Origin: Virgisporangium aliadipatigenens
GTDB taxonomy: Bacteria; Actinomycetota; Actinomycetes; Mycobacteriales; Micromonosporaceae
Assembly (NCBI RefSeq): GCF_016863615.1
Contig: NZ_BOPF01000056.1
Span: 1 to 49,223, forward strand
Reading direction: 5' to 3'
DNA: 49,223 nt
A program made the translations under genes and the position numbers. Positions within the stretch are counted from its first letter, which is position 1; every line of letters starts with the position of its first letter. The notes under the pieces are model-generated. The model was not told the origin of the DNA and did not search any database. It was given only the letters and a program-made list of their open reading frames with translations. Of this stretch, positions 1-49,223 are shown in pieces.

Positions 1-969
1 ACCGAGGTTGCCCTCCTGGATCAGGTCCAGGAACGCCATGCCCCGTCCGGTGTAGCGCTTGGCGAGCGAGACGACCAGTCGGAGGTTGGCCTCGAGCAGG
101 TGGTTCTTCGCGCGTTCGCCGTCGCGGCCGATCCACTCGAGGTCGCGGCGCATCGGGTTCTGGATCTGCTCGCCGGCCTCCTCGGCGGCGCGCAGCCGCT
201 CGGCGGCGTACAGCCCGGCCTCGATCCGCTTGGCGAGCTCCACCTCCTGCTCGGCGTTGAGCAGCGGGACCTTGCCGATCTGCTTGAGGTACGCCCGGAC
301 GGAGTCGGCCGAGGCCGTCATCTCCGCGTCGCGGCGGGCCTGCTTGAGCGCCTCGGACTCCTCGTCGTCCCACGCGAAGTCGTCGTCGGCCTGGGCGTCG
401 GCCTCGGCCGCCTGGGCCACCTCCGCCGGCTCCTCGACAATCTCCTCGATCTCGACGGCCATCGCCTCGGCCTCGAGGTCGCCCTCACCCGGCTCCTCGC
501 CGGCGGGCGCACCGGGCTCGCCCGGCTTGGTGGCCTTGGCGGCGCCGGCCTTCGCGGGGGCCTTCGGCACCGGCCCCTTCGCGGCGGCCTTCGCCGGAGC
601 CGCGGGGGCGGCGCCCGCCGCCTTGCGGACCGGGGCCGCCTTCGCCGGCCGGGCGGCCGCCGCGTCACCGCTCTCGGCGGGCTTCGCCGGCGCGGAGGTG
701 CGCGCCGTCGCCGCCTTCGAGGCCGGGGTGGTGGCCCGTGCGGCGGACACGCGGCGGCGGCCGTTGGCCGAGTCGTCGACCACGATGTTGACGCTGGCCT
801 CGGCGAGGGCGCGCAGCAGCTTCTTCGCCTGAGCGGGGTTGACCCCCGAGTCCTCGACCGCGGCTGCAACCTCCGCCGACGTCACCTGCCCGCCGGCGGC
901 ATTGGCCCGCGCGATGAGTGCGTCTGCGAGTGAACGGATGTCGGCGCCAGTCTGGCGGGCAACTGTCAC
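1..969 (-). CDS. sigA: Principal RNA polymerase sigma factor, N-terminal 323 codons (cut by window edge)
   Basis: Primary sigma-70 factor (SigA/HrdB) that directs RNA polymerase to housekeeping promoters. The reading frame is open to base 1. It begins at GTG 969, preceded by a GGAAGG ribosome site. Residues 1-60 form a small helical domain (start [20 protein letters not shown]), followed by a long Ala/Lys/Pro-rich stretch and an acidic segment (about 60-200) typical of actinobacterial primary sigmas. Region 1.2 follows with [15 protein letters not shown], then region 2.1-2.2 with [20 protein letters not shown] and LIQEGNLG at the edge. Regions 2.3 to 4 lie outside the window. The gene is divergent from suhB. 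The match to the family is unambiguous; only the exact start is uncertain. Confidence 0.96.
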
Positions 970-1108
970 GAACGACCTTCCCGTGGCTTTCGTCGAGCGG
1001 AGCCGACCCGGTCGATCGCGCGGCAGGGCCGCAAAAGAGGGACCGGGTAGTTGTCACTGGCCCGCACGCTGTCGATCGGGGTGATCCCTGACATGCGGGC
1101 AGGGGTGA

Positions 1109-1114
1109 ATTGTA
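1109..1114 (-). promoter_or_regulatory. Candidate -10 box (TACAAT) for sigA
   Basis: Read on the minus strand, TACAAT is a near-consensus sigma-70 -10 hexamer in the gap upstream of sigA. It would give a leader of roughly 130 nt before GTG 969. No convincing -35 hexamer lies 17-18 bp further upstream, so the assignment rests on the -10 match alone. Confidence 0.35.
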
Positions 1115-1187
1115 ACGCCGTCAGCGGCGATCATCCGCCCGCGGCCACCCGGCGCGCGTCTGCGACGTGGTGTCAAGATTAGGCCCT

Positions 1188-1997
1188 GTGGCGACAGAAC
1201 CCGCGGAACTGCTCACCGTTGCTCTCGGCGTGGCGCGCGAAGCGGCCGACCTGGCCCTCCGAATGCGCACCGACGGAGTGACCGGAATCGATACAAAATC
1301 GACGATCACCGACGTGGTCACCGCTGCCGACAAGGCCGTGGAGGATCTGGTGAAGTCGTCGTTGCAGCAGCTCAGGCCGGGTGATGCGGTCCTCGGCGAG
1401 GAAACCGGAGGCGCCGCCGAGCCCTCGGCGGGCGGTGCCGTGCGGTGGATCGTCGACCCGATCGACGGGACGGTCAACTATCTCTACGGGTTGCCGCAGT
1501 ACGCCGTGTCGCTCGCGGCGGAGGTCGACGGCGTCGTGGTCGCCGGGGTCGTGCGCAATCCCGTCACGGGTCAGGAGTGGACGGCCGTCCGAGGCGGAGG
1601 CGCCTGGCGGGCCGGTCGGCGCCTCACCTGTTCGGCCCAGCGTGAACTCGGTCTCACGTTGATCGCGACCGGGTTCGGGTACGACGCGCGCCGGCGGGCC
1701 CATCAGGCCGCCGTGATTTCCAGGGTTCTCCCGAGGGTGCGCGACATCCGACGGTTCGGGGCGGCGTCGCTGGATCTGTGCCTGGCCGCCGAGGGCGCGG
1801 TCGACGCCTACTTCGAGAAGGGACTCGCCGCGTGGGACCGGGCGGCAGGGGGCCTCATCGCCGAGGAGGCGGGTCTGCGGGTCACCGGCCTACGCGGGGA
1901 GGGGCCGGGGCGCCGGTTCGTTCTGGCGGCGAATGAGGCCGTCTACGAAGAACTGCACGACCTGCTGGTCGAGGCCGACGCCGACGGCGGTCCCTGA
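1188..1997 (+). CDS. suhB: Inositol monophosphatase family protein
   Basis: Mg2+-dependent phosphatase of the IMPase/SuhB superfamily, hydrolysing inositol-1-phosphate or a related sugar phosphate; in actinobacteria it may feed phosphatidylinositol and mycothiol synthesis. The family metal-site motifs are all present: GEET at about residue 70, WIVDPIDGTVN at 87-97 (Asp90, Asp93) and AAWDRAAGG near the C-terminus with a following EEAG. Length is 269 aa, normal for the family. GTG 1188 was chosen over the longer frame from GTG 1167 because conserved sequence starts there and AAGATT lies 7 nt upstream, like a leaderless -10 box. It ends 8 bp from the convergent LytR_C gene. Exact substrate is not shown by sequence. 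Confidence 0.9.
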   Translation: MATEPAELLTVALGVAREAADLALRMRTDGVTGIDTKSTITDVVTAADKAVEDLVKSSLQQLRPGDAVLGEETGGAAEPSAGGAVRWIVDPIDGTVNYLYGLPQYAVSLAAEVDGVVVAGVVRNPVTGQEWTAVRGGGAWRAGRRLTCSAQRELGLTLIATGFGYDARRRAHQAAVISRVLPRVRDIRRFGAASLDLCLAAEGAVDAYFEKGLAAWDRAAGGLIAEEAGLRVTGLRGEGPGRRFVLAANEAVYEELHDLLVEADADGGP

Positions 1998-2005
1998 CGG
2001 GCGCG

Positions 2006-2536
2006 TCACTTCGCGTTGGCGTCGCAGGTGCCCTCGGGCAGCGGCGGGTTGCCGGCGACGGCCAGCGCCTGGTTGCTCTCGGTGAAGCTGCCCAGCTGCT
2101 TGAACTTGGTGCCGACGACGACGTCGATCACGTCGTCCTTGCGGTTGATGTCGAACGCGAGCTTGGCCTCATTGAGGAAGTAGGCGTTGACCAACCAGGC
2201 GGCGCCCACCTGCGAGGGCCCGTACCGGATGACGGCCACGTCGGTGACCTTCTTGCCCTCGGACTTCTCCTCGACGACCTGCACCTTGCGGCTGCGGAAC
2301 GCCTCGGCGACCTGCGAGGCCAGGGACGACGTGTCGGTGCCGTTGAGCACCCGGACCTTGATCTGGTCGGCGGTGCTGGGCAGCTTCAGATTCACCGGAA
2401 CGGCGTTGGCCGCACAGCCCTCCGCCCGCGTGTCGTCGGCCTGCCGGTCCTTGACGATGGCTACGGCGACGAGCACCGTGGCGCATACGACGAGCACACC
2501 GATGACGATGAGTGCCCTCAGGCGCGCCAGGCTCAC
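2006..2536 (-). CDS. Membrane-anchored LytR C-terminal domain protein
   Basis: Secreted-side envelope protein with one N-terminal membrane anchor (about residues 6-27, LIVIGVLVVCATVLVAVAIV) and a LytR_C domain (about 55-145) starting IKVRVLNGT, the usual entry motif of that domain. It lacks the LytR-CpsA-Psr catalytic domain, so it is not a cell-wall ligase itself. Its counterpart in the syntenic M. tuberculosis block is Rv2700 (cell envelope integrity, cei, from memory). The start GTG 2536 lies 9 nt behind a GGGGAG site; TTG 2545 and GTG 2542 are in frame but too close to it. A CAANAV-type segment follows the anchor. Function is inferred only as envelope maintenance. Confidence 0.8.
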   Translation of the reverse strand: MSLARLRALIVIGVLVVCATVLVAVAIVKDRQADDTRAEGCAANAVPVNLKLPSTADQIKVRVLNGTDTSSLASQVAEAFRSRKVQVVEEKSEGKKVTDVAVIRYGPSQVGAAWLVNAYFLNEAKLAFDINRKDDVIDVVVGTKFKQLGSFTESNQALAVAGNPPLPEGTCDANAK

Positions 2537-2874
2537 TCCCACCAACTCCCCGTCCGAGCCAGGTTTTCCTGTCTGAACCCGGGCCGTTAACCGCCGAGGG
2601 TAGCGGGTACCCGGAAAAGCGCCAGATCAACCCCCGGCGCGCCGATGGCCCGCAACCCCTGTCGTGCTTCTAACGTTGTCCACCCCGGGCTGGTGTCGAC
2701 TGAGTCACATCGGTAACAAATTGAGGTCCGGGGGCGTACATTTCTCAGACTTCGCCGGTAAGGTGCGCGCGCACGTCGGCTAATAGCAGCGGGACGGGCA
2801 CCGAATCCGCGACCAGCGGTGTTACACCGGGGGACACCACCCGGCGCAGATCGACATAGGAGAGTGAAGAACCG
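2537..2874. other. Divergent intergenic region, no gene seen
   Basis: This gap of about 340 bp separates the leftward LytR_C gene from the rightward DUF4193 gene and must carry promoters for both. No ORF with coding character was found. Possible -10-like boxes are TACCCT on the minus strand at 2602-2597 and TAATAG on the plus strand at 2781-2786; neither has a good -35 partner. The segment 2701-2750 is clearly more AT-rich than its surroundings. Confidence 0.5.
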
Positions 2875-3171
2875 ATGGCCACCGACTACGACGCCCCCAG
2901 GCGTGACGAGGTCGACCTCGGCGAGGACAGCCTTGAGGAGTTGAAGTCCCGGCGGGTTGACGCACAGTCGGCCATCGTGGACGTCGACGAGACCGAGGTC
3001 GCCGAGACCTTTGAACTACCCGGCGCCGACCTGGCTGACGAGGAGCTGAGTGTGCGGGTCGTGCCGATGCAGGCCGACGAGTTCCGCTGCTCGCGTTGCT
3101 TCCTCGTGCACCACCGCAGCCAGCTCGCCGCCGAGCGCAACGGGGAGTACATCTGCCGCGAGTGTGCCTGA
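2875..3171 (+). CDS. DUF4193 small zinc-ribbon protein
   Basis: A 98-aa acidic protein of the actinobacterial DUF4193 family. The N-terminal two thirds is rich in Asp/Glu. The C-terminal part carries a CSRC...CREC pair of Cys-x2-Cys knuckles (residues about 77-97) that should bind one zinc ion. ATG 2875 has a TAGGAGAG ribosome site 8 nt upstream. Its M. tuberculosis counterpart in the same order would be Rv2699c. Role unknown; proteins of this shape are often nucleic-acid or RNA-polymerase associated, but nothing in the sequence proves that. Just after the stop, 3172-3195 can form a short stem (CCGTTTGGC with GCCAACGG) without a U-tract. Confidence 0.85.
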   Translation: MATDYDAPRRDEVDLGEDSLEELKSRRVDAQSAIVDVDETEVAETFELPGADLADEELSVRVVPMQADEFRCSRCFLVHHRSQLAAERNGEYICRECA

Positions 3172-3240
3172 CCGTTTGGCGTGACCGGCCAACGGGCACA
3201 CACCGAACCACCCGCACCTGATTGACGGGAGGCAACGGCG

Positions 3241-4011
3241 ATGACCCCACCGGACCGCGATCCTGAGGTGACCGACGCGGTAACGGAGCTTGTCGAGGAG
3301 GACGTCGAGCCGGCCAGGCGGCGCAAGCTGCTCGGCCGGCTCGTGCGCGCTCAGGCGAAGACGCGGGGCTTCGTCGGCACGCTCAGCCCGCGGGCGGCTG
3401 TCCGATGGATGACACAGGCCATCACCGATGTCGCCCCGCACCTACCGATCCGCGACCTGGAGACGTTGCGCAGGCACCACAACGGCAAGTCCGGGGACGA
3501 GCTCGCCGACCGCCTGATCCGCAACGCCGCCCGGGCCACGGCCGGTATCGGCGCCACCGGTGGCGGGGTCGCCGCGATCGAGTGGGTGGTCACCCCGGCC
3601 CTGCTGACCGCGCCGGTCCTGCTGGCCGCGGAGACCGTCGCGGTCGTCGCCATCGAGATCAAGCTCATCGGGGAACTGCACGAGGTCTACGGACAACCGG
3701 TACCGGGCAAGCCGACGGAACGCGCGGTCGCCCTCGTACAGGCGTGGGCACAGCGCCGCGGCGTCAACCCGCTGGCACCGGGACGCGGCATCGCGGCCGC
3801 GCTCGGGACGGCCGCGCGCAAGGAACTGCGCGAAAGGCTGGCCAAACGGTTCGGCCGGAACCTCACGACGTTGGGGCCGCTGATGACCGGTGCCGTGGTG
3901 GCCGGCGTGCTCAACCGGCGGGCGACGCTCCATCTCGCTGAAGAGGTGCAGCGGGACCTGCGGAAGAGCCGCCGAGCGCTGCCGCCAGGAGGCCGGGACG
4001 GCGGGAGCTGA
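3241..4011 (+). CDS. Conserved hypothetical protein with hydrophobic glycine-rich core
   Basis: A 256-aa protein I do not recognise with confidence. The first 50 residues are charged and basic ([17 protein letters not shown]). Residues about 95-145 form a Gly/Ala-rich hydrophobic stretch containing [20 protein letters not shown] and a following [20 protein letters not shown], weakly like the amphipathic core of EcsC-type proteins. The C-terminal third is basic. ATG 3241 follows a GGGAGG site. It is probably co-transcribed with DUF4193 (69-bp gap). The last 101 bp overlap the end of the convergent DUF3093 gene, so both C-termini are encoded on opposite strands of the same DNA. Confidence 0.7.
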
Positions 4012-4405
4012 TCACCCAGTAGGGCGTGGGGTCGGCCGGGTCGTCGAGCACGATCTGCACGGCGCCGCCGATCCACGGCCGCTGGATCACGAACGCGAGC
4101 GGATCGGCGTGCGGCCCCAGCAGGTCGCGGCGGGCGTCCGCGTCCAGCGCAACGGCCTCCGCGATGAACTCCCGCGGCAGCCGGGCGTCGTCGACCCGCA
4201 GCTCGGCGTCGTCGACTTCGATGTCGATGCGGCCCAGCCGCCACAGCGCGTAGAGCACCAGCGGCACCAGGACCGCGTACGGCACGTAGGTCAGGACGCC
4301 GGGCCGGCCGAGGAAGATCTCCGCCGCCATCATGCCGGCCAGGGCCAGCGCGGCGAGCCACCACCACCACGGCACGGTGAGCCGTTCGCGGTAGGGGGAA
4401 TCCAT
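3911..4405 (-). CDS. DUF3093 two-helix membrane protein
   Basis: A 164-aa member of the actinobacterial DUF3093 family. After [16 protein letters not shown] come two membrane helices (about residues 13-30 and 39-57), then a cytoplasmic or periplasmic domain with the family-typical [20 protein letters not shown] and [19 protein letters not shown] segments. The counterpart in the M. tuberculosis order is Rv2698. ATG 4405 has no ribosome site but has TACCCT 6 nt upstream, so the mRNA is probably leaderless. It is divergent from dut. The C-terminal 33 codons, a low-complexity Gly/Ser/Ala tail, overlap the end of the convergent upstream gene. Confidence 0.82.
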
Positions 4406-4411
4406 ACCGAG

Positions 4412-4417
4412 AGGGTA
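4412..4417 (-). promoter_or_regulatory. Leaderless-type -10 box (TACCCT) for DUF3093
   Basis: TACCCT on the minus strand fits the actinobacterial TANNNT -10 pattern and lies 6 nt before ATG 4405, which has no Shine-Dalgarno sequence. Transcription would start at or next to the start codon. Confidence 0.45.
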
Positions 4418-4474
4418 CGCGTGCCCAGGCGCGGGCGACCGGGCAGGATAGGGGCGACCAGAAGGAGAACTCCG

Positions 4475-4945
4475 TTGACCGAGACCCCCGTCGCGGTGGC
4501 CGTGCGGCGCCTGGACCCGCATCTGCCGCTGCCCGCTTACGCCCACCCGGGCGACGCGGGAGCCGACCTTTACGCCGCGCGCGATGTGGAGCTGGCGCCC
4601 GGTGAACGCGTTCTCGTCCCGACCGGGATCGCGATCGCACTGCCGGAGGGCTACGTGGGACTGGTGCACCCGCGCTCGGGACTGGCGGCGCGGCTGGGCG
4701 TCACGGTCCTCAACGCGCCGGGCACCGTCGACGCCGGCTACCGCGGGGAGATCCTGGTCAACCTGGTCAATCACGACCGCGCTAACGTGGCGAAGATCTC
4801 CCGTGGTGACCGGATCGCGCAACTGGTCGTTCAGCGGGTGGAGCGGGCGGTTTTCACCGTCGCCGACGAGTTGACCACGAGCAGTCGCGGCGCGGGCGGA
4901 CACGGGTCCACGGGTGGGCAGGCCGATTTGGAGGCAGTTCAGTGA
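4475..4945 (+). CDS. dut: dUTP diphosphatase (dUTPase)
   Basis: Trimeric dUTPase that hydrolyses dUTP to dUMP and pyrophosphate, keeping uracil out of DNA and supplying dUMP for thymidylate synthesis. All five family motifs are visible: I DAGADLYA (about 27-34), [22 protein letters not shown] (with the catalytic Asp), [12 protein letters not shown] and [11 protein letters not shown] at the flexible C-terminus. Length 156 aa is normal. The TTG start at 4475 is set by the GAAGGAG site 7 nt upstream. The stop overlaps the DUF3710 start by 4 bp (GTGA), so the two are translationally coupled. Confidence 0.96.
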
Positions 4946-5661
4946 TCTTCTCGCGGAAGAAGGCGGACAAGGGCAGGCACACCGCCCGCCGCCGCGAGCG
5001 GGACGACGTCGACACCGGGCCGGACGAGGAGGCGCCGAGCTCCGGGCGTTCCACCGGACCGTATGACGTGTCCGAGGCGCCGAAGGACGGCGACCGCATC
5101 GACCTCGGCGGACTCAAGGTCCCCGTCCCCTCGGGCGTGGAGCTGCGGGTGCAGGCCGACCCCGACGGACAGATCCAGAACGTCCTGCTCGCTGCCGACG
5201 ACAGCCTGCTGCAGCTCGGCGCCTTCGCGGCACCGCGCACCGAGGGCATCTGGGACGAGGTCCGCGAGGACATCAAGGAGCAGCTGGTCCAGGACGGCGC
5301 GTCGGCGGACGAGATCGACGGCCCGTACGGCGTCGAGCTGCGCGGCCGCGTGCGGACGCCGGAGGGGACCACGGAGATCCGCTTCGTCGGCATCGACGGG
5401 CCGCGCTGGATGGTCCGCGCGGTGTATCAGGGCCGCGCGGCGAGCGACCCGGCGGCGGCCGCACCGCTCGACGCCGTCCTCGAAGGACTGGTGGTCGACC
5501 GGGGCCACGAGGCGATGCCGGTGCGCGATCCGCTGCCGCTGCGCCTGCCCCGCGAGATGCACGAGCAGGCCGGCGTGACCGCCCCGGAGGAGGCGCCCGC
5601 GGCGCCCGCCGCCGAGACGCCCGCGCCGCGCAAGCGTCCCTCGCCGCGGCCGCGTCGGTAG
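4942..5661 (+). CDS. DUF3710 protein
   Basis: A 239-aa soluble protein of the DUF3710 family, which usually sits beside dut in actinobacteria (Rv2696c in M. tuberculosis order). The first 60 residues are charged and likely disordered ([20 protein letters not shown]). The conserved domain runs from about residue 60 to 200 and includes [20 protein letters not shown], a [20 protein letters not shown] helix and the [16 protein letters not shown] segment. The tail is Pro/Ala/Lys-rich. Start GTG 4942 overlaps the dut stop. No enzymatic motif is visible and no function is established to my knowledge. Confidence 0.87.
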
Positions 5662-5736
5662 GGCTGTTCACGACGGGCGGCACCGCGCGCCATGATGGTG
5701 ACGGTGCCGCCCGCGCGAGGAGATGACCACGCCGCC

Positions 5737-6111
5737 ATGCCGAACCCACAGAATCCGATGAGCCGGTTCTTCCGGCGCATCTTCGCCAGTGAGGCGGAGC
5801 TGGACGCCGAGGAGCTCCAGCGCGACGCCGCCGAATCGGGCAGCACCCCCGCATGTGACGCACGGCGGGGCGAATTGTGCAGTGTCACCGGCCGGCTGCG
5901 AACGGTGGTCTACACTCCTCGCACCACGCTGCCGACACTCGAGGCCGAGCTGTACGACGGAAGCGACCTGGTGACGCTCGTCTGGCTGGGTCGCCGGCAC
6001 ATCCCCGGTATCCAGCCCGGTGCGTCGTTGACCGCGCGTGGTCGCATCGCGCTACGAGATCACCGTAAGGTCATCTACAACCCGTACTACGAGCTGGAAG
6101 CGACCTCATGA
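5737..6111 (+). CDS. OB-fold nucleic-acid-binding domain protein
   Basis: Small protein (124 aa from this start) with an OB-fold: VTGRLRTVVYTPR begins strand 1, then LEAELYDGSDLVTLVWLGRR, GIQPGASLTARGRI and a C-terminal KVIYNPYYELE, as in the actinobacterial OB-fold family next to dut (Rv2694c position). Such domains bind single-stranded nucleic acid. The start is uncertain: GAGGAG at 5717-5722 lies 14 nt before ATG 5737; ATG 5758 and the longer ATG 5692 are alternatives, and homology starts only near MSRFFRRIFASEAELDAEEL. Its stop overlaps the next start (ATGA). Confidence 0.83.
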   Translation: MPNPQNPMSRFFRRIFASEAELDAEELQRDAAESGSTPACDARRGELCSVTGRLRTVVYTPRTTLPTLEAELYDGSDLVTLVWLGRRHIPGIQPGASLTARGRIALRDHRKVIYNPYYELEATS

Positions 6112-6764
6112 CGCGGCCCGAACCGACGACGGAGACCTCCGTCCCCCTCGAGGAACAGCCCGAGCCGTCCTTCTCCGAACAGCTCTCCGAACAGCTCGGC
6201 GGCTGGCGCGGGCTGGTCGAGTCGAGCATCCCGGTGACCGTGTTCGTCATCGCGAACATGGTGTGGGAGCTGCGCCCCGCCGTCATCGTGGCGGTCGCGT
6301 CGGGCCTGCTCATCGGGGCGTTCCGGCTGGCCCGCAAGCAGCCGGTGCGGCACGCCGTCAACGGCCTGTTCGGGATCTTCCTGGGCGCTTTTCTCGCCTG
6401 GCGCAGCGGCGAGGCGCGGGACTTCTACCTCCCCGGCATCCTGATCAGCACCGGCTACACCATCGCGATGCTGATCTCGGTGGCCCTTCGCTGGCCGATC
6501 GTGGGCTACGTGTGGTCCGTGGTGGTAGACGGGGGCCGCACGCGCTGGCGGGACGAGCCGGTGCTGCTGAAGACGTTCAGCAAGCTGACCGTGATCTGGG
6601 CGGTCGTGTACTTCCTGAAGGTCGGCGCCCAGGCCCTGCTGTACCTCGCGCACAAGGACGACCTGCTGGGCATCGCCCGGCTCGTGCTGGGCTGGCCGCC
6701 CTACGCGCTGCTGCTGGCGTTCACGGCTTGGTACGCGCGGCGGGTGACCCGCCAACTGGCCTAG
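6108..6764 (+). CDS. DUF3159 polytopic membrane protein
   Basis: A 218-aa integral membrane protein of the DUF3159 family (Rv2693c position). A charged 30-residue N-terminus containing a repeated FSEQLSEQL is followed by about five to six hydrophobic helices between residues 40 and 215, with basic loops (RLARKQPVRHAV, RTRWRDEPVL). ATG 6108 overlaps the stop of the OB-fold gene by 4 bp, so the four genes dut to DUF3159 look like one operon. The last 44 bp overlap the convergent ceoC gene. Family function unknown; the recurrent neighbourhood with TrkA subunits suggests, but does not prove, a role in ion or envelope homeostasis. Confidence 0.87.
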   Translation: MTRPEPTTETSVPLEEQPEPSFSEQLSEQLGGWRGLVESSIPVTVFVIANMVWELRPAVIVAVASGLLIGAFRLARKQPVRHAVNGLFGIFLGAFLAWRSGEARDFYLPGILISTGYTIAMLISVALRWPIVGYVWSVVVDGGRTRWRDEPVLLKTFSKLTVIWAVVYFLKVGAQALLYLAHKDDLLGIARLVLGWPPYALLLAFTAWYARRVTRQLA

Positions 6765-7455
6765 GCGGCGACGAGTTCCGGGTGCGCTCGACGCTGTCGG
6801 CCCCCAGGATCACCGCCCGCACCCCGTCCTCGACCTCGGACGTGCAGACGAAGACCAGTTCGTCGCCGGCCTCCAGCGGGTCGTCGGGGCTCGGCACCAG
6901 CACCCGCTTGCCGCGCAGGATCGCCACCAGCGCCGAGTCGCGCGGCAGCGGCACGTCCCGCACGGGATGACCGACGAACGGCGCCGTCTCCGGCAGCGTG
7001 ATCTCGACCAGGTTGGCCTCGCTCTGCCGGAACGTCATCAGCCGCACCAGGTCGCCCACGGTCACCGCCTCCTCGACGAGGGCGGCCATCAGGCGCGGCT
7101 TGGAGACGGAGACGTCGACGCCCCACTGCTCGTTGAAGAGCCACTCGTTCTCGGCGCGGTTGACCCGGGCCACCACGCGGGCCACGGCGAACTCCGTCTT
7201 CGCCAGCAGCGACACCACCAGGTTGACCTTGTCGTCGCCGGTGGCCGCCACGACCACGTCGCAGCCGGACAGGTCGGCCTCCTGGAGGCTGGACAGCTCG
7301 CACGCGTCGGCGAGGATCCACTCGGCCTGCGGGACCCGTTCGGGGCGGACCATGCTGGCCTGGCGCTCGATGAGCATCACCTGGTGCCCGTTGTCGATCA
7401 GTTCCTGGGCGATGGAGCGGCCCACGTTGCCGGCTCCCGCGATCGCGATCCTCAT
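6721..7455 (-). CDS. ceoC: TrkA-type potassium channel/transporter regulatory subunit
   Basis: Cytosolic RCK protein with an N-terminal Rossmann NAD-binding domain (MRIAIAGAGNVGRSIAQELI; GxGxxG at residues 7-12) and a C-terminal TrkA_C domain (about 135-215) with VEITLPETAPFVGHPVRDVP. Such subunits gate potassium transporters in response to NAD(H), ATP or c-di-AMP. 244 aa, normal for single-RCK proteins. It is translationally coupled to ceoB (ATGA overlap at 7452-7455). No TrkH/KtrB pore gene is adjacent; the divergent KimA-like permease is the only nearby candidate partner. A 25-residue Ser/Pro tail is variable. Confidence 0.9.
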   Translation of the reverse strand: MRIAIAGAGNVGRSIAQELIDNGHQVMLIERQASMVRPERVPQAEWILADACELSSLQEADLSGCDVVVAATGDDKVNLVVSLLAKTEFAVARVVARVNRAENEWLFNEQWGVDVSVSKPRLMAALVEEAVTVGDLVRLMTFRQSEANLVEITLPETAPFVGHPVRDVPLPRDSALVAILRGKRVLVPSPDDPLEAGDELVFVCTSEVEDGVRAVILGADSVERTRNSSPPRPVGGSPAARTKP

Positions 7456-8120
7456 GCGGGCTTCTCCTCGGGCGTGGCCGCGCCGGTCTGCAGCACGGTC
7501 GGCACCATGTCATCGGTGACGAGCATGAATACCTGATCCCCGTCCTGCAACGCCATCGAGGGGGTGGGCAGCACGCCGAGCCCGAACCGCATGACGTACG
7601 CCACGCGGGCGCCGGTGGCCTCCTCGAGGGCGCGCAGCGGCTTGCCGACCCAGCCGTTGTGCACCGCCATCTCGATGATGGAGACCTTGCCGGTGGGCTC
7701 GCGCCAGACCTCGGTGGTGTCGTCGCGCACGATGTGACGCAGCATCCGGTCGGCCGTCCACCGCACCGTGGCGACCGTGGGGATGCCGAGCCGCTCGTAC
7801 ACCTCGGCGCGCTTGGCGTCGTAGATGCGGGCGACGACGCGCTGGACGCCGAACGTCTCGCGGGCCACCCGGGCACCGATGATGTTGGAGTTGTCGCCGT
7901 TGGAGACGGCCGCGAAGGCGTCGGCGCGTTCGATGCCGGCGGAGATCAGCACCTCCCGGTCGAAGCCGACCCCGGTCACTGTCAGTCCCCGGTACTCGGA
8001 GCCGAGACGCCGGAACGCGTCCGGGTTGACGTCGATCATCGCGACGGTGTGGCCGCGCGCCTCAAGGCTTTGGGCGAGGGTCGAACCAACCCGACCACAG
8101 CCCATGATCACCACGTGCAC
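7452..8120 (-). CDS. ceoB: TrkA-type potassium transporter regulatory subunit
   Basis: Second RCK subunit, first gene of the ceoBC pair. The N-terminal Rossmann motif is VHVVIMGCGRVGSTLAQSLE and the acidic end of strand 2 is MIDVNPDAF. The TrkA_C part starts near KVSIIEMAVHNGWVGKPLRA and ends with DGDQVFMLV. The start GTG 8120 is preferred over the in-frame GTG 8135 because AAAGGGA lies 5 nt upstream of it and conserved sequence begins there. It is probably a heteromeric partner of CeoC. The gap to the divergent permease is about 110 bp and carries both promoters. Confidence 0.9.
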   Translation of the reverse strand: MHVVIMGCGRVGSTLAQSLEARGHTVAMIDVNPDAFRRLGSEYRGLTVTGVGFDREVLISAGIERADAFAAVSNGDNSNIIGARVARETFGVQRVVARIYDAKRAEVYERLGIPTVATVRWTADRMLRHIVRDDTTEVWREPTGKVSIIEMAVHNGWVGKPLRALEEATGARVAYVMRFGLGVLPTPSMALQDGDQVFMLVTDDMVPTVLQTGAATPEEKPA

Positions 8121-8215
8121 TCGGGTCCCTTTCACGGTGCGTCAGTGCCACGGGTGAGCATGACATGCCGTGGCGATACCGGGGTGGTCGGGCGGAGGAG
8201 TCGCCGGGACAGCCG

Positions 8216-8221
8216 TACCCT
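8216..8221 (+). promoter_or_regulatory. Leaderless-type -10 box (TACCCT) for the KimA-like permease
   Basis: TACCCT lies 8 nt before GTG 8230, which has no Shine-Dalgarno sequence. The same hexamer stands before the leaderless DUF3093 start. Confidence 0.4.
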
Positions 8222-8229
8222 TGAAGCCC

Positions 8230-10236
8230 GTGGCCTCACCCACTTCCCTGTTCAAGCGGCTGCTGGTCGGCCGGGCGCTCCGCTCGGACAACCTTCAGCA
8301 CACGCTGCTGCCCAAACGCGTCGCGTTACCCGTGTTCGCGTCCGACGCCCTCTCCTCGGTGGCGTACGCGCCGGACGAGATCCTCCTGACGCTCTCGATC
8401 GCGGGAGCGGCGGCGTACGTGTACTCGCCGTGGATCGCGCTCGCCGTGGCGGTGATCATGGTGACGGTGGTGGCGAGCTACCGGCAGAACGTGCACGCCT
8501 ACCCCTCCGGCGGCGGCGACTACGAGGTGGCCACGGTCAACCTCGGGCCGCGCTTCGGGCTCGGGGTCGGCAGCGCGCTCCTGGTCGACTACATCCTCAC
8601 GGTGGCCGTGTCGGTCTCCTCCGGCGTGTCGAACCTCGGCTCGGCCGTGCCGTACGTCGCCGAGCACAAGGTGCTGATCGCCGTTCTGGCCGTGGCGGTG
8701 CTGACCGCCATGAACCTGCGTGGGCTCAAGGAGTCGGGGACGGCGTTCGCGATCCCGACGTACGGGTTCATGATCGTGATCCTGGGCATGATCGCCACCG
8801 GCTTCGTCAAGATCTACCTGCTCGGCGACGACCTGCGCGCGCCCAGCGCCGGCCTGCACGTCATCGCCGAAGAGGGCCACGACCACATGGAGAGCTTCGC
8901 GTTCGCGTTCCTCCTGCTGCGGACGTTCTCCTCGGGGTGTGCGGCGCTGACCGGTGTCGAGGCGATCTCCAACGGGGTGCCGGCGTTCAAGCAGCCGAAG
9001 AGCCGCAACGCCGCCACCACGCTGCTGTGGCTCGGGACCATCGCGATCATCATGCTCACCGGCATCGTGATGCTGGCCCAGAAGACCGGGCTGCAGTTCG
9101 TCGAGGACCCGGCCGAACAGATCACCGACGGCGCCGGCTACGTGCAGAAGACCGTCACCGTGCAGCTCGCCGAGACGGTCTTCGGCAGCGGCTCCGCGCT
9201 CATCTACGTCGTCGCCGGGATGACCGCGCTGATCCTGTTCCTCGCCGCCAACACGGCGTTCAGCGGGTTCCCGGTGCTCGGGTCGATCCTGGCCCAGGAC
9301 CGGTACCTGCCGCGTCAGCTGCACACCCGCGGCGACCGGCTGGCGTTCTCCAACGGCATCGTCACGCTCGCGCTGCTGGCGATCGTGCTCATCGTGGCGT
9401 TCCAGGCCGAGGTGACCCGGCTGATCCAGCTCTACATCGTCGGGGTGTTCGTGTCGTTCACCCTGTCGCAGACCGGCATGGTCCGGCACTGGAACAGGCT
9501 GCTGCGCACCGAACGCGACGCGAAGGCGCGGGCCCGGATGATCCGCTCGCGGGCGATCAACATGTTCGGCCTGACGATGACGGGCGGCGTGCTCATCGTG
9601 GTGCTCGTCACGAAGTTCCTCCTGGGGGCCTGGATCGCGATCGTGGCGATGGCGGTGATCTTCGTGCTGATGACGGGCATCAGGAAGCACTACGACACCG
9701 TCGCGGCGGAGCTGACCCCGAGCGAGGAACGCCCGATGCTGCCCTCGCGCAACCACGCCGTGGTGCTGATCAGCAAGCTGCACAAGCCCACGATGCGGGC
9801 GTTGGCCTACGCCAAGGCGACCCGCCCCGACACGCTCACCGGCGTCACCGTGAACGTCGACGACAACGACACCCGCGCGCTGCAGGAGGAGTGGGAACGG
9901 CGGGAGATCCCGGTGCCGCTGACCGTCGTCGACTCGCCGTACCGGGAGATCACGCGGCCGATCATCGACTTCGTGAAGGGGCTGCGGCGCGACTCCCCGC
10001 GGGACGTCGTGACCGTGTTCATCCCCGAGTACGTCGTGGGCCGCTGGTGGGAGAACCTGCTGCACAACCAGAGCGCGCTGCGGCTCAAGGGGCGGCTGCT
10101 CTTCGAGCCGGGCGTCATGGTCACGAGCGTTCCATGGCAGCTGAAGTCGCTGGAGAACCGCAACATCGAACGGCTCGACGCGACTCTTGTGCGCGGACCT
10201 GCCCGTGGACCGCGAGGGGAGTCGCTCGGTGAGTGA
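8230..10236 (+). CDS. KimA-like APC-superfamily potassium importer
   Basis: Polytopic permease of 668 aa with about 12 helices (residues 35-490) and a cytoplasmic C-terminal domain of about 170 residues. The signature segments match, from memory, Bacillus KimA (YdaO), a proton/potassium symporter: SDALSSVAY (Asp39, Tyr46), YPSGGGDYEVATVNLG, LLVDYILTVAVSVSSG and FSSGCAALTGVEAISNGVPA, which hold the KimA ion-site residues. M. tuberculosis Rv2690c has the same position. GTG 8230 was chosen because conserved sequence starts there and TACCCT precedes it; an upstream in-frame start would add 20 unlikely residues. It overlaps the methyltransferase start by 8 bp. Generic annotation would be amino-acid permease; potassium as substrate is inferred. 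Confidence 0.82.
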   Translation: MASPTSLFKRLLVGRALRSDNLQHTLLPKRVALPVFASDALSSVAYAPDEILLTLSIAGAAAYVYSPWIALAVAVIMVTVVASYRQNVHAYPSGGGDYEVATVNLGPRFGLGVGSALLVDYILTVAVSVSSGVSNLGSAVPYVAEHKVLIAVLAVAVLTAMNLRGLKESGTAFAIPTYGFMIVILGMIATGFVKIYLLGDDLRAPSAGLHVIAEEGHDHMESFAFAFLLLRTFSSGCAALTGVEAISNGVPAFKQPKSRNAATTLLWLGTIAIIMLTGIVMLAQKTGLQFVEDPAEQITDGAGYVQKTVTVQLAETVFGSGSALIYVVAGMTALILFLAANTAFSGFPVLGSILAQDRYLPRQLHTRGDRLAFSNGIVTLALLAIVLIVAFQAEVTRLIQLYIVGVFVSFTLSQTGMVRHWNRLLRTERDAKARARMIRSRAINMFGLTMTGGVLIVVLVTKFLLGAWIAIVAMAVIFVLMTGIRKHYDTVAAELTPSEERPMLPSRNHAVVLISKLHKPTMRALAYAKATRPDTLTGVTVNVDDNDTRALQEEWERREIPVPLTVVDSPYREITRPIIDFVKGLRRDSPRDVVTVFIPEYVVGRWWENLLHNQSALRLKGRLLFEPGVMVTSVPWQLKSLENRNIERLDATLVRGPARGPRGESLGE

Positions 10237-11428
10237 GATCACGGTCGGGCCGGTGGCCCACGGCGGGCACTGCGTCGCGCGGCCCGACGACGGACCGGTG
10301 CTCTTCGTGCGGCACGCGCTGCCCGGCGAGAAGGTGCGCGTCGAGATCACCGAGAAGAAGTCCGGCTTCTGGCGGGCCGACGCGGTCGAGATCCTCGAAC
10401 CGTCGCCGGAGCGCACCGCCCCGCCGTGCCCGTACGCGCGCCCCGGGGCGTGCGGGGGCTGCGACTTCCAGCACGCGCTCCCGCCGGCGCAGCGTGCGCT
10501 GAAGGCGGCCGTGGTGCGGGAGCAGCTGCAGCGACTCGCCGGCGTCGAGCTGCCGGTCGAGGTCGCGGAACTCCCCGGCGGGCCGCTCGGTTGGCGCTCC
10601 CGGGTGCAGTTCGCGGTGTCGGACGACGGCGGGCTGGGCTTCCACCGGCACCGCTCGTCGGAGGTGATCCCGGTCGACGAGTGCCCGATCGCGCACCCGG
10701 CGATCAACGCCCTGGACCTGCCCGGGCGGAAGTGGGAGGGCCTGTCGGCGGTCGAGGCGGTCGTCACCTCCGGCGGCGACGTGGCGGTGCTGACCCGGCC
10801 GACCGCGGCACCGACCCCACGCCGGGGACCCGCGCACCGGCACCACGCGCCGCTGCGCCTGTACGACGGGCCCGAGATCGTGCGCGAGACGGTCGGCGGC
10901 CGGGAGTGGCGGATCGATCCCGCCGGCTTCTGGCAGGTGCACCCCGCCGCCCCGGACACGCTCGCGGCGACCGTGCGGGAACTGCTCGACCCGCAGCCGC
11001 GGGAGACCGCCTGGGACCTGTACGCCGGTGCCGGGATCTTCGCCGCCGCGCTCGCGCCGCACCTGTACCGGGTGGCGGCGGTGGAGTCGGACCGGCGTTC
11101 GGTCGCGGCGGCCCGCCGGAGCCTGCGGGACCTGACGAACGTGCGGGTCGTCGACGCCGACGTGCGGCGTGCGCTGGCCGACCCCCGGTGGCGGAGCGTG
11201 GACCTGGTGGTCCTGGATCCGCCACGGTCGGGGGCCGGCCGTGCGGTGGTCGAGGCGATCGCGCAGCGGGGACCGCGGGCGGTGGCGTACGTGGCCTGCG
11301 ATCCGGCGGCGTTCGCGCGGGATGTGGCGACCTTCGCCGCGCACGGCTATCGCCTGGAGACGGTGCGCGGCTTCGACGCGTTCCCGATGACGCACCACGT
11401 CGAGTGCGTTGGGCTGCTGACTCGCTGA
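10229..11428 (+). CDS. TRAM-domain class I SAM-dependent RNA methyltransferase
   Basis: RNA m5U methyltransferase of the RlmD/TrmA-like family (Rv2689c position). The TRAM RNA-binding domain covers residues 1-60 (SEITVGPVAHGGHCVARPD, RHALPGEKVRVEITEKKSG). A Cys cluster CPYARPGACGGC followed by DECPI is placed as in Fe-S-containing RumA-type enzymes. The methyltransferase domain shows AWDLYAGAGIFAAALA (SAM), VVLDPPRSGAG and AYVACDP with the catalytic Cys. GTG 10229 was chosen because GAGGGGAG lies 7 nt upstream. It is coupled to the permease (8-bp overlap). The stop codon lies inside the left arm of the repeat at 11427. The target base and RNA cannot be told. Confidence 0.9.
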   Translation: MSEITVGPVAHGGHCVARPDDGPVLFVRHALPGEKVRVEITEKKSGFWRADAVEILEPSPERTAPPCPYARPGACGGCDFQHALPPAQRALKAAVVREQLQRLAGVELPVEVAELPGGPLGWRSRVQFAVSDDGGLGFHRHRSSEVIPVDECPIAHPAINALDLPGRKWEGLSAVEAVVTSGGDVAVLTRPTAAPTPRRGPAHRHHAPLRLYDGPEIVRETVGGREWRIDPAGFWQVHPAAPDTLAATVRELLDPQPRETAWDLYAGAGIFAAALAPHLYRVAAVESDRRSVAAARRSLRDLTNVRVVDADVRRALADPRWRSVDLVVLDPPRSGAGRAVVEAIAQRGPRAVAYVACDPAAFARDVATFAAHGYRLETVRGFDAFPMTHHVECVGLLTR

Positions 11429-11495
11429 TCTTGCAGTTGTGGCGCCCGGCGTGCCCCGATTCGGGGCGATGAATCCGCGCCACAACTGCAAGATC
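11427..11495. repeat. Inverted repeat element, copy 1 (GATCTTGCAGTTGTGGC family)
   Basis: A perfect 19-bp inverted repeat: left arm GATCTTGCAGTTGTGGCGC at 11427-11445 and its exact complement at 11477-11495. The 31-nt loop contains an inner hairpin (GCCCCGA at 11453 with TCGGGGC at 11461). It lies between two convergent genes and takes in the last 2 bases of the methyltransferase stop codon. A second copy with identical arm cores and a different loop is at 19276-19345. Likely role: bidirectional terminator or a small mobile palindromic repeat. Confidence 0.85.
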
Positions 11496-11508
11496 GACGC
11501 AAGCCCGG

Positions 11509-12579
11509 TCACTCGAACTCGGTGCCGCCCTTGCGGGTGAGGTACTTCGGGCTGACGAACTTGCCGATCGCGCGGCCGGCCGTCACCTCGGACCAGCGGT
11601 CGGTCGCCGGGCGGATCACGACGCCCTCCCGGATGTGCGCGCCGCCGCCGAGCACCGTGCTGCCGTCGGCCAGCGCGATCAGCGCCTCCTCGTCGTACGG
11701 GCCCTCGTACAGCGTCGGGACCAGCGGCAGCGCGTCGCCGGCCGCCTCGACCAGCGCCGCGGGGTCGAGCCAGACGATCCCGCGGTCGGGCAGGTCCAGC
11801 GCGATGTCGAACGCCGCGAACCCCGGCTCGACGCCCGCGTTGACCTTGTAGCCCAGGTCCTGCACGCCCTGCCCGTAGACCTCGCCGAAGACGCCGACGC
11901 GCGCCGCCCCGTGACGCCGCAGCAGGTCGAGGGCGAACTCTGCCACCCGGTGCGCCCGCACCGCGCGCCAGTACAGGTTGCGCGGCGACTCCACGATCCC
12001 GAGGCGCTGGTGCCCGAACCCCTTGGAGGTGACGAACGTGCTGCCGTCGGCGAGCACGGTCGTCAGGCAGGCCGTGCCGTGGATCTTCTCCGTCGCGACG
12101 ACCGGCTCACCGGGGGTGAACAGCGTCGGGTAGCGGCGGATGTTCTCCACCTCGAGCCAGGGGAGCAGCCCCGGGGCGCTGACCATCTCGCCCGACATGT
12201 GCGCCGGGATCTCCGGTACCCACTTGGTGATCCCGAGCAGGTCGGCGAAGTTGGTGCGCTCGTCGTGATGACGTTCCAGATCGAGATCCCGAACGGCCGA
12301 CGGGCGGCAGACGATGCCCTGGGAGATCTCGCCGCGCAGGCGGACGGCCTTGACCCGGTCGTGGTCCTTCCCGGCGAGCATGCCGGTCAGGCCGAGCTCC
12401 TCGATCAGCGCGGCCGGCAGGACGGAACCCTCCGGGACGTAGATCGCGTATTCGCCCGTCCGGTAGGCCCCCTTCGCGACGACGGCCCGGTAGAGGCCGA
12501 CCTGGGCCAGTTCGAGGGCATCGGCGTTGGTGTGCTCGTGGATGACGAGCCGCTCGGCGGTGACGGTCAGGGTCGACAT
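11509..12579 (-). CDS. ATP-dependent RNA ligase, Rnl5 (Deinococcus DraRnl) type
   Basis: Nucleotidyltransferase that joins 3'-OH and 5'-phosphate RNA ends through ligase-AMP and RNA-AMP intermediates; Rnl5 enzymes seal nicks in duplex RNA. The 356-aa product has an N-terminal OB-like module (1-120, QVGLYRAVVAKGAYRTGEYA), then motif I TEKIHGTA with nucleotidyl Lys165, motif III/IIIa FGEVYGQGVQDLGY, motif IV REGVVIRP and motif V IGKFVSPKYL near the end. From memory the catalytic Lys of DraRnl has the same number. ATG 12579 is taken because conserved sequence begins at MSTLTVTAERL. It is the only member of this core block not expected from M. tuberculosis synteny. It probably serves RNA repair; substrate unknown. 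Confidence 0.88.
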   Translation of the reverse strand: MSTLTVTAERLVIHEHTNADALELAQVGLYRAVVAKGAYRTGEYAIYVPEGSVLPAALIEELGLTGMLAGKDHDRVKAVRLRGEISQGIVCRPSAVRDLDLERHHDERTNFADLLGITKWVPEIPAHMSGEMVSAPGLLPWLEVENIRRYPTLFTPGEPVVATEKIHGTACLTTVLADGSTFVTSKGFGHQRLGIVESPRNLYWRAVRAHRVAEFALDLLRRHGAARVGVFGEVYGQGVQDLGYKVNAGVEPGFAAFDIALDLPDRGIVWLDPAALVEAAGDALPLVPTLYEGPYDEEALIALADGSTVLGGGAHIREGVVIRPATDRWSEVTAGRAIGKFVSPKYLTRKGGTEFE

Positions 12580-12620
12580 GTCACTACGATCGGGATGGAT
12601 ATCCGCTTGCGGCAATCGGA

Positions 12621-12789
12621 TTAAGGCCTGATCCACCGGCCAGGGCGAGTCTGCGGCGAGGTCCAGGCGTCGCGTCGCCAGTCGGCGGGGCGCCCGGATA
12701 CCGGTGTTGTATCCGGGTGGCTCGCCGGCGCCGCGAGGCGGCGTCTGGGCCCGGCGCAGGCCGCCACTGGCCGGCGGACCAGGCCTTAA
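12621..12789. repeat. 169-nt imperfect palindromic element upstream of dxs
   Basis: The outer arms TTAAGGCCTGATCCACCGGC (12621) and the complementary sequence ending CCTTAA at 12789 pair over 23 bp with two mismatches. Pairing continues inward, with interruptions, to a central hairpin CCCGGATA (12693-12700) with TATCCGGG (12710-12717) around a 9-nt loop. Arms are equal in length, so the whole element is one long fold-back. It lies between the divergent RNA ligase and dxs genes and holds no coding ORF. No convincing target-site duplication was seen. It could be a MITE-like element or a structured leader RNA. Confidence 0.75.
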
Positions 12790-12850
12790 GCACCTGTGAA
12801 GGTTTGTCGCAGGTCAGGCACGTTCGGGATGCGTTGCCAGTTCACGTGGA

Positions 12851-12856
12851 TAGACT
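12851..12856 (+). promoter_or_regulatory. Leaderless-type -10 box (TAGACT) for dxs
   Basis: TAGACT fits TANNNT and lies 8 nt before ATG 12865; no Shine-Dalgarno sequence is present. This places the dxs transcript start downstream of the palindrome at 12621-12789, which argues against that element being part of the dxs leader if this promoter is used. Confidence 0.45.
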
Positions 12857-12864
12857 CGCCCCTC

Positions 12865-14793
12865 ATGAGCGAGCAGAGTGATCCCGTCACCGGCGAGCGG
12901 CTGATCGACCGGATCCGGAGTCCGCACGACCTCAGGTCTCTCGACGCCGGCCAGGCCTCCGTGCTGGCCGCCGAGATCCGCGACTTCCTGGTCCAGAAGG
13001 TCGCCCGCACCGGTGGGCACCTCGGCCCCAACCTCGGGGTCGTCGAGATCACGCTGGCGCTGCACCGGGTGTTCGACTCGCCGAAGGACCGGATCCTCTT
13101 CGACACCGGCCACCAGTCGTACGTGCACAAGATCGTGACCGGTCGGCACGAGGGCTTCGACCTGCTCCGCCAGCGCGGTGGCCTCACCGGCTACCCGAGC
13201 CAGGCCGAGAGCGAGCACGACATCATCGAGAACTCGCACGCCTCCACCGCGCTCTCCTACGCCGACGGGCTGTCGAAGGCGTACGCGCTGCGCGGCGAGA
13301 AGCGGTTCGTGGTGCCGGTCGTGGGCGACGGGGCGCTCACCGGCGGCATGTGCTGGGAGGCGCTCAACAACATCGCCGGTGCGCAGAATCCGGTCGTGAT
13401 CATCGTGAACGACAACGGCCGCTCGTACTCGCCGACCATCGGCGGGCTCGCCGACCACCTGTCGACGCTGCGCCTCAACCCGGGCTACGAGAAGGTGCTC
13501 GACCTGGTGCGCGAGTCGCTCGGGCGCACTCCGCTCGTCGGCGCGCCGCTGTACGAGGCGCTGCACGCCGTCAAGAAGGGCATCAAGGACGCCGTCGCGC
13601 CGCAGGCGATGTTCGAGGATCTCGGCATCAAGTACGTGGGGCCGGTCGACGGGCACGACCTCGAGGCGATGGAAGCCGCGCTGCGCAAGGCGAAGGGCTT
13701 CGGCGGGCCGGTGATCGTCCATGCGGTGACGCGCAAGGGGTACGGGTACCGGCCGGCCGAGGACGACGAGGCGGACTGCCTGCACGGGCCGGGGCCGTTC
13801 GACGTGGAGACGGGCAAGCCGACCGCGCCGTCGTCGCTCAAGTGGACCAGCGTCTTCGCGGACGAACTGGTGACCGTCGCCGACGAGCGGGCCGACGTCG
13901 TGGGCATCACCGCCGCGATGGCCGGGCCGACCGGGATCGCGAAGCTCATGCGCAAGTACCCGGAACGCGCCTACGACGTGGGCATCGCCGAGCAGCACGC
14001 CGCCACGATGGCCGCGGGGCTGGCCATCGGCGGGCTGCACCCGGTGGTGGCCGTCTACGCCACGTTCCTCAATCGGGCGTTCGACCAGGTGCTGCTGGAC
14101 GTCGCGATGCACAAGCTGCCGGTGACGTTCGTGCTCGACCGGGCGGGGATCACCGGACCGGACGGGCCGTCGCACTACGGCGTCTGGGACATGTCGGTGT
14201 TCGGGGTCGTTCCGGGGCTGCGCATCGCGGCGCCCCGCGACGCGGCGTCGCTGCGGCGGGAGTTCCGCGAGGCGGTGGCGGTCGAGGACGGGCCGACGAT
14301 CGTCCGGTTCCCCACCGGCTCGGTGCCCGCCGATCTCCCGGCCGTCGACACCGTGGGGCCGGTCGACGTTCTGGTCGAGGGCGGCTCCGATGTCCTGCTG
14401 GTCGCCGTCGGGGCCATGGCGCACGTCGCGGTCGACGTCGCCGCGCGTCTGACCGGGCAGGGTTACACCGTGACGGTTGTCGATCCGCGGTGGGTCCGGC
14501 CCGTTCCGGTCGAACTGGTCGGACTGGCCGCCGCGCACCGGATGGTCGTGACGGTGGAGGACGGCATGCGGGCCGGCGGCGTCGGTGACGCGGTAGCCAA
14601 GCTGCTGCGCGACAACGGCGTCTACGTGCCGCTGCGCGACCTGGGTGTGGAGGCGGGGTTCCACCCGCACGGCACCCGCGCGGAGATCATGGCCGAGCTG
14701 GGGCTGACCGCTCAGGACGTGGCCCGTCAGGTCACCGGCTGGCTCGCTGAGCTGCCCGTCCACGTGCCGGCTCAGAATAAGGTAACGATTTGA
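12865..14793 (+). CDS. dxs: 1-deoxy-D-xylulose-5-phosphate synthase
   Basis: Thiamine-diphosphate enzyme that condenses pyruvate and glyceraldehyde-3-phosphate to DXP, the first step of the MEP isoprenoid pathway. 642 aa, normal length. Visible motifs: [12 protein letters not shown] (about 52-63), [11 protein letters not shown], the ThDP-binding [16 protein letters not shown], the [15 protein letters not shown] segment with the catalytic Glu in the pyrimidine domain, and a transketolase C-terminal domain (about 500-630). ATG 12865 was chosen over upstream in-frame starts because [17 protein letters not shown] begins conserved sequence and a TAGACT box stands 8 nt before it. A single good copy is seen here; other MEP genes are not in the window. 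Confidence 0.96.
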
Positions 14794-14830
14794 TATACCG
14801 GATCGACGTGAGCCGCCGCACAATGGATGT

Positions 14831-16198
14831 GTGACGGACGCCCCGTTGGTCATCGACCTCGGCGTAATGGATCGTGACGCGGAGTACGAGCCCGAGGAGG
14901 GCCCGCCTCGCCGACCCGAGCCGGTCATGATGCTGCTCCTGCTGGTGGGCATCTGCGTGATCATGCTCGGCTCGGCGACCCCGCCGCCGGTGCCGCCGCG
15001 GCTCATGCTCTCCGTGCCGCGGGTCGGCGACGCGCCGCGGCTGGCCGGGGAGCAGATCATCGCCCAGGTCGACCGCGACGACGGCATCGCGATCACCTCG
15101 TACGGTTCCGGCGACGGGGCCGTGCACTGGGAGTACAAGCCGGCCGTCCGGTCGGCCATCTTCCCGGTGGGGCCGATGGTGCTGCTGTCGCCGCAGGCCT
15201 GCCGGGGCATGCAGACGTTCCGGACCGAGGGCGTCGACGCCGCGACCGGGCTCGGCCGCTGGACCCTCCCGGGCGCGCCCGTCTGGCAGGTCGCCGAGAG
15301 CGACCTGGTGGTGTTCAAGCGGCCGGTGAACGGCTGCACCGAGGCCACCGTCGGCTTCGACCCGATCCCCAACGCCGAGTTCGTCTGGTCCGGCGTCGAC
15401 CCCGTGAACGGCACCACCGCCTGGGCGATGACGGTGCCCGACGGCGCCACGCTCTCCGCCGGGATCGACCCCGCCGGCCGCGCCTCCTGGCTCGCCGTGA
15501 ACGTCAACGGCACCATCCGCGCCTACGACCTGCGCACCGGGGCCGAGACCGGCAGCCTCACCCTCGGCGACGATCCGCGCAGCAGCCCGCTGATGCGGGT
15601 GTTCGCCGCCGGCACCAAGCTCCTCGTCGCCGAGCGCAACGGCTCCCGGCTCGCCTTCCGCGGCTACTCGGCGCCGGCGCTCACGCTCGACTGGGAATCG
15701 GTCGTGTCGCCGCCGCCCAAGTTCCTCCGCCCCGACCTGGACAGCTTCCTCAGCCGCCGCTGCGGGCCGGTGATCTGCGTCGGGCCGCCGAGCATGACGA
15801 TCGGCCTGGACCCCGCGTCCGGCGCGGAACGGTGGCGGGTCAGCGGGCGTTCCTGGCGGATCGGCCCGAACTACGGCCTGTTCGTGGTCTCCGCCGCCGA
15901 CGACGGCCCGCCCATGCTGCGCGTGCACAACCTGACCACCGGCGCGCTCAAGCTCGAGCTGCCGGCGTCCGAACTCGTCGGGCGGATGGGCACCGAGATC
16001 CTGCTGCGTTCCGCGGCGGCCCCCGGTGGGCGGCTGTGGCGCCTGGACCTGTCGACCGGCGTGCTGCGGCCGCTGGTCGCGCTGCCCGGCTGGTACTCCG
16101 AATGCGACGTCGGCGGGCGTATCCTCATCTGCCGCACCGCCTCCAGCGACCTGGAGGTGTGGCGCCTTCCCGCGGACGCGAAGGAACGTACGGGGTGA
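14831..16198 (+). CDS. Membrane-anchored PQQ-like beta-propeller protein 1
   Basis: A 455-aa protein with a short acidic cytoplasmic N-terminus, one membrane helix (residues about 32-48, PVMMLLLLVGICVIMLGS) and a large outside domain. That domain has degenerate PQQ/quinoprotein-like blades such as YGSGDGAVHWEYK, VDPVNGTTAWAMTVPD, AYDLRTGAETGSLTL and IGLDPASGAERWRVSGRS. No PQQ-dehydrogenase catalytic or calcium motifs are obvious, so it is more likely a binding or sensing propeller than an enzyme. GTG 14831 begins the operon, 37 bp after dxs. Its stop overlaps the start of a paralogue (GTGA), followed by a two-component system, so it may supply the input to that system. Function unknown. Confidence 0.72.
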   Translation: MTDAPLVIDLGVMDRDAEYEPEEGPPRRPEPVMMLLLLVGICVIMLGSATPPPVPPRLMLSVPRVGDAPRLAGEQIIAQVDRDDGIAITSYGSGDGAVHWEYKPAVRSAIFPVGPMVLLSPQACRGMQTFRTEGVDAATGLGRWTLPGAPVWQVAESDLVVFKRPVNGCTEATVGFDPIPNAEFVWSGVDPVNGTTAWAMTVPDGATLSAGIDPAGRASWLAVNVNGTIRAYDLRTGAETGSLTLGDDPRSSPLMRVFAAGTKLLVAERNGSRLAFRGYSAPALTLDWESVVSPPPKFLRPDLDSFLSRRCGPVICVGPPSMTIGLDPASGAERWRVSGRSWRIGPNYGLFVVSAADDGPPMLRVHNLTTGALKLELPASELVGRMGTEILLRSAAAPGGRLWRLDLSTGVLRPLVALPGWYSECDVGGRILICRTASSDLEVWRLPADAKERTG

Positions 16199-17487
16199 CC
16201 GCCACACTGATCGACCTCGACCGGCCGGAGCCGCCCGAAGAGCCCCGGCCGCTGCCGCGCTGGGCCAGCCGCCGGGTGCTCCGCCGGGCCCTGCTGCTCC
16301 TGCCGCTCCTGCTCGTGCTGCCGCTGGCCGCCTCGGGCCCACCGGTGCCGCCGCGCTACGGGCCGCCGATCGTCGTCCCGTTGGAGGTGAGCGCCGACTT
16401 CGTGGTGACGCCCGGCGGCATCTTCTTCACGGATCCCGGTGGGGCGGCGGTGCGCGCCGTGGCGTTCGACGGAAGGACACGCTGGCGCACGACGGTCCCG
16501 GCGTCCTACCGGATCCTCGGCGTGACCCCGGAGCTGGTCCTGCTGACGACCCAGACGCCGCCCTCGCGGTATCTCGTCCTCGACGCGGCGACCGGTGCGG
16601 TCCGCTGGCGGCACGAAGGCCGCGTGGCCTCGATCGGCGAACGGGTGGCCGTCTTCAGCTCCGACGAGTCCGACTTCGACTCGACCAACTACAGCGGCCA
16701 CCTGGTCGCCCGGCGCTGGAGCGACGGCGCCGAACTGTGGCGTTTCGAGGGCGACCCCCGGCAGGTCTTCAGCGTCCTCGGGTGGGACCGGCCGAGCGGA
16801 CTGATCCTCGCCGACGGGGACAGCGCCGAGTTCGTCGAACCGGAGACCGGCACCCGCGTGCCGCTCGCCAACTGGCCCGGCTCCGGCGTGAGCCGAACGG
16901 TGGAAATGGCCTTCCTGCTGCACGGCATCCTCGTCGCCGTCGAGACCCGGGGCCGCGCCGCCTCGGCGTACGGCTACGACCCGCGGACCGGTAGTCCACT
17001 GTGGACAGTTGCGATCGACTGGAACAACAACGCGTACGTCGGCCTCTGCGGCCCGCACGTCTGCCTGCCCGACGAGGGCGGCAGCACGCTGGCCGTCGAT
17101 CCGCGCACCGGCGAGGTGGTCGTCCGCTACCCGTTCGGCCTGGTCGGCAGCGGCCCGCCCGGGCGCCTCCTCGCCGAGGTCGCCAGCCGGACCGGGCGCA
17201 CCGGCACCATCCTCCTCGACGCCGCCACCGCGCAGGTCATCCGCAGCCTCGACGGGTGGGCGTGGTTGGGCCCGCGCAACGCCGACGTCGTGCCCATCTT
17301 CCGGACGGTCCTGATGGAGACGCAGGTCGCGCTCATGAGCACCGCCGACGGGCGGCTCTTCTCCCTCGGCCCGCACCGGGCGGAGTCGCCCTGCGACGCC
17401 ACCGGCATGCACCTCGTCTGCCGGGCACGCGGCGGCGGACTGCTGATCTGGCGGTACGCGACCGCACTACCGCCGCCCACGAGGTAG
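16195..17487 (+). CDS. Membrane-anchored PQQ-like beta-propeller protein 2
   Basis: A 430-aa paralogue of the preceding gene. N-terminus MTATLIDLDRPEPPEE, a membrane helix at about 33-49 (ALLLLPLLLVLPLAASG), then outside blades such as AVAFDGRTRWRTTVPA, VLDAATGAVRWRHEGR, SDGAELWRFEGD, YDPRTGSPLWTVA and AVDPRTGEVVVRYPFG, a regular seven-or-so-bladed pattern with DxxTGxxxW signatures. Two Cys (VGLCGPHVC) may form a disulfide. Start GTG 16195 overlaps the previous stop by 4 bp. The response regulator starts 26 bp after the stop. Probably an extracytoplasmic scaffold or sensor; no enzymatic residue identified. Confidence 0.75.
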   Translation: MTATLIDLDRPEPPEEPRPLPRWASRRVLRRALLLLPLLLVLPLAASGPPVPPRYGPPIVVPLEVSADFVVTPGGIFFTDPGGAAVRAVAFDGRTRWRTTVPASYRILGVTPELVLLTTQTPPSRYLVLDAATGAVRWRHEGRVASIGERVAVFSSDESDFDSTNYSGHLVARRWSDGAELWRFEGDPRQVFSVLGWDRPSGLILADGDSAEFVEPETGTRVPLANWPGSGVSRTVEMAFLLHGILVAVETRGRAASAYGYDPRTGSPLWTVAIDWNNNAYVGLCGPHVCLPDEGGSTLAVDPRTGEVVVRYPFGLVGSGPPGRLLAEVASRTGRTGTILLDAATAQVIRSLDGWAWLGPRNADVVPIFRTVLMETQVALMSTADGRLFSLGPHRAESPCDATGMHLVCRARGGGLLIWRYATALPPPTR

Positions 17488-17513
17488 AGCGTCGACAGGA
17501 CACAATGTCGTCC

Positions 17514-18182
17514 ATGCGGGTACTCGTGGTCGAGGACGAACGCAACCTGGCCGACGCCATCGGACGCGGCCTCCGCCGGCACGGCATGGCGGTCGACGTC
17601 TCCTACGACGGTGCCGAGGGGCACGAGATGGCCATGGTGACGCGCTATGACGTGGTGATCCTGGACCGGGACCTGCCCGGGGTGCACGGCGACGACATCT
17701 GCGCCGACCTCGTCGGCTCGGGCGCGCTCACCAGGGTTCTCATGCTCACCGCCAGCAGCAGCGTCGCCGAACGCGTCGAGGGCCTCCAGCTCGGCGCCGA
17801 CGACTACCTGTCCAAGCCGTTCGCGTTCGACGAGCTCGTGGCGCGCGTGCAGGCCCTCGGCCGCCGCGCCACCCCGGCCGCCCCGCCGGTGCTCACCGTC
17901 GGTGACCTCGTGCTCGACCAGGCCCGGCGCACCGTGGCCCGCAGCGGACGGCCGCTCGACCTGACGCGCAAGGAGTTCGGGCTGCTGGAGGAGCTGCTCA
18001 AGGCGCGCGGCGCCGTCGTCTCCAGCGAGGAACTGCTCGAACGGGTCTGGGACGCCAACGCCGACCCGTTCACCACCACGGTGCGGGTCACGATGATGAC
18101 GCTGCGCCGCAAGCTCGGCGAACCGGCGCTGATCGAAACCGTCGTCGGAGCCGGCTACCGGCTGCGCGGCGCGGTCACGTGA
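17514..18182 (+). CDS. OmpR/PhoB-family response regulator
   Basis: A 222-aa DNA-binding response regulator. The receiver domain (1-115) has the acidic pair in VVEDE (Glu7, Asp8), the phospho-acceptor Asp51 in VVILDRDLPG, Thr/Ser in LMLTAS and Lys in YLSKPF. The C-terminal winged helix (about 130-220) has DLTRKEFGLLEELL and ends GAGYRLRG, a standard OmpR-type effector domain. ATG 17514 is taken because MRVLVVEDE is the family start; ATG 17505 is three codons upstream with a weak AGGA site. It is followed by its histidine kinase with a GTGA overlap. The likely target is its own operon, but no binding site could be recognised. Confidence 0.93.
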   Translation: MRVLVVEDERNLADAIGRGLRRHGMAVDVSYDGAEGHEMAMVTRYDVVILDRDLPGVHGDDICADLVGSGALTRVLMLTASSSVAERVEGLQLGADDYLSKPFAFDELVARVQALGRRATPAAPPVLTVGDLVLDQARRTVARSGRPLDLTRKEFGLLEELLKARGAVVSSEELLERVWDANADPFTTTVRVTMMTLRRKLGEPALIETVVGAGYRLRGAVT

Positions 18183-19270
18183 CCGTCTACACGCCGCACG
18201 AGGGGCGGTTCAAGCTCACGCTCCGGCTGCGCATGGCGGCGCTCGCCGGCGCGCTGCTGCTGGTCGTCGGTGCGGTGCTCGTGCTGTTCGCGTGGCTGCT
18301 CGTCACCGACGAACGGATCCTCGTCTACGGGGCCGTCGCGCTCGTGGCCGTGGCCGCGACCGGCGTCGCCGGCGGATACCTGATCGCCAGCCACTCGCTG
18401 CGGCCGCTGCGCCGGGTCACCGCGACCGCGCAGCGCCTCTCCGGCGACTCGCTGGACGCGCGGATGAACTACTCGGGGCCGGACGACGAGGTTGCCGAGC
18501 TGGCGGCGACGTTCGACGCGATGCTGGACCGGATCGCGGTGGCGTTCGACTCGCAGAAGCGGTTCGTCGCGAACGCCTCGCACGAGCTGCGCACCCCGCT
18601 GGCCGTCATGCGCACCGAGATCGACGTGACGCTCAGCGACCCGGACGCCGACCTGACCGAGTACAAGCGCATGGCGGGCGTGGTCCGCGACGCGTCGACC
18701 CGCGCCAACGCGCTCATCGAGGGGCTGTTGCTGCTGGCGCGCACCGAGGCGCAGGCCGGACGCCGGCTGACCCGCAAGGCACACGCCGATCTTGCGGCCG
18801 GGGTCGCGGCGGCGCTGTCGGCGGTTCAGCCGGAGATCCGCCGCATCGGCATCGAGGTCGAGTCCGATCTCCGTCCGGCTCCGGTCGTCGGGGACGCCGC
18901 CCTGCTCGACCGTCTCGCCGGCAATCTCATCGAGAACGCCGTGCGCTACAACAGCCTCGGCGGCCGCCTGTGGGTGCGCACCGGCTGCGACGCGGCACAC
19001 GCGTGGCTGGTCGTCGGCAACACCGGCTTCGAGGTGCCGCCGGGCGACGTGCCGGCGATGTTCGAGCCGTTCCGGCGCGGCGGCCGCGAACGCACCGGTG
19101 CCCGCGGCTCCGGCCTGGGCCTGTCGATCGTGCGCGCGGTCTGCGACGCGCACGGCGGGACGGTCGGCGCGGAGGCGCGCGAGGAGGGCGGCCTGGAGGT
19201 CACCGTGCGCCTCCCACTGGCGGCGTTAACGCCCGTCCTTACCGGGACCGCCACGGTCCCGCGACGCTGA
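18179..19270 (+). CDS. Two-component sensor histidine kinase
   Basis: A 363-aa membrane histidine kinase, partner of the preceding regulator. Two helices (about 18-40 and 48-67) are joined by only about six residues, so it has almost no extracellular sensor. A HAMP domain follows (HSLRPLRRVTATAQRLSG), then HisKA with FVANASHELRTPLAVMRTE (phospho-His) and HATPase_c with NLIENAVRYN, a GARGSGLGLSIVRAV G2 box. Start GTG 18179 overlaps the regulator stop. The minimal input domain together with two co-encoded propeller membrane proteins suggests signal reception through those proteins. It ends 5 bp before the inverted repeat at 19276. Confidence 0.92.
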   Translation: MTVYTPHEGRFKLTLRLRMAALAGALLLVVGAVLVLFAWLLVTDERILVYGAVALVAVAATGVAGGYLIASHSLRPLRRVTATAQRLSGDSLDARMNYSGPDDEVAELAATFDAMLDRIAVAFDSQKRFVANASHELRTPLAVMRTEIDVTLSDPDADLTEYKRMAGVVRDASTRANALIEGLLLLARTEAQAGRRLTRKAHADLAAGVAAALSAVQPEIRRIGIEVESDLRPAPVVGDAALLDRLAGNLIENAVRYNSLGGRLWVRTGCDAAHAWLVVGNTGFEVPPGDVPAMFEPFRRGGRERTGARGSGLGLSIVRAVCDAHGGTVGAEAREEGGLEVTVRLPLAALTPVLTGTATVPRR

Positions 19271-19275
19271 GCCTC

Positions 19276-19345
19276 CGTCGATCTTGCAGTTGTGGCTGGG
19301 ACGCGGCGGGGCAAAGGCGGGCAGGCCGCAACTGCAAGATCGACG
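19276..19345. repeat. Inverted repeat element, copy 2 (GATCTTGCAGTTGTGGC family)
   Basis: Perfect 17-bp arms: CGTCGATCTTGCAGTTG at 19276-19292 and its complement at 19329-19345, extended by a further six pairs with one mismatch. The loop differs from copy 1 but the arm core is identical. It fills the gap between the sensor kinase stop (19270) and the stop codon of the convergent cvnD gene (19346-19348), directly touching the latter. Confidence 0.85.
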
Positions 19346-19942
19346 TTAGTTGAGGCCGTTCTGCCGGGGCTTGGTCATCACGTGCTGGACGAGCTGGATG
19401 AGCACGTCCCGCACCGAGATGCGTTCGCGCGCGTCGCAGAGCAGCACCGGCACGCCGGCATCCAGGTCGAGGGCGTCGCGCACCGCGTCCGCGGTGTAGC
19501 GGCGTGCGCCGTCGAAGCAGTTCACCGCGACCAGGAACGGCGTGCCCCGGCGCTCGAAGTAGTCCACCGACGGGAAGCACTCGATCAGCCGTCCGGTGTC
19601 GGCCAGCACGACGGCGCCGAGCGCACCCAGCGCCAGTTCGTCCCAGAGGAACCAGAACCTGTCCTGCCCGGGCGTCCCGAACAGATACACGATGATCTCT
19701 TCGTTGATCGTGATGCGGCCGAAGTCCATGGCGACCGTGGTCGTGGACTTGTCGTCCAGCCCGTCGAGGTTGTCGATGCCGATGCCGGCGTCGGTCAGCA
19801 CCTCCTCGGTCTGCAACGGCCGGATCTCGCTGATCGAGCTGACCAGGGTCGTCTTGCCGACACCGAAGCCACCGGCGATCAGGATTTTGATGCCGTGCGG
19901 AACCACCGTGGAGCCGGAACGCTCAGAGCGAGCGGAGCCCAT
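19346..19942 (-). CDS. cvnD: Conservon Ras-like GTPase (CvnD type)
   Basis: Small cytosolic GTPase of the actinobacterial conservon family, 198 aa. G1/P-loop is AGGFGVGKTTLVSS (about residues 24-37). The G3 box is FGTPGQDRF rather than DxxG, typical of this MglA/CvnD group. The NxxD-type base-recognition region is VAVNCFDGARR. It is the last gene of a cvnA-B-C-D set transcribed leftward, which in Streptomyces forms a membrane-associated complex resembling a G-protein-coupled system. Its start overlaps the end of cvnC by 20 bp. The stop codon abuts the inverted repeat. GTP binding is likely; pathway unknown. Confidence 0.9.
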   Translation of the reverse strand: MGSARSERSGSTVVPHGIKILIAGGFGVGKTTLVSSISEIRPLQTEEVLTDAGIGIDNLDGLDDKSTTTVAMDFGRITINEEIIVYLFGTPGQDRFWFLWDELALGALGAVVLADTGRLIECFPSVDYFERRGTPFLVAVNCFDGARRYTADAVRDALDLDAGVPVLLCDARERISVRDVLIQLVQHVMTKPRQNGLN

Positions 19943-20294
19943 TGATCACCGCCTCCAGGACGTTCTCGGCCGGACGGGTCGCGCCGTCCGGTTCGTGTAC
20001 CACGATCAGTTCGTCCGCCAGCAGGTCGCTGAGCAGGACGCGGACCACACCGAGCGGAAGGTCCACATGAGCGGCGACCTCGGCGACCGAGACCGGCTCG
20101 ACGGCACGTTCGAGCAACCGCCGGTGCTCGGGCTGCAGGTGCCCGCCGCCGTGCCGCCCGGTCGCCACGACGAACGCGACGACGTCGAACTGCCGGGCGT
20201 GTTTCGTACGGCCGCCGATCACGGCGTACGGCCGGACCACCGGACCCGCCTCGTCGTCCAGCCACTCGTGGCCGGGATCGCTTTCGTCACGCAC
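19923..20294 (-). CDS. cvnC: Conservon DUF742 protein (CvnC type)
   Basis: A 123-aa DUF742 protein with the family features VVRPYAVIGGRTKHARQFDV and a winged-helix-like C-terminal half: SVAEVAAHVDLPLGVVRVLL then ADELIVVHEPDGATRP. Members are always found in conservons between the roadblock protein and the GTPase and are thought to be part of the same complex. The C-terminus ends ENVLEAVINGLRSL, the usual finish. It overlaps cvnD by 20 bp and starts 29 bp after cvnB. Confidence 0.9.
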   Translation of the reverse strand: MRDESDPGHEWLDDEAGPVVRPYAVIGGRTKHARQFDVVAFVVATGRHGGGHLQPEHRRLLERAVEPVSVAEVAAHVDLPLGVVRVLLSDLLADELIVVHEPDGATRPAENVLEAVINGLRSL

Positions 20295-20323
20295 GTCGAA
20301 TCACTCTCTACGGAGGTCCCGCC

Positions 20324-20728
20324 TCAGGAATCGGTCCTGGGCGGCGCCGTCAGGTACTGCCCGACGCGCGTGACCAGCATCGCCATCTCGTAGGCCACCA
20401 CTCCGATGTCGCAGCCGGTCTCGGTCAACACGGCCAGGCAGGCGCCCTGCCCGGCGGCCGTCACGAACAGGAACTTCGACTCCATCTCCACGATCGTCTG
20501 GCGCACCGGCCCGCCCTTGAAGTGCCGGCCGGTGCCGCGGGCGAGGCTCTGGAACCCGGACGAGACGGCCGCCAGGTGCTCCGCGTCCTCGCGGCTCAGC
20601 CCTCGGGAGGTCGCCATCAGCAGCCCGTCCGCCGAGAGCACGATCGACTGCTGGATCGGCGGCACCCGGTCCACGAGATCGTCCAGTAACCAGGCGAGAT
20701 TCGCCGTGCGGCTGGTCGTGTTCGTCAT
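20324..20728 (-). CDS. cvnB: Conservon roadblock/LC7 protein (CvnB type)
   Basis: A 134-aa roadblock/LC7-domain protein (MTNTTSRTANLAWLLDDLVD; VPPIQQSIVLSADGLLMATS; FLFVTAAGQGACLAVLTE). In MglA/MglB-type and conservon systems such proteins are regulators (GAP-like) of the partner GTPase. ATG 20728 overlaps the stop of the histidine kinase gene cvnA by 4 bp (20725-20728), so translation is coupled. Full family length, no unusual residues seen. Confidence 0.92.
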   Translation of the reverse strand: MTNTTSRTANLAWLLDDLVDRVPPIQQSIVLSADGLLMATSRGLSREDAEHLAAVSSGFQSLARGTGRHFKGGPVRQTIVEMESKFLFVTAAGQGACLAVLTETGCDIGVVAYEMAMLVTRVGQYLTAPPRTDS

Positions 20729-23568
20729 TGGTGGTCCCCTTCGGCGTCGCCGGTGGATGCGGGTGGGTCGGAGGGCACGATTCCGCCGGCCTCGCGCCGT
20801 CCCCGGGCCAGGCCGGCCTGCAGGGCGGACATCATGGCGAGCACCTCGGCGGGCGAACGGGTCGTCGGCTCGTCGTCCGCCTCGGACTCCCCGGAGAGGG
20901 AGGTCAACGGCGGGGGCGGGCCGTCCCGCAGCTGCGGGGGAAGGTTTTCCTGCCGGCGGCGGCGGGGGAGCAGCCCGTCGTCGTCGGACTCGGCCTCGAC
21001 GGCGGTCCCCGCCTCGGCGGGCGCGGGGTCGACGACGGTCGCTCCGTCCCCGGCGGCGGCCTCGACCGGCGCGCTTGTCGGCGCGCTCGCCGGCGCCGAA
21101 ACCGGCGCGCCTGCCGGCGTCGAAGCCGGGGCCGAAACGGGCGCCGAGGCCGCGGTGGGAGTCGGGGCCGACGCCGCGGTGCGAGCCGGGGCCGCGGGTG
21201 GACCGGTCGGGATCGAGGCCGGCGTGGGAGCCGAGCGGCGCCGCGACGGCAGCGGCGGCAGGTCGATGTCGGGCAGCGGCGCCGGCGCCGACGCCGGGTC
21301 CACCGCGCCGGAAGGCAACGTTCCCGGCAAGAGCGTCCCCATCGGCTCCGCCGACCCGGGCACCCGCTTCCCGTCCCGCGCGCTCGCGGTGGGAGAAGCG
21401 AAGCCCGTGGGAGAAGCGCCCCCGGTGGGAGAAGAGACCGCCGTGGGAGAAGAAACGCCCGTGGGAGAAGCGGCGACGCCCGTGGGCGACACCGCCGCGT
21501 CCACCGGCAGCCCGTCCACGATCGGCGGCAGATCGGTCAGCGTGATCTCGTTGGCCACCAGGTCGATCGCGCTGCGTTCGTCGAGCGGCGTGCGGGATGC
21601 CGGGACGCGGCCGTCCACAGTGGACGGTCCACCGTTCGGTGCCGGGTCCGGCGCGCGGTCGGCGGAGGGGAGTTCGCGGCGCGGGGTGCCGCCGATGAGG
21701 TCCGGCGGGATGAGCACGATCGCGGTGACCCCGCCGTACGGCGACGGGCGCAGGGTCACCCGGATGCCGTGCCGGCCGGCGAGGATGCCGACGACGAGCA
21801 GCCCGAGGCGGGCGGAGTTCGACGGGTCGAACTCGGGAACGCCGGCCAGCCGCTGATTGGCGTCGTCGATCGCCTCCGCCGCCATGCCGAGCCCGCGGTC
21901 CTCGATCTCGATCGCCAGGCCGTTGGGCACCAGATCCCCACCGACCTGCACCTTTGTGTGCGGCGGCGAGAACGAGGTGGCGTTCTCTATCAACTCGGCG
22001 AGGAGATGGATGACGTCGGCGACGGCCCGGCCCGCGACGGACGTCTCCGGCACCGCGACCGTGACGCGCGCGTAGTCCTCGACCTCGGAGACCGCGCCGC
22101 GCACCACGTCGACCAGCGGGACGGGGTGCCGCCAGCCGCGCCCGGGTGCCGCACCGGCGAGGATCACCAGGTCCTCGGCGTGGCGCCGCATCCGCGTCGC
22201 GAGATGGTCGATCCGGAACAGGTCCTCCAGCTCGTGCGGGTCGGCGGCGCGCCGTTCCATCTTGTCGAGCAGGGTCAGCTGGCGGTGCAGCAGCGTCTGG
22301 CTGCGCCGGGCGATGTTGAGGAAGACGTTGCTCAGGCCGGCGCGCAGCCGGGCCTCCTGCACGGCCGACTCGACGGCGGTGCGCTGCACCCGGTTGAACG
22401 CCGCCCCGACCGCGCCGATCTCGTCCGAGCCGAGGTCCAGCGGCGGGGATTCCGCGGCGACGTCGACCGTCTCTCCGGCGCGCAGCCGGGCGACGACCGA
22501 GGGGAGCCGTTCCTGGGCGAGCGTCTCGGCGGAGCCGCGCAGGCCGGTGAGGCGCCGCACCAGCGAGCGGCCGACCCGCACCGACACGATGACGGAGATG
22601 GTGATCGCGAGGAGGCCGAGCAGGGCCGCGCCGGCGAGCCGCAGCAGCACGGCGATGCCCGCCGGGGTGGCGCGTTCGACGACGCTCTCGCCGGCCGCGA
22701 ACTCCGCCCGGCGCAGTTCCTGCGCCACCTGACCGAAGGTGTCCGCCCAGCCCGCGGCCACGTCCGCCGGTACCGGTCCGCCGACCCTGGCCTCGTTCAG
22801 GAGCTTGTCCTCGAACGCCTTCAGCTGCTTGCCCGCGTCGCTCGCGAAGATCTTCTGGAAGGCCGGCCGGGAGGACCGGTGCACCTCGGGCAGGACCTCC
22901 GCGTAGAGGAACCGCTGGGCGCCCACGGCCTGTGCCCACTGCGCCGGTTCACCCGCCTGGAACTTCCCCGCGACGAGGATGCCGGCGAGCAGCGCGTCCT
23001 CCTGGTGGAGCAGTTCGCGGGCGCGGCTGAGCTGCACGGAGGTGCGGGCGTCGCGGCTGACCTCCCGTTCGGTGGCGCTCGGCAGCGCGGCGAACAGCCG
23101 GTACGCGGCGTCGATCGACTGGGTCTGCGCCTTCATCGCGGCGCCCCGGTCGATCTGCCCGCCGTCGATCTGCTCCCGCGCGGCGACGAACGTGACCGTG
23201 GCGTCGAGCAGCCCCTTCACCGCGGGCTTCAGCAGCGCGTCCGCGTCGGCGAGGGTGTCGCTGCCGGCCTTGGCGCGGAAGTCGGCGATGGCCCGGTCGG
23301 TGGCGGTGCGCGCCTCGGTGAGCTTGCGGGCGTCGTTGCGGTTGCCGGCGAGGTATGCCTGGGAGAGCCGCCGCTCCTCCTGCATCTTGACGACCATCGC
23401 TTCGGCGGGCTTGCCCGCATCCTGGTACACGCTGTTCGCGTTGAGCAGGTCGAGCGCGGAACCGGCGGCGAGCGTGGTCGCGAAGATCCACAGCGCCACG
23501 AGCGAGACGAACGGCGGGACCAGCAGGACGGCGATGTTCCGGCGGATCGAGCGGCTGCGGTTCCTCAT
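20725..23568 (-). CDS. cvnA: Conservon nitrate/nitrite-sensor-like histidine kinase (CvnA type)
   Basis: A 947-aa membrane sensor heading the conservon. Helix 1 at about 12-36, an outside nitrate/nitrite-sensing-like helical domain (about 40-300, with KMQEERRLSQAYLAGNRND), helix 2 at about 305-327, HAMP-like linker, a dimerisation helix region with RRSQTLLHRQLTLLDKMERR, and an ATPase domain with LIENATSFSPPHTKV and DRGLGM. As usual for CvnA there is no classical H-box histidine motif, so phosphotransfer is uncertain. Residues about 620-920 are a Pro/Ser/Ala-rich low-complexity tail that includes an 18-nt-period repeat of SPTG units. ATG 23568 has a GAGG site. cvnB follows with ATGA overlap. 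Confidence 0.92.
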   Translation of the reverse strand: MRNRSRSIRRNIAVLLVPPFVSLVALWIFATTLAAGSALDLLNANSVYQDAGKPAEAMVVKMQEERRLSQAYLAGNRNDARKLTEARTATDRAIADFRAKAGSDTLADADALLKPAVKGLLDATVTFVAAREQIDGGQIDRGAAMKAQTQSIDAAYRLFAALPSATEREVSRDARTSVQLSRARELLHQEDALLAGILVAGKFQAGEPAQWAQAVGAQRFLYAEVLPEVHRSSRPAFQKIFASDAGKQLKAFEDKLLNEARVGGPVPADVAAGWADTFGQVAQELRRAEFAAGESVVERATPAGIAVLLRLAGAALLGLLAITISVIVSVRVGRSLVRRLTGLRGSAETLAQERLPSVVARLRAGETVDVAAESPPLDLGSDEIGAVGAAFNRVQRTAVESAVQEARLRAGLSNVFLNIARRSQTLLHRQLTLLDKMERRAADPHELEDLFRIDHLATRMRRHAEDLVILAGAAPGRGWRHPVPLVDVVRGAVSEVEDYARVTVAVPETSVAGRAVADVIHLLAELIENATSFSPPHTKVQVGGDLVPNGLAIEIEDRGLGMAAEAIDDANQRLAGVPEFDPSNSARLGLLVVGILAGRHGIRVTLRPSPYGGVTAIVLIPPDLIGGTPRRELPSADRAPDPAPNGGPSTVDGRVPASRTPLDERSAIDLVANEITLTDLPPIVDGLPVDAAVSPTGVAASPTGVSSPTAVSSPTGGASPTGFASPTASARDGKRVPGSAEPMGTLLPGTLPSGAVDPASAPAPLPDIDLPPLPSRRRSAPTPASIPTGPPAAPARTAASAPTPTAASAPVSAPASTPAGAPVSAPASAPTSAPVEAAAGDGATVVDPAPAEAGTAVEAESDDDGLLPRRRRQENLPPQLRDGPPPPLTSLSGESEADDEPTTRSPAEVLAMMSALQAGLARGRREAGGIVPSDPPASTGDAEGDHQ
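21389..21491 (-). repeat. 18-nt tandem repeat inside cvnA
   Basis: On the plus strand GTGGGAGAAG recurs at 21389, 21407, 21425, 21443 and 21461, exactly every 18 nt, with a degenerate sixth copy at 21482. In the kinase it encodes a six-residue unit centred on S-P-T-G/A in the Pro/Ser-rich C-terminal tail. The purine-rich track contrasts with the surrounding sequence. Confidence 0.85.
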
Positions 23569-23724
23569 CCAGACCTCGGTTTCGGACTATCGGCGTCATC
23601 GACGTCCGTCGGTCGGCTCCCCGGCTAGCCCCGACGTTCCCCGGGGCATATTACGGACGCGAGGCTCACTCGTCACGACCTGCTCAGTGACCTTATGCGG
23701 TGCACAAGTCGCCCACGTCCGCCC

Positions 23725-23766
23725 AAAAACGAAGATCCAGCCCTGCGGCCGCAGGACTGGATCTTC
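23725..23766 (-). terminator. Rho-independent terminator of the M23 peptidase gene
   Basis: A stem of 17 pairs with one mismatch: GAAGATCCAG-C-CCTGCGG (23731-23748) with CCGCAGG-A-CTGGATCTTC (23749-23766). On the minus strand it is followed by a run of five T (plus-strand AAAAA at 23725-23729). It lies 18 bp after the peptidase stop and before cvnA. Confidence 0.85.
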
Positions 23767-23783
23767 GGGCTGAGAGGCGGGTG

Positions 23784-24593
23784 TCAGGCGCGGGGGAGCG
23801 GGGCGCCGACGCTCGCCATGAACGTCAACGGGTCGACCGCGTTCTCCGGACTGGTGGGCGGCGCGTTGACGTGCACCTCGAAGTGCAGGTGCGGGAACGA
23901 CGAACTGCCCGACGTGCCGATCAGCCCGATGACGTCGCCCGCCTTCACCTTCTGCCCGACCTTGATCATTTCCGGCCGGCGCAGCATGTGGCAGTACAGC
24001 GTGGCGATCTTCCCGGGGTGGCCGATCTTCACGTACCAGCCGCACCCCTTGGACTTGGGTGTGCCGTCGACGTCGCAGCTGCCGCCCGGCTGGATGTTGC
24101 AGACGATCTCCAGGACGGTCCCCGCGGCGGCGGCGCGGATGGGCGTTCCCTTGAACGACATCAGGTCGACGCCCTGGTGGTTCGGCCGCTGGGGAGTGCG
24201 CCAGCCGCCCTGGACGGCGAAGCCCGGCAGCGGATGGGTCCAGGTGCCCGGCGGGCGGCCCGGGGTGGTGGCGCACTCGGGCAGCGAGCCGGCGCGGCGG
24301 ACGTAGGCGTCGGAGACGTAGGTGCCGTCGCGCATCCGGTCCCACTTGTTGGTCGTGCGCACGGTGCCGGTGGCGGTCTCGCCGTCGACCTGGCAGTCGA
24401 GCGCCAGCGCGGTGCCGTTGGTCAGGCTGTCCACCTTGGGGTACCAGCGCGCGGGGCCGGTGCGGACGTTCAGGTTGGTGCTCTCGGTGACCACCGTGGC
24501 GGAGAGCGCCCCGGCCGAGGTGGCCGGCAGCACCGCGAAACTGGTCGACAGCGCTCCGGCCAGTAGATATGCGGCAAGACGCGAGCGTCCCAT
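23784..24593 (-). CDS. Secreted M23-family metallopeptidase with SH3-like domain
   Basis: Exported murein endopeptidase of the LytM/M23 family, cutting peptidoglycan cross-bridges. The 269-aa precursor has a signal peptide (MGRSRLAAYLLAGALSTSFA, cleavage near ATSAGA at about 28), a bacterial SH3-like domain (about 33-100, STNLNVRTGPARWYPKVDSL) and the M23 domain with NHQGVDLM (zinc His and Asp) and HLHFEVH (HxH). Four further Cys may pair outside the cell. ATG 24593 follows a GGGGGGAAACG ribosome site. It is transcribed alone, with its own terminator at 23725. CGTTTC/GAAACG half-sites at 24632 and 24653 flank its probable promoter. Confidence 0.92.
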   Translation of the reverse strand: MGRSRLAAYLLAGALSTSFAVLPATSAGALSATVVTESTNLNVRTGPARWYPKVDSLTNGTALALDCQVDGETATGTVRTTNKWDRMRDGTYVSDAYVRRAGSLPECATTPGRPPGTWTHPLPGFAVQGGWRTPQRPNHQGVDLMSFKGTPIRAAAAGTVLEIVCNIQPGGSCDVDGTPKSKGCGWYVKIGHPGKIATLYCHMLRRPEMIKVGQKVKAGDVIGLIGTSGSSSFPHLHFEVHVNAPPTSPENAVDPLTFMASVGAPLPRA

Positions 24594-24661
24594 CGTTTCC
24601 CCCCGTTAGACGATCAGAGGGAAGCGTAGGACGTTTCATGAGTAAATATCGCGAAACGGAC

Positions 24662-24700
24662 TAAAAGCGAGGCGGCCTCCCATTGTGCGGGGAGGCCGCC
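24662..24700 (-). terminator. Rho-independent terminator of the fadA-fadB operon
   Basis: An 11-bp perfect stem, GGCGGCCTCCC (24671-24681) with GGGAGGCCGCC (24690-24700), 8-nt loop, followed on the minus strand by CGCTTTTAG with four T. It lies 13 bp after the fadB stop. Confidence 0.85.
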
Positions 24701-24713
24701 GTCGAGGTGGAAC

Positions 24714-26720
24714 TCAGTGGAAGGTGGAGTACCCCTTCTGGTCCAGGTACGGCGTGATGCCGCCCAGGTGGAACGGCCAGCCCGCACCGAGGATCAGGCA
24801 CAGGTCGATGTCCTTGGCCTCGGCGACCACGCCCTCGTCCAGCATCAGCCGGATCTCCTGCGCCATGGCCTCCAGGCCGTTGCGCAGCAGTTCCTCGCCG
24901 GTGAGCGGGGCGTCGCCGACCTGCAGCAGCGCCACGACGTCCGGGTCGATCGCGCCGTCGGCGTCGTAGAAGCCGGTCTTCCCCTCGGCGACGATGCGCG
25001 CGAGGTTGGCGCTGACGCCGAAGCGGTCCGGGAACGCCTCGTGCAGGGTCTCCGCCACGTGCAGCCCCACGGCGGGACCCACGAGCTGCAGCAGCGCCAG
25101 CGGCCGCATCGGCAGGCCCAGCGGGTCGAACGCCGAATCGGCCACCTCGACGGGCGTTCCCGCGTCGATGGCCCGGAAGACCTCGCCCTGGAAGCGCGTC
25201 AGCAGCCGGTTGACCACGAACGCCGGCGCGTCCTTGACCAGCACCGACGACTTCTTCAGCGCCTTGCCCACCGCGAACGCCGTCGCCAGCGTGGCGTCGT
25301 CGGTCCGCGTCCCGCGCACGATCTCCAGCAGCGGCAGCACGGCCACCGGGTTGAAGAAGTGGAAGCCCACCACCCGCTCCGGGTGGGCCAGCTCCGCCGC
25401 CATGGCCGTGACGGACAGCGACGACGTGTTGGTCGCCAGAACGCAGTCCTCCCGGACGATCTTCTCCAGCTCGGCCCAGACCTGCTTCTTCACGTCGAGG
25501 TTCTCGAAGACGGCCTCGATGACGAAGTCGGCGTCGGCGAAGGCGGACTTGTCCACCGAGCCGCTCACCAGCCCGCGCAGCTTGGCGGCCTTGCCCTCGG
25601 AGAGGCGCCCCTTCTGGACCGACTTCTCGATCTCGGCGAGCACGTAGGCGACGCCCTTGTCCACCCGCGTCTGGTCGAGGTCGGTCAGCACGACCGGCAC
25701 CTCCAGCCGCCGCGCGAACAGCAGCGCGAGCTGCGAGGCCATCAGCCCTGCCCCGACGATGCCGACCTTGGTCACCGGCCGCGCGAGCGCCGAGCTCGGC
25801 GCGCCGACCGGCCGCTTGGCCCGCCGCTGCACCAGGTCGAAGGCGTACAGGCCGTTGCGCAGTTCGGGCGTGCGGATCAGGTCGGCGATCGCCTGCTGCT
25901 CGGCCTTCGCCCCTTCTTCGAAGGGGGCGTCCTTGGCCAGGGCCAACAGGTCGAGGGCGCGGTAGGCCGCCGGGACCGCACCGTGCAGTCGCTGGTCCAG
26001 CGTCTGCCGGGCGAACGCGATCACGCCGTCCCACATCGACGTGTCGGCCTCGTTGCGGCTGACCGCCGTCTCGCCGCGCACCACCGAGGCGGCCCATTCG
26101 AGGGAACGTTCCACGAAGTCGGCCGGCTCGAAGAGGGCGTCGGAGATGCCCAGCTCGTGTGCGTCCTTCGGCTTGAGCATCTTGTTCTGCATGAGCGGGT
26201 TCTGCACGATGACCTGCGCCGCGCCCATGATGCCGATCAGGCGGGGCAGGAGCTGCGTGCCGCCCCAGCCGGGGACCAGGCCCAGCGACACCTCCGGCAG
26301 TGCCAGCGCGGCCGCGCCGGTGGAGAGCGTGCGGTAGTGGCAGTGCAGCGACAGTTCGAGGCCGCCGCCCATGGCCGCCCCGTTGACGAACGCGAACGTC
26401 GGCACGCTCGACGTGCGCAGCCGCCCGAACACCTCGTGCCCGCGCCGCGCGGCCTCCAGGGGATCGCCGCCCTTGCCCATGGCCGTCACGTCGGCGCCGA
26501 CGCTGAAGATGAACGGCTTGCCGGTCACCGCCACGAACGACGGTGCCGCCGCGAACGCCTCGGTCAGCGCCGCGTCGAGGCTGGCCAGGCCGCCGGCGCC
26601 GAACGTGTTCGGCTTGGTGTGGTCGAGCCCGTTGTCCAGGGTGATGAGTGCCGCCGGCCGGTCCAGCCCGGGCACGCTCACGAACCGGAGCAGCGCCTTG
26701 GTGACGATCTCGTCGCTCAC
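24714..26720 (-). CDS. fadB: 3-hydroxyacyl-CoA dehydrogenase / enoyl-CoA hydratase, trifunctional-type alpha subunit
   Basis: Two-domain beta-oxidation enzyme: hydration of trans-2-enoyl-CoA and NAD-dependent oxidation of the 3-hydroxyacyl-CoA. 668 aa. The N-terminal crotonase domain (about 20-210) has NGAAMGGGLELSLHCHYR and PEVSLGLVPGWGGTQLLPRL. The dehydrogenase domain starts at about 335 with KVGIVGAGLMASQLALLFA (GxGxM with Ala in place of the usual second Gly), followed by EAVFENLDVKK, ATNTSSLSV and VVGFHFFNPV (catalytic His). The C-terminal 3HCDH domain is near 515-610. Start GTG 26720 overlaps the fadA stop (GTGA), so thiolase and this subunit are coupled. A terminator follows. Confidence 0.93.
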   Translation of the reverse strand: MSDEIVTKALLRFVSVPGLDRPAALITLDNGLDHTKPNTFGAGGLASLDAALTEAFAAAPSFVAVTGKPFIFSVGADVTAMGKGGDPLEAARRGHEVFGRLRTSSVPTFAFVNGAAMGGGLELSLHCHYRTLSTGAAALALPEVSLGLVPGWGGTQLLPRLIGIMGAAQVIVQNPLMQNKMLKPKDAHELGISDALFEPADFVERSLEWAASVVRGETAVSRNEADTSMWDGVIAFARQTLDQRLHGAVPAAYRALDLLALAKDAPFEEGAKAEQQAIADLIRTPELRNGLYAFDLVQRRAKRPVGAPSSALARPVTKVGIVGAGLMASQLALLFARRLEVPVVLTDLDQTRVDKGVAYVLAEIEKSVQKGRLSEGKAAKLRGLVSGSVDKSAFADADFVIEAVFENLDVKKQVWAELEKIVREDCVLATNTSSLSVTAMAAELAHPERVVGFHFFNPVAVLPLLEIVRGTRTDDATLATAFAVGKALKKSSVLVKDAPAFVVNRLLTRFQGEVFRAIDAGTPVEVADSAFDPLGLPMRPLALLQLVGPAVGLHVAETLHEAFPDRFGVSANLARIVAEGKTGFYDADGAIDPDVVALLQVGDAPLTGEELLRNGLEAMAQEIRLMLDEGVVAEAKDIDLCLILGAGWPFHLGGITPYLDQKGYSTFH

Positions 26721-27910
26721 TTGCCACCCTCCCAGTTGGGGTTCTCCCAGATGACCGTGCCGCCCATGCCGATGCCGATACACATGGCGGTCAGGCCGTA
26801 CCGCACGTCCGGCCGCTCGGCGAACTGCCGGGACAGCTGCGTCATCAGCCGCACACCGGAACTGGCGAGCGGGTGGCCGACCGCGATGGCCCCGCCCCAC
26901 TGGTTCACCCGCGGGTCGTCGTCGGCGATGCCGAAGTGGTCGAGGAACGCCAGCACCTGCACCGCGAACGCCTCGTTCAGCTCGAACAGGCCGATGTCGG
27001 CGATGGACAGCCCGGCGATGCGCAGCGCCTTCTCGGTCGACGGGATCGGCCCGACGCCCATGATCTCCGGCTCCACGCCGACGAACCCGTAGCTGACCAG
27101 GCGCATGCCGACCGGCAGCCCCAGCTCGCGGGCCACGTCCTCGGCGGCGAGCACGCAGGCGGTCGCCCCGTCGTTGAGCCCGGCGGCGTTGCCGGCGGTG
27201 ACCCGCCCGTGCGGCCGGAACGGCGTCTTCAGCGACGCGAGCTTCTCCAGGGAGGTGTCCCGCGGCGCCTCGTCCTTGACGGCCAGCCCCCAGCCGGCCT
27301 CCGGGTCGCGCGTGGCGACCGTGACCAGGTCGGGCTGCAGCTTGCCGGCCTCGTACGCGGCGGCGGTCTTCTGCTGGGAGGCGAGCCCGTAGGCGTCGGC
27401 CCGCTCCTTGGTGATCCTCGGGTACCGGTCGTGCAGATTTTCCGCGGTGGAGCCCATGACCAGCGCCGACGGGTCGACGATCCGCTCGGCGAGGAACCGC
27501 GGGTTGGGGTCGACGCCCTCACCCATCGGGTGGCGGCCCATGTGCTCGACGCCGCCGGCGATCGCCACGTCGTAGGCGCCCATCGCGATGCCGCCGGAGA
27601 CCGTCGTGACGGCGGTCATCGCACCGGCGCACATCCGGTCGATCGCGTACCCGGGAACGGTCTTCGGCAGGCCCGCGAGCAGTGCCGCGGTGCGGCCGAT
27701 GGTCAGGCCCTGGTCGCCGATCTGGGTCGTGGCGGCGACGGCCACCTCGTCGACCCGTTCCGGCGGCAGCTGCGGGTTGCGGCGCAGCAGTTCGCGGATG
27801 CAGCGCACGACCAGGTCGTCGGCGCGGGTGTTGGCGTACATGCCGCCGGCTTTGCCGAACGGCGTGCGGACGCCGTCGACAAAGACGACATCCCGGACGG
27901 AACGGGGCAC
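26717..27910 (-). CDS. fadA: Acetyl-CoA C-acyltransferase (3-ketoacyl-CoA thiolase)
   Basis: Thiolase catalysing the final CoA-dependent cleavage of 3-ketoacyl-CoA in beta-oxidation. 397 aa, normal. Active residues are visible: nucleophile Cys in RMCAGAM, His in AIAVGHPLASSG and the second Cys in AMCIGIGMGG close to the end; NEAFA precedes. Start GTG 27910 has a strong AAGGAGG site. It is the first gene of the operon with fadB. Upstream, a TAACCT -10 box is covered by a 14-bp dyad (27948-27961), so a repressor probably controls the operon. Confidence 0.94.
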   Translation of the reverse strand: MPRSVRDVVFVDGVRTPFGKAGGMYANTRADDLVVRCIRELLRRNPQLPPERVDEVAVAATTQIGDQGLTIGRTAALLAGLPKTVPGYAIDRMCAGAMTAVTTVSGGIAMGAYDVAIAGGVEHMGRHPMGEGVDPNPRFLAERIVDPSALVMGSTAENLHDRYPRITKERADAYGLASQQKTAAAYEAGKLQPDLVTVATRDPEAGWGLAVKDEAPRDTSLEKLASLKTPFRPHGRVTAGNAAGLNDGATACVLAAEDVARELGLPVGMRLVSYGFVGVEPEIMGVGPIPSTEKALRIAGLSIADIGLFELNEAFAVQVLAFLDHFGIADDDPRVNQWGGAIAVGHPLASSGVRLMTQLSRQFAERPDVRYGLTAMCIGIGMGGTVIWENPNWEGGK

Positions 27911-27944
27911 GGAAGCCTCCTTGGGCGGTTACGGGCTCCGTCCA

Positions 27945-27961
27945 AGGTTACTCGCCAGTAA
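27945..27961 (-). promoter_or_regulatory. Putative fadA promoter -10 box and overlapping operator
   Basis: The dyad TTACTCGCCAGTAA at 27948-27961 has 5-bp arms (TTACT/AGTAA). On the minus strand the arm runs into TAACCT (27950-27945), a TANNNT -10 box for fadA. A bound dimeric repressor would block it. The binding protein is unknown; a TetR- or GntR-type fatty-acid regulator is a reasonable guess. Confidence 0.5.
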
Positions 27962-27992
27962 GAAGTTGCGGGTTGTGGACTGGCGCACAGCT

Positions 27993-29270
27993 TCAGTCGC
28001 CGTCGACGGGCTCCTCCGCGGCCACCACCGCGGGCACGTCGAGCGCCGCCGCCAGCCGCGCGGCGATCAGGTCGGTCTGCCACGCCCGCGCGCCCAACGC
28101 CCGCAGCGCCGCCGTCACGGACTCCGGGGTGATCTCCGCCGGCGGACTCCACGCCAGCCGCCGCACCGAGTCCGGTGTGATCAGATTCTCCGGCGGAACG
28201 CGGTGCGCCGTGGCCAGTTCGGTGACGACGGCCCTGGCGCGCACCAGGCGCCCGGCCGCCACCGGATCCCGCTCGGCCCAGCGGTGCGGCGGCGGGGGTC
28301 CGTCGGCCGGCGGATTCACCGGGAGTTCGGAATCCGACAGTGCGCGGGCATCCGACAACGCGTCCAGCCAGACGCCCGCCATCCGCCGGATCGACCGCCC
28401 GCCGAAGCCGGTCAGTGCGACCAGCGCGCGTTCGTCCTTGGGGTCGGCCTCCGCCGCGGCGATGATCGCCGTGTCCGGCAGCACCCGCCCCGGGCTGATG
28501 TCCCGGCGCTGCGCGATCTGGTCCCTGGCCTGCCAGAGGGCCCGAACGCGGGACAGCGCCCGCGCGCCGCGCACGCGGTGGATGCCGGAGGTGCGCCGCC
28601 ACGGGTCGGGTCGCACGCGGGCGGGCTCACCGGCGGCCGCCACCAGCGCCGCGAACTCCTGCGCCGCCCACTCCGTCTTGCCCTGCTTGTCCAGCTCGGC
28701 GCCGAGGTGCTCACGCAGTTCGAGCAGAAGTTCGACGTCGAGCGCGGCGTAGGTGAGCCACGAGGCGGGCAGCGGGCGGGTGGACCAGTCGGCGGCGGAG
28801 TGGTGCTTCTCCAGGCGGTAGCCGAGCACGTTCTCCGTGAGCGCGGCGAGGCCGACCCGCTCGAACCCGCACAGCCGCGCGGCCAGCTCGGTGTCGAACA
28901 GCCGGGTCGGCCGCAGCTTCAGCTCGGTGAGGCAGGGCAGGTCCTGACTGGCCGCGTGCAGGATCCACTCGGCGTCGCCGATCGCCGCCTGCAGGCCGCT
29001 GAAGTCGGCGATCGGCACCGGGTCGATCAGCACGGTGCCGGCACCCGCGCGGCGCAGCTGGATCAGGTAGGCCCGGTGGGTGTACCGGTAACCGGAGGCG
29101 CGCTCGGCGTCGACCGCCACCGGTCCGGTGCCGGCGGCGAAGCGGGCGGCAACGTCGGCCAGTTCCTCGGCGGTGGTGACGGGTGCCGGTGTGCCGTCGC
29201 GCGGGGCGGTGAGGACGGGTGGTAAGGGGCCGTCGTCGACGCTCTCGGTAGCTGGGGGTTCGTCCGTCAC
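27993..29270 (-). CDS. rnd: Ribonuclease D family 3'-5' exonuclease with HRDC domain
   Basis: DEDDy exonuclease that trims structured RNA 3' ends such as tRNA precursors. 425 aa. ExoI is VAVDAERASGYRY (Asp, Glu), ExoII is ILHAASQDLPCL (Asp), ExoIII is LTYAALDVELLLELR (Tyr, Asp). An HRDC domain follows near 235-310 (ALWQARDQIAQRRDISPGRV), and the C-terminal 100 residues are a variable helical part. Its place is that of Rv2681 in the conserved block. GTG 29270 was chosen over the longer frame because TACGGT stands 7 nt upstream, a leaderless-type promoter, and homology begins after it. Confidence 0.93.
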   Translation of the reverse strand: MTDEPPATESVDDGPLPPVLTAPRDGTPAPVTTAEELADVAARFAAGTGPVAVDAERASGYRYTHRAYLIQLRRAGAGTVLIDPVPIADFSGLQAAIGDAEWILHAASQDLPCLTELKLRPTRLFDTELAARLCGFERVGLAALTENVLGYRLEKHHSAADWSTRPLPASWLTYAALDVELLLELREHLGAELDKQGKTEWAAQEFAALVAAAGEPARVRPDPWRRTSGIHRVRGARALSRVRALWQARDQIAQRRDISPGRVLPDTAIIAAAEADPKDERALVALTGFGGRSIRRMAGVWLDALSDARALSDSELPVNPPADGPPPPHRWAERDPVAAGRLVRARAVVTELATAHRVPPENLITPDSVRRLAWSPPAEITPESVTAALRALGARAWQTDLIAARLAAALDVPAVVAAEEPVDGD

Positions 29271-29277
29271 GTGGACC

Positions 29278-29283
29278 ACCGTA
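29278..29283 (-). promoter_or_regulatory. Leaderless-type -10 box (TACGGT) for rnd
   Basis: TACGGT on the minus strand fits TANNNT and lies 7 nt before GTG 29270, which has no Shine-Dalgarno sequence. Confidence 0.45.
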
Positions 29284-29485
29284 CGGCGCCACAATGCGCT
29301 GGTCGCGCAGCGCCCACCCCGGCGCGTCGGTCGCATGGGGCCTTACCTGTGTACCGATAAGACGCGAACGTGACGGAACCGGGGAAGACAGGGCAGTGCC
29401 GGGGCGGGTACGGTCGCCCCGAGTCGGCGCTTGAAGGCCCTGGCTAGTGTGGACCGGGACCGGTCAATGGGGAGGGCGGCACACG

Positions 29486-30712
29486 ATGACTCCGGGGTAC
29501 GACGCAGGTAGTCCTGGCTCCCGTAGCGCATCCTCCGATCGGGACGCGGACGACCGGCAATGGGCCCCACGCAGCGACTCCGCTCCGGCACAGCGCACCG
29601 GCCACTACGACCTGTTCGAGTCGCCGGGCGCCGAGCGGGAGGGCCGCCACGCCGGCGCCGAGTACGACGCGCCGCATTCGCCGTACGCGCGGCCGACCGG
29701 TTTGTCGACCTCCGCCGAGCCCGCCACGTCCGGGTTCGGCCGTCAGGCTGATTACGGCAACCGTTCGGATGAGTCTGCCGCCGAAGGGCACTTCCCGCGG
29801 TACTCCCCGCACTCGGCCGGTGCCCCGTCGGCGCCCGCGACGTCCTCGTTCTCGGCGCCGCCGGCCGTCAGTTCACCGCCCACGAGCGGATACGGCTTCC
29901 CGGCGCAGAGCTCCGCGTCGCCCGGCTACGCCACCGCCGCCCCGCCGCCGCGGCGCGGCAACACGGTCCCGCTGACGGCCGTGCTCGCCGTCCTCCTGCT
30001 GATCATCGTGCTGGTGCAGGGCGTCCTGCTCTACGACACCCGCAACGACGTCGAGGACGCCAAGGCCGACACGGCGGCCGTGAAGGCGGAGGCCGACAAG
30101 CGGGCCAGCGCCCTGGAGGGCCGCGCCAACGAGATCGAGAAGAGCGTGCTCAACCCCGAGGCGGTCGCCAAGGAGGTCAAGCCCAGCGTCTTCCGGGTCA
30201 ACGTCACCGGCGGTTCCGGCACGGCGTTCGCCTTCGGCAGGGAGGCCGACGGCGGGGCCACCTACCTGGTCACCAACGCGCACGTAGTGCAGCAGGACTT
30301 CGCCCGCGGGATCAAGACGGTCACGCTGGAGCAGGAGAACCGCCGCTACAACGCCACGATCCAGCAGGTCGACGTCGGCAAGGACCTGGCGGTGCTGACC
30401 TCCACCGAGAAGTTCCCCCGGTTGCAGCGTGCGGCCGAGGCGGCCCGGCCGGGACAGCCGATCGTCGTCGTGGGTGCGCCGCTCGGGATCGAGGGCGTGG
30501 TGACCAGCGGCGTGGTGAGCATCCTGCGGGAGACCTCAAAGGGCCCCGTCCTGCAGTTCGACGCGCCGGTCAACCCGGGCAACTCCGGCGGCCCGGTCAT
30601 CAACGCGCAGAAGCAGGTCGTCGGCGTCGTGAACGCCAAGCTGGAGAACGTCGAGAACTTCAGCCTCGGAATTCCGGTGGCGGTCCTGTGCGAGACCTTC
30701 GATATTTGCTGA
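29486..30712 (+). CDS. Membrane-anchored trypsin-like serine protease
   Basis: A 408-aa HtrA-like protease without a PDZ domain. The N-terminal 155 residues are a Ser/Pro/Ala-rich, probably disordered cytoplasmic tail. One membrane helix follows (about 162-180, TAVLAVLLLIIVLVQGVLL), a charged coiled-coil stalk (about 185-220), then the extracytoplasmic protease domain with catalytic His in TNAHVV, Asp in GKDLAVL and Ser in GNSGGPV. Two Cys close to the end (LCETFDIC) may form a disulfide. ATG 29486 is set by the GGGGAGGG site; an earlier ATG at 29447 lies upstream of it. TAGTGT at 29445 could be its -10 box. The next gene has the same overall layout. Substrate unknown. Confidence 0.88.
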   Translation: MTPGYDAGSPGSRSASSDRDADDRQWAPRSDSAPAQRTGHYDLFESPGAEREGRHAGAEYDAPHSPYARPTGLSTSAEPATSGFGRQADYGNRSDESAAEGHFPRYSPHSAGAPSAPATSSFSAPPAVSSPPTSGYGFPAQSSASPGYATAAPPPRRGNTVPLTAVLAVLLLIIVLVQGVLLYDTRNDVEDAKADTAAVKAEADKRASALEGRANEIEKSVLNPEAVAKEVKPSVFRVNVTGGSGTAFAFGREADGGATYLVTNAHVVQQDFARGIKTVTLEQENRRYNATIQQVDVGKDLAVLTSTEKFPRLQRAAEAARPGQPIVVVGAPLGIEGVVTSGVVSILRETSKGPVLQFDAPVNPGNSGGPVINAQKQVVGVVNAKLENVENFSLGIPVAVLCETFDIC

Positions 30713-30760
30713 TGGGGCGCGCGGTCGAGGCGCAGCTCGGCACCGCCTGATGGAGGAACG

Positions 30761-31534
30761 ATGTCATACCCCGGTGACCCCGCGGCAGGTCAGCCGCCTC
30801 AGCAGTACCCGTACTCCGATGGATCGGGTTACCCGCCGGCGCCTGCCCAGGGCTACCCGCAGCAGCCGAGCCCCGGTGGCTACACGCCGCCGCAGCAGCC
30901 CGGCCCGATCGGCGCACCCGACAGCGCGCCGCCGTTCGTGCCGACCCCGGCTCCGACGCCCGCCTACGGCCAGGACCCCAACGCCGGGTTCGGCGGCTAC
31001 TACGACCCCAACGCGCAGGCCAGCGCTCCGCCGAGTTCCGGTCTGCCGTACTCCGGCCCGCCGATGTCGGTCCAGCCGGTCAGCGGCCCCGTCCAGGGCC
31101 CGCCGCTCGGCCCGGCCCAGCCCGGCGAGCGCAAGAGCCCGCTCATGCCGATCTTCGCGTCGCTGATGGTGGTGTTCCTGCTGGCGACGGCGGTGCTCGC
31201 CGTGCTGTACACGACGCGTACCGGCGACTACAACGACGAGAAGAAGACCGTCGCGGCCCGTGACACCGAGGTGGCCGACCTCAAGTCCCAGGTCGAGAAG
31301 CTGAAGGCCGACGTCAAGCGGGTCGAGGGCGAGCGGGACACCGCCAAGCGCGACCTGGGTGGCGCCCAGGGGCAGGCCGACGAGCTGAAGCGGCAGAAGC
31401 AGGTCATCTCCAACTGCATCAACCTGCTGGTGGAGGCGGGCCAGGCCGAGGCCGCCGGCAACGCCGCGCTGGCGGCGCAGAAGAACGCCGAGGCCGACAA
31501 GGTGTGTGACGAGGCGTTCCGCTACCTCGACTGA
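30761..31534 (+). CDS. Hypothetical membrane protein: Pro/Tyr/Gln-rich tail, one helix, coiled coil
   Basis: A 257-aa protein without a recognised family. Residues 1-125 are rich in Pro, Gln, Gly and Tyr (QPPQQYPYSDGSGYPP, GYPQQPSPGGYTPPQQP) and must be disordered. A single helix is at about 128-150 (IFASLMVVFLLATAVLAVLY). Residues 155-215 form a heptad-patterned coiled coil (VADLKSQVEKLKADVKRVEG). A short C-terminal helix pair carries two Cys. ATG 30761 follows a GGAGG site and the gene is 48 bp after the protease, so they are probably one transcript. Its topology copies that of the protease minus the catalytic domain, which suggests an adaptor or partner, by inference only. Confidence 0.75.
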   Translation: MSYPGDPAAGQPPQQYPYSDGSGYPPAPAQGYPQQPSPGGYTPPQQPGPIGAPDSAPPFVPTPAPTPAYGQDPNAGFGGYYDPNAQASAPPSSGLPYSGPPMSVQPVSGPVQGPPLGPAQPGERKSPLMPIFASLMVVFLLATAVLAVLYTTRTGDYNDEKKTVAARDTEVADLKSQVEKLKADVKRVEGERDTAKRDLGGAQGQADELKRQKQVISNCINLLVEAGQAEAAGNAALAAQKNAEADKVCDEAFRYLD

Positions 31535-31549
31535 GCCATGTGCTGCTGA

Positions 31550-31576
31550 GGGCGGGTCCGGCGATCGGGCCCGCCC
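31550..31576. terminator. Bidirectional terminator hairpin between convergent genes
   Basis: GGGCGGGTCC (31550-31559) pairs with GGGCCCGCCC (31567-31576), one G-T wobble, 7-nt loop. It lies in the 49-bp gap between the coiled-coil protein and DUF3000. There is no U-tract. Confidence 0.6.
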
Positions 31577-31583
31577 TTCGCGT

Positions 31584-32141
31584 TCACCGGGAGGGCAGCG
31601 CCGTCACGCCGGGCGGGGGCAGGCCGGCGGTCGACGCGAGCAGTTCGCACCAGGCCCGCAGGTGGATGCCGAGGTCGTCGTCGCGCGGGGTCCACGAGGC
31701 GCGGATCTCGATGTCGGCGGCCGCCGGAGGGCCGGCCAGCGCGCCGAAGCGGGTGGAGAGCGTCTGCGTCACGGTGCCGCCCGCGGCGGTGTACTCGGCG
31801 TCGAGCGCGTCGAGCGCGTCGGTGAGCCAGCTCCAGCCGACGGCGGGCAGCAGCTGATCGGCGGCCAGCTCGGCTTCCAGCTCGGCGGTGACATACGTCA
31901 CAAGGCGTCGAGTGCCCTGCCACGCCTCGTGCCCGTCCGGGTCGTACAGCAGGATCAGGCGGCCGGTGGCCACCTCCTCGCCGTCGCGCAGGACCGTGCC
32001 GGAGAGCGCGTGCGCGAACGGCGCCAGCTTCTGCGGCGCGGGAACCTCCTCCAGCTCGATCTCGTCACGCGGAGTGACCGAGCGGAGCGTCTCCACCGCG
32101 TCGGCGAACGCCTGAGACGCGGTGACGGACGCGGTGTTCAT
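31584..32141 (-). CDS. DUF3000 protein
   Basis: A 185-aa soluble actinobacterial protein of the DUF3000 family, standing between RNase D and hemE as Rv2680 does in M. tuberculosis. Visible conserved parts are EIELEEVPAPQKLAPFAHAL, TGRLILLYDPDGHEAWQGTR and VGWSWLTDALDALDAEYTA. No catalytic motif is seen. ATG 32141 has no ribosome site but a TAGGCT box 6 nt upstream, so the mRNA is likely leaderless. It is divergent from hemE, with only 93 bp between the two starts. Function unknown. Confidence 0.87.
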   Translation of the reverse strand: MNTASVTASQAFADAVETLRSVTPRDEIELEEVPAPQKLAPFAHALSGTVLRDGEEVATGRLILLYDPDGHEAWQGTRRLVTYVTAELEAELAADQLLPAVGWSWLTDALDALDAEYTAAGGTVTQTLSTRFGALAGPPAAADIEIRASWTPRDDDLGIHLRAWCELLASTAGLPPPGVTALPSR

Positions 32142-32147
32142 GTCCGC

Positions 32148-32153
32148 AGCCTA
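32148..32153 (-). promoter_or_regulatory. Leaderless-type -10 box (TAGGCT) for DUF3000
   Basis: TAGGCT on the minus strand fits TANNNT and is 6 nt before ATG 32141. On the other strand TAGCAT at 32220-32225 stands 9 nt before ATG 32235 of hemE, so both genes of the divergent pair may be leaderless. Confidence 0.45.
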
Positions 32154-32234
32154 GGCCGGCATGCGTCGATTCCTGCCGAGGCACGCCGACGGCCGTGCAC
32201 CTTGCAGATCGGGCGGGGATAGCATGGCCGACCG

Positions 32235-33242
32235 ATGAACACTTTCCTGCGGGCCTGCCGGGGCGAACCGGTGCCGCACACGCCGGTGTGGTTCATGCGC
32301 CAGGCCGGGCGGTCCCTCCCGGAGTACCGCAAGGTGCGCGAGGGCATCCCGATGCTCGAGTCCTGCCGCCGCCCCGAACTGGTCTGCGAGATCACCCTGC
32401 AGCCGGTGCGCCGGCACAACGTCGACGCGGCGATCCTGTTCAGCGACATCGTGGTGCCGCTGGCCGCCGCCGGTATCGACCTCGACATCAAGCCCGGCGT
32501 GGGGCCGGTCGTCGAGGAGCCCGTGCGCGACGCGGCCGCCGTCGCCGCCCTGCCCGAGCTGACCCCGGACCGGGTGGACTACGTCGCCGAGGCCGTCCGC
32601 CTGCTGCGCGCCGAACTGGGCGACACCGCGCTGATCGGCTTCGCGGGTGCGCCGTTCACGCTGGCGAGCTATCTGGTCGAGGGCGGGCCGTCGCGCACGC
32701 ACGCCCGGACGAAGGCGCTGATGTACGGGGCGCCCGACGTGTGGCATGCGCTGTGCGCGAAGCTAGCCGCGATGACGCGGACGTTCCTGCGGGTGCAGGT
32801 CGACGCCGGGGTGCAGGCGGTGCAGCTGTTCGACTCGTGGGCGGGTGCGCTGTCCGAGGCGGACTACCGCCGCTACGTCCTGCCGCACTCGCGGTCGGTC
32901 CTGGAGGCGATCACCGGCGTGCCGCGCATCCACTTCGGGGTGGGCACCGGCGAGCTGCTCCCCGCGATGGCCGACGCGGGGCCGGAGGTCGTCGGCGTGG
33001 ACTGGCGGACGCCGCTCCGCGAAGCGGCGAAGCGGGTGCCGGGGCGGGTGCTGCAGGGGAACCTCGATCCGTGCGTGCTGTTCGCGCCGCCGGAGGTGGT
33101 GGCGGTCGAGGTGAGCCGTGTGCTGGAGGAGGGCCGGTCGGCTCCCGGGCACGTGTTCAACCTCGGGCACGGGGTGCTGCCGGAGACCGATCCCGACGCG
33201 CTCACCCGCGTCGTGGAGCTGGTCCACACCGCACAGCGGTAG
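32235..33242 (+). CDS. hemE: Uroporphyrinogen decarboxylase
   Basis: Decarboxylates the four acetate side chains of uroporphyrinogen III to give coproporphyrinogen III. 335 aa, normal. The family signature [16 protein letters not shown] is at about 17-32, with [22 protein letters not shown], the FDSWAGAL segment and [13 protein letters not shown] near the end. It starts the hemE-hemY-hemQ operon (14-bp gap to hemY). ATG 32235 has a TAGCAT box 9 nt upstream and no ribosome site. Confidence 0.96.
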
Positions 33243-33255
33243 GGGGCGGGAGAGC

Positions 33256-34623
33256 GTGCGGGTCGTCGTTGTCGGGGGCGGGATCAGCGGGCTCGCGGCG
33301 GCCCACCGGGTCGCGGAGGCGGGCGCGGACGTGCTCGTCGTCGAACAGTCGCCGGCGCCCGGGGGCAAGCTGCGGACGGTCGCCCTGCCCTCCGGCGATC
33401 CGGTGGAGACCGGCGCCGAGGCGTTCGCCGTCCGCGATCCGCAGACGGGCGCGCCGAGTCCGGCCGCGGAGCTGATAGACACTCTCGGACTGACCGCTTC
33501 CCTGGAACGCCCGAAGGCCGCCCGCGCGGGCGTCGTCACCGACTCCGGTGGGCTCGACCTGATCCCGGGCGGCACCCTGTTCGGCATCCCCGGCGATCCC
33601 TCGATGGAACGCGCCGCCGACAACGGGCCGCTGCTCAGCTCCGGCGACGACGTCTCCGTGGGGCGGATCGTGCGGGCGCGGCTCGGTGACGAGGTGGCCG
33701 ACCGGTTCGTGGACCCGATGCTCGGCGGCGTCTACGCGGGGCGGGCGGACGGGCTGTCGCTGGCGACGACCGTTCCGGCGCTGGCGCAGGCGTGTGCCGT
33801 CGAGGGAACCCTCACCGGTGCGGTGCGCCGTGTGCTGGAGCGGCGCCCGCCGGCGCAGGGGCTGTTCGCGACGCTCCACAGTGGACTGTCGTCGCTGACG
33901 GGCGCACTGGTCGACGCCGTCGGGGCAGACAACGTGCGCACCGGCCGTCCCGTGCGGCAGCTCTGCCCCACCGGCGTCGGCAGGTGGCGGCTGACCGTCG
34001 GGTCGACCCGCGATCCGGAGACGTTCATCGCCGACGCGGTCGTGCTGGCCGTGCCGGCGACGCCCGCCGCGCGGCTGCTCGCCGACAGCGCGCCGGCCGC
34101 CGTGGCACCCGTCGAGGTGCTCGACTACGCCAGCATGGTGCTCGTCACGCTCGAACTCCCCGAGTGCGAACTGCCCAGCGTCGACGGTGCCGAGCTGTCG
34201 GGGTTTCTCGTGCCGGCCGTGACGCCGTTCCATATAAAAGCCTCTACATTCTTGGACCGGAAGTGGCCGCACCTGCGGCGACCGGGGCGGACGCTGGTGC
34301 GAGTCTCGATCGGGCGGTACGGGGAGACGGCCCTGCTGCAACGGCCGGACGGCGAGTTGGCCGCGATCGCCGCCGCCGAACTGGCCGCGATCGCCGGCAC
34401 GCCCGCGACCCCGCTCGCGGCTCACGTGCACCGCTGGGGCGGCGCGCTGCCGCAGTACGCCCCCGGCCACCTCGACCGGGTCGCCGCCGCCCGCGCCGCG
34501 CTGCCGCCCACGCTCGCCCTGGCCGGTGCCGCCTACGACGGCGTCGGCATTCCGGCGTGCGTCCGCTCCGGTCGGGTCGCCGCCGAACGGGTCCTTTCCG
34601 CTCTGGCAGACTCGGACGCATGA
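33256..34623 (+). CDS. hemY: Coproporphyrinogen III oxidase (HemY/CgoX type, FAD)
   Basis: Oxygen-dependent FAD enzyme; in genomes with HemQ it oxidises coproporphyrinogen III to coproporphyrin III rather than acting on protoporphyrinogen. 455 aa. The FAD-binding motif is at the N-terminus ([20 protein letters not shown]) with VVEQ ending strand 2, and the C-terminal FAD contact is [22 protein letters not shown] 33256 follows GGGAGA. Its stop overlaps the hemQ start (ATGA). At 34231-34254 a run of AT-rich rare codons interrupts otherwise GC3-rich coding sequence. Many pipelines would name it protoporphyrinogen oxidase (hemG). Confidence 0.93.
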
Positions 34624-35318
34624 CCACCAACGCGTCGCGGATCAAGGAATTGAACGACACGATTCGGTACACGCTCTGGTCGGTGTTCCGGGTCGACACG
34701 CCGCTCGGTTCCGCCGACCGCGCCGCCTACGCCACCGAGCTGAGCGAACTGGTCGAGCAGCTGGCGGGCAAGGACGTGGTGGTGCGCGGCCTCTACGACG
34801 TGGCCGGGCTGCGCGCCGACGCCGACCTGATGGTGTGGTGGCACGCGCCGACCGCCGACGCCCTGCAGGACGCGTACGGGATGCTGCGGCGCACTTCTCT
34901 CGGGCAGCACCTGGCACCCGTGTGGTCGAACATGGCGCTGCACCGGCCGGCGGAGTTCAACAAGAGCCACATCCCGGCGTTCCTCGCCGGCGAGGAGGCG
35001 CGGCAGTACGTGTGCGTGTACCCGTTCGTGCGCTCGTACGAGTGGTACCTGCTGCCCGACGAGGAACGCCGCGACATGCTCGCCGAGCACGGGCGGCAGG
35101 CGCGCGGGTATCCCGACGTGCGGGCCAACACGGTGGCGTCGTTCGCGCTCGGCGACTACGAGTGGATGCTGGCGTTCGAGGCGGACGAGTTGCACCGCAT
35201 CGTCGACCTGATGCGGGACCTGCGGGCCTCGCGGGCGCGGCGGCACGTGCGCGAGGAGGTGCCGTTCTACACGGGACGGCGGCGCTCCGTCACCGACCTT
35301 GTGGCGAATCTTCCCTGA
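34620..35318 (+). CDS. hemQ: Coproheme decarboxylase (HemQ/ChdC)
   Basis: Last enzyme of the coproporphyrin-dependent pathway: oxidative decarboxylation of two propionates of coproheme III with H2O2 to give haem b. 232 aa, chlorite-dismutase fold. Residues that match, from memory, the actinobacterial ChdC active site are all present: His117 in NKSHIPAF (distal), Tyr134 in [13 protein letters not shown] (radical Tyr) and His157 in [13 protein letters not shown] (iron ligand). ATG 34620 overlaps the hemY stop by 4 bp. The ferrochelatase gene is not in this window. Confidence 0.95.
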
Positions 35319-35333
35319 TCCGGGCCGGCGCCC

Positions 35334-36158
35334 TCAGACCAGGGACTGGGTGCCGAGGACGGTCACCAGCGCGAGGCGTTCGGCGTCATCGGTGCCGGGC
35401 GCGGCCGTGTAGACCATGATCCGCAGGTCGCTCCCGGCGACGGTGAGGATGTCGCAGTCCAGCGTCAGCGGGCCGACCTGCGGATGGTCGATGATCTTGC
35501 GTGCGGCGCGGTGTGGCTCGACCCCGCCGTTCTCCCACAGGGCTGCGAAGTCCTCGTTCTGCCGCAACTCCCTGATCAGGCTCCGCAGGGCGGGATCGTC
35601 CGGGTAGCGGGCCGCCGTCGCGTGCAGGTCCGCCACCAGCGCCGCCCGGAAGGCCCTGCGCTCCTCCGGCGTCTGACGCACCCGCTGCGGCGGGCCGCAG
35701 AAGTTCCGCCACACGCCGTTGCGCTCGTGGCCGCGCCGGCCCGACGGGTCGCCCATCAGGGCCGCGTACTCGCGGTTGGCGCTCAGCAGCGTCCACGTCG
35801 CGTCGAACACCGCCACCGGCGTGCCGGCCAGCCGGTCCAGCATCCGGTGCACGCTCGGCGAGATGTGCGTCGGCACCGCCTCCGGACCCGGTGGCACCAG
35901 GCCGGCGAGGCCGAACAGGTGCGCGCGTTCGGCGTCCGTCAGGCGCAGCGCGCGGGCCAGCGCCTCGACGACCTGCCCGGACGGGTTGGCGGCGCGGCCC
36001 TGCTCCAGGCGGGTGAGGTAGTCCACCGAGATGCCCGCCAGCAGGGCCACCTCCTCGCGGCGCAGGCCCGCCGCGCGCCGGTGCCCGCCGGCCGGTAACC
36101 CGGCCGCCTCCGGCCGCACCCGGTCCCGCCAGCGGCGCACGGCCCGCCCGAACTCCAT
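35334..36158 (-). CDS. XRE-type regulator with MmyB-like ligand domain
   Basis: A 274-aa transcription factor. The N-terminal helix-turn-helix (about 25-80) contains LRREEVALLAGISVDYLTRL and EQGRAANPSGQVVEALARAL. The C-terminal MmyB-like PAS-fold domain (about 105-270) has VAVFDATWTLLSANREYAAL and DHPQVGPLTLDCDILTV. This class binds fatty-acid-like ligands and commonly regulates an adjacent divergent SDR gene, which is found here at 36261. ATG 36158 is 7 nt after CACACT on its strand. Two inverted repeats in the shared 102-bp gap (GCTCC/GGAGC at about 36160-36183 and CCTGG/CCAGG near 36193-36213) are candidate operators. Confidence 0.9.
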   Translation of the reverse strand: MEFGRAVRRWRDRVRPEAAGLPAGGHRRAAGLRREEVALLAGISVDYLTRLEQGRAANPSGQVVEALARALRLTDAERAHLFGLAGLVPPGPEAVPTHISPSVHRMLDRLAGTPVAVFDATWTLLSANREYAALMGDPSGRRGHERNGVWRNFCGPPQRVRQTPEERRAFRAALVADLHATAARYPDDPALRSLIRELRQNEDFAALWENGGVEPHRAARKIIDHPQVGPLTLDCDILTVAGSDLRIMVYTAAPGTDDAERLALVTVLGTQSLV

Positions 36159-36260
36159 GCGCTCCAGTGTGCTTCCTCCGGAGCGGGTGAGCCTGGTACC
36201 GCCGTTCCCAGGAAAATCGGGCGGGTGCCCGAACGGCGGCGACGGGCGGACGCTGGCGGC

Positions 36261-36968
36261 ATGACGACGACACTGATCACCGGGGCGAACAAGGGCCTCG
36301 GCCAGGAAACCGCCCGCCGCCTGCGCCACCTCGGCCACACCGTGTGGGTCGCCGGACGGGACCCCGGCCGGGTACGGGCGGCGGCCGAACGCCTCGACGC
36401 CCGGCCGCTCGTCCTCGACGTCACCGACGACGCCTCCGTGGCGGCGGCTGCGGCGGTCGTCGAGGCCGGCGGCGGGCTGGACGTGCTGGTCAACAACGCC
36501 GGCATCGAACTGCGCGGCGACGGCAACCGGATCATCGGCCCGGCCGAGGCGACCGCCGACCACATGCGCGACATGTTCGAGACGAACGTCTTCGGGCTCG
36601 TGCGCGTGACGCACGCGTTCCTGCCGCTGCTGTCGCGCTCGACGGCGCCGGTCGTCGTGAACGTCAGCAGCGGGCTCGCCTCGCTGACCCGCCTCACCGC
36701 GGCCGGGACGCCGACGTTCCACTACCCGGGGGTCGCCTACCCGGCCTCCAAGGCGGCGGTGAACGTGGTGACGGTGCAGTTCGCGAAGGCGTTCCCGGGG
36801 ATGCGGATCAACGCCGTCGAGCCCGGCTACACGGCCACGGACCTCAACGGCAACACCGGCATCCAGACCGTGGAACAGGGCGCGGAGATCATCGTGCGGA
36901 TGGCGTGCGTCGGCCCGGACGGCCCCACCGGCGCGTACGTCGACGCGTCCGGGCCGCTGCCCTGGTGA
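36261..36968 (+). CDS. Short-chain dehydrogenase/reductase
   Basis: NAD(P)-dependent SDR, 235 aa. Cofactor motif TGANKGLGQETARRL at 7-21, LVNNAG at about 85-90, catalytic Ser in VVNVSSGLA and YPASK with catalytic Tyr and Lys (about 170). An unusual short insertion TPTFHYPGVA precedes that Tyr. The ANKGLG form resembles carbonyl-reductase-like SDRs. It is divergent from the MmyB-like regulator, its probable controller. Substrate unknown. ATG 36261 has only a weak GGCGG site. Confidence 0.9.
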   Translation: MTTTLITGANKGLGQETARRLRHLGHTVWVAGRDPGRVRAAAERLDARPLVLDVTDDASVAAAAAVVEAGGGLDVLVNNAGIELRGDGNRIIGPAEATADHMRDMFETNVFGLVRVTHAFLPLLSRSTAPVVVNVSSGLASLTRLTAAGTPTFHYPGVAYPASKAAVNVVTVQFAKAFPGMRINAVEPGYTATDLNGNTGIQTVEQGAEIIVRMACVGPDGPTGAYVDASGPLPW

Positions 36969-36988
36969 CGCCGCCCCGGAAAGAGAGC

Positions 36989-37019
36989 TTGCGGCTCAAG
37001 CGGCTCGAGCCGGCACAGT
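36989..37019 (+). promoter_or_regulatory. Putative MerR-type promoter with 19-bp spacer and palindrome
   Basis: TTGCGG (36989-36994) and CACAGT (37014-37019) are separated by 19 bp, the over-long spacer typical of MerR-regulated promoters. The spacer carries the perfect 12-bp palindrome CGGCTCGAGCCG (37001-37012). CACAGT ends 7 nt before ATG 37027, as in a leaderless promoter. This suggests autoregulation by the MerR protein. Confidence 0.4.
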
Positions 37020-37026
37020 GGCAGGC

Positions 37027-38052
37027 ATGGAAGAGCTCTATCCCATCGGGGACGTCGCCCGCCGGACCGGGTTGACCGTCAGCGCGATCCGCTACTACTC
37101 CGACGAGGGCATCGTGCGGCCCGCCGGCCTCTCCCACGCCGGCCACCGGCTGTACGACATGCGCGCCGTGGCCCAGCTGGAAATGATCCGCACCCTGCGC
37201 GACCTGGGCACCGGGCTCGACGAGATCCGGCGCCTGGTCGCGGGCGAACTCTCCCTGCGCGACCTGCTCGCCGAGCATCTGGAGCTGGTCGAACGCCAGG
37301 AGCGGGAGCTGCGCGTCCGCCGAGCCGTGCTGCGCGCGTTGAACCGCGAGGAGAGCCCGGTCGAGCATGCGGTCCTCATGCACCGCCTGGTGTCGATGCC
37401 CGACGGGGAGCGCGCGCTGCTGGTCGACTCGTTCTGGAACGAGGTCGGCGCCGACCTGCCCGCCGACTTCGTCGACCGGCTCCGTGCGGTGCGGCCGCAC
37501 CTGCCGGACGACCCCACCGCCGCACAGCTCGCCGCCTGGATCGAACTGGCGTCGCTGCTGCGCGACCCGTCGTTCCGCGACACGGTGCGGGCGTACCTGC
37601 GTGAGACGTTCGCGACGGAGCCGGGGGAGCGGATGACCGCCGCGCCGATGCAGGAGTTCATCCACTCCAGCGGCGCGAGGATCATGGAACGGATCATCGC
37701 GGCGTACCGGTCCGGGCTGCCTGCCGGGTCGGCGCACGCCCAGGAGCTCGCCGTGCGGGCCGCGGACGGCGCGGCGGCGGCCGCCGGGGTGCCCGCCACC
37801 GCCGAACGGCGGGCGCGGCTGGCCGCCGGCTACGCGCAGATCGCCGAGATCCACCGGCAGGGGACCGAGGACGATGCCCGGTTCGACTCGACGCACGGGC
37901 GGTACCTCGCGCTGGTAGCCGCGATCAACGGGACCCCGGACGAGTACGCCGACGTCGACCTGGCCGACCTGGGCGTGTGGATCGCGGCGGCGCTGCGCGC
38001 CTCGACCCAGGCGGGCGAGGGCCAGGCGGGCGAGGCTCAGGCGCCCGGGTAG
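37027..38052 (+). CDS. MerR-family transcriptional regulator with long C-terminal domain
   Basis: A 341-aa regulator. The MerR winged helix-turn-helix is at residues 4-72 (YPIGDVARRTGLTVSAIRYY, HRLYDMRAVAQLEMIRTL), followed by a coiled-coil dimer helix (about 80-115, LELVERQERELRVRRAVLRA). The remaining 220 residues form an all-helical ligand-like domain without Cys metal sites, so it is not a metal-sensing MerR. No drug or oxidant motif is recognised. The 19-bp-spacer promoter upstream suggests autoregulation. It shares 16 bp at its 3' end with the convergent GGDEF-EAL gene. Confidence 0.88.
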   Translation: MEELYPIGDVARRTGLTVSAIRYYSDEGIVRPAGLSHAGHRLYDMRAVAQLEMIRTLRDLGTGLDEIRRLVAGELSLRDLLAEHLELVERQERELRVRRAVLRALNREESPVEHAVLMHRLVSMPDGERALLVDSFWNEVGADLPADFVDRLRAVRPHLPDDPTAAQLAAWIELASLLRDPSFRDTVRAYLRETFATEPGERMTAAPMQEFIHSSGARIMERIIAAYRSGLPAGSAHAQELAVRAADGAAAAAGVPATAERRARLAAGYAQIAEIHRQGTEDDARFDSTHGRYLALVAAINGTPDEYADVDLADLGVWIAAALRASTQAGEGQAGEAQAPG

Positions 38053-40394
38053 ACGGGGTGACCGGTCGGCAGGTGCACCGGGGTCGTCTGCTCCAGCAGG
38101 GCGGTCAACGCCTCCGGCGGCAGCGGCCGGGCGAAGTGGAAGCCCTGGGCGTTCCGGCAGCCGAGGAGCGTCAGCTCGGTGGCCTGCGCCGGATCCTCGA
38201 TCCCCTCCGCGACCGTGTCCAGGTGCAGGATCTGACCCAGCCGGATCACCGCCTCCGCCACCGCCGAACCCTCCGGGTCGCCGTTCAGCTCGGCGACGAA
38301 ACAGCGGTCGAGCTTGAGGATGTCGACCGGCAGGCGGGTCAGGTACCGCAGCGACGAGTAGCCCGTGCCGAAGTCGTCGAGCGCCACGCGCACCCCGTGC
38401 CCACGCAGTTCGTGCAGCTGCGGAACGGCCGAGTCGTCGTCGACGAGCGCACTCTCGGTGATCTCCAGCACGAGATCGCGCGGATCCAGGCCGGTGCGGC
38501 GCAACGTCTCCAGCACCTCGGCCGCGAGAGCGGGGCGGCGCAGCTGGTGCGCGGAGAAGTTCACGCTCAGGTGCAGGGTGCGACCCGGGGAAAGCCGCTC
38601 CTGCCACCGGCGCACCTGCCGGCTCGCCTGCTCCAGGACCCACGCGCCGATGTCGTCGATCACGCCGAGTTCCTCCGCCACCGGGATGAACTCCGCCGGC
38701 GGCACCACGCCCCGCGTCGGATGATGCCAGCGCACCAACGCCTCCACGGCCACCAGCGCGCCCGTAGCCAGCGCGACGATCGGCTGGTACAGCACGCGCA
38801 GCTGATCGGCGTCGACCGCGCGCAGCAGGTCCTCCCGCAGCGCCGCCGCCTCCCGGTCCTGGCGCATCGTCTCCTCCGAGTACAGCCGCCAGCCGCTGTG
38901 CTGCCGCCGCTTCGCCGCGTACATGGCGATGTCGGCGTGGTGCAGAAGTTCCCGCGGGGAGGGGGCGGCGCCCGGCTCCGACACGGCGATGCCGATGCTG
39001 GCGCGGATGCGCACCAGCTGCGTGCCGACGGGCACCGGGTCGCGGATCGTGGCGAGGATGCGTTCGGCGACCGCGATCGCCTCCGCCTCGCCGACCTCCT
39101 CCAGCAGCACCGCGAACTCGTCGCCGCCGAGCCGCGCCGACAGGTCGTCCGGGCGCAGCGTGCGCTTCAGCACCGCCGCGAACGCGGTCAGCACCGCGTC
39201 GCCCGCCTCGTGCCCGAGGGAGTCGTTCACCTGCTTGAAGCCGTCCAGGTCGATGGCGAGCGCCGCCACTCGCGCACCGGAGCGCCGCACCCGCTGCAAC
39301 GCCTCGTTCAGCCGCAGCCGGTTGGCGAGGCCGGTCAGCGCGTCGGTCAGCACCAGCGCGTGGTTCTCCCGCAGGGCCACCACCTGCCGGGCCGCCACGC
39401 CGAACGTCATCACGCACGCCCCCGCCACCAGCCCCGCCCACGGGTACGGGCCCGCCTCGATCGCCGCGAACGCCAGCAGCCCGAAGCCGAGCGCCAGCGC
39501 CACGTAGGGCAACGAGCTGTGCGGGCGCAACGGCCGCGGCCGGGTGTCGTCGCCGGGCGGCGCGGCCGCGAGCCGGCACTGCTCCGCCGCCGCGAACGCC
39601 GGCAGCGCGTACTGCATCAGCGTGGCCAGCATGAACCAGGGTGGGGTCAGCTCGTTCGGCCGGTAGAGCGTGCTGTGCGCGAGGTACACGTCGCCGAGCA
39701 GCGTCAGCACGGCACCGGCCAGCAGCAGCGGCAGCAGCCGCCGCGCCGAACCGGCCGCGCCGCGCAGCAGCACCGTGCCGATCCCGACGATGAGGATCAG
39801 GTCGCCGACCGGGTAGACGACGGTGACCAGGCCGGCCCGGCTCAGCGTCGCCGCGCCGTCCTCGAGAGCCGGCGCCAGCACGAAATACCACAACGCCATC
39901 CCGCCGCCGCCGACGACGGTCGTCACGTCCATCGCGAGTTTCCAGCGGGCGCGCCGGCCCAGCGGTTCGGCCGCGAAGGAGAGCATCCCCGCGAGCAGCA
40001 CCGGGACGGTCGCCAGCCGCGCGAGCACGGACACCACCAGCATCGGGGTGATCCGGCTGGGCGGCACCCCGCCGTTCTGCGCCATGGCGGCGCCGAAGCT
40101 CATGCCGTTCACGATGAGCAGGAGAAAGAAGGCGACGAGGAAGCGCCACGGGCGGCGGGTGCCGGGGTCGAGCCGGGGATGGGTGGCGGCGCGGGCGCTC
40201 ATGCCGAGCCCGACGACGTGCGTCGCCAGGAACGACAGCGCGATCCAGGCGAAGTAGGTCCCGGGGCGGACGAGCGTCACCGGCAGGGTCAGGACCGACG
40301 CCGCGACCACCGCGTACGGCAGAAACAGCCACGGGCGGACCACCCGATCCCCATCGGTCGGGGCGGCGGGCTTCTTAGAGCTTTCATTTCGCAC
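38037..40394 (-). CDS. Membrane diguanylate cyclase/phosphodiesterase (GGDEF-EAL)
   Basis: A 785-aa bifunctional c-di-GMP enzyme. Residues 20-335 contain about eight to ten hydrophobic helices (a 7TM-like sensor). The GGDEF domain (about 345-505) has intact LGGDEFAVL and the substrate part DLDGFKQVNDSLGHEAGD. The EAL domain (about 525-770) keeps VEALVRWHHP, NFSAHQL, LEITESAL, DDFGTGYSSL, the LKLDRCFV loop and AEGIED, so both activities look possible. There is no clear RxxD inhibitory site. Start GTG 40394 has no strong ribosome site. It lies 111 bp downstream of the GNAT gene on the same strand. It would set local c-di-GMP, which in actinomycetes controls development. Confidence 0.92.
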   Translation of the reverse strand: MRNESSKKPAAPTDGDRVVRPWLFLPYAVVAASVLTLPVTLVRPGTYFAWIALSFLATHVVGLGMSARAATHPRLDPGTRRPWRFLVAFFLLLIVNGMSFGAAMAQNGGVPPSRITPMLVVSVLARLATVPVLLAGMLSFAAEPLGRRARWKLAMDVTTVVGGGGMALWYFVLAPALEDGAATLSRAGLVTVVYPVGDLILIVGIGTVLLRGAAGSARRLLPLLLAGAVLTLLGDVYLAHSTLYRPNELTPPWFMLATLMQYALPAFAAAEQCRLAAAPPGDDTRPRPLRPHSSLPYVALALGFGLLAFAAIEAGPYPWAGLVAGACVMTFGVAARQVVALRENHALVLTDALTGLANRLRLNEALQRVRRSGARVAALAIDLDGFKQVNDSLGHEAGDAVLTAFAAVLKRTLRPDDLSARLGGDEFAVLLEEVGEAEAIAVAERILATIRDPVPVGTQLVRIRASIGIAVSEPGAAPSPRELLHHADIAMYAAKRRQHSGWRLYSEETMRQDREAAALREDLLRAVDADQLRVLYQPIVALATGALVAVEALVRWHHPTRGVVPPAEFIPVAEELGVIDDIGAWVLEQASRQVRRWQERLSPGRTLHLSVNFSAHQLRRPALAAEVLETLRRTGLDPRDLVLEITESALVDDDSAVPQLHELRGHGVRVALDDFGTGYSSLRYLTRLPVDILKLDRCFVAELNGDPEGSAVAEAVIRLGQILHLDTVAEGIEDPAQATELTLLGCRNAQGFHFARPLPPEALTALLEQTTPVHLPTGHPVYPGA

Positions 40395-40505
40395 GTCCGC
40401 CGGGGGCGCGACCGCTGCCTCCCGGGCCGCACCGCTGGGCCCTGCGGGCCTACGCTTTCACGCCCGCGTCCGGTCGCGGCGCCTCCGGCGGCCGGATCCC
40501 TCCGC

Positions 40506-40934
40506 TCACCGCTGCATGGGGGTGTGCGGGATGCCGTCCTCGATGTACTCGGGGGCGCTTGGCGTGAAACCCAGCCGTTCGTAGAAGCCGACCAGGTGGC
40601 TTTGTGCGTCCAGCACGCACGTGCGGTTTCCGATGCGGTCGAGGGCCGACTTCAGGAGTTGCTGGGACAGGCCCCGGCCGCGGGCGTGCGGCGCCGTGAC
40701 CACCCGGCCGATGCGGGCCACGCCGCCCGGGTCCGCCAGGATGCGCAGGTAGGCCAGCGGCTGGTTCGTGTCGTCGCTGATCCACAGGTGGCGGGTGTCC
40801 GGTTCGACGTCGCGGCCGTCGAACTCGGGATAAGCGCACTCCTGCTCCACCACGAACACGTCGCAGCGCAGTTTCACCAGCGCGTGGAAGGTGAAGACGT
40901 CCAGGTCGGCGAAGCGGCGTTCGTTGATGATCAC
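40506..40934 (-). CDS. elaA: ElaA-like GNAT acetyltransferase
   Basis: A 142-aa N-acetyltransferase of the ElaA branch. The CoA-binding motif is RVVTAPHARGRGLSQQLL (R-x-x-G-R/G); other family features are LRCDVFVVEQECAYPEFDGR near the N-terminus and the closing DGIPHTPM. Substrate unknown. Start GTG 40934 overlaps the antiporter stop by 4 bp, making it the last gene of the six-gene operon. It may be a passenger or may acylate an operon product. Confidence 0.88.
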   Translation of the reverse strand: MIINERRFADLDVFTFHALVKLRCDVFVVEQECAYPEFDGRDVEPDTRHLWISDDTNQPLAYLRILADPGGVARIGRVVTAPHARGRGLSQQLLKSALDRIGNRTCVLDAQSHLVGFYERLGFTPSAPEYIEDGIPHTPMQR

Positions 40935-42607
40935 CGCTTCATGGTGTCATCACCGGATGCCTTCACGGCCTCACCGTCACGTGCCTCTATGGCTTTCACC
41001 GTCACGTGGCGGACACCCTTCGGCCAGTCGGTGCGGCTGCCGGCCGTCACGACCAGGTCCGGCGCCGCCGCCGAGATCTGATGTGCGAGGTCGCCGATCG
41101 GATCGGTGGTGAAATGCGCGGTCACATGCGCCGTCAGCCCGGCGTCGCGGATCGGGGCGGCCAGCTCCGCCAGTTCGGTCAGCGCGGCCGTCATCGCCAG
41201 GAGTTCGCCGGTCAGGCCGGTGCTCACCTCCGGCGGCGACGGGTAGGGGACCAGCCGGTTGAGGACGACCACCGCGGCGGGGGCGCGTTCGCGGGCCAGC
41301 CGGGTCGCCTCCCGCACCACCGACGCCGCGTGCTCGCCGGGCGGGACCTCCACCAGTACCCGGAACGCCGTGGGCGCCCCGAGGGCGTCGCGCTCGGCCG
41401 CCATCCGATCCGCCTCGACCTGACCCGCCGGGTAGATCACGGCCAGGACCGGCCCCGCCATCGCGGTCGTCACCAGCGCCATCACGACCATCATGGAGAA
41501 CATCCGGGTGTCCAGGATCCCCAACTGCAGGCCCACGGTCAGGATCACCAGCTCGGTGAGGCCCCGGGTGTTCATCAGCGTGGCGAGCGCACCGGAACGG
41601 CGCCGGTCCATCCCGTGCAGCCGCGCCCCCGCGTAGGCGCCCGCGACCTTGCCGGTGATCGCCACGAGCAGGATGGCCGCCAGTTCGACGAGGCCGCCGC
41701 CGCCCAACGCGGACAGGTCGACCCGCAGGCCGGCGATCACGAAGAAGCACGGGAGCAGCAGCAGGACGCTGACCTGTTCGAGCCGGCCGAGGATCTCGTG
41801 GCGCAGCGCCGGCCGGTCGCGCGGCATCACCGCCCCGAACAGGAACGCCCCGAAGATCGCGTGCACCCCGAGCCACTCCGCGCACCAGCAGGACAGCAGC
41901 AGCCCCACCAGCACCAGGGCGAGCACGTCCGGCGTCAGCTTCTCCTTGGCCAGCCTCCTCAGCGCGGGCCGCACCAGCAGGAACATCACCACCAGGTACG
42001 GCACGATCAGCACCAGGTGCCAGGGCACCACGCCCGACGCCGATGCCATCGCCACCACGAACGCCAGCAGCGACCACGCCACGATGTCGCCGACCGCCCC
42101 GGCCGCCAACGCCATCGCCCCGACGGTGGTGCGCACCATGCCGCGATCGGCGAGGATGCGCGCCAGCACCGGCATCGCCGTCACCGCCATGGCCGCGCCG
42201 AGGAAGAGCACGAACGCCGCCACGTTCCGCACGTCGTGCCGCCCGGCCAGCCAGAACGCCAGCGCCACCCCCAGGCCCAGCGGCAGCAGCGTCGAGCCGA
42301 GCGCCACCGACACCGCCGCCCGCCCGCGCCCACGCAGGGTCGCCGGATCGATCTCGTAGCCGACGATGAACATGAACAGCACCAGGCCGACGTTCGCCAG
42401 GGCGGCCAGCGCCGGACGGATGTCCGTCGGGAAGAGCGCGTCACCCAGCCCGGCACCGAACAGGCTCGGGCCGACCGCGATCCCGGCCACGATCTCGCCG
42501 ATCACCGGCGGCTGACCGATCCGCTTCGCGGCCGCCCCGAACAGGCGCGCCAGGGCGATGACGCAGCCGAGCGCCAGCAGCAGCGTCGCCACCTGCTCCG
42601 CGGTCAT
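40931..42607 (-). CDS. CPA2-family cation/proton antiporter with C-terminal cytosolic domain
   Basis: A 558-aa KefB/NapA-like antiporter. Residues 5-390 give about 12 helices, starting with PPVIGEIVAGIAVGPSL (helix 2), then AAMAVTAMPVLARILAD and LATLMNTRGLTELVILTVG. The central CPA2 helix reads AGAVGDIVAWSLLAFVV, with a single Asp (GD) where electroneutral members have ND or SD. The last 140 residues are a soluble USP-like domain (FRVLVEVPPGEHAASVV, ISAAAPDLVVTAGS) rather than RCK, a likely regulatory input. ATG 42607 overlaps the kinase stop and its own stop overlaps the GNAT start, tying transport to the kinase/FHA pair. Whether it carries K+, Na+ or another ion is open. Confidence 0.88.
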   Translation of the reverse strand: MTAEQVATLLLALGCVIALARLFGAAAKRIGQPPVIGEIVAGIAVGPSLFGAGLGDALFPTDIRPALAALANVGLVLFMFIVGYEIDPATLRGRGRAAVSVALGSTLLPLGLGVALAFWLAGRHDVRNVAAFVLFLGAAMAVTAMPVLARILADRGMVRTTVGAMALAAGAVGDIVAWSLLAFVVAMASASGVVPWHLVLIVPYLVVMFLLVRPALRRLAKEKLTPDVLALVLVGLLLSCWCAEWLGVHAIFGAFLFGAVMPRDRPALRHEILGRLEQVSVLLLLPCFFVIAGLRVDLSALGGGGLVELAAILLVAITGKVAGAYAGARLHGMDRRRSGALATLMNTRGLTELVILTVGLQLGILDTRMFSMMVVMALVTTAMAGPVLAVIYPAGQVEADRMAAERDALGAPTAFRVLVEVPPGEHAASVVREATRLARERAPAAVVVLNRLVPYPSPPEVSTGLTGELLAMTAALTELAELAAPIRDAGLTAHVTAHFTTDPIGDLAHQISAAAPDLVVTAGSRTDWPKGVRHVTVKAIEARDGEAVKASGDDTMKR

Positions 42608-43395
42608 GCGAGCGCCTCGATCCGTTCGGCGACCACCGCCGCGGTCGGCCTGCGTCCCGCCGGTGCCAGGCAGTCGGAGATCAGTTCTTTCACGGGAACG
42701 GCCAGAGCTTCGCTGATCCGCGGCGGTGTCGACAGCACGCGGCGCAGCGCCATGAGCCCGTCGTCGCGGGGCAGTTCGCCGTGCACGCCCCGGCCGGCGA
42801 ACACGTGGTGCAGCACCACGCCGAGCGACCAGACGTCGTTGTCGGGGCCGCTCGGTTCGCCCAGCAGGATCCCGGGGTCGACGTACTGCACCGAGTCCAG
42901 CGAACCCATCCCGGTGACCGTCACCCCCTCCGTGAACAGGTGCGACAGCCCCAGGTCGGTCAGCTTCCCGCCGCCGGCGTCGAGCAGGATGTTGCCCGGC
43001 TTGATGTCCCGGTGCACGATTCCCGCCCGGTGCAACGCGTCGGCGGCCCGCGCCGCGTGCGCCACCGCCGGCAGCACCTTCGGCGGGTCCCACGGCTGCG
43101 GGGCGTCGTCGAGCGAACCCTCCGGCAGATACTCCGTCGAGTAGAAGAACACCCCGTCGTGCTGCCCCGCGTCGTACGCCGCCACCAGATACGGCGACCG
43201 CACCGCCGCGAACGCCGTCAGCTCCCGCGTCGCCCGCCGGAACGCCACCTCCGTCGACTCCGCGGACAGCACCTTCACCGCCACGAACTCCGCCTCGACC
43301 GGCAGCCGCGGCGGCCGGCGGGCCAGGAAGAAGTGGCCGTTGTTGCCCGAGCCGAGCGGCCGGACGAACGTGTAGTCCGCGATCCCCTGCACCAC
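42604..43395 (-). CDS. Soluble Ser/Thr protein kinase, non-canonical
   Basis: A 263-aa Hanks-type kinase without a membrane helix or sensor. P-loop GSGNNGHFFLA (15-25), catalytic Lys41 in FVAVKVL, catalytic loop HRDIKPGNILL and metal-binding loop TDLGLSH (DLG instead of DFG). The activation segment is short, without the usual GTPxYMAPE; SVQYVDP stands at that place. The C-lobe PxxVWSLGVVL-like region (DNDVWSLGVVLHHVF) is normal. The GAGGAG site is 3 nt before GTG 43395 and 6 nt before GTG 43392; the second is the better start. It lies 7 bp after the FHA gene, its likely substrate or partner, and overlaps the antiporter start. Confidence 0.9.
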   Translation of the reverse strand: MVQGIADYTFVRPLGSGNNGHFFLARRPPRLPVEAEFVAVKVLSAESTEVAFRRATRELTAFAAVRSPYLVAAYDAGQHDGVFFYSTEYLPEGSLDDAPQPWDPPKVLPAVAHAARAADALHRAGIVHRDIKPGNILLDAGGGKLTDLGLSHLFTEGVTVTGMGSLDSVQYVDPGILLGEPSGPDNDVWSLGVVLHHVFAGRGVHGELPRDDGLMALRRVLSTPPRISEALAVPVKELISDCLAPAGRRPTAAVVAERIEALA

Positions 43396-43402
43396 TGTCT
43401 CC

Positions 43403-46222
43403 TCACGGGTTCCGATGGGACTCGTAGCGCAGCCACCGCCGCCCGAACCCGACCAGCGATCCCGGCCGGACGGTCACCGGCGTCCCCGCCGGGATGCGGC
43501 GCGGCGCGGTGTCGCCGGGCAGTTGGACCAGCGTGCCGTTGGCCGACTGCAGGTCGACGACCTGCACGTGCCAGCCGTTGAGCGTCAGGCGCAGATGCCG
43601 GCGCGACATACCCGTTCCCGAACCGGCGATCCGCAGCGGGCGCGCCCGCCCGGCCACCACGTCGTCGTCGAACTCCGGCTCCCGGCCGATCACATAATCG
43701 GTGTCCAGCCGCACCGTCGTCCCGTTGTCCAGCAGCAGAACGCCCAACGGCGGCCGCTTGCCGAGCTGCCGGACGGCGGTGAGCTGCACCAGGGAGATGC
43801 CGCACACCGCACAGAACGGCACCGTCGGGTCCGTGAAGTGGCCGTTGGCGCACCGGATGCCGTGGATCATCGGCCCGGTCGTGGCGGCCGAGTCGACCGG
43901 CCGCGCGGGCGGCGCCGGGGGAAGCGGCCGCGCGTGGCCGGGCATCAGCAGCACGACCTCGTACGGCTGCGCCGGATCGGGCTGAATCGGCACCGGGGCC
44001 GTCCGCCGCTGCACCGGGCGCGCGGGCGGCGGAGCCACACTTGCGCGCGGGTCCGGGGGAGCACTGTCCGGCCGCGGCGCGACGGTCTCCTCGGGCGGTC
44101 CACTCGGGACAGTCGACTCGTCCACAGTGGACGAACGTTGCGCCGCCCCTGCCGCCGCCCCCGCCGCCGCGCCGGAGCCCGCCGGGTGCGCGGACGGCGC
44201 TTGCGCGGCCGGTGCGTGTCCGGGCGGTGGCGCCGCTGCGACCGGGGCGAACGCCTGCGCCTGCCCGGCCGGTGCGCCCGCCACATGCGCCGGTGGCGCT
44301 GCTGCCGGGGGCGGAACCGTCTGTGCCGGCGGCACCTGCGCACTTGCTGCGCTTCGGACGTGCGCCGGCGGCGCCCCTGCGGGCGCGGCGACCGCCGGTG
44401 CGCCCGGGGCATGCGCCGCCTGAGCGATCTGAGCTGCCGGCGGCGCCGCTGCCGGCTGCGGTCCCGGTGCGTGCGCAGACCGTGCCGCCACCGACGGCGA
44501 TGCGGCCGATGTGTGGACGGGCGGCACCTGTGCCTGCGGCACGGCCGATCCGGACGATGCCGGGGAAGCGAGCGCCTGGGTGGCGGCGCTGCCGAAATCG
44601 GTCGTGGCCGCCGGTGCGGCCTGCGGCACGGCTTGGACAGGCGGGTGCGCCGCCTTATCGGCCGTGGTGCCCGGCCGCTCAGCCGGCGTCGGCTGTGATG
44701 TGCCGTCGACGGGTGCCCGGGCCGGCAGCATCGGCTCGTCCTCCGGTCGGGTCGGCGGCTGCGCGGCCGGCGCGAGCGGCTGTCCGGCCTGGGTCGGCGC
44801 GTCGGCCGGATCCGTGACGCCGGCGGCCCTCCCCGCGGGCAGGGCGAGCGCCTGGGTGGCGGCGCTGCCGAGGTCGGTAGCGATCACCGGCGTCGGCTGT
44901 GCACCCGGTGCGGCCGCCTGAGCCGGCAGGGTCGGCTCATCCTCGGGCCGTGCCGGCGGCTGAGCGGCGGGCGCCGACTGCCCGCCTGCTGTGGGCGTCC
45001 GCGTGGTGGGGGCCGGAGGTGGCGCGGTCGGTCCCGCCTGCGCTGCGGCCGGCATAGACGGTCCCACTCCCGATGAGGGAGCGGCTGATGCTGCGGGAGG
45101 TGCCGCGTCCGCAAGCCCGTACGGCGCTTGTGCCGCAGGGCGAGCCGCCTCTCCGGCCCGGCCCGGCACCTGCGCCGGGAGGGTCGGCTCGTCCTCGGGG
45201 CGCGCGGCCGGCCGCGCGGCCGGCCGCGCGGCCGGGCCTTGCGGGCGTCCGGCTCGGGCCGGCTCCTCCGCCGCGCGGTCGGCAACGGCGGCGCCGTCGC
45301 CCGAGTGCGCGATCACCTGGGTGGCCGCGCTCCCCGGATCGGCGACAGCCCCGGCCGGAACGGTGCCGCCCGGAACCGGACCACCCGACCCGGGCACGGC
45401 GACGGTCGCCGGGTAGCCGTGGGACGCCGCCGCGCCGGCCGCAGCCGGATCGCCCGGCGGGCCCGACACGGTGGCGGCTGTCGGCGCGCCGGGGGATGCC
45501 GGCACGCCTGTGGGCAGTGCCACCGTTGCGGCGGTCGGGACGGCCTCGGGCGTCTGCGCGCCTGCGTGTCCCGGTGGCGTCGCGGACGCCGGCACGCCTG
45601 TGGGCAGCGGCACCGTCGCGGGTGTCGGCGCGCCGGTGGGTATTGCGACCGTCGCGGGCGTCGGCGGGTCCGTGAGCTGCGGCAGTGGGCGGGCGTCCGT
45701 GGGGGAGGGTGGCGGGTGGGCTTTGGCGGCGGTCATACCCCGGGCGGGGGACGCAGCCGCTGACGGGAGTGCCGCGCTGACCCGGGTCAGGTCGGCGATG
45801 AGGCCACCGCCGGGCACCACGCCCGCGTCGAGCCGGGTGCGCGGGTCCGGTTCGGGGACGGGGCCGAGCGTCAGCACGAGCGTGTGCACCGGCCCGTCGC
45901 TCAGGCGGTGCGCCCGTTTCGGGCCGGACAGCCGGAAACGGTCCCGCGGGCCACCGGCGAGTGCGCGCGCGGAGCCGTTCACCAGGACGGCGAGGCGGCC
46001 CTCGGCGGTGATCCCGGCGACCGCCGCCGACAGCGATGAGGTCGCGAGCAGGCCGCCCGCGCGCATCACCAGTTCCTCGCCGTCGCCGTCGAGGCGCTGA
46101 ACCCGTTCCATCAAGGACAAGAGGGCGTCCGCCGACGGCACGGCCGCACACACGATCAGCAGGCCCCCGGCGCGCGCCACGAGACCCTGTCCCGGGAACG
46201 GGCGAACGATCATCCCCGTCAT
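43403..46222 (-). CDS. FHA-domain protein with long repetitive Pro/Ala linker and zinc ribbon
   Basis: A 939-aa multidomain protein. Residues 1-145 are a compact domain of unknown family (ARAGGLLIVCAAVPSADALL, SLMERVQRLDGDGEELVMRA). Residues 150-750 are Pro/Ala/Thr-rich linker containing repeats of RPEDEPTLPA (three copies, one with Met for Thr), GSAATQ (three) and ATVxLPTGVPA. Near 785-805 is a zinc-ribbon-like CANGHFTDPTVPFCAVCG. The C-terminal FHA domain (about 830-930) has VIGREPEFDD, GMSRRHLRLTL and DLQSANGTLV, the residues that bind phospho-threonine. ATG 46222 overlaps the upstream stop (ATGA) and the kinase follows. It is probably a phospho-dependent scaffold for that kinase. Confidence 0.85.
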   Translation of the reverse strand: MTGMIVRPFPGQGLVARAGGLLIVCAAVPSADALLSLMERVQRLDGDGEELVMRAGGLLATSSLSAAVAGITAEGRLAVLVNGSARALAGGPRDRFRLSGPKRAHRLSDGPVHTLVLTLGPVPEPDPRTRLDAGVVPGGGLIADLTRVSAALPSAAASPARGMTAAKAHPPPSPTDARPLPQLTDPPTPATVAIPTGAPTPATVPLPTGVPASATPPGHAGAQTPEAVPTAATVALPTGVPASPGAPTAATVSGPPGDPAAAGAAASHGYPATVAVPGSGGPVPGGTVPAGAVADPGSAATQVIAHSGDGAAVADRAAEEPARAGRPQGPAARPAARPAARPEDEPTLPAQVPGRAGEAARPAAQAPYGLADAAPPAASAAPSSGVGPSMPAAAQAGPTAPPPAPTTRTPTAGGQSAPAAQPPARPEDEPTLPAQAAAPGAQPTPVIATDLGSAATQALALPAGRAAGVTDPADAPTQAGQPLAPAAQPPTRPEDEPMLPARAPVDGTSQPTPAERPGTTADKAAHPPVQAVPQAAPAATTDFGSAATQALASPASSGSAVPQAQVPPVHTSAASPSVAARSAHAPGPQPAAAPPAAQIAQAAHAPGAPAVAAPAGAPPAHVRSAASAQVPPAQTVPPPAAAPPAHVAGAPAGQAQAFAPVAAAPPPGHAPAAQAPSAHPAGSGAAAGAAAGAAQRSSTVDESTVPSGPPEETVAPRPDSAPPDPRASVAPPPARPVQRRTAPVPIQPDPAQPYEVVLLMPGHARPLPPAPPARPVDSAATTGPMIHGIRCANGHFTDPTVPFCAVCGISLVQLTAVRQLGKRPPLGVLLLDNGTTVRLDTDYVIGREPEFDDDVVAGRARPLRIAGSGTGMSRRHLRLTLNGWHVQVVDLQSANGTLVQLPGDTAPRRIPAGTPVTVRPGSLVGFGRRWLRYESHRNP
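45203..45238 (-). repeat. Three 12-nt GC-only tandem repeats in the FHA-protein linker
   Basis: The unit GCGCGGCCGGCC is repeated three times with self-complementary halves and encodes ARPA units just before the first PEDEPTLPA motif. It is a likely slippage site. Confidence 0.7.
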
Positions 46223-46620
46223 ACGAGCCGCCCGCCCCGGAAGCGCCAGCGCAGGAACGGCACCCGCATCGGGCCGTTCGCCACCAGCCACACGATGATC
46301 CACACCGTCGTGAAGTGCAGCACGAACGCCCACACCGGCGGCCGCAGGCCGATCAGCGGGAGCAGCAGCCACACCACGATCCCCTCGGAGACGCCGGTCA
46401 GCAGGCCGAACAGCGACGGCCAGTCCTTCTCCCACCGGAACTGCATGATCAGGTGATAGACGCACTCCCACGCGATGCCCAGGACGGCGACGGCGGCCAG
46501 CACCACGAACGACGCGCGCAACCCCGGCAGCACCGGCGTGAGCGCCAACGTGACCAGCGACCCCACGGTCGCCAGCAGGAACAGCCGGGTCTGGATCCGG
46601 CCGAACAGAATCGGGACCAT
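46219..46620 (-). CDS. Small polytopic membrane protein
   Basis: A 133-aa hydrophobic protein of no family I recognise, with about four helices: RLFLLATVGSLVTLALTPVL, ASFVVLAAVAVLGIAWECVY, LFGLLTGVSEGIVVWLLLPL and AFVLHFTTVWIIVWLVA. Short basic ends (RWRFRGGRLV) point to a cytoplasmic C-terminus. ATG 46620 is chosen because GGAGGG lies 5 nt upstream; GTG 46626 overlaps the previous stop but leaves no ribosome spacing. The stop overlaps the FHA-protein start. It could anchor the FHA/kinase complex or hand electrons to or from the FAD protein, which is inference only. Confidence 0.75.
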   Translation of the reverse strand: MVPILFGRIQTRLFLLATVGSLVTLALTPVLPGLRASFVVLAAVAVLGIAWECVYHLIMQFRWEKDWPSLFGLLTGVSEGIVVWLLLPLIGLRPPVWAFVLHFTTVWIIVWLVANGPMRVPFLRWRFRGGRLV

Positions 46621-46622
46621 CG

Positions 46623-48137
46623 TCACCCTCCGACCGGCTTGCCGAGGAACCAGCGCACCCACTGCGCCGTGGAACGCCACGGCCCGATGCGCCGCACGAA
46701 GCCGCGCCGGGCCAGGTCGTCGGTGATCTCCTGGGCGGCGACCTGCAACCCCAGGAACGTGTCGACGCCCGGGAAGTACCCGCCGAGCGTGGCGGCGCCG
46801 GAGGCGTACAGCGCCCCGTCGCCGCTGGCGGTGCCCTTGACCTCGAAGTGGCGTTCGACCTCCAGACGGCCCAACGGATTGCGGAACGCTCCACTGTGGA
46901 GCATCAGGTCGGCGAGCACGCGGTGCCGGTCGATGTCGGCCGTGAGGCCGGTGCAGTCGATGACGAAGTCCGCCGGGACCGACTGCATGTCGTTGCCGTT
47001 GCGGACGTGGCTGATGACGCCGCCGTTCGGCCTCGGCTCGACGCGCTCGACGGTGCCCTGCATCGGGAAGTACCAGCTGCCCTTGCGGCCGTCGCGCATC
47101 TGGCGTTGCCAGCGGCGGCGTTTCGGCGTGTTGGTGCCGCCCATGTCCTTGTACAGGCGGGCGCGTTCGGGGCCGTCGAGCCGGCGCATCTGCGCCTTGA
47201 GCTGGCCGCCCCACACCGACTTCGGATAGTTGAACCCCTGGTAGGCCCAGCCGTCGCCGCCCTTGCGCCGCATCCACAGGTGCGGCCCGTGCGGCCCGTC
47301 GACGTAGGTGCGGAAGATCTGCACGATGCGGGTCTGCAGGCCGAACCTCTCCCGGTCGTCCATGAGGCGTTGCAGCACACGGGAGGCGACGATGCCGCCG
47401 CCGCGCACGACGACGGTGCCGGGCCGGGTCTTGAGCGCCTCGTAGACGTGTTCGTGGGACTCGTAGGCGTTGACGACGCGCTGGTAGTCGCCGTACCGCT
47501 CGCGGAACTCCTGCAGGTCCGGCAGGAACCGCAGGCCCGGATAGCCGACGGCCAGGTGGACGAAGCGGGACCGGAACGCCACGCGCCGGGTCGGTGCCGT
47601 GCCGGCCGGCGGGGTCAGGATCGTGAAATAGCCGCCGCCGGCACGCCTGCGCACCATGCGGACCACGCCCTTGGCGAGCATCGAATCGTAGGAGATCCGG
47701 TCGGCCTCACGTTTCATGGACGTGAAGACCATTCCGACCCGGGGTGTCCAATAGTCGGCGAAGATTGGTTCACCCAGCACGTGCAACAGTGGTTTCAGGG
47801 ATTTGTCCTGCCAGAATTCCGACACCGCGTACGACGGAAATCCCCAGATGTTGTCGGGCCGCGACGACGAGTCCGAACGGATCCTTTCCCGGTGCGGGAT
47901 CTGCGACACCCGGGTCAGGTATTCGTAGGTCTGCCACGGTCGGTCCAGGTTGGACAGCACCCGTATCGAGGATGCCGGAACGCCCGCGATGCGCAGGTAG
48001 TCCACGGTGACAAAGCTGCCGATACCGCCGCCGACGCTCACGAACGGCGCGTCGAGCACCGGTATCCCGGCCGCTGCGAGCATGTCGTCGGACCACTGCG
48101 GAGTCTGTAGCAGGGTCGGCGTGAGATCTCCCGCCAT
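46623..48137 (-). CDS. FAD/NAD(P)-binding oxidoreductase
   Basis: A 504-aa flavoprotein of the monooxygenase/pyridine nucleotide-disulfide type. A dinucleotide motif near the N-terminus, FVSVGGGIGSFVTVDYLRIA (about 32-51), would bind FAD, a second Rossmann motif VVVRGGGIVASRVLQRLM (about 247-264) would bind NAD(P), and DFVIDCTGLTAD followed by GAATLGGYFPGVDTFLG matches the ATG and C-terminal FAD regions. The N-terminal motif starts about 30 residues later than usual. There is no membrane helix. ATG 48137 has a GAGGGG site. First gene of the six-gene operon. Substrate unknown; the enzyme may provide a redox signal or a modification step. Confidence 0.85.
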   Translation of the reverse strand: MAGDLTPTLLQTPQWSDDMLAAAGIPVLDAPFVSVGGGIGSFVTVDYLRIAGVPASSIRVLSNLDRPWQTYEYLTRVSQIPHRERIRSDSSSRPDNIWGFPSYAVSEFWQDKSLKPLLHVLGEPIFADYWTPRVGMVFTSMKREADRISYDSMLAKGVVRMVRRRAGGGYFTILTPPAGTAPTRRVAFRSRFVHLAVGYPGLRFLPDLQEFRERYGDYQRVVNAYESHEHVYEALKTRPGTVVVRGGGIVASRVLQRLMDDRERFGLQTRIVQIFRTYVDGPHGPHLWMRRKGGDGWAYQGFNYPKSVWGGQLKAQMRRLDGPERARLYKDMGGTNTPKRRRWQRQMRDGRKGSWYFPMQGTVERVEPRPNGGVISHVRNGNDMQSVPADFVIDCTGLTADIDRHRVLADLMLHSGAFRNPLGRLEVERHFEVKGTASGDGALYASGAATLGGYFPGVDTFLGLQVAAQEITDDLARRGFVRRIGPWRSTAQWVRWFLGKPVGG

Positions 48138-48177
48138 GTCGTCCCCTCGTTCGATTTCTGACCGGCCCCGTGTTTCG

Positions 48178-48205
48178 TTTCTACGTCGGTATCACGGTGT
48201 CGCAA
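48178..48205 (-). promoter_or_regulatory. Candidate promoter of the six-gene operon
   Basis: On the minus strand TTGCGA (48205-48200) and TAGAAA (48183-48178) are separated by 16 bp, about 40 bp before ATG 48137. The -10 box departs from TANNNT in its last base, so this is only a candidate. Confidence 0.3.
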
Positions 48206-48700
48206 TAGGCGCACGTATCCTGTCGCCCACGCATCAACCGATCGGTGGATCCCGGACGGGTCGTGGCGGATGCCCCGGAACGTCGCTCTCATGAGCAAAG
48301 GGCGAGTTCCGGCGCGCGCCGGTCAACTCCGCGTTGTTCCGCCACGGCCGCGAGAACGGTATGCGGCAGCGGATCGCCGACGGTGGCGCTCTTGACAGTG
48401 TGATCGACTTTCTGTTGGTGTCCTTAGTGGACGTTCCCGGGCCCCGGTGTGCGGGATCTGCCGGCGGTTTCCGGACTCCGGCTTCCGCGCGGTCCTCTTC
48501 TCGCGACGGGACGCCCGGCGCTGCCTCTGGTGGCCTTCCCCGCGCACGGCGCTTCGCCTGCGGTGCCCGGCGGATCGGGCCGGCCGTCGCGCGGGAGCGG
48601 GTCGCGTCCCGCGCCGGAACGCTCGACGCCGGAAGTGCGCCCGGGGAGGGGCGCCGCGTTGATCCTCCGCCCCACCGTGAGACCGCTTAGTGTTTCTATG
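48206..48700. other. Region of about 500 bp without a convincing gene
   Basis: Several short ORFs cross this region on both strands, none with a ribosome site, normal composition and a recognisable product together. The most protein-like piece is on the plus strand near 48320-48420 (FRHGRENGMRQRIADGG followed by ALDSVIDFLLVSLVD), which has no match I know and loses character afterwards. It may be a decayed gene. Confidence 0.4.
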
Positions 48701-48716
48701 TGACTACAGATAGTCA
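48701..48716. promoter_or_regulatory. 16-bp dyad TGACTACAGATAGTCA
   Basis: Perfect 6-bp arms (TGACTA/TAGTCA) with a 4-nt spacer in an AT-richer patch inside GC-rich DNA. It resembles a regulator operator. It lies just at the beginning of the response-regulator remnant. Confidence 0.4.
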
Positions 48717-48870
48717 ACAAATGGTTCGTCGCGCGCGACCGGGTGCGTGGGGTGTTCGAGCGACGGATCGATGTGACCGTCGTCGGTGAGGCAGCCGACG
48801 GGGTGGCTTGAGCGTCCCGATGTGATGCTGTCGGAACTGCGGATGCCGGGACTTCTGGGGCGGGTCGAAG
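48704..48870 (+). pseudogene. Remnant of a NarL-type receiver domain, broken by stop and frameshift
   Basis: One frame reads VRGVFERRIDVTVVGEAADG (48743-48802), a clear receiver-domain helix 1/strand 2 pattern, and stops at TGA 48809. The next frame continues from 48813 with RPDVMLSELRMPG, the strand-3 segment, where the phospho-acceptor Asp is replaced by Glu. The upstream part, from 48704, aligns by position with the start of such domains but the acidic pair is Asn-Lys. A few residues are missing at the junction and the rest degenerates after GRVEAGLF. No effector domain follows. Together this points to a decayed LuxR/NarL response-regulator gene. Confidence 0.5.
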
Positions 48871-49006
48871 CTGGCCTGTTCCGTGGAATCCACGGTGTGG
48901 TGCGGCCGGCCGACAAGTGCGCCGGCGTCACCGCTCGGCCGGGCGAGTCGACCGGGCGGAATGACGATGACGATGTCGGGTGTCGACCAGGCCTCGCGTG
49001 GGCGGG

Positions 49007-49159
49007 CTACCACTCACGCGAGGGGAACTCCTGGTCGACGACGGCGTCGAGGCTTTGCCGGAACTCGCGGGGATCGATCTCGGGAGCCGTCGCGAAAGCC
49101 GCGAGGACCTCCGCGCGGTACGAATGTCCGACGCCCGTCCCGGCGGGTGCTGCGAGGTG
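49007..49159 (-). pseudogene. Antitoxin-like C-terminal fragment without a start codon
   Basis: Directly after the stop at 49160, in the same frame, come 50 sense codons with protein-like character: GHSYRAEVLAAFATAPEID, then PREFRQSLDAVVDQEFPSRE and a final Trp. HSYRAEVLAAF resembles the RSMEAEVRAIL helix of FitA/VapB ribbon-helix-helix antitoxins. There is no ATG, GTG or TTG in frame, so it cannot be translated alone. It is either the tail of a decayed gene or chance. Low confidence. Confidence 0.25.
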
Positions 49160-49223
49160 CTACGCGCTCGCGTCGCGGGGTTCGAGACGGACGGAGATGC
49201 TGTTGACGCAGTGACGGGTGTCC
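49160..49223 (-). CDS. msrB: Probable peptide-methionine (R)-S-oxide reductase, last 20 codons (cut by window edge)
   Basis: The frame is open at the window edge and ends at TAG 49162-49160. The visible peptide, TRHCVNSISVRLEP plus a short tail, matches the end of MsrB proteins (RYCxNS followed by a strand and Pro), including the catalytic Cys. The Tyr usually before this Cys is His here. MsrB reduces methionine-R-sulfoxide in proteins. Only the tail is seen, so the call depends on one motif. Confidence 0.5.
   Translation of the reverse strand, partial: DTRHCVNSISVRLEPRDASA

Follow-up and report, generated by a model that had tools for sequence, protein, structure and literature searches.

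The window, that is, the whole 49,223-nucleotide stretch of Virgisporangium aliadipatigenens DNA analysed here, carries six reading frames on the minus strand, which are listed in the order of their reading: FAD (46623..48137), a predicted flavoprotein of 504 aa that carries a TG motif besides two Rossmann-like glycine motifs and belongs to an unclassified family; MEM (46219..46620), a membrane protein of 133 aa with about four helices; the FHA protein (43403..46222) of 939 aa; KIN (42604..43395), a soluble Ser/Thr kinase; CPA (40931..42607), a CPA2-type antiporter combining a PF00999 domain with a soluble tail of ~160 aa; and an acetyltransferase (40506..40934) with a GNAT domain by Pfam, translationally coupled to the rest in the window. 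The common strand and every junction given in the original prediction are confirmed: a 2 bp gap between FAD and MEM (46621-46622), an ATGA overlap between MEM and the FHA protein (46219-46222), a 7 bp gap between the FHA protein and the KIN reading frame as listed (43396-43402), an ATGA overlap between KIN and CPA (42604-42607) and a GTGA overlap between CPA and the GNAT gene (40931-40934). Since the relatives of KIN open with M-x-G-I-A-D-Y, its start is more likely the next GTG at 43392, which would widen the preceding gap to 10 bp.

To gauge how far this arrangement extends, we gathered 80 loci by searching with FAD, of which 68 have full flanks. MEM lies directly after FAD in 80/80 loci, with an estimated median gap of 12 bp and a gap of 60 bp or less in 77/80; an FHA gene is next in order in 75/80, the remaining five being cut by contig ends. 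Among the 68 full-flank loci KIN is present in 57, CPA in 56 and both in 55, and a match to the GNAT protein in a single one. Thus, rather than being confined to this genome, the adjacency is conserved across many genera: judged by these comparisons, that of FAD, MEM, FHA, KIN and CPA is far beyond chance, with the GNAT gene as the exception. Hence, of the six-gene coupled system originally proposed, five genes hold and the GNAT gene drops out. These five are, on comparative grounds, a real, widely conserved and so far uncharacterised actinobacterial module, whose coupling is well supported; no published description of it was found in the literature searched, which had few subscription papers.

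The module is not uniform in its architecture. In the 55 loci with both KIN and CPA, the two are forward in 16, KIN is forward and CPA reversed in 27, and in the other 12 KIN is reversed upstream of FAD with CPA also reversed. In a phylum-wide survey of 396 genomes, strong matches to FAD and matches to MEM occur in an identical set of 12, and, at E 1.1e-85 or better, KIN has an orthologue in 10 of that set and in none of the 384 remaining genomes; thus the presence and absence of the three genes agree across genomes even where they are not adjacent. In one genome (G412) the cluster is split with its parts retained, and in Rhizohabitans and Antrihabitans KIN adjoins CPA at a site away from FAD. 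FAD-MEM-FHA occur without a linked KIN in 11 genomes; in nine of these the search detected no orthologue of KIN elsewhere in the genome either, 150 of 165-217 first-look candidates having been scored in six of the 11. Accompaniment by the FHA gene also varies: it does not adjoin FAD-MEM in Nonomuraea; in G258, where the pair sits on a 10.2-kb contig, neither KIN nor FHA is matched in the ~5.4 kb beyond MEM; and two genomes have an FHA protein without FAD. By comparison, then, FAD and MEM are a near-obligate pair, usually joined by the FHA protein, and the module is best described as this core plus a separable output pair, KIN-CPA. The single operon-wide unit first envisaged needs correcting to this extent. 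Because nine of the 11 genomes yielded no KIN orthologue in this search, FAD-MEM does not act solely through KIN.

By HemE the window genome lies close to Dactylosporangium (80%) and Micromonospora (77%); FAD, at no more than 79% identity to its matches, agrees with this placement, which gives little reason to invoke horizontal transfer into the genome. Among relatives the operon is nevertheless patchy, with matches in 6/41 including the genome itself and none in two searched genomes of the same genus. Plasmid carriage was seen in one of 72,556 records, a Nonomuraea replicon of 11.85 Mb that is recorded as a plasmid.

The glycine motifs of FAD (G36/G38/G40 and G246/G248/A251) and its T396/G397 are invariant in 37 sequences, and on these motifs it is predicted to bind FAD and NAD(P)H. 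At cut-off the window protein belongs to no Pfam or NCBIfam family, its top weak Pfam match being Trp_halogenase (11.8 bits against a cut-off of 21); across the 37 members the best Pfam E-values are 0.001 (Trp_halogenase, seven members) and 0.18 (Lys_Orn_oxgnase, one member). The label ‘FAD enzyme’ thus has its basis in the motifs and not in membership of any curated Pfam flavoprotein family. MEM has about four helices by hydropathy and GRIQTR and QFRWEKDWP motifs conserved in an alignment of 27, with no credible match in Pfam or PDB. FAD and MEM thereby constitute two conserved protein families whose window representatives fall below every Pfam cut-off. There is also a sister family, whose four aligned proteins share 23-27% identity with FAD; at all 5/5 of its loci a MEM-like gene (hhalign E 2.2e-6 to MEM) comes immediately downstream, at 4/5 there are Pfam-confirmed FHA genes, and two loci, L104 and L106, have kinase genes. 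Profile sequence searches found no PDB relative for FAD or for the sister-family protein.

The FHA protein consists of an N-terminal domain, an Ala/Pro-rich linker of ~640 aa, a CxxxH...CxxC zinc-ribbon-like motif and a C-terminal FHA domain. The predicted phosphothreonine-binding domain is indeed present (PF00498, residues 856-927) and retains its pThr-site residues: G87, R88, S114, R115, H117, N136 and G137 are invariant in 22 sequences, and we take the GR, SxxH and NG residues among them to be the phosphothreonine-binding motif. Like FhaB/FipA (NCBIfam NF049868) it has an FHA domain; the match to that family is weak (22.5 bits, where the curated cut-off is 125) and spans residues 853-918, so that of the 939 aa it covers the FHA region alone. 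The N-terminal domain foreseen in the original prediction is present in the window protein, where it has no Pfam match; five loci in Micromonosporaceae (L007, L008, L009, L011 and L032) encode short FHA proteins that lack it, and it therefore cannot be essential. Its 31 members give scattered weak Pfam matches, the best being VMAP-C at 0.00044 in one member. PDB matches, to lactoferrins among others, are at chance level; comparison of sequence profiles supports neither a degenerate PP2C (hhalign probability 0.1) nor a degenerate Usp domain, and a relationship to the FHA protein encoded at L140, a PP2C/kinase locus, is likewise unsupported (E 0.12), the two proteins sharing the C-terminal region only.

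KIN, of 263 aa, has no predicted transmembrane segment and no domain beyond Pkinase (PF00069), as expected of the sensorless kinase described earlier; it hence lacks the PknB/StkP-type layout with an extracellular sensor such as PASTA, and it scores 88.7 bits against the NF033483 cut-off of 450. The VAxK lysine, the HRD aspartate and the DLG aspartate are all present in the window protein, which is thus predicted to be active; the HRD aspartate is replaced by asparagine in 9/63 KIN sequences, all from Gordonia. The genome has 37 kinase-like matches, and the 36 others are at most 36% identical to KIN, as against 37-66% for the 26 aligned KIN orthologues; this points to a dedicated, conserved kinase subfamily. 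In PADLOC, KIN matches 34 defence-kinase families, the best being mad6, and the other five proteins match nothing; we read these matches as general kinase similarity. A second kinase is shown by Pfam in L007 and L073; a candidate in Gordonia (L036) was discarded, as the gene clusters with kinases and matches no Pfam family.

CPA matches Na_H_Exchanger (PF00999) with E 1.3e-55. It scores 138.3 bits against TIGR00932, below the curated cut-off of 238.3, for which reason we call it CPA2-type and not a member of that family. The second aspartate, the lysine, and the arginine and glutamate of NTRGLTE are found in 60/60 aligned sequences; the first aspartate position is D in 39, I in 17, N in two, V in one and G only in the window protein. 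We presume the usual roles for these core Asp, Lys, Arg and Glu residues. No KTN/RCK domain was found in the window antiporter, which matches PF00999 only, or in four relatives, which match PF00999 with or without Usp. Of the ‘USP-like tail instead of RCK’, the absence of RCK thus stands; Usp (PF00582) is unmatched in the window and reaches the cut-off in one of the four relatives (L013, 24.3 against 24.0; L076 lies below at 18.8 and two give none). The tail compared with a Gordonia Usp alignment gives an hhalign probability of 0.7 and E 0.086.

The output place seems, in certain lineages, to be occupied by a different transporter: the divergent loci L121 and L122 have a TauE/SafE gene between MEM and KIN, and in Parafrankia (L041) a SulP gene and a DUF305 protein lie beside the core. 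In Nocardia (L083) the core is near respiratory complex I genes, one of them identified by Pfam (Oxidored_q6) and the others read by eye. In Nocardioides and Pimelobacter, KIN-FAD-MEM-FHA is adjoined by a VWA-PP2C-kinase cluster of a kind we take to be TerY-P-like; at L054 Pfam confirms its VWA, PP2C, second kinase and FHA-trypsin proteins. This cluster is a separate neighbour at those loci and is absent from the window operon. An actinobacterial kinase with PP2C and vWA genes is described in the available text of PMC7159879.

We regard it as quite plausible, while stopping short of calling it probable, that the five genes form one phospho-signalling and transport module in which a redox-reading core gates the antiporter through the kinase and FHA protein. 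FAD would bind FAD and NAD(P)H and be held at the membrane by MEM; the pair would read the NAD(P)H or quinone (electrophile) state, and its state would alter the activity or partners of KIN. The kinase would then phosphorylate threonines in the FHA linker, in the antiporter tail or in both; binding of phosphothreonine by the FHA domain would open or close the antiporter, and ion-for-proton exchange would adjust cytoplasmic pH. Redox sensing, the antiporter as regulated output, and the signal, its direction and the ion are what we infer. In favour of this reading are the conserved adjacency and co-occurrence, the split clusters that retain their parts, the parallel gene rows of the sister family, the kinase active-site and FHA pThr-site residues, the TauE/SafE gene of L121 and L122 and the Kef precedent. 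Counting against it are the failure of FAD to reach a known flavoprotein family, the nine genomes with no KIN orthologue found, FAD-MEM without an adjacent FHA gene, the FHA-bearing genomes without FAD, the lost catalytic aspartate in Gordonia KIN and the varying orientation. Such a function would resemble that of KefF-KefC, with kinase/FHA gating in place of glutathione/KTN gating.

In the glutathione-gated K+/H+ efflux systems KefC-KefF and KefB-KefG a CPA2-type antiporter likewise shares its locus with the gene of a redox protein; full KefC activity requires KefF, which is a flavin quinone reductase (available text of PMC10224563), and the shared output would be cytoplasmic pH. According to the same text, glutathione is not made by most Gram-positives, and the glutathione-dependent Kef mechanism would therefore be unworkable in them. 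Unlike Kef, the window operon has no KTN/RCK domain found and no KefF/KefG-type match; in their place are the unclassified protein with two Rossmann-like motifs, the four-helix protein, the FHA protein and the kinase. The gene row thereby suggests a glutathione-free coupling of cell redox state to ion balance. Its broader form is a doubtful proposition: an undescribed Kef counterpart without glutathione, in which flavoprotein and MEM would sense redox or electrophile stress, and the kinase and the FHA/zinc-ribbon adaptor would relay it to an exchangeable transporter (CPA2-type, TauE/SafE or SulP). Were it true, the same sensor core would serve an ion transporter that differs from one actinobacterium to another.

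A possible, if on balance unlikely, alternative reverses the flow: FAD-MEM would be a membrane-bound redox enzyme, a reductase or monooxygenase acting on a lipid, quinone or sulfur compound, tuned by the FHA protein and KIN, with the transporter exporting or balancing ions or substrate. Consistent with this, FAD-MEM is the sole invariant unit and occurs without an adjacent FHA gene (Nonomuraea, G258) or without KIN found (9/11), the transporters beside it vary, and the Nocardia core lies near complex I genes. Against this, KIN orthologues are found in FAD genomes only, and KIN stays with CPA on leaving the core, pointing to the transporter as the client of this kinase. We consider it quite improbable that the five genes form a stress island kept together mainly by shared expression, with separate products and no FHA binding of KIN substrates: gene order and strand do differ between lineages, and a promoter or terminator pattern marking one transcript was looked for and not found; however, FAD, MEM and KIN agree in presence and absence even when apart, and the kinase subfamily is conserved and dedicated. 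That the row is a chance juxtaposition mistaken for an operon is likely true of the GNAT gene (1/68) and, refuted by conservation for the other five, is an exceedingly improbable account of the whole.

Circuits linking a kinase, an FHA domain and a membrane protein are familiar from mycobacteria: PknF-Rv1747, where transporter and FHA domain are fused in Rv1747, and PknB-FhaA-MviN. These likewise join a Ser/Thr kinase and an FHA domain to a flippase or transporter in the membrane, with kinase types and clients that differ from those of the window module, and we know of no FAD-MEM pair in them. In the preferred reading of a redox-reading core gating the antiporter, the module would offer concrete, testable genes by which Gram-positives might tie their control of ions and pH to redox or electrophile stress, and one of the 37 kinase-like matches in this genome gains a likely dedicated membrane client.

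Six genes, which run leftward between 40506 and 48137, encode a predicted flavoprotein (FAD), a membrane protein (MEM), an FHA-domain protein with a long linker (FHA), a soluble Ser/Thr kinase (KIN), a CPA2-type antiporter (CPA) and a GNAT acetyltransferase (GNAT). A check of the reading frames bore out these genes and all their junctions as originally predicted, except for the start of the kinase, which probably lies one codon later, at 43392, because the N-termini of its relatives read M-x-G-I-A-D-Y. Neither a sigma-70-like promoter nor a terminator-like site was seen from 40,300 to 49,223, weak evidence given that this actinobacterium is rich in G+C, and the 1.1 kb that separates the start of FAD from the end of the contig (48138-49223) shows no convincing gene. 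The window is the entire contig C56 (49,223 bp; G+C 0.68-0.80 per 2 kb) of a 10.29 Mb genome in 112 contigs. The gene directly 3' of GNAT, likewise on the minus strand (38037-40394; 785 aa as listed), encodes a GGDEF-EAL protein whose N-terminal half is hydrophobic by eye. A standard haem cluster occupies ~32235-35318: HemE (URO-D), followed by genes that by eye are protoporphyrinogen oxidase- and HemQ-like. This HemE, taken as a taxonomic marker, shares 80% identity with that of the Dactylosporangium genome tested and 77% with that of the Micromonospora genome, which makes a member of the Micromonosporaceae the probable host.

The constant element of the neighborhood is the FAD-MEM pair. A search of genome contigs with FAD returned 123 relatives; in the best 80, where FAD is present by construction, MEM lies 3' of FAD in all 80 (estimated median gap 12 bp; at most 60 bp in 77) and FHA comes next in 75. 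At the remaining five (L038, L047, L061, L062 and L085) contig ends intervene, and four of these have a partial FHA gene. Among the 68 loci with full flanks, KIN is found in 57, CPA in 56 and both in 55; in 20 of the 27 genus-level groups with full flanks KIN is present in most loci, and the same count holds for CPA. The window's GNAT, which the original prediction included in a coupled operon, has a match in only one of the 68 and is thus local. Loci of Streptosporangium and Planomonospora, e.g. L017 and L027, have near KIN a gene (cluster c18, 12 loci, by eye) that is GNAT-like, belongs to a different subfamily and does not match the window's GNAT. Orientation is variable: across the 55 loci with KIN and CPA, both are forward in 16, KIN is forward and CPA reversed in 27, and in 12 both are reversed, with KIN lying upstream of FAD. 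The one-strand order FAD-MEM-FHA-KIN-CPA is common to the window and loci of Micromonospora (L007), Phytohabitans (L008), Plantactinospora (L009) and Longispora (L032).

Co-occurrence was also scored regardless of adjacency in 396 genomes spread evenly over the phylum; as these scans score only the top first-look candidates, absences are less certain than presences. FAD matches occur in 17 genomes, 12 strong (E <=6.5e-152) and five weak (E 3.6e-9 to 6.3e-6), and MEM in exactly the 12 with strong FAD, a coincidence with a chance of ~4e-23 if genomes were independent; they are related, and the real surprise is smaller. KIN (E <=1.1e-85) is present in 10 of these 12 genomes and is not seen at that level in any of the remaining 384; four further genomes have a KIN match of only ~1e-47. 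The two without KIN are G258, where FAD (42% identity) and MEM (41%) share a contig of 10,194 bp whose ~5.4 kb past MEM match neither KIN nor FHA, and G408, whose contig stops after 3,113 bp. The C-terminal region of FHA (E <=2.1e-42) is found in 12 genomes, 10 with FAD and two (G089 and G273) without, and weaker matches in nine further genomes.

FAD (504 aa) reaches the cut-off of no Pfam or NCBIfam family, and a PDB search with its profile found no chain; Trp_halogenase gives weak matches in seven of 37 aligned members (best E 0.001). G36/G38/G40, G246/G248/A251 and T396-G397 are invariant in the alignment, which we take to be two dinucleotide sites of the Rossmann type plus a TG motif; the FAD cofactor is predicted. 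Hydropathy gives MEM (133 aa) about four hydrophobic segments; its GRIQTR and QFRWEKDWP motifs are strongly conserved, and no credible family was found in Pfam or PDB. The five weak FAD matches belong to a sister family. Its four aligned members share 23-27% identity with the window's FAD, and none of the four proteins tested reaches the cut-off of a Pfam family. In all five of these loci the next gene encodes a membrane protein with a similar GR-x-x-TR-like start (hhalign against MEM: E 2.2e-6, probability 89). Hence the FAD-MEM pairing is older than the window's own family. FHA genes were confirmed by Pfam at four sister loci (L104, L105, L107 and L108) and kinase genes occur at L104 and L106; a SESESHFLPADWP-like motif is seen in the sister family (L104-L108).

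The pair and the kinase-antiporter couple can be separated. G412 has FAD at 49 kb, next to a CPA-like gene of greater divergence (37%), and MEM-KIN-FHA at 3.80 Mb, together with a convergent CPA. Two of the 11 full-flank loci without KIN (Rhizohabitans and Antrihabitans YC3-6) have a KIN orthologue elsewhere in the genome, divergent from CPA; in the other nine genomes (three Parafrankia, Frankia, two Nocardia, Actinomadura, Streptosporangium subroseum and Dactylosporangium) none was found, the best matches being paralogue-like (E 8e-42 or weaker), with 150 of 165-217 candidates scored in six of the 11. In S. subroseum KIN-CPA is absent between FHA and the downstream genes that follow KIN in relatives, and the Nonomuraea FAD-MEM has no adjacent FHA. 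From the split clusters and KIN-less loci we conclude that there are two sub-modules, FAD-MEM(-FHA) and KIN-CPA.

The N-terminal domain of the 939-aa FHA protein is present in many relatives. The protein also has a zinc-ribbon-like CxxxH...CxxC motif and an FHA domain, in which the residues of the phosphothreonine site do not vary across 22 sequences. Its linker (640 aa; 28% Ala, 22% Pro) contains recurring RPEDEPTLPAQ-like and GSAATQ units among Ala/Pro repeats; G+C is 0.80 at 44001-46000. The window's KIN retains its catalytic residues, has no predicted transmembrane segments and is at most 36% identical to the 36 other matches in its own genome. The HRD Asp is absent from nine of 63 aligned KIN, all from Gordonia (L036, L046, L053, L056, L058, L070, L071, L074 and L077), with Asn at the site in each; the three Gordonia KIN of a smaller alignment read HANITPSS there. 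This suggests that the Gordonia proteins are pseudokinases at a conserved position. CPA combines PF00999 with a ~160-aa tail (143-347 aa in 19 aligned relatives). The first Asp of its ion-site pair varies (D 39, I 17, N 2, V 1, G 1; n=60), which suggests that lineages may differ in ion or stoichiometry.

L121 and L122 have the order FAD-MEM-TauE/SafE-KIN-FHA, placing another transporter family where an output transporter would be expected. In Parafrankia L041 FHA is followed by a DUF305 protein and a SulP permease; DUF305 and SulP gene clusters occur at four Frankia-group loci. Micromonospora L007 and Geodermatophilus L073 have another, larger kinase beside the module, and at these loci the sensorless KIN may hence have an upstream partner. 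In Nocardioides/Pimelobacter KIN is divergent upstream, adjoining a VWA-PP2C-kinase-FHA/trypsin cluster (families confirmed in L054). At L054 (2575-8935) VWA, PP2C, a second kinase, a 505-aa protein without a Pfam match and an FHA-trypsin fusion stand next to KIN, with similar arrangements at other Nocardioides/Pimelobacter loci. PMC7159879 describes other systems, among them a kinase-PP2C-vWA set resembling this cluster. L138 and L140 encode FHA proteins that share the zinc-ribbon-like motif and FHA region and adjoin genes that by eye are PP2C-like; at L138 there are in addition a MoxR-type AAA gene and a WXG100 match below threshold.

The genes are thus linked and co-inherited, and the kinase and phosphothreonine-binding residues are kept. 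Kinases of this kind phosphorylate Ser/Thr, FHA domains bind phosphothreonine and PF00999 proteins carry out cation/proton exchange. In the proposed relay, FAD would sense redox or NAD(P)H state, MEM would anchor it at the membrane or couple it thereto, and phosphorylation would gate the transporter. The closest functional parallel is KefC with its quinone reductase KefF; on the two features examined the module falls outside Kef, as neither a KTN/RCK domain in the antiporter nor a KefF/KefG-type subunit in the operon was found. In the literature searched we found no description of the flavoprotein/membrane protein/FHA/kinase/antiporter combination. Kinase-FHA-transporter circuits are already known in kind; this module has two unclassified families, FAD and MEM, at its core.
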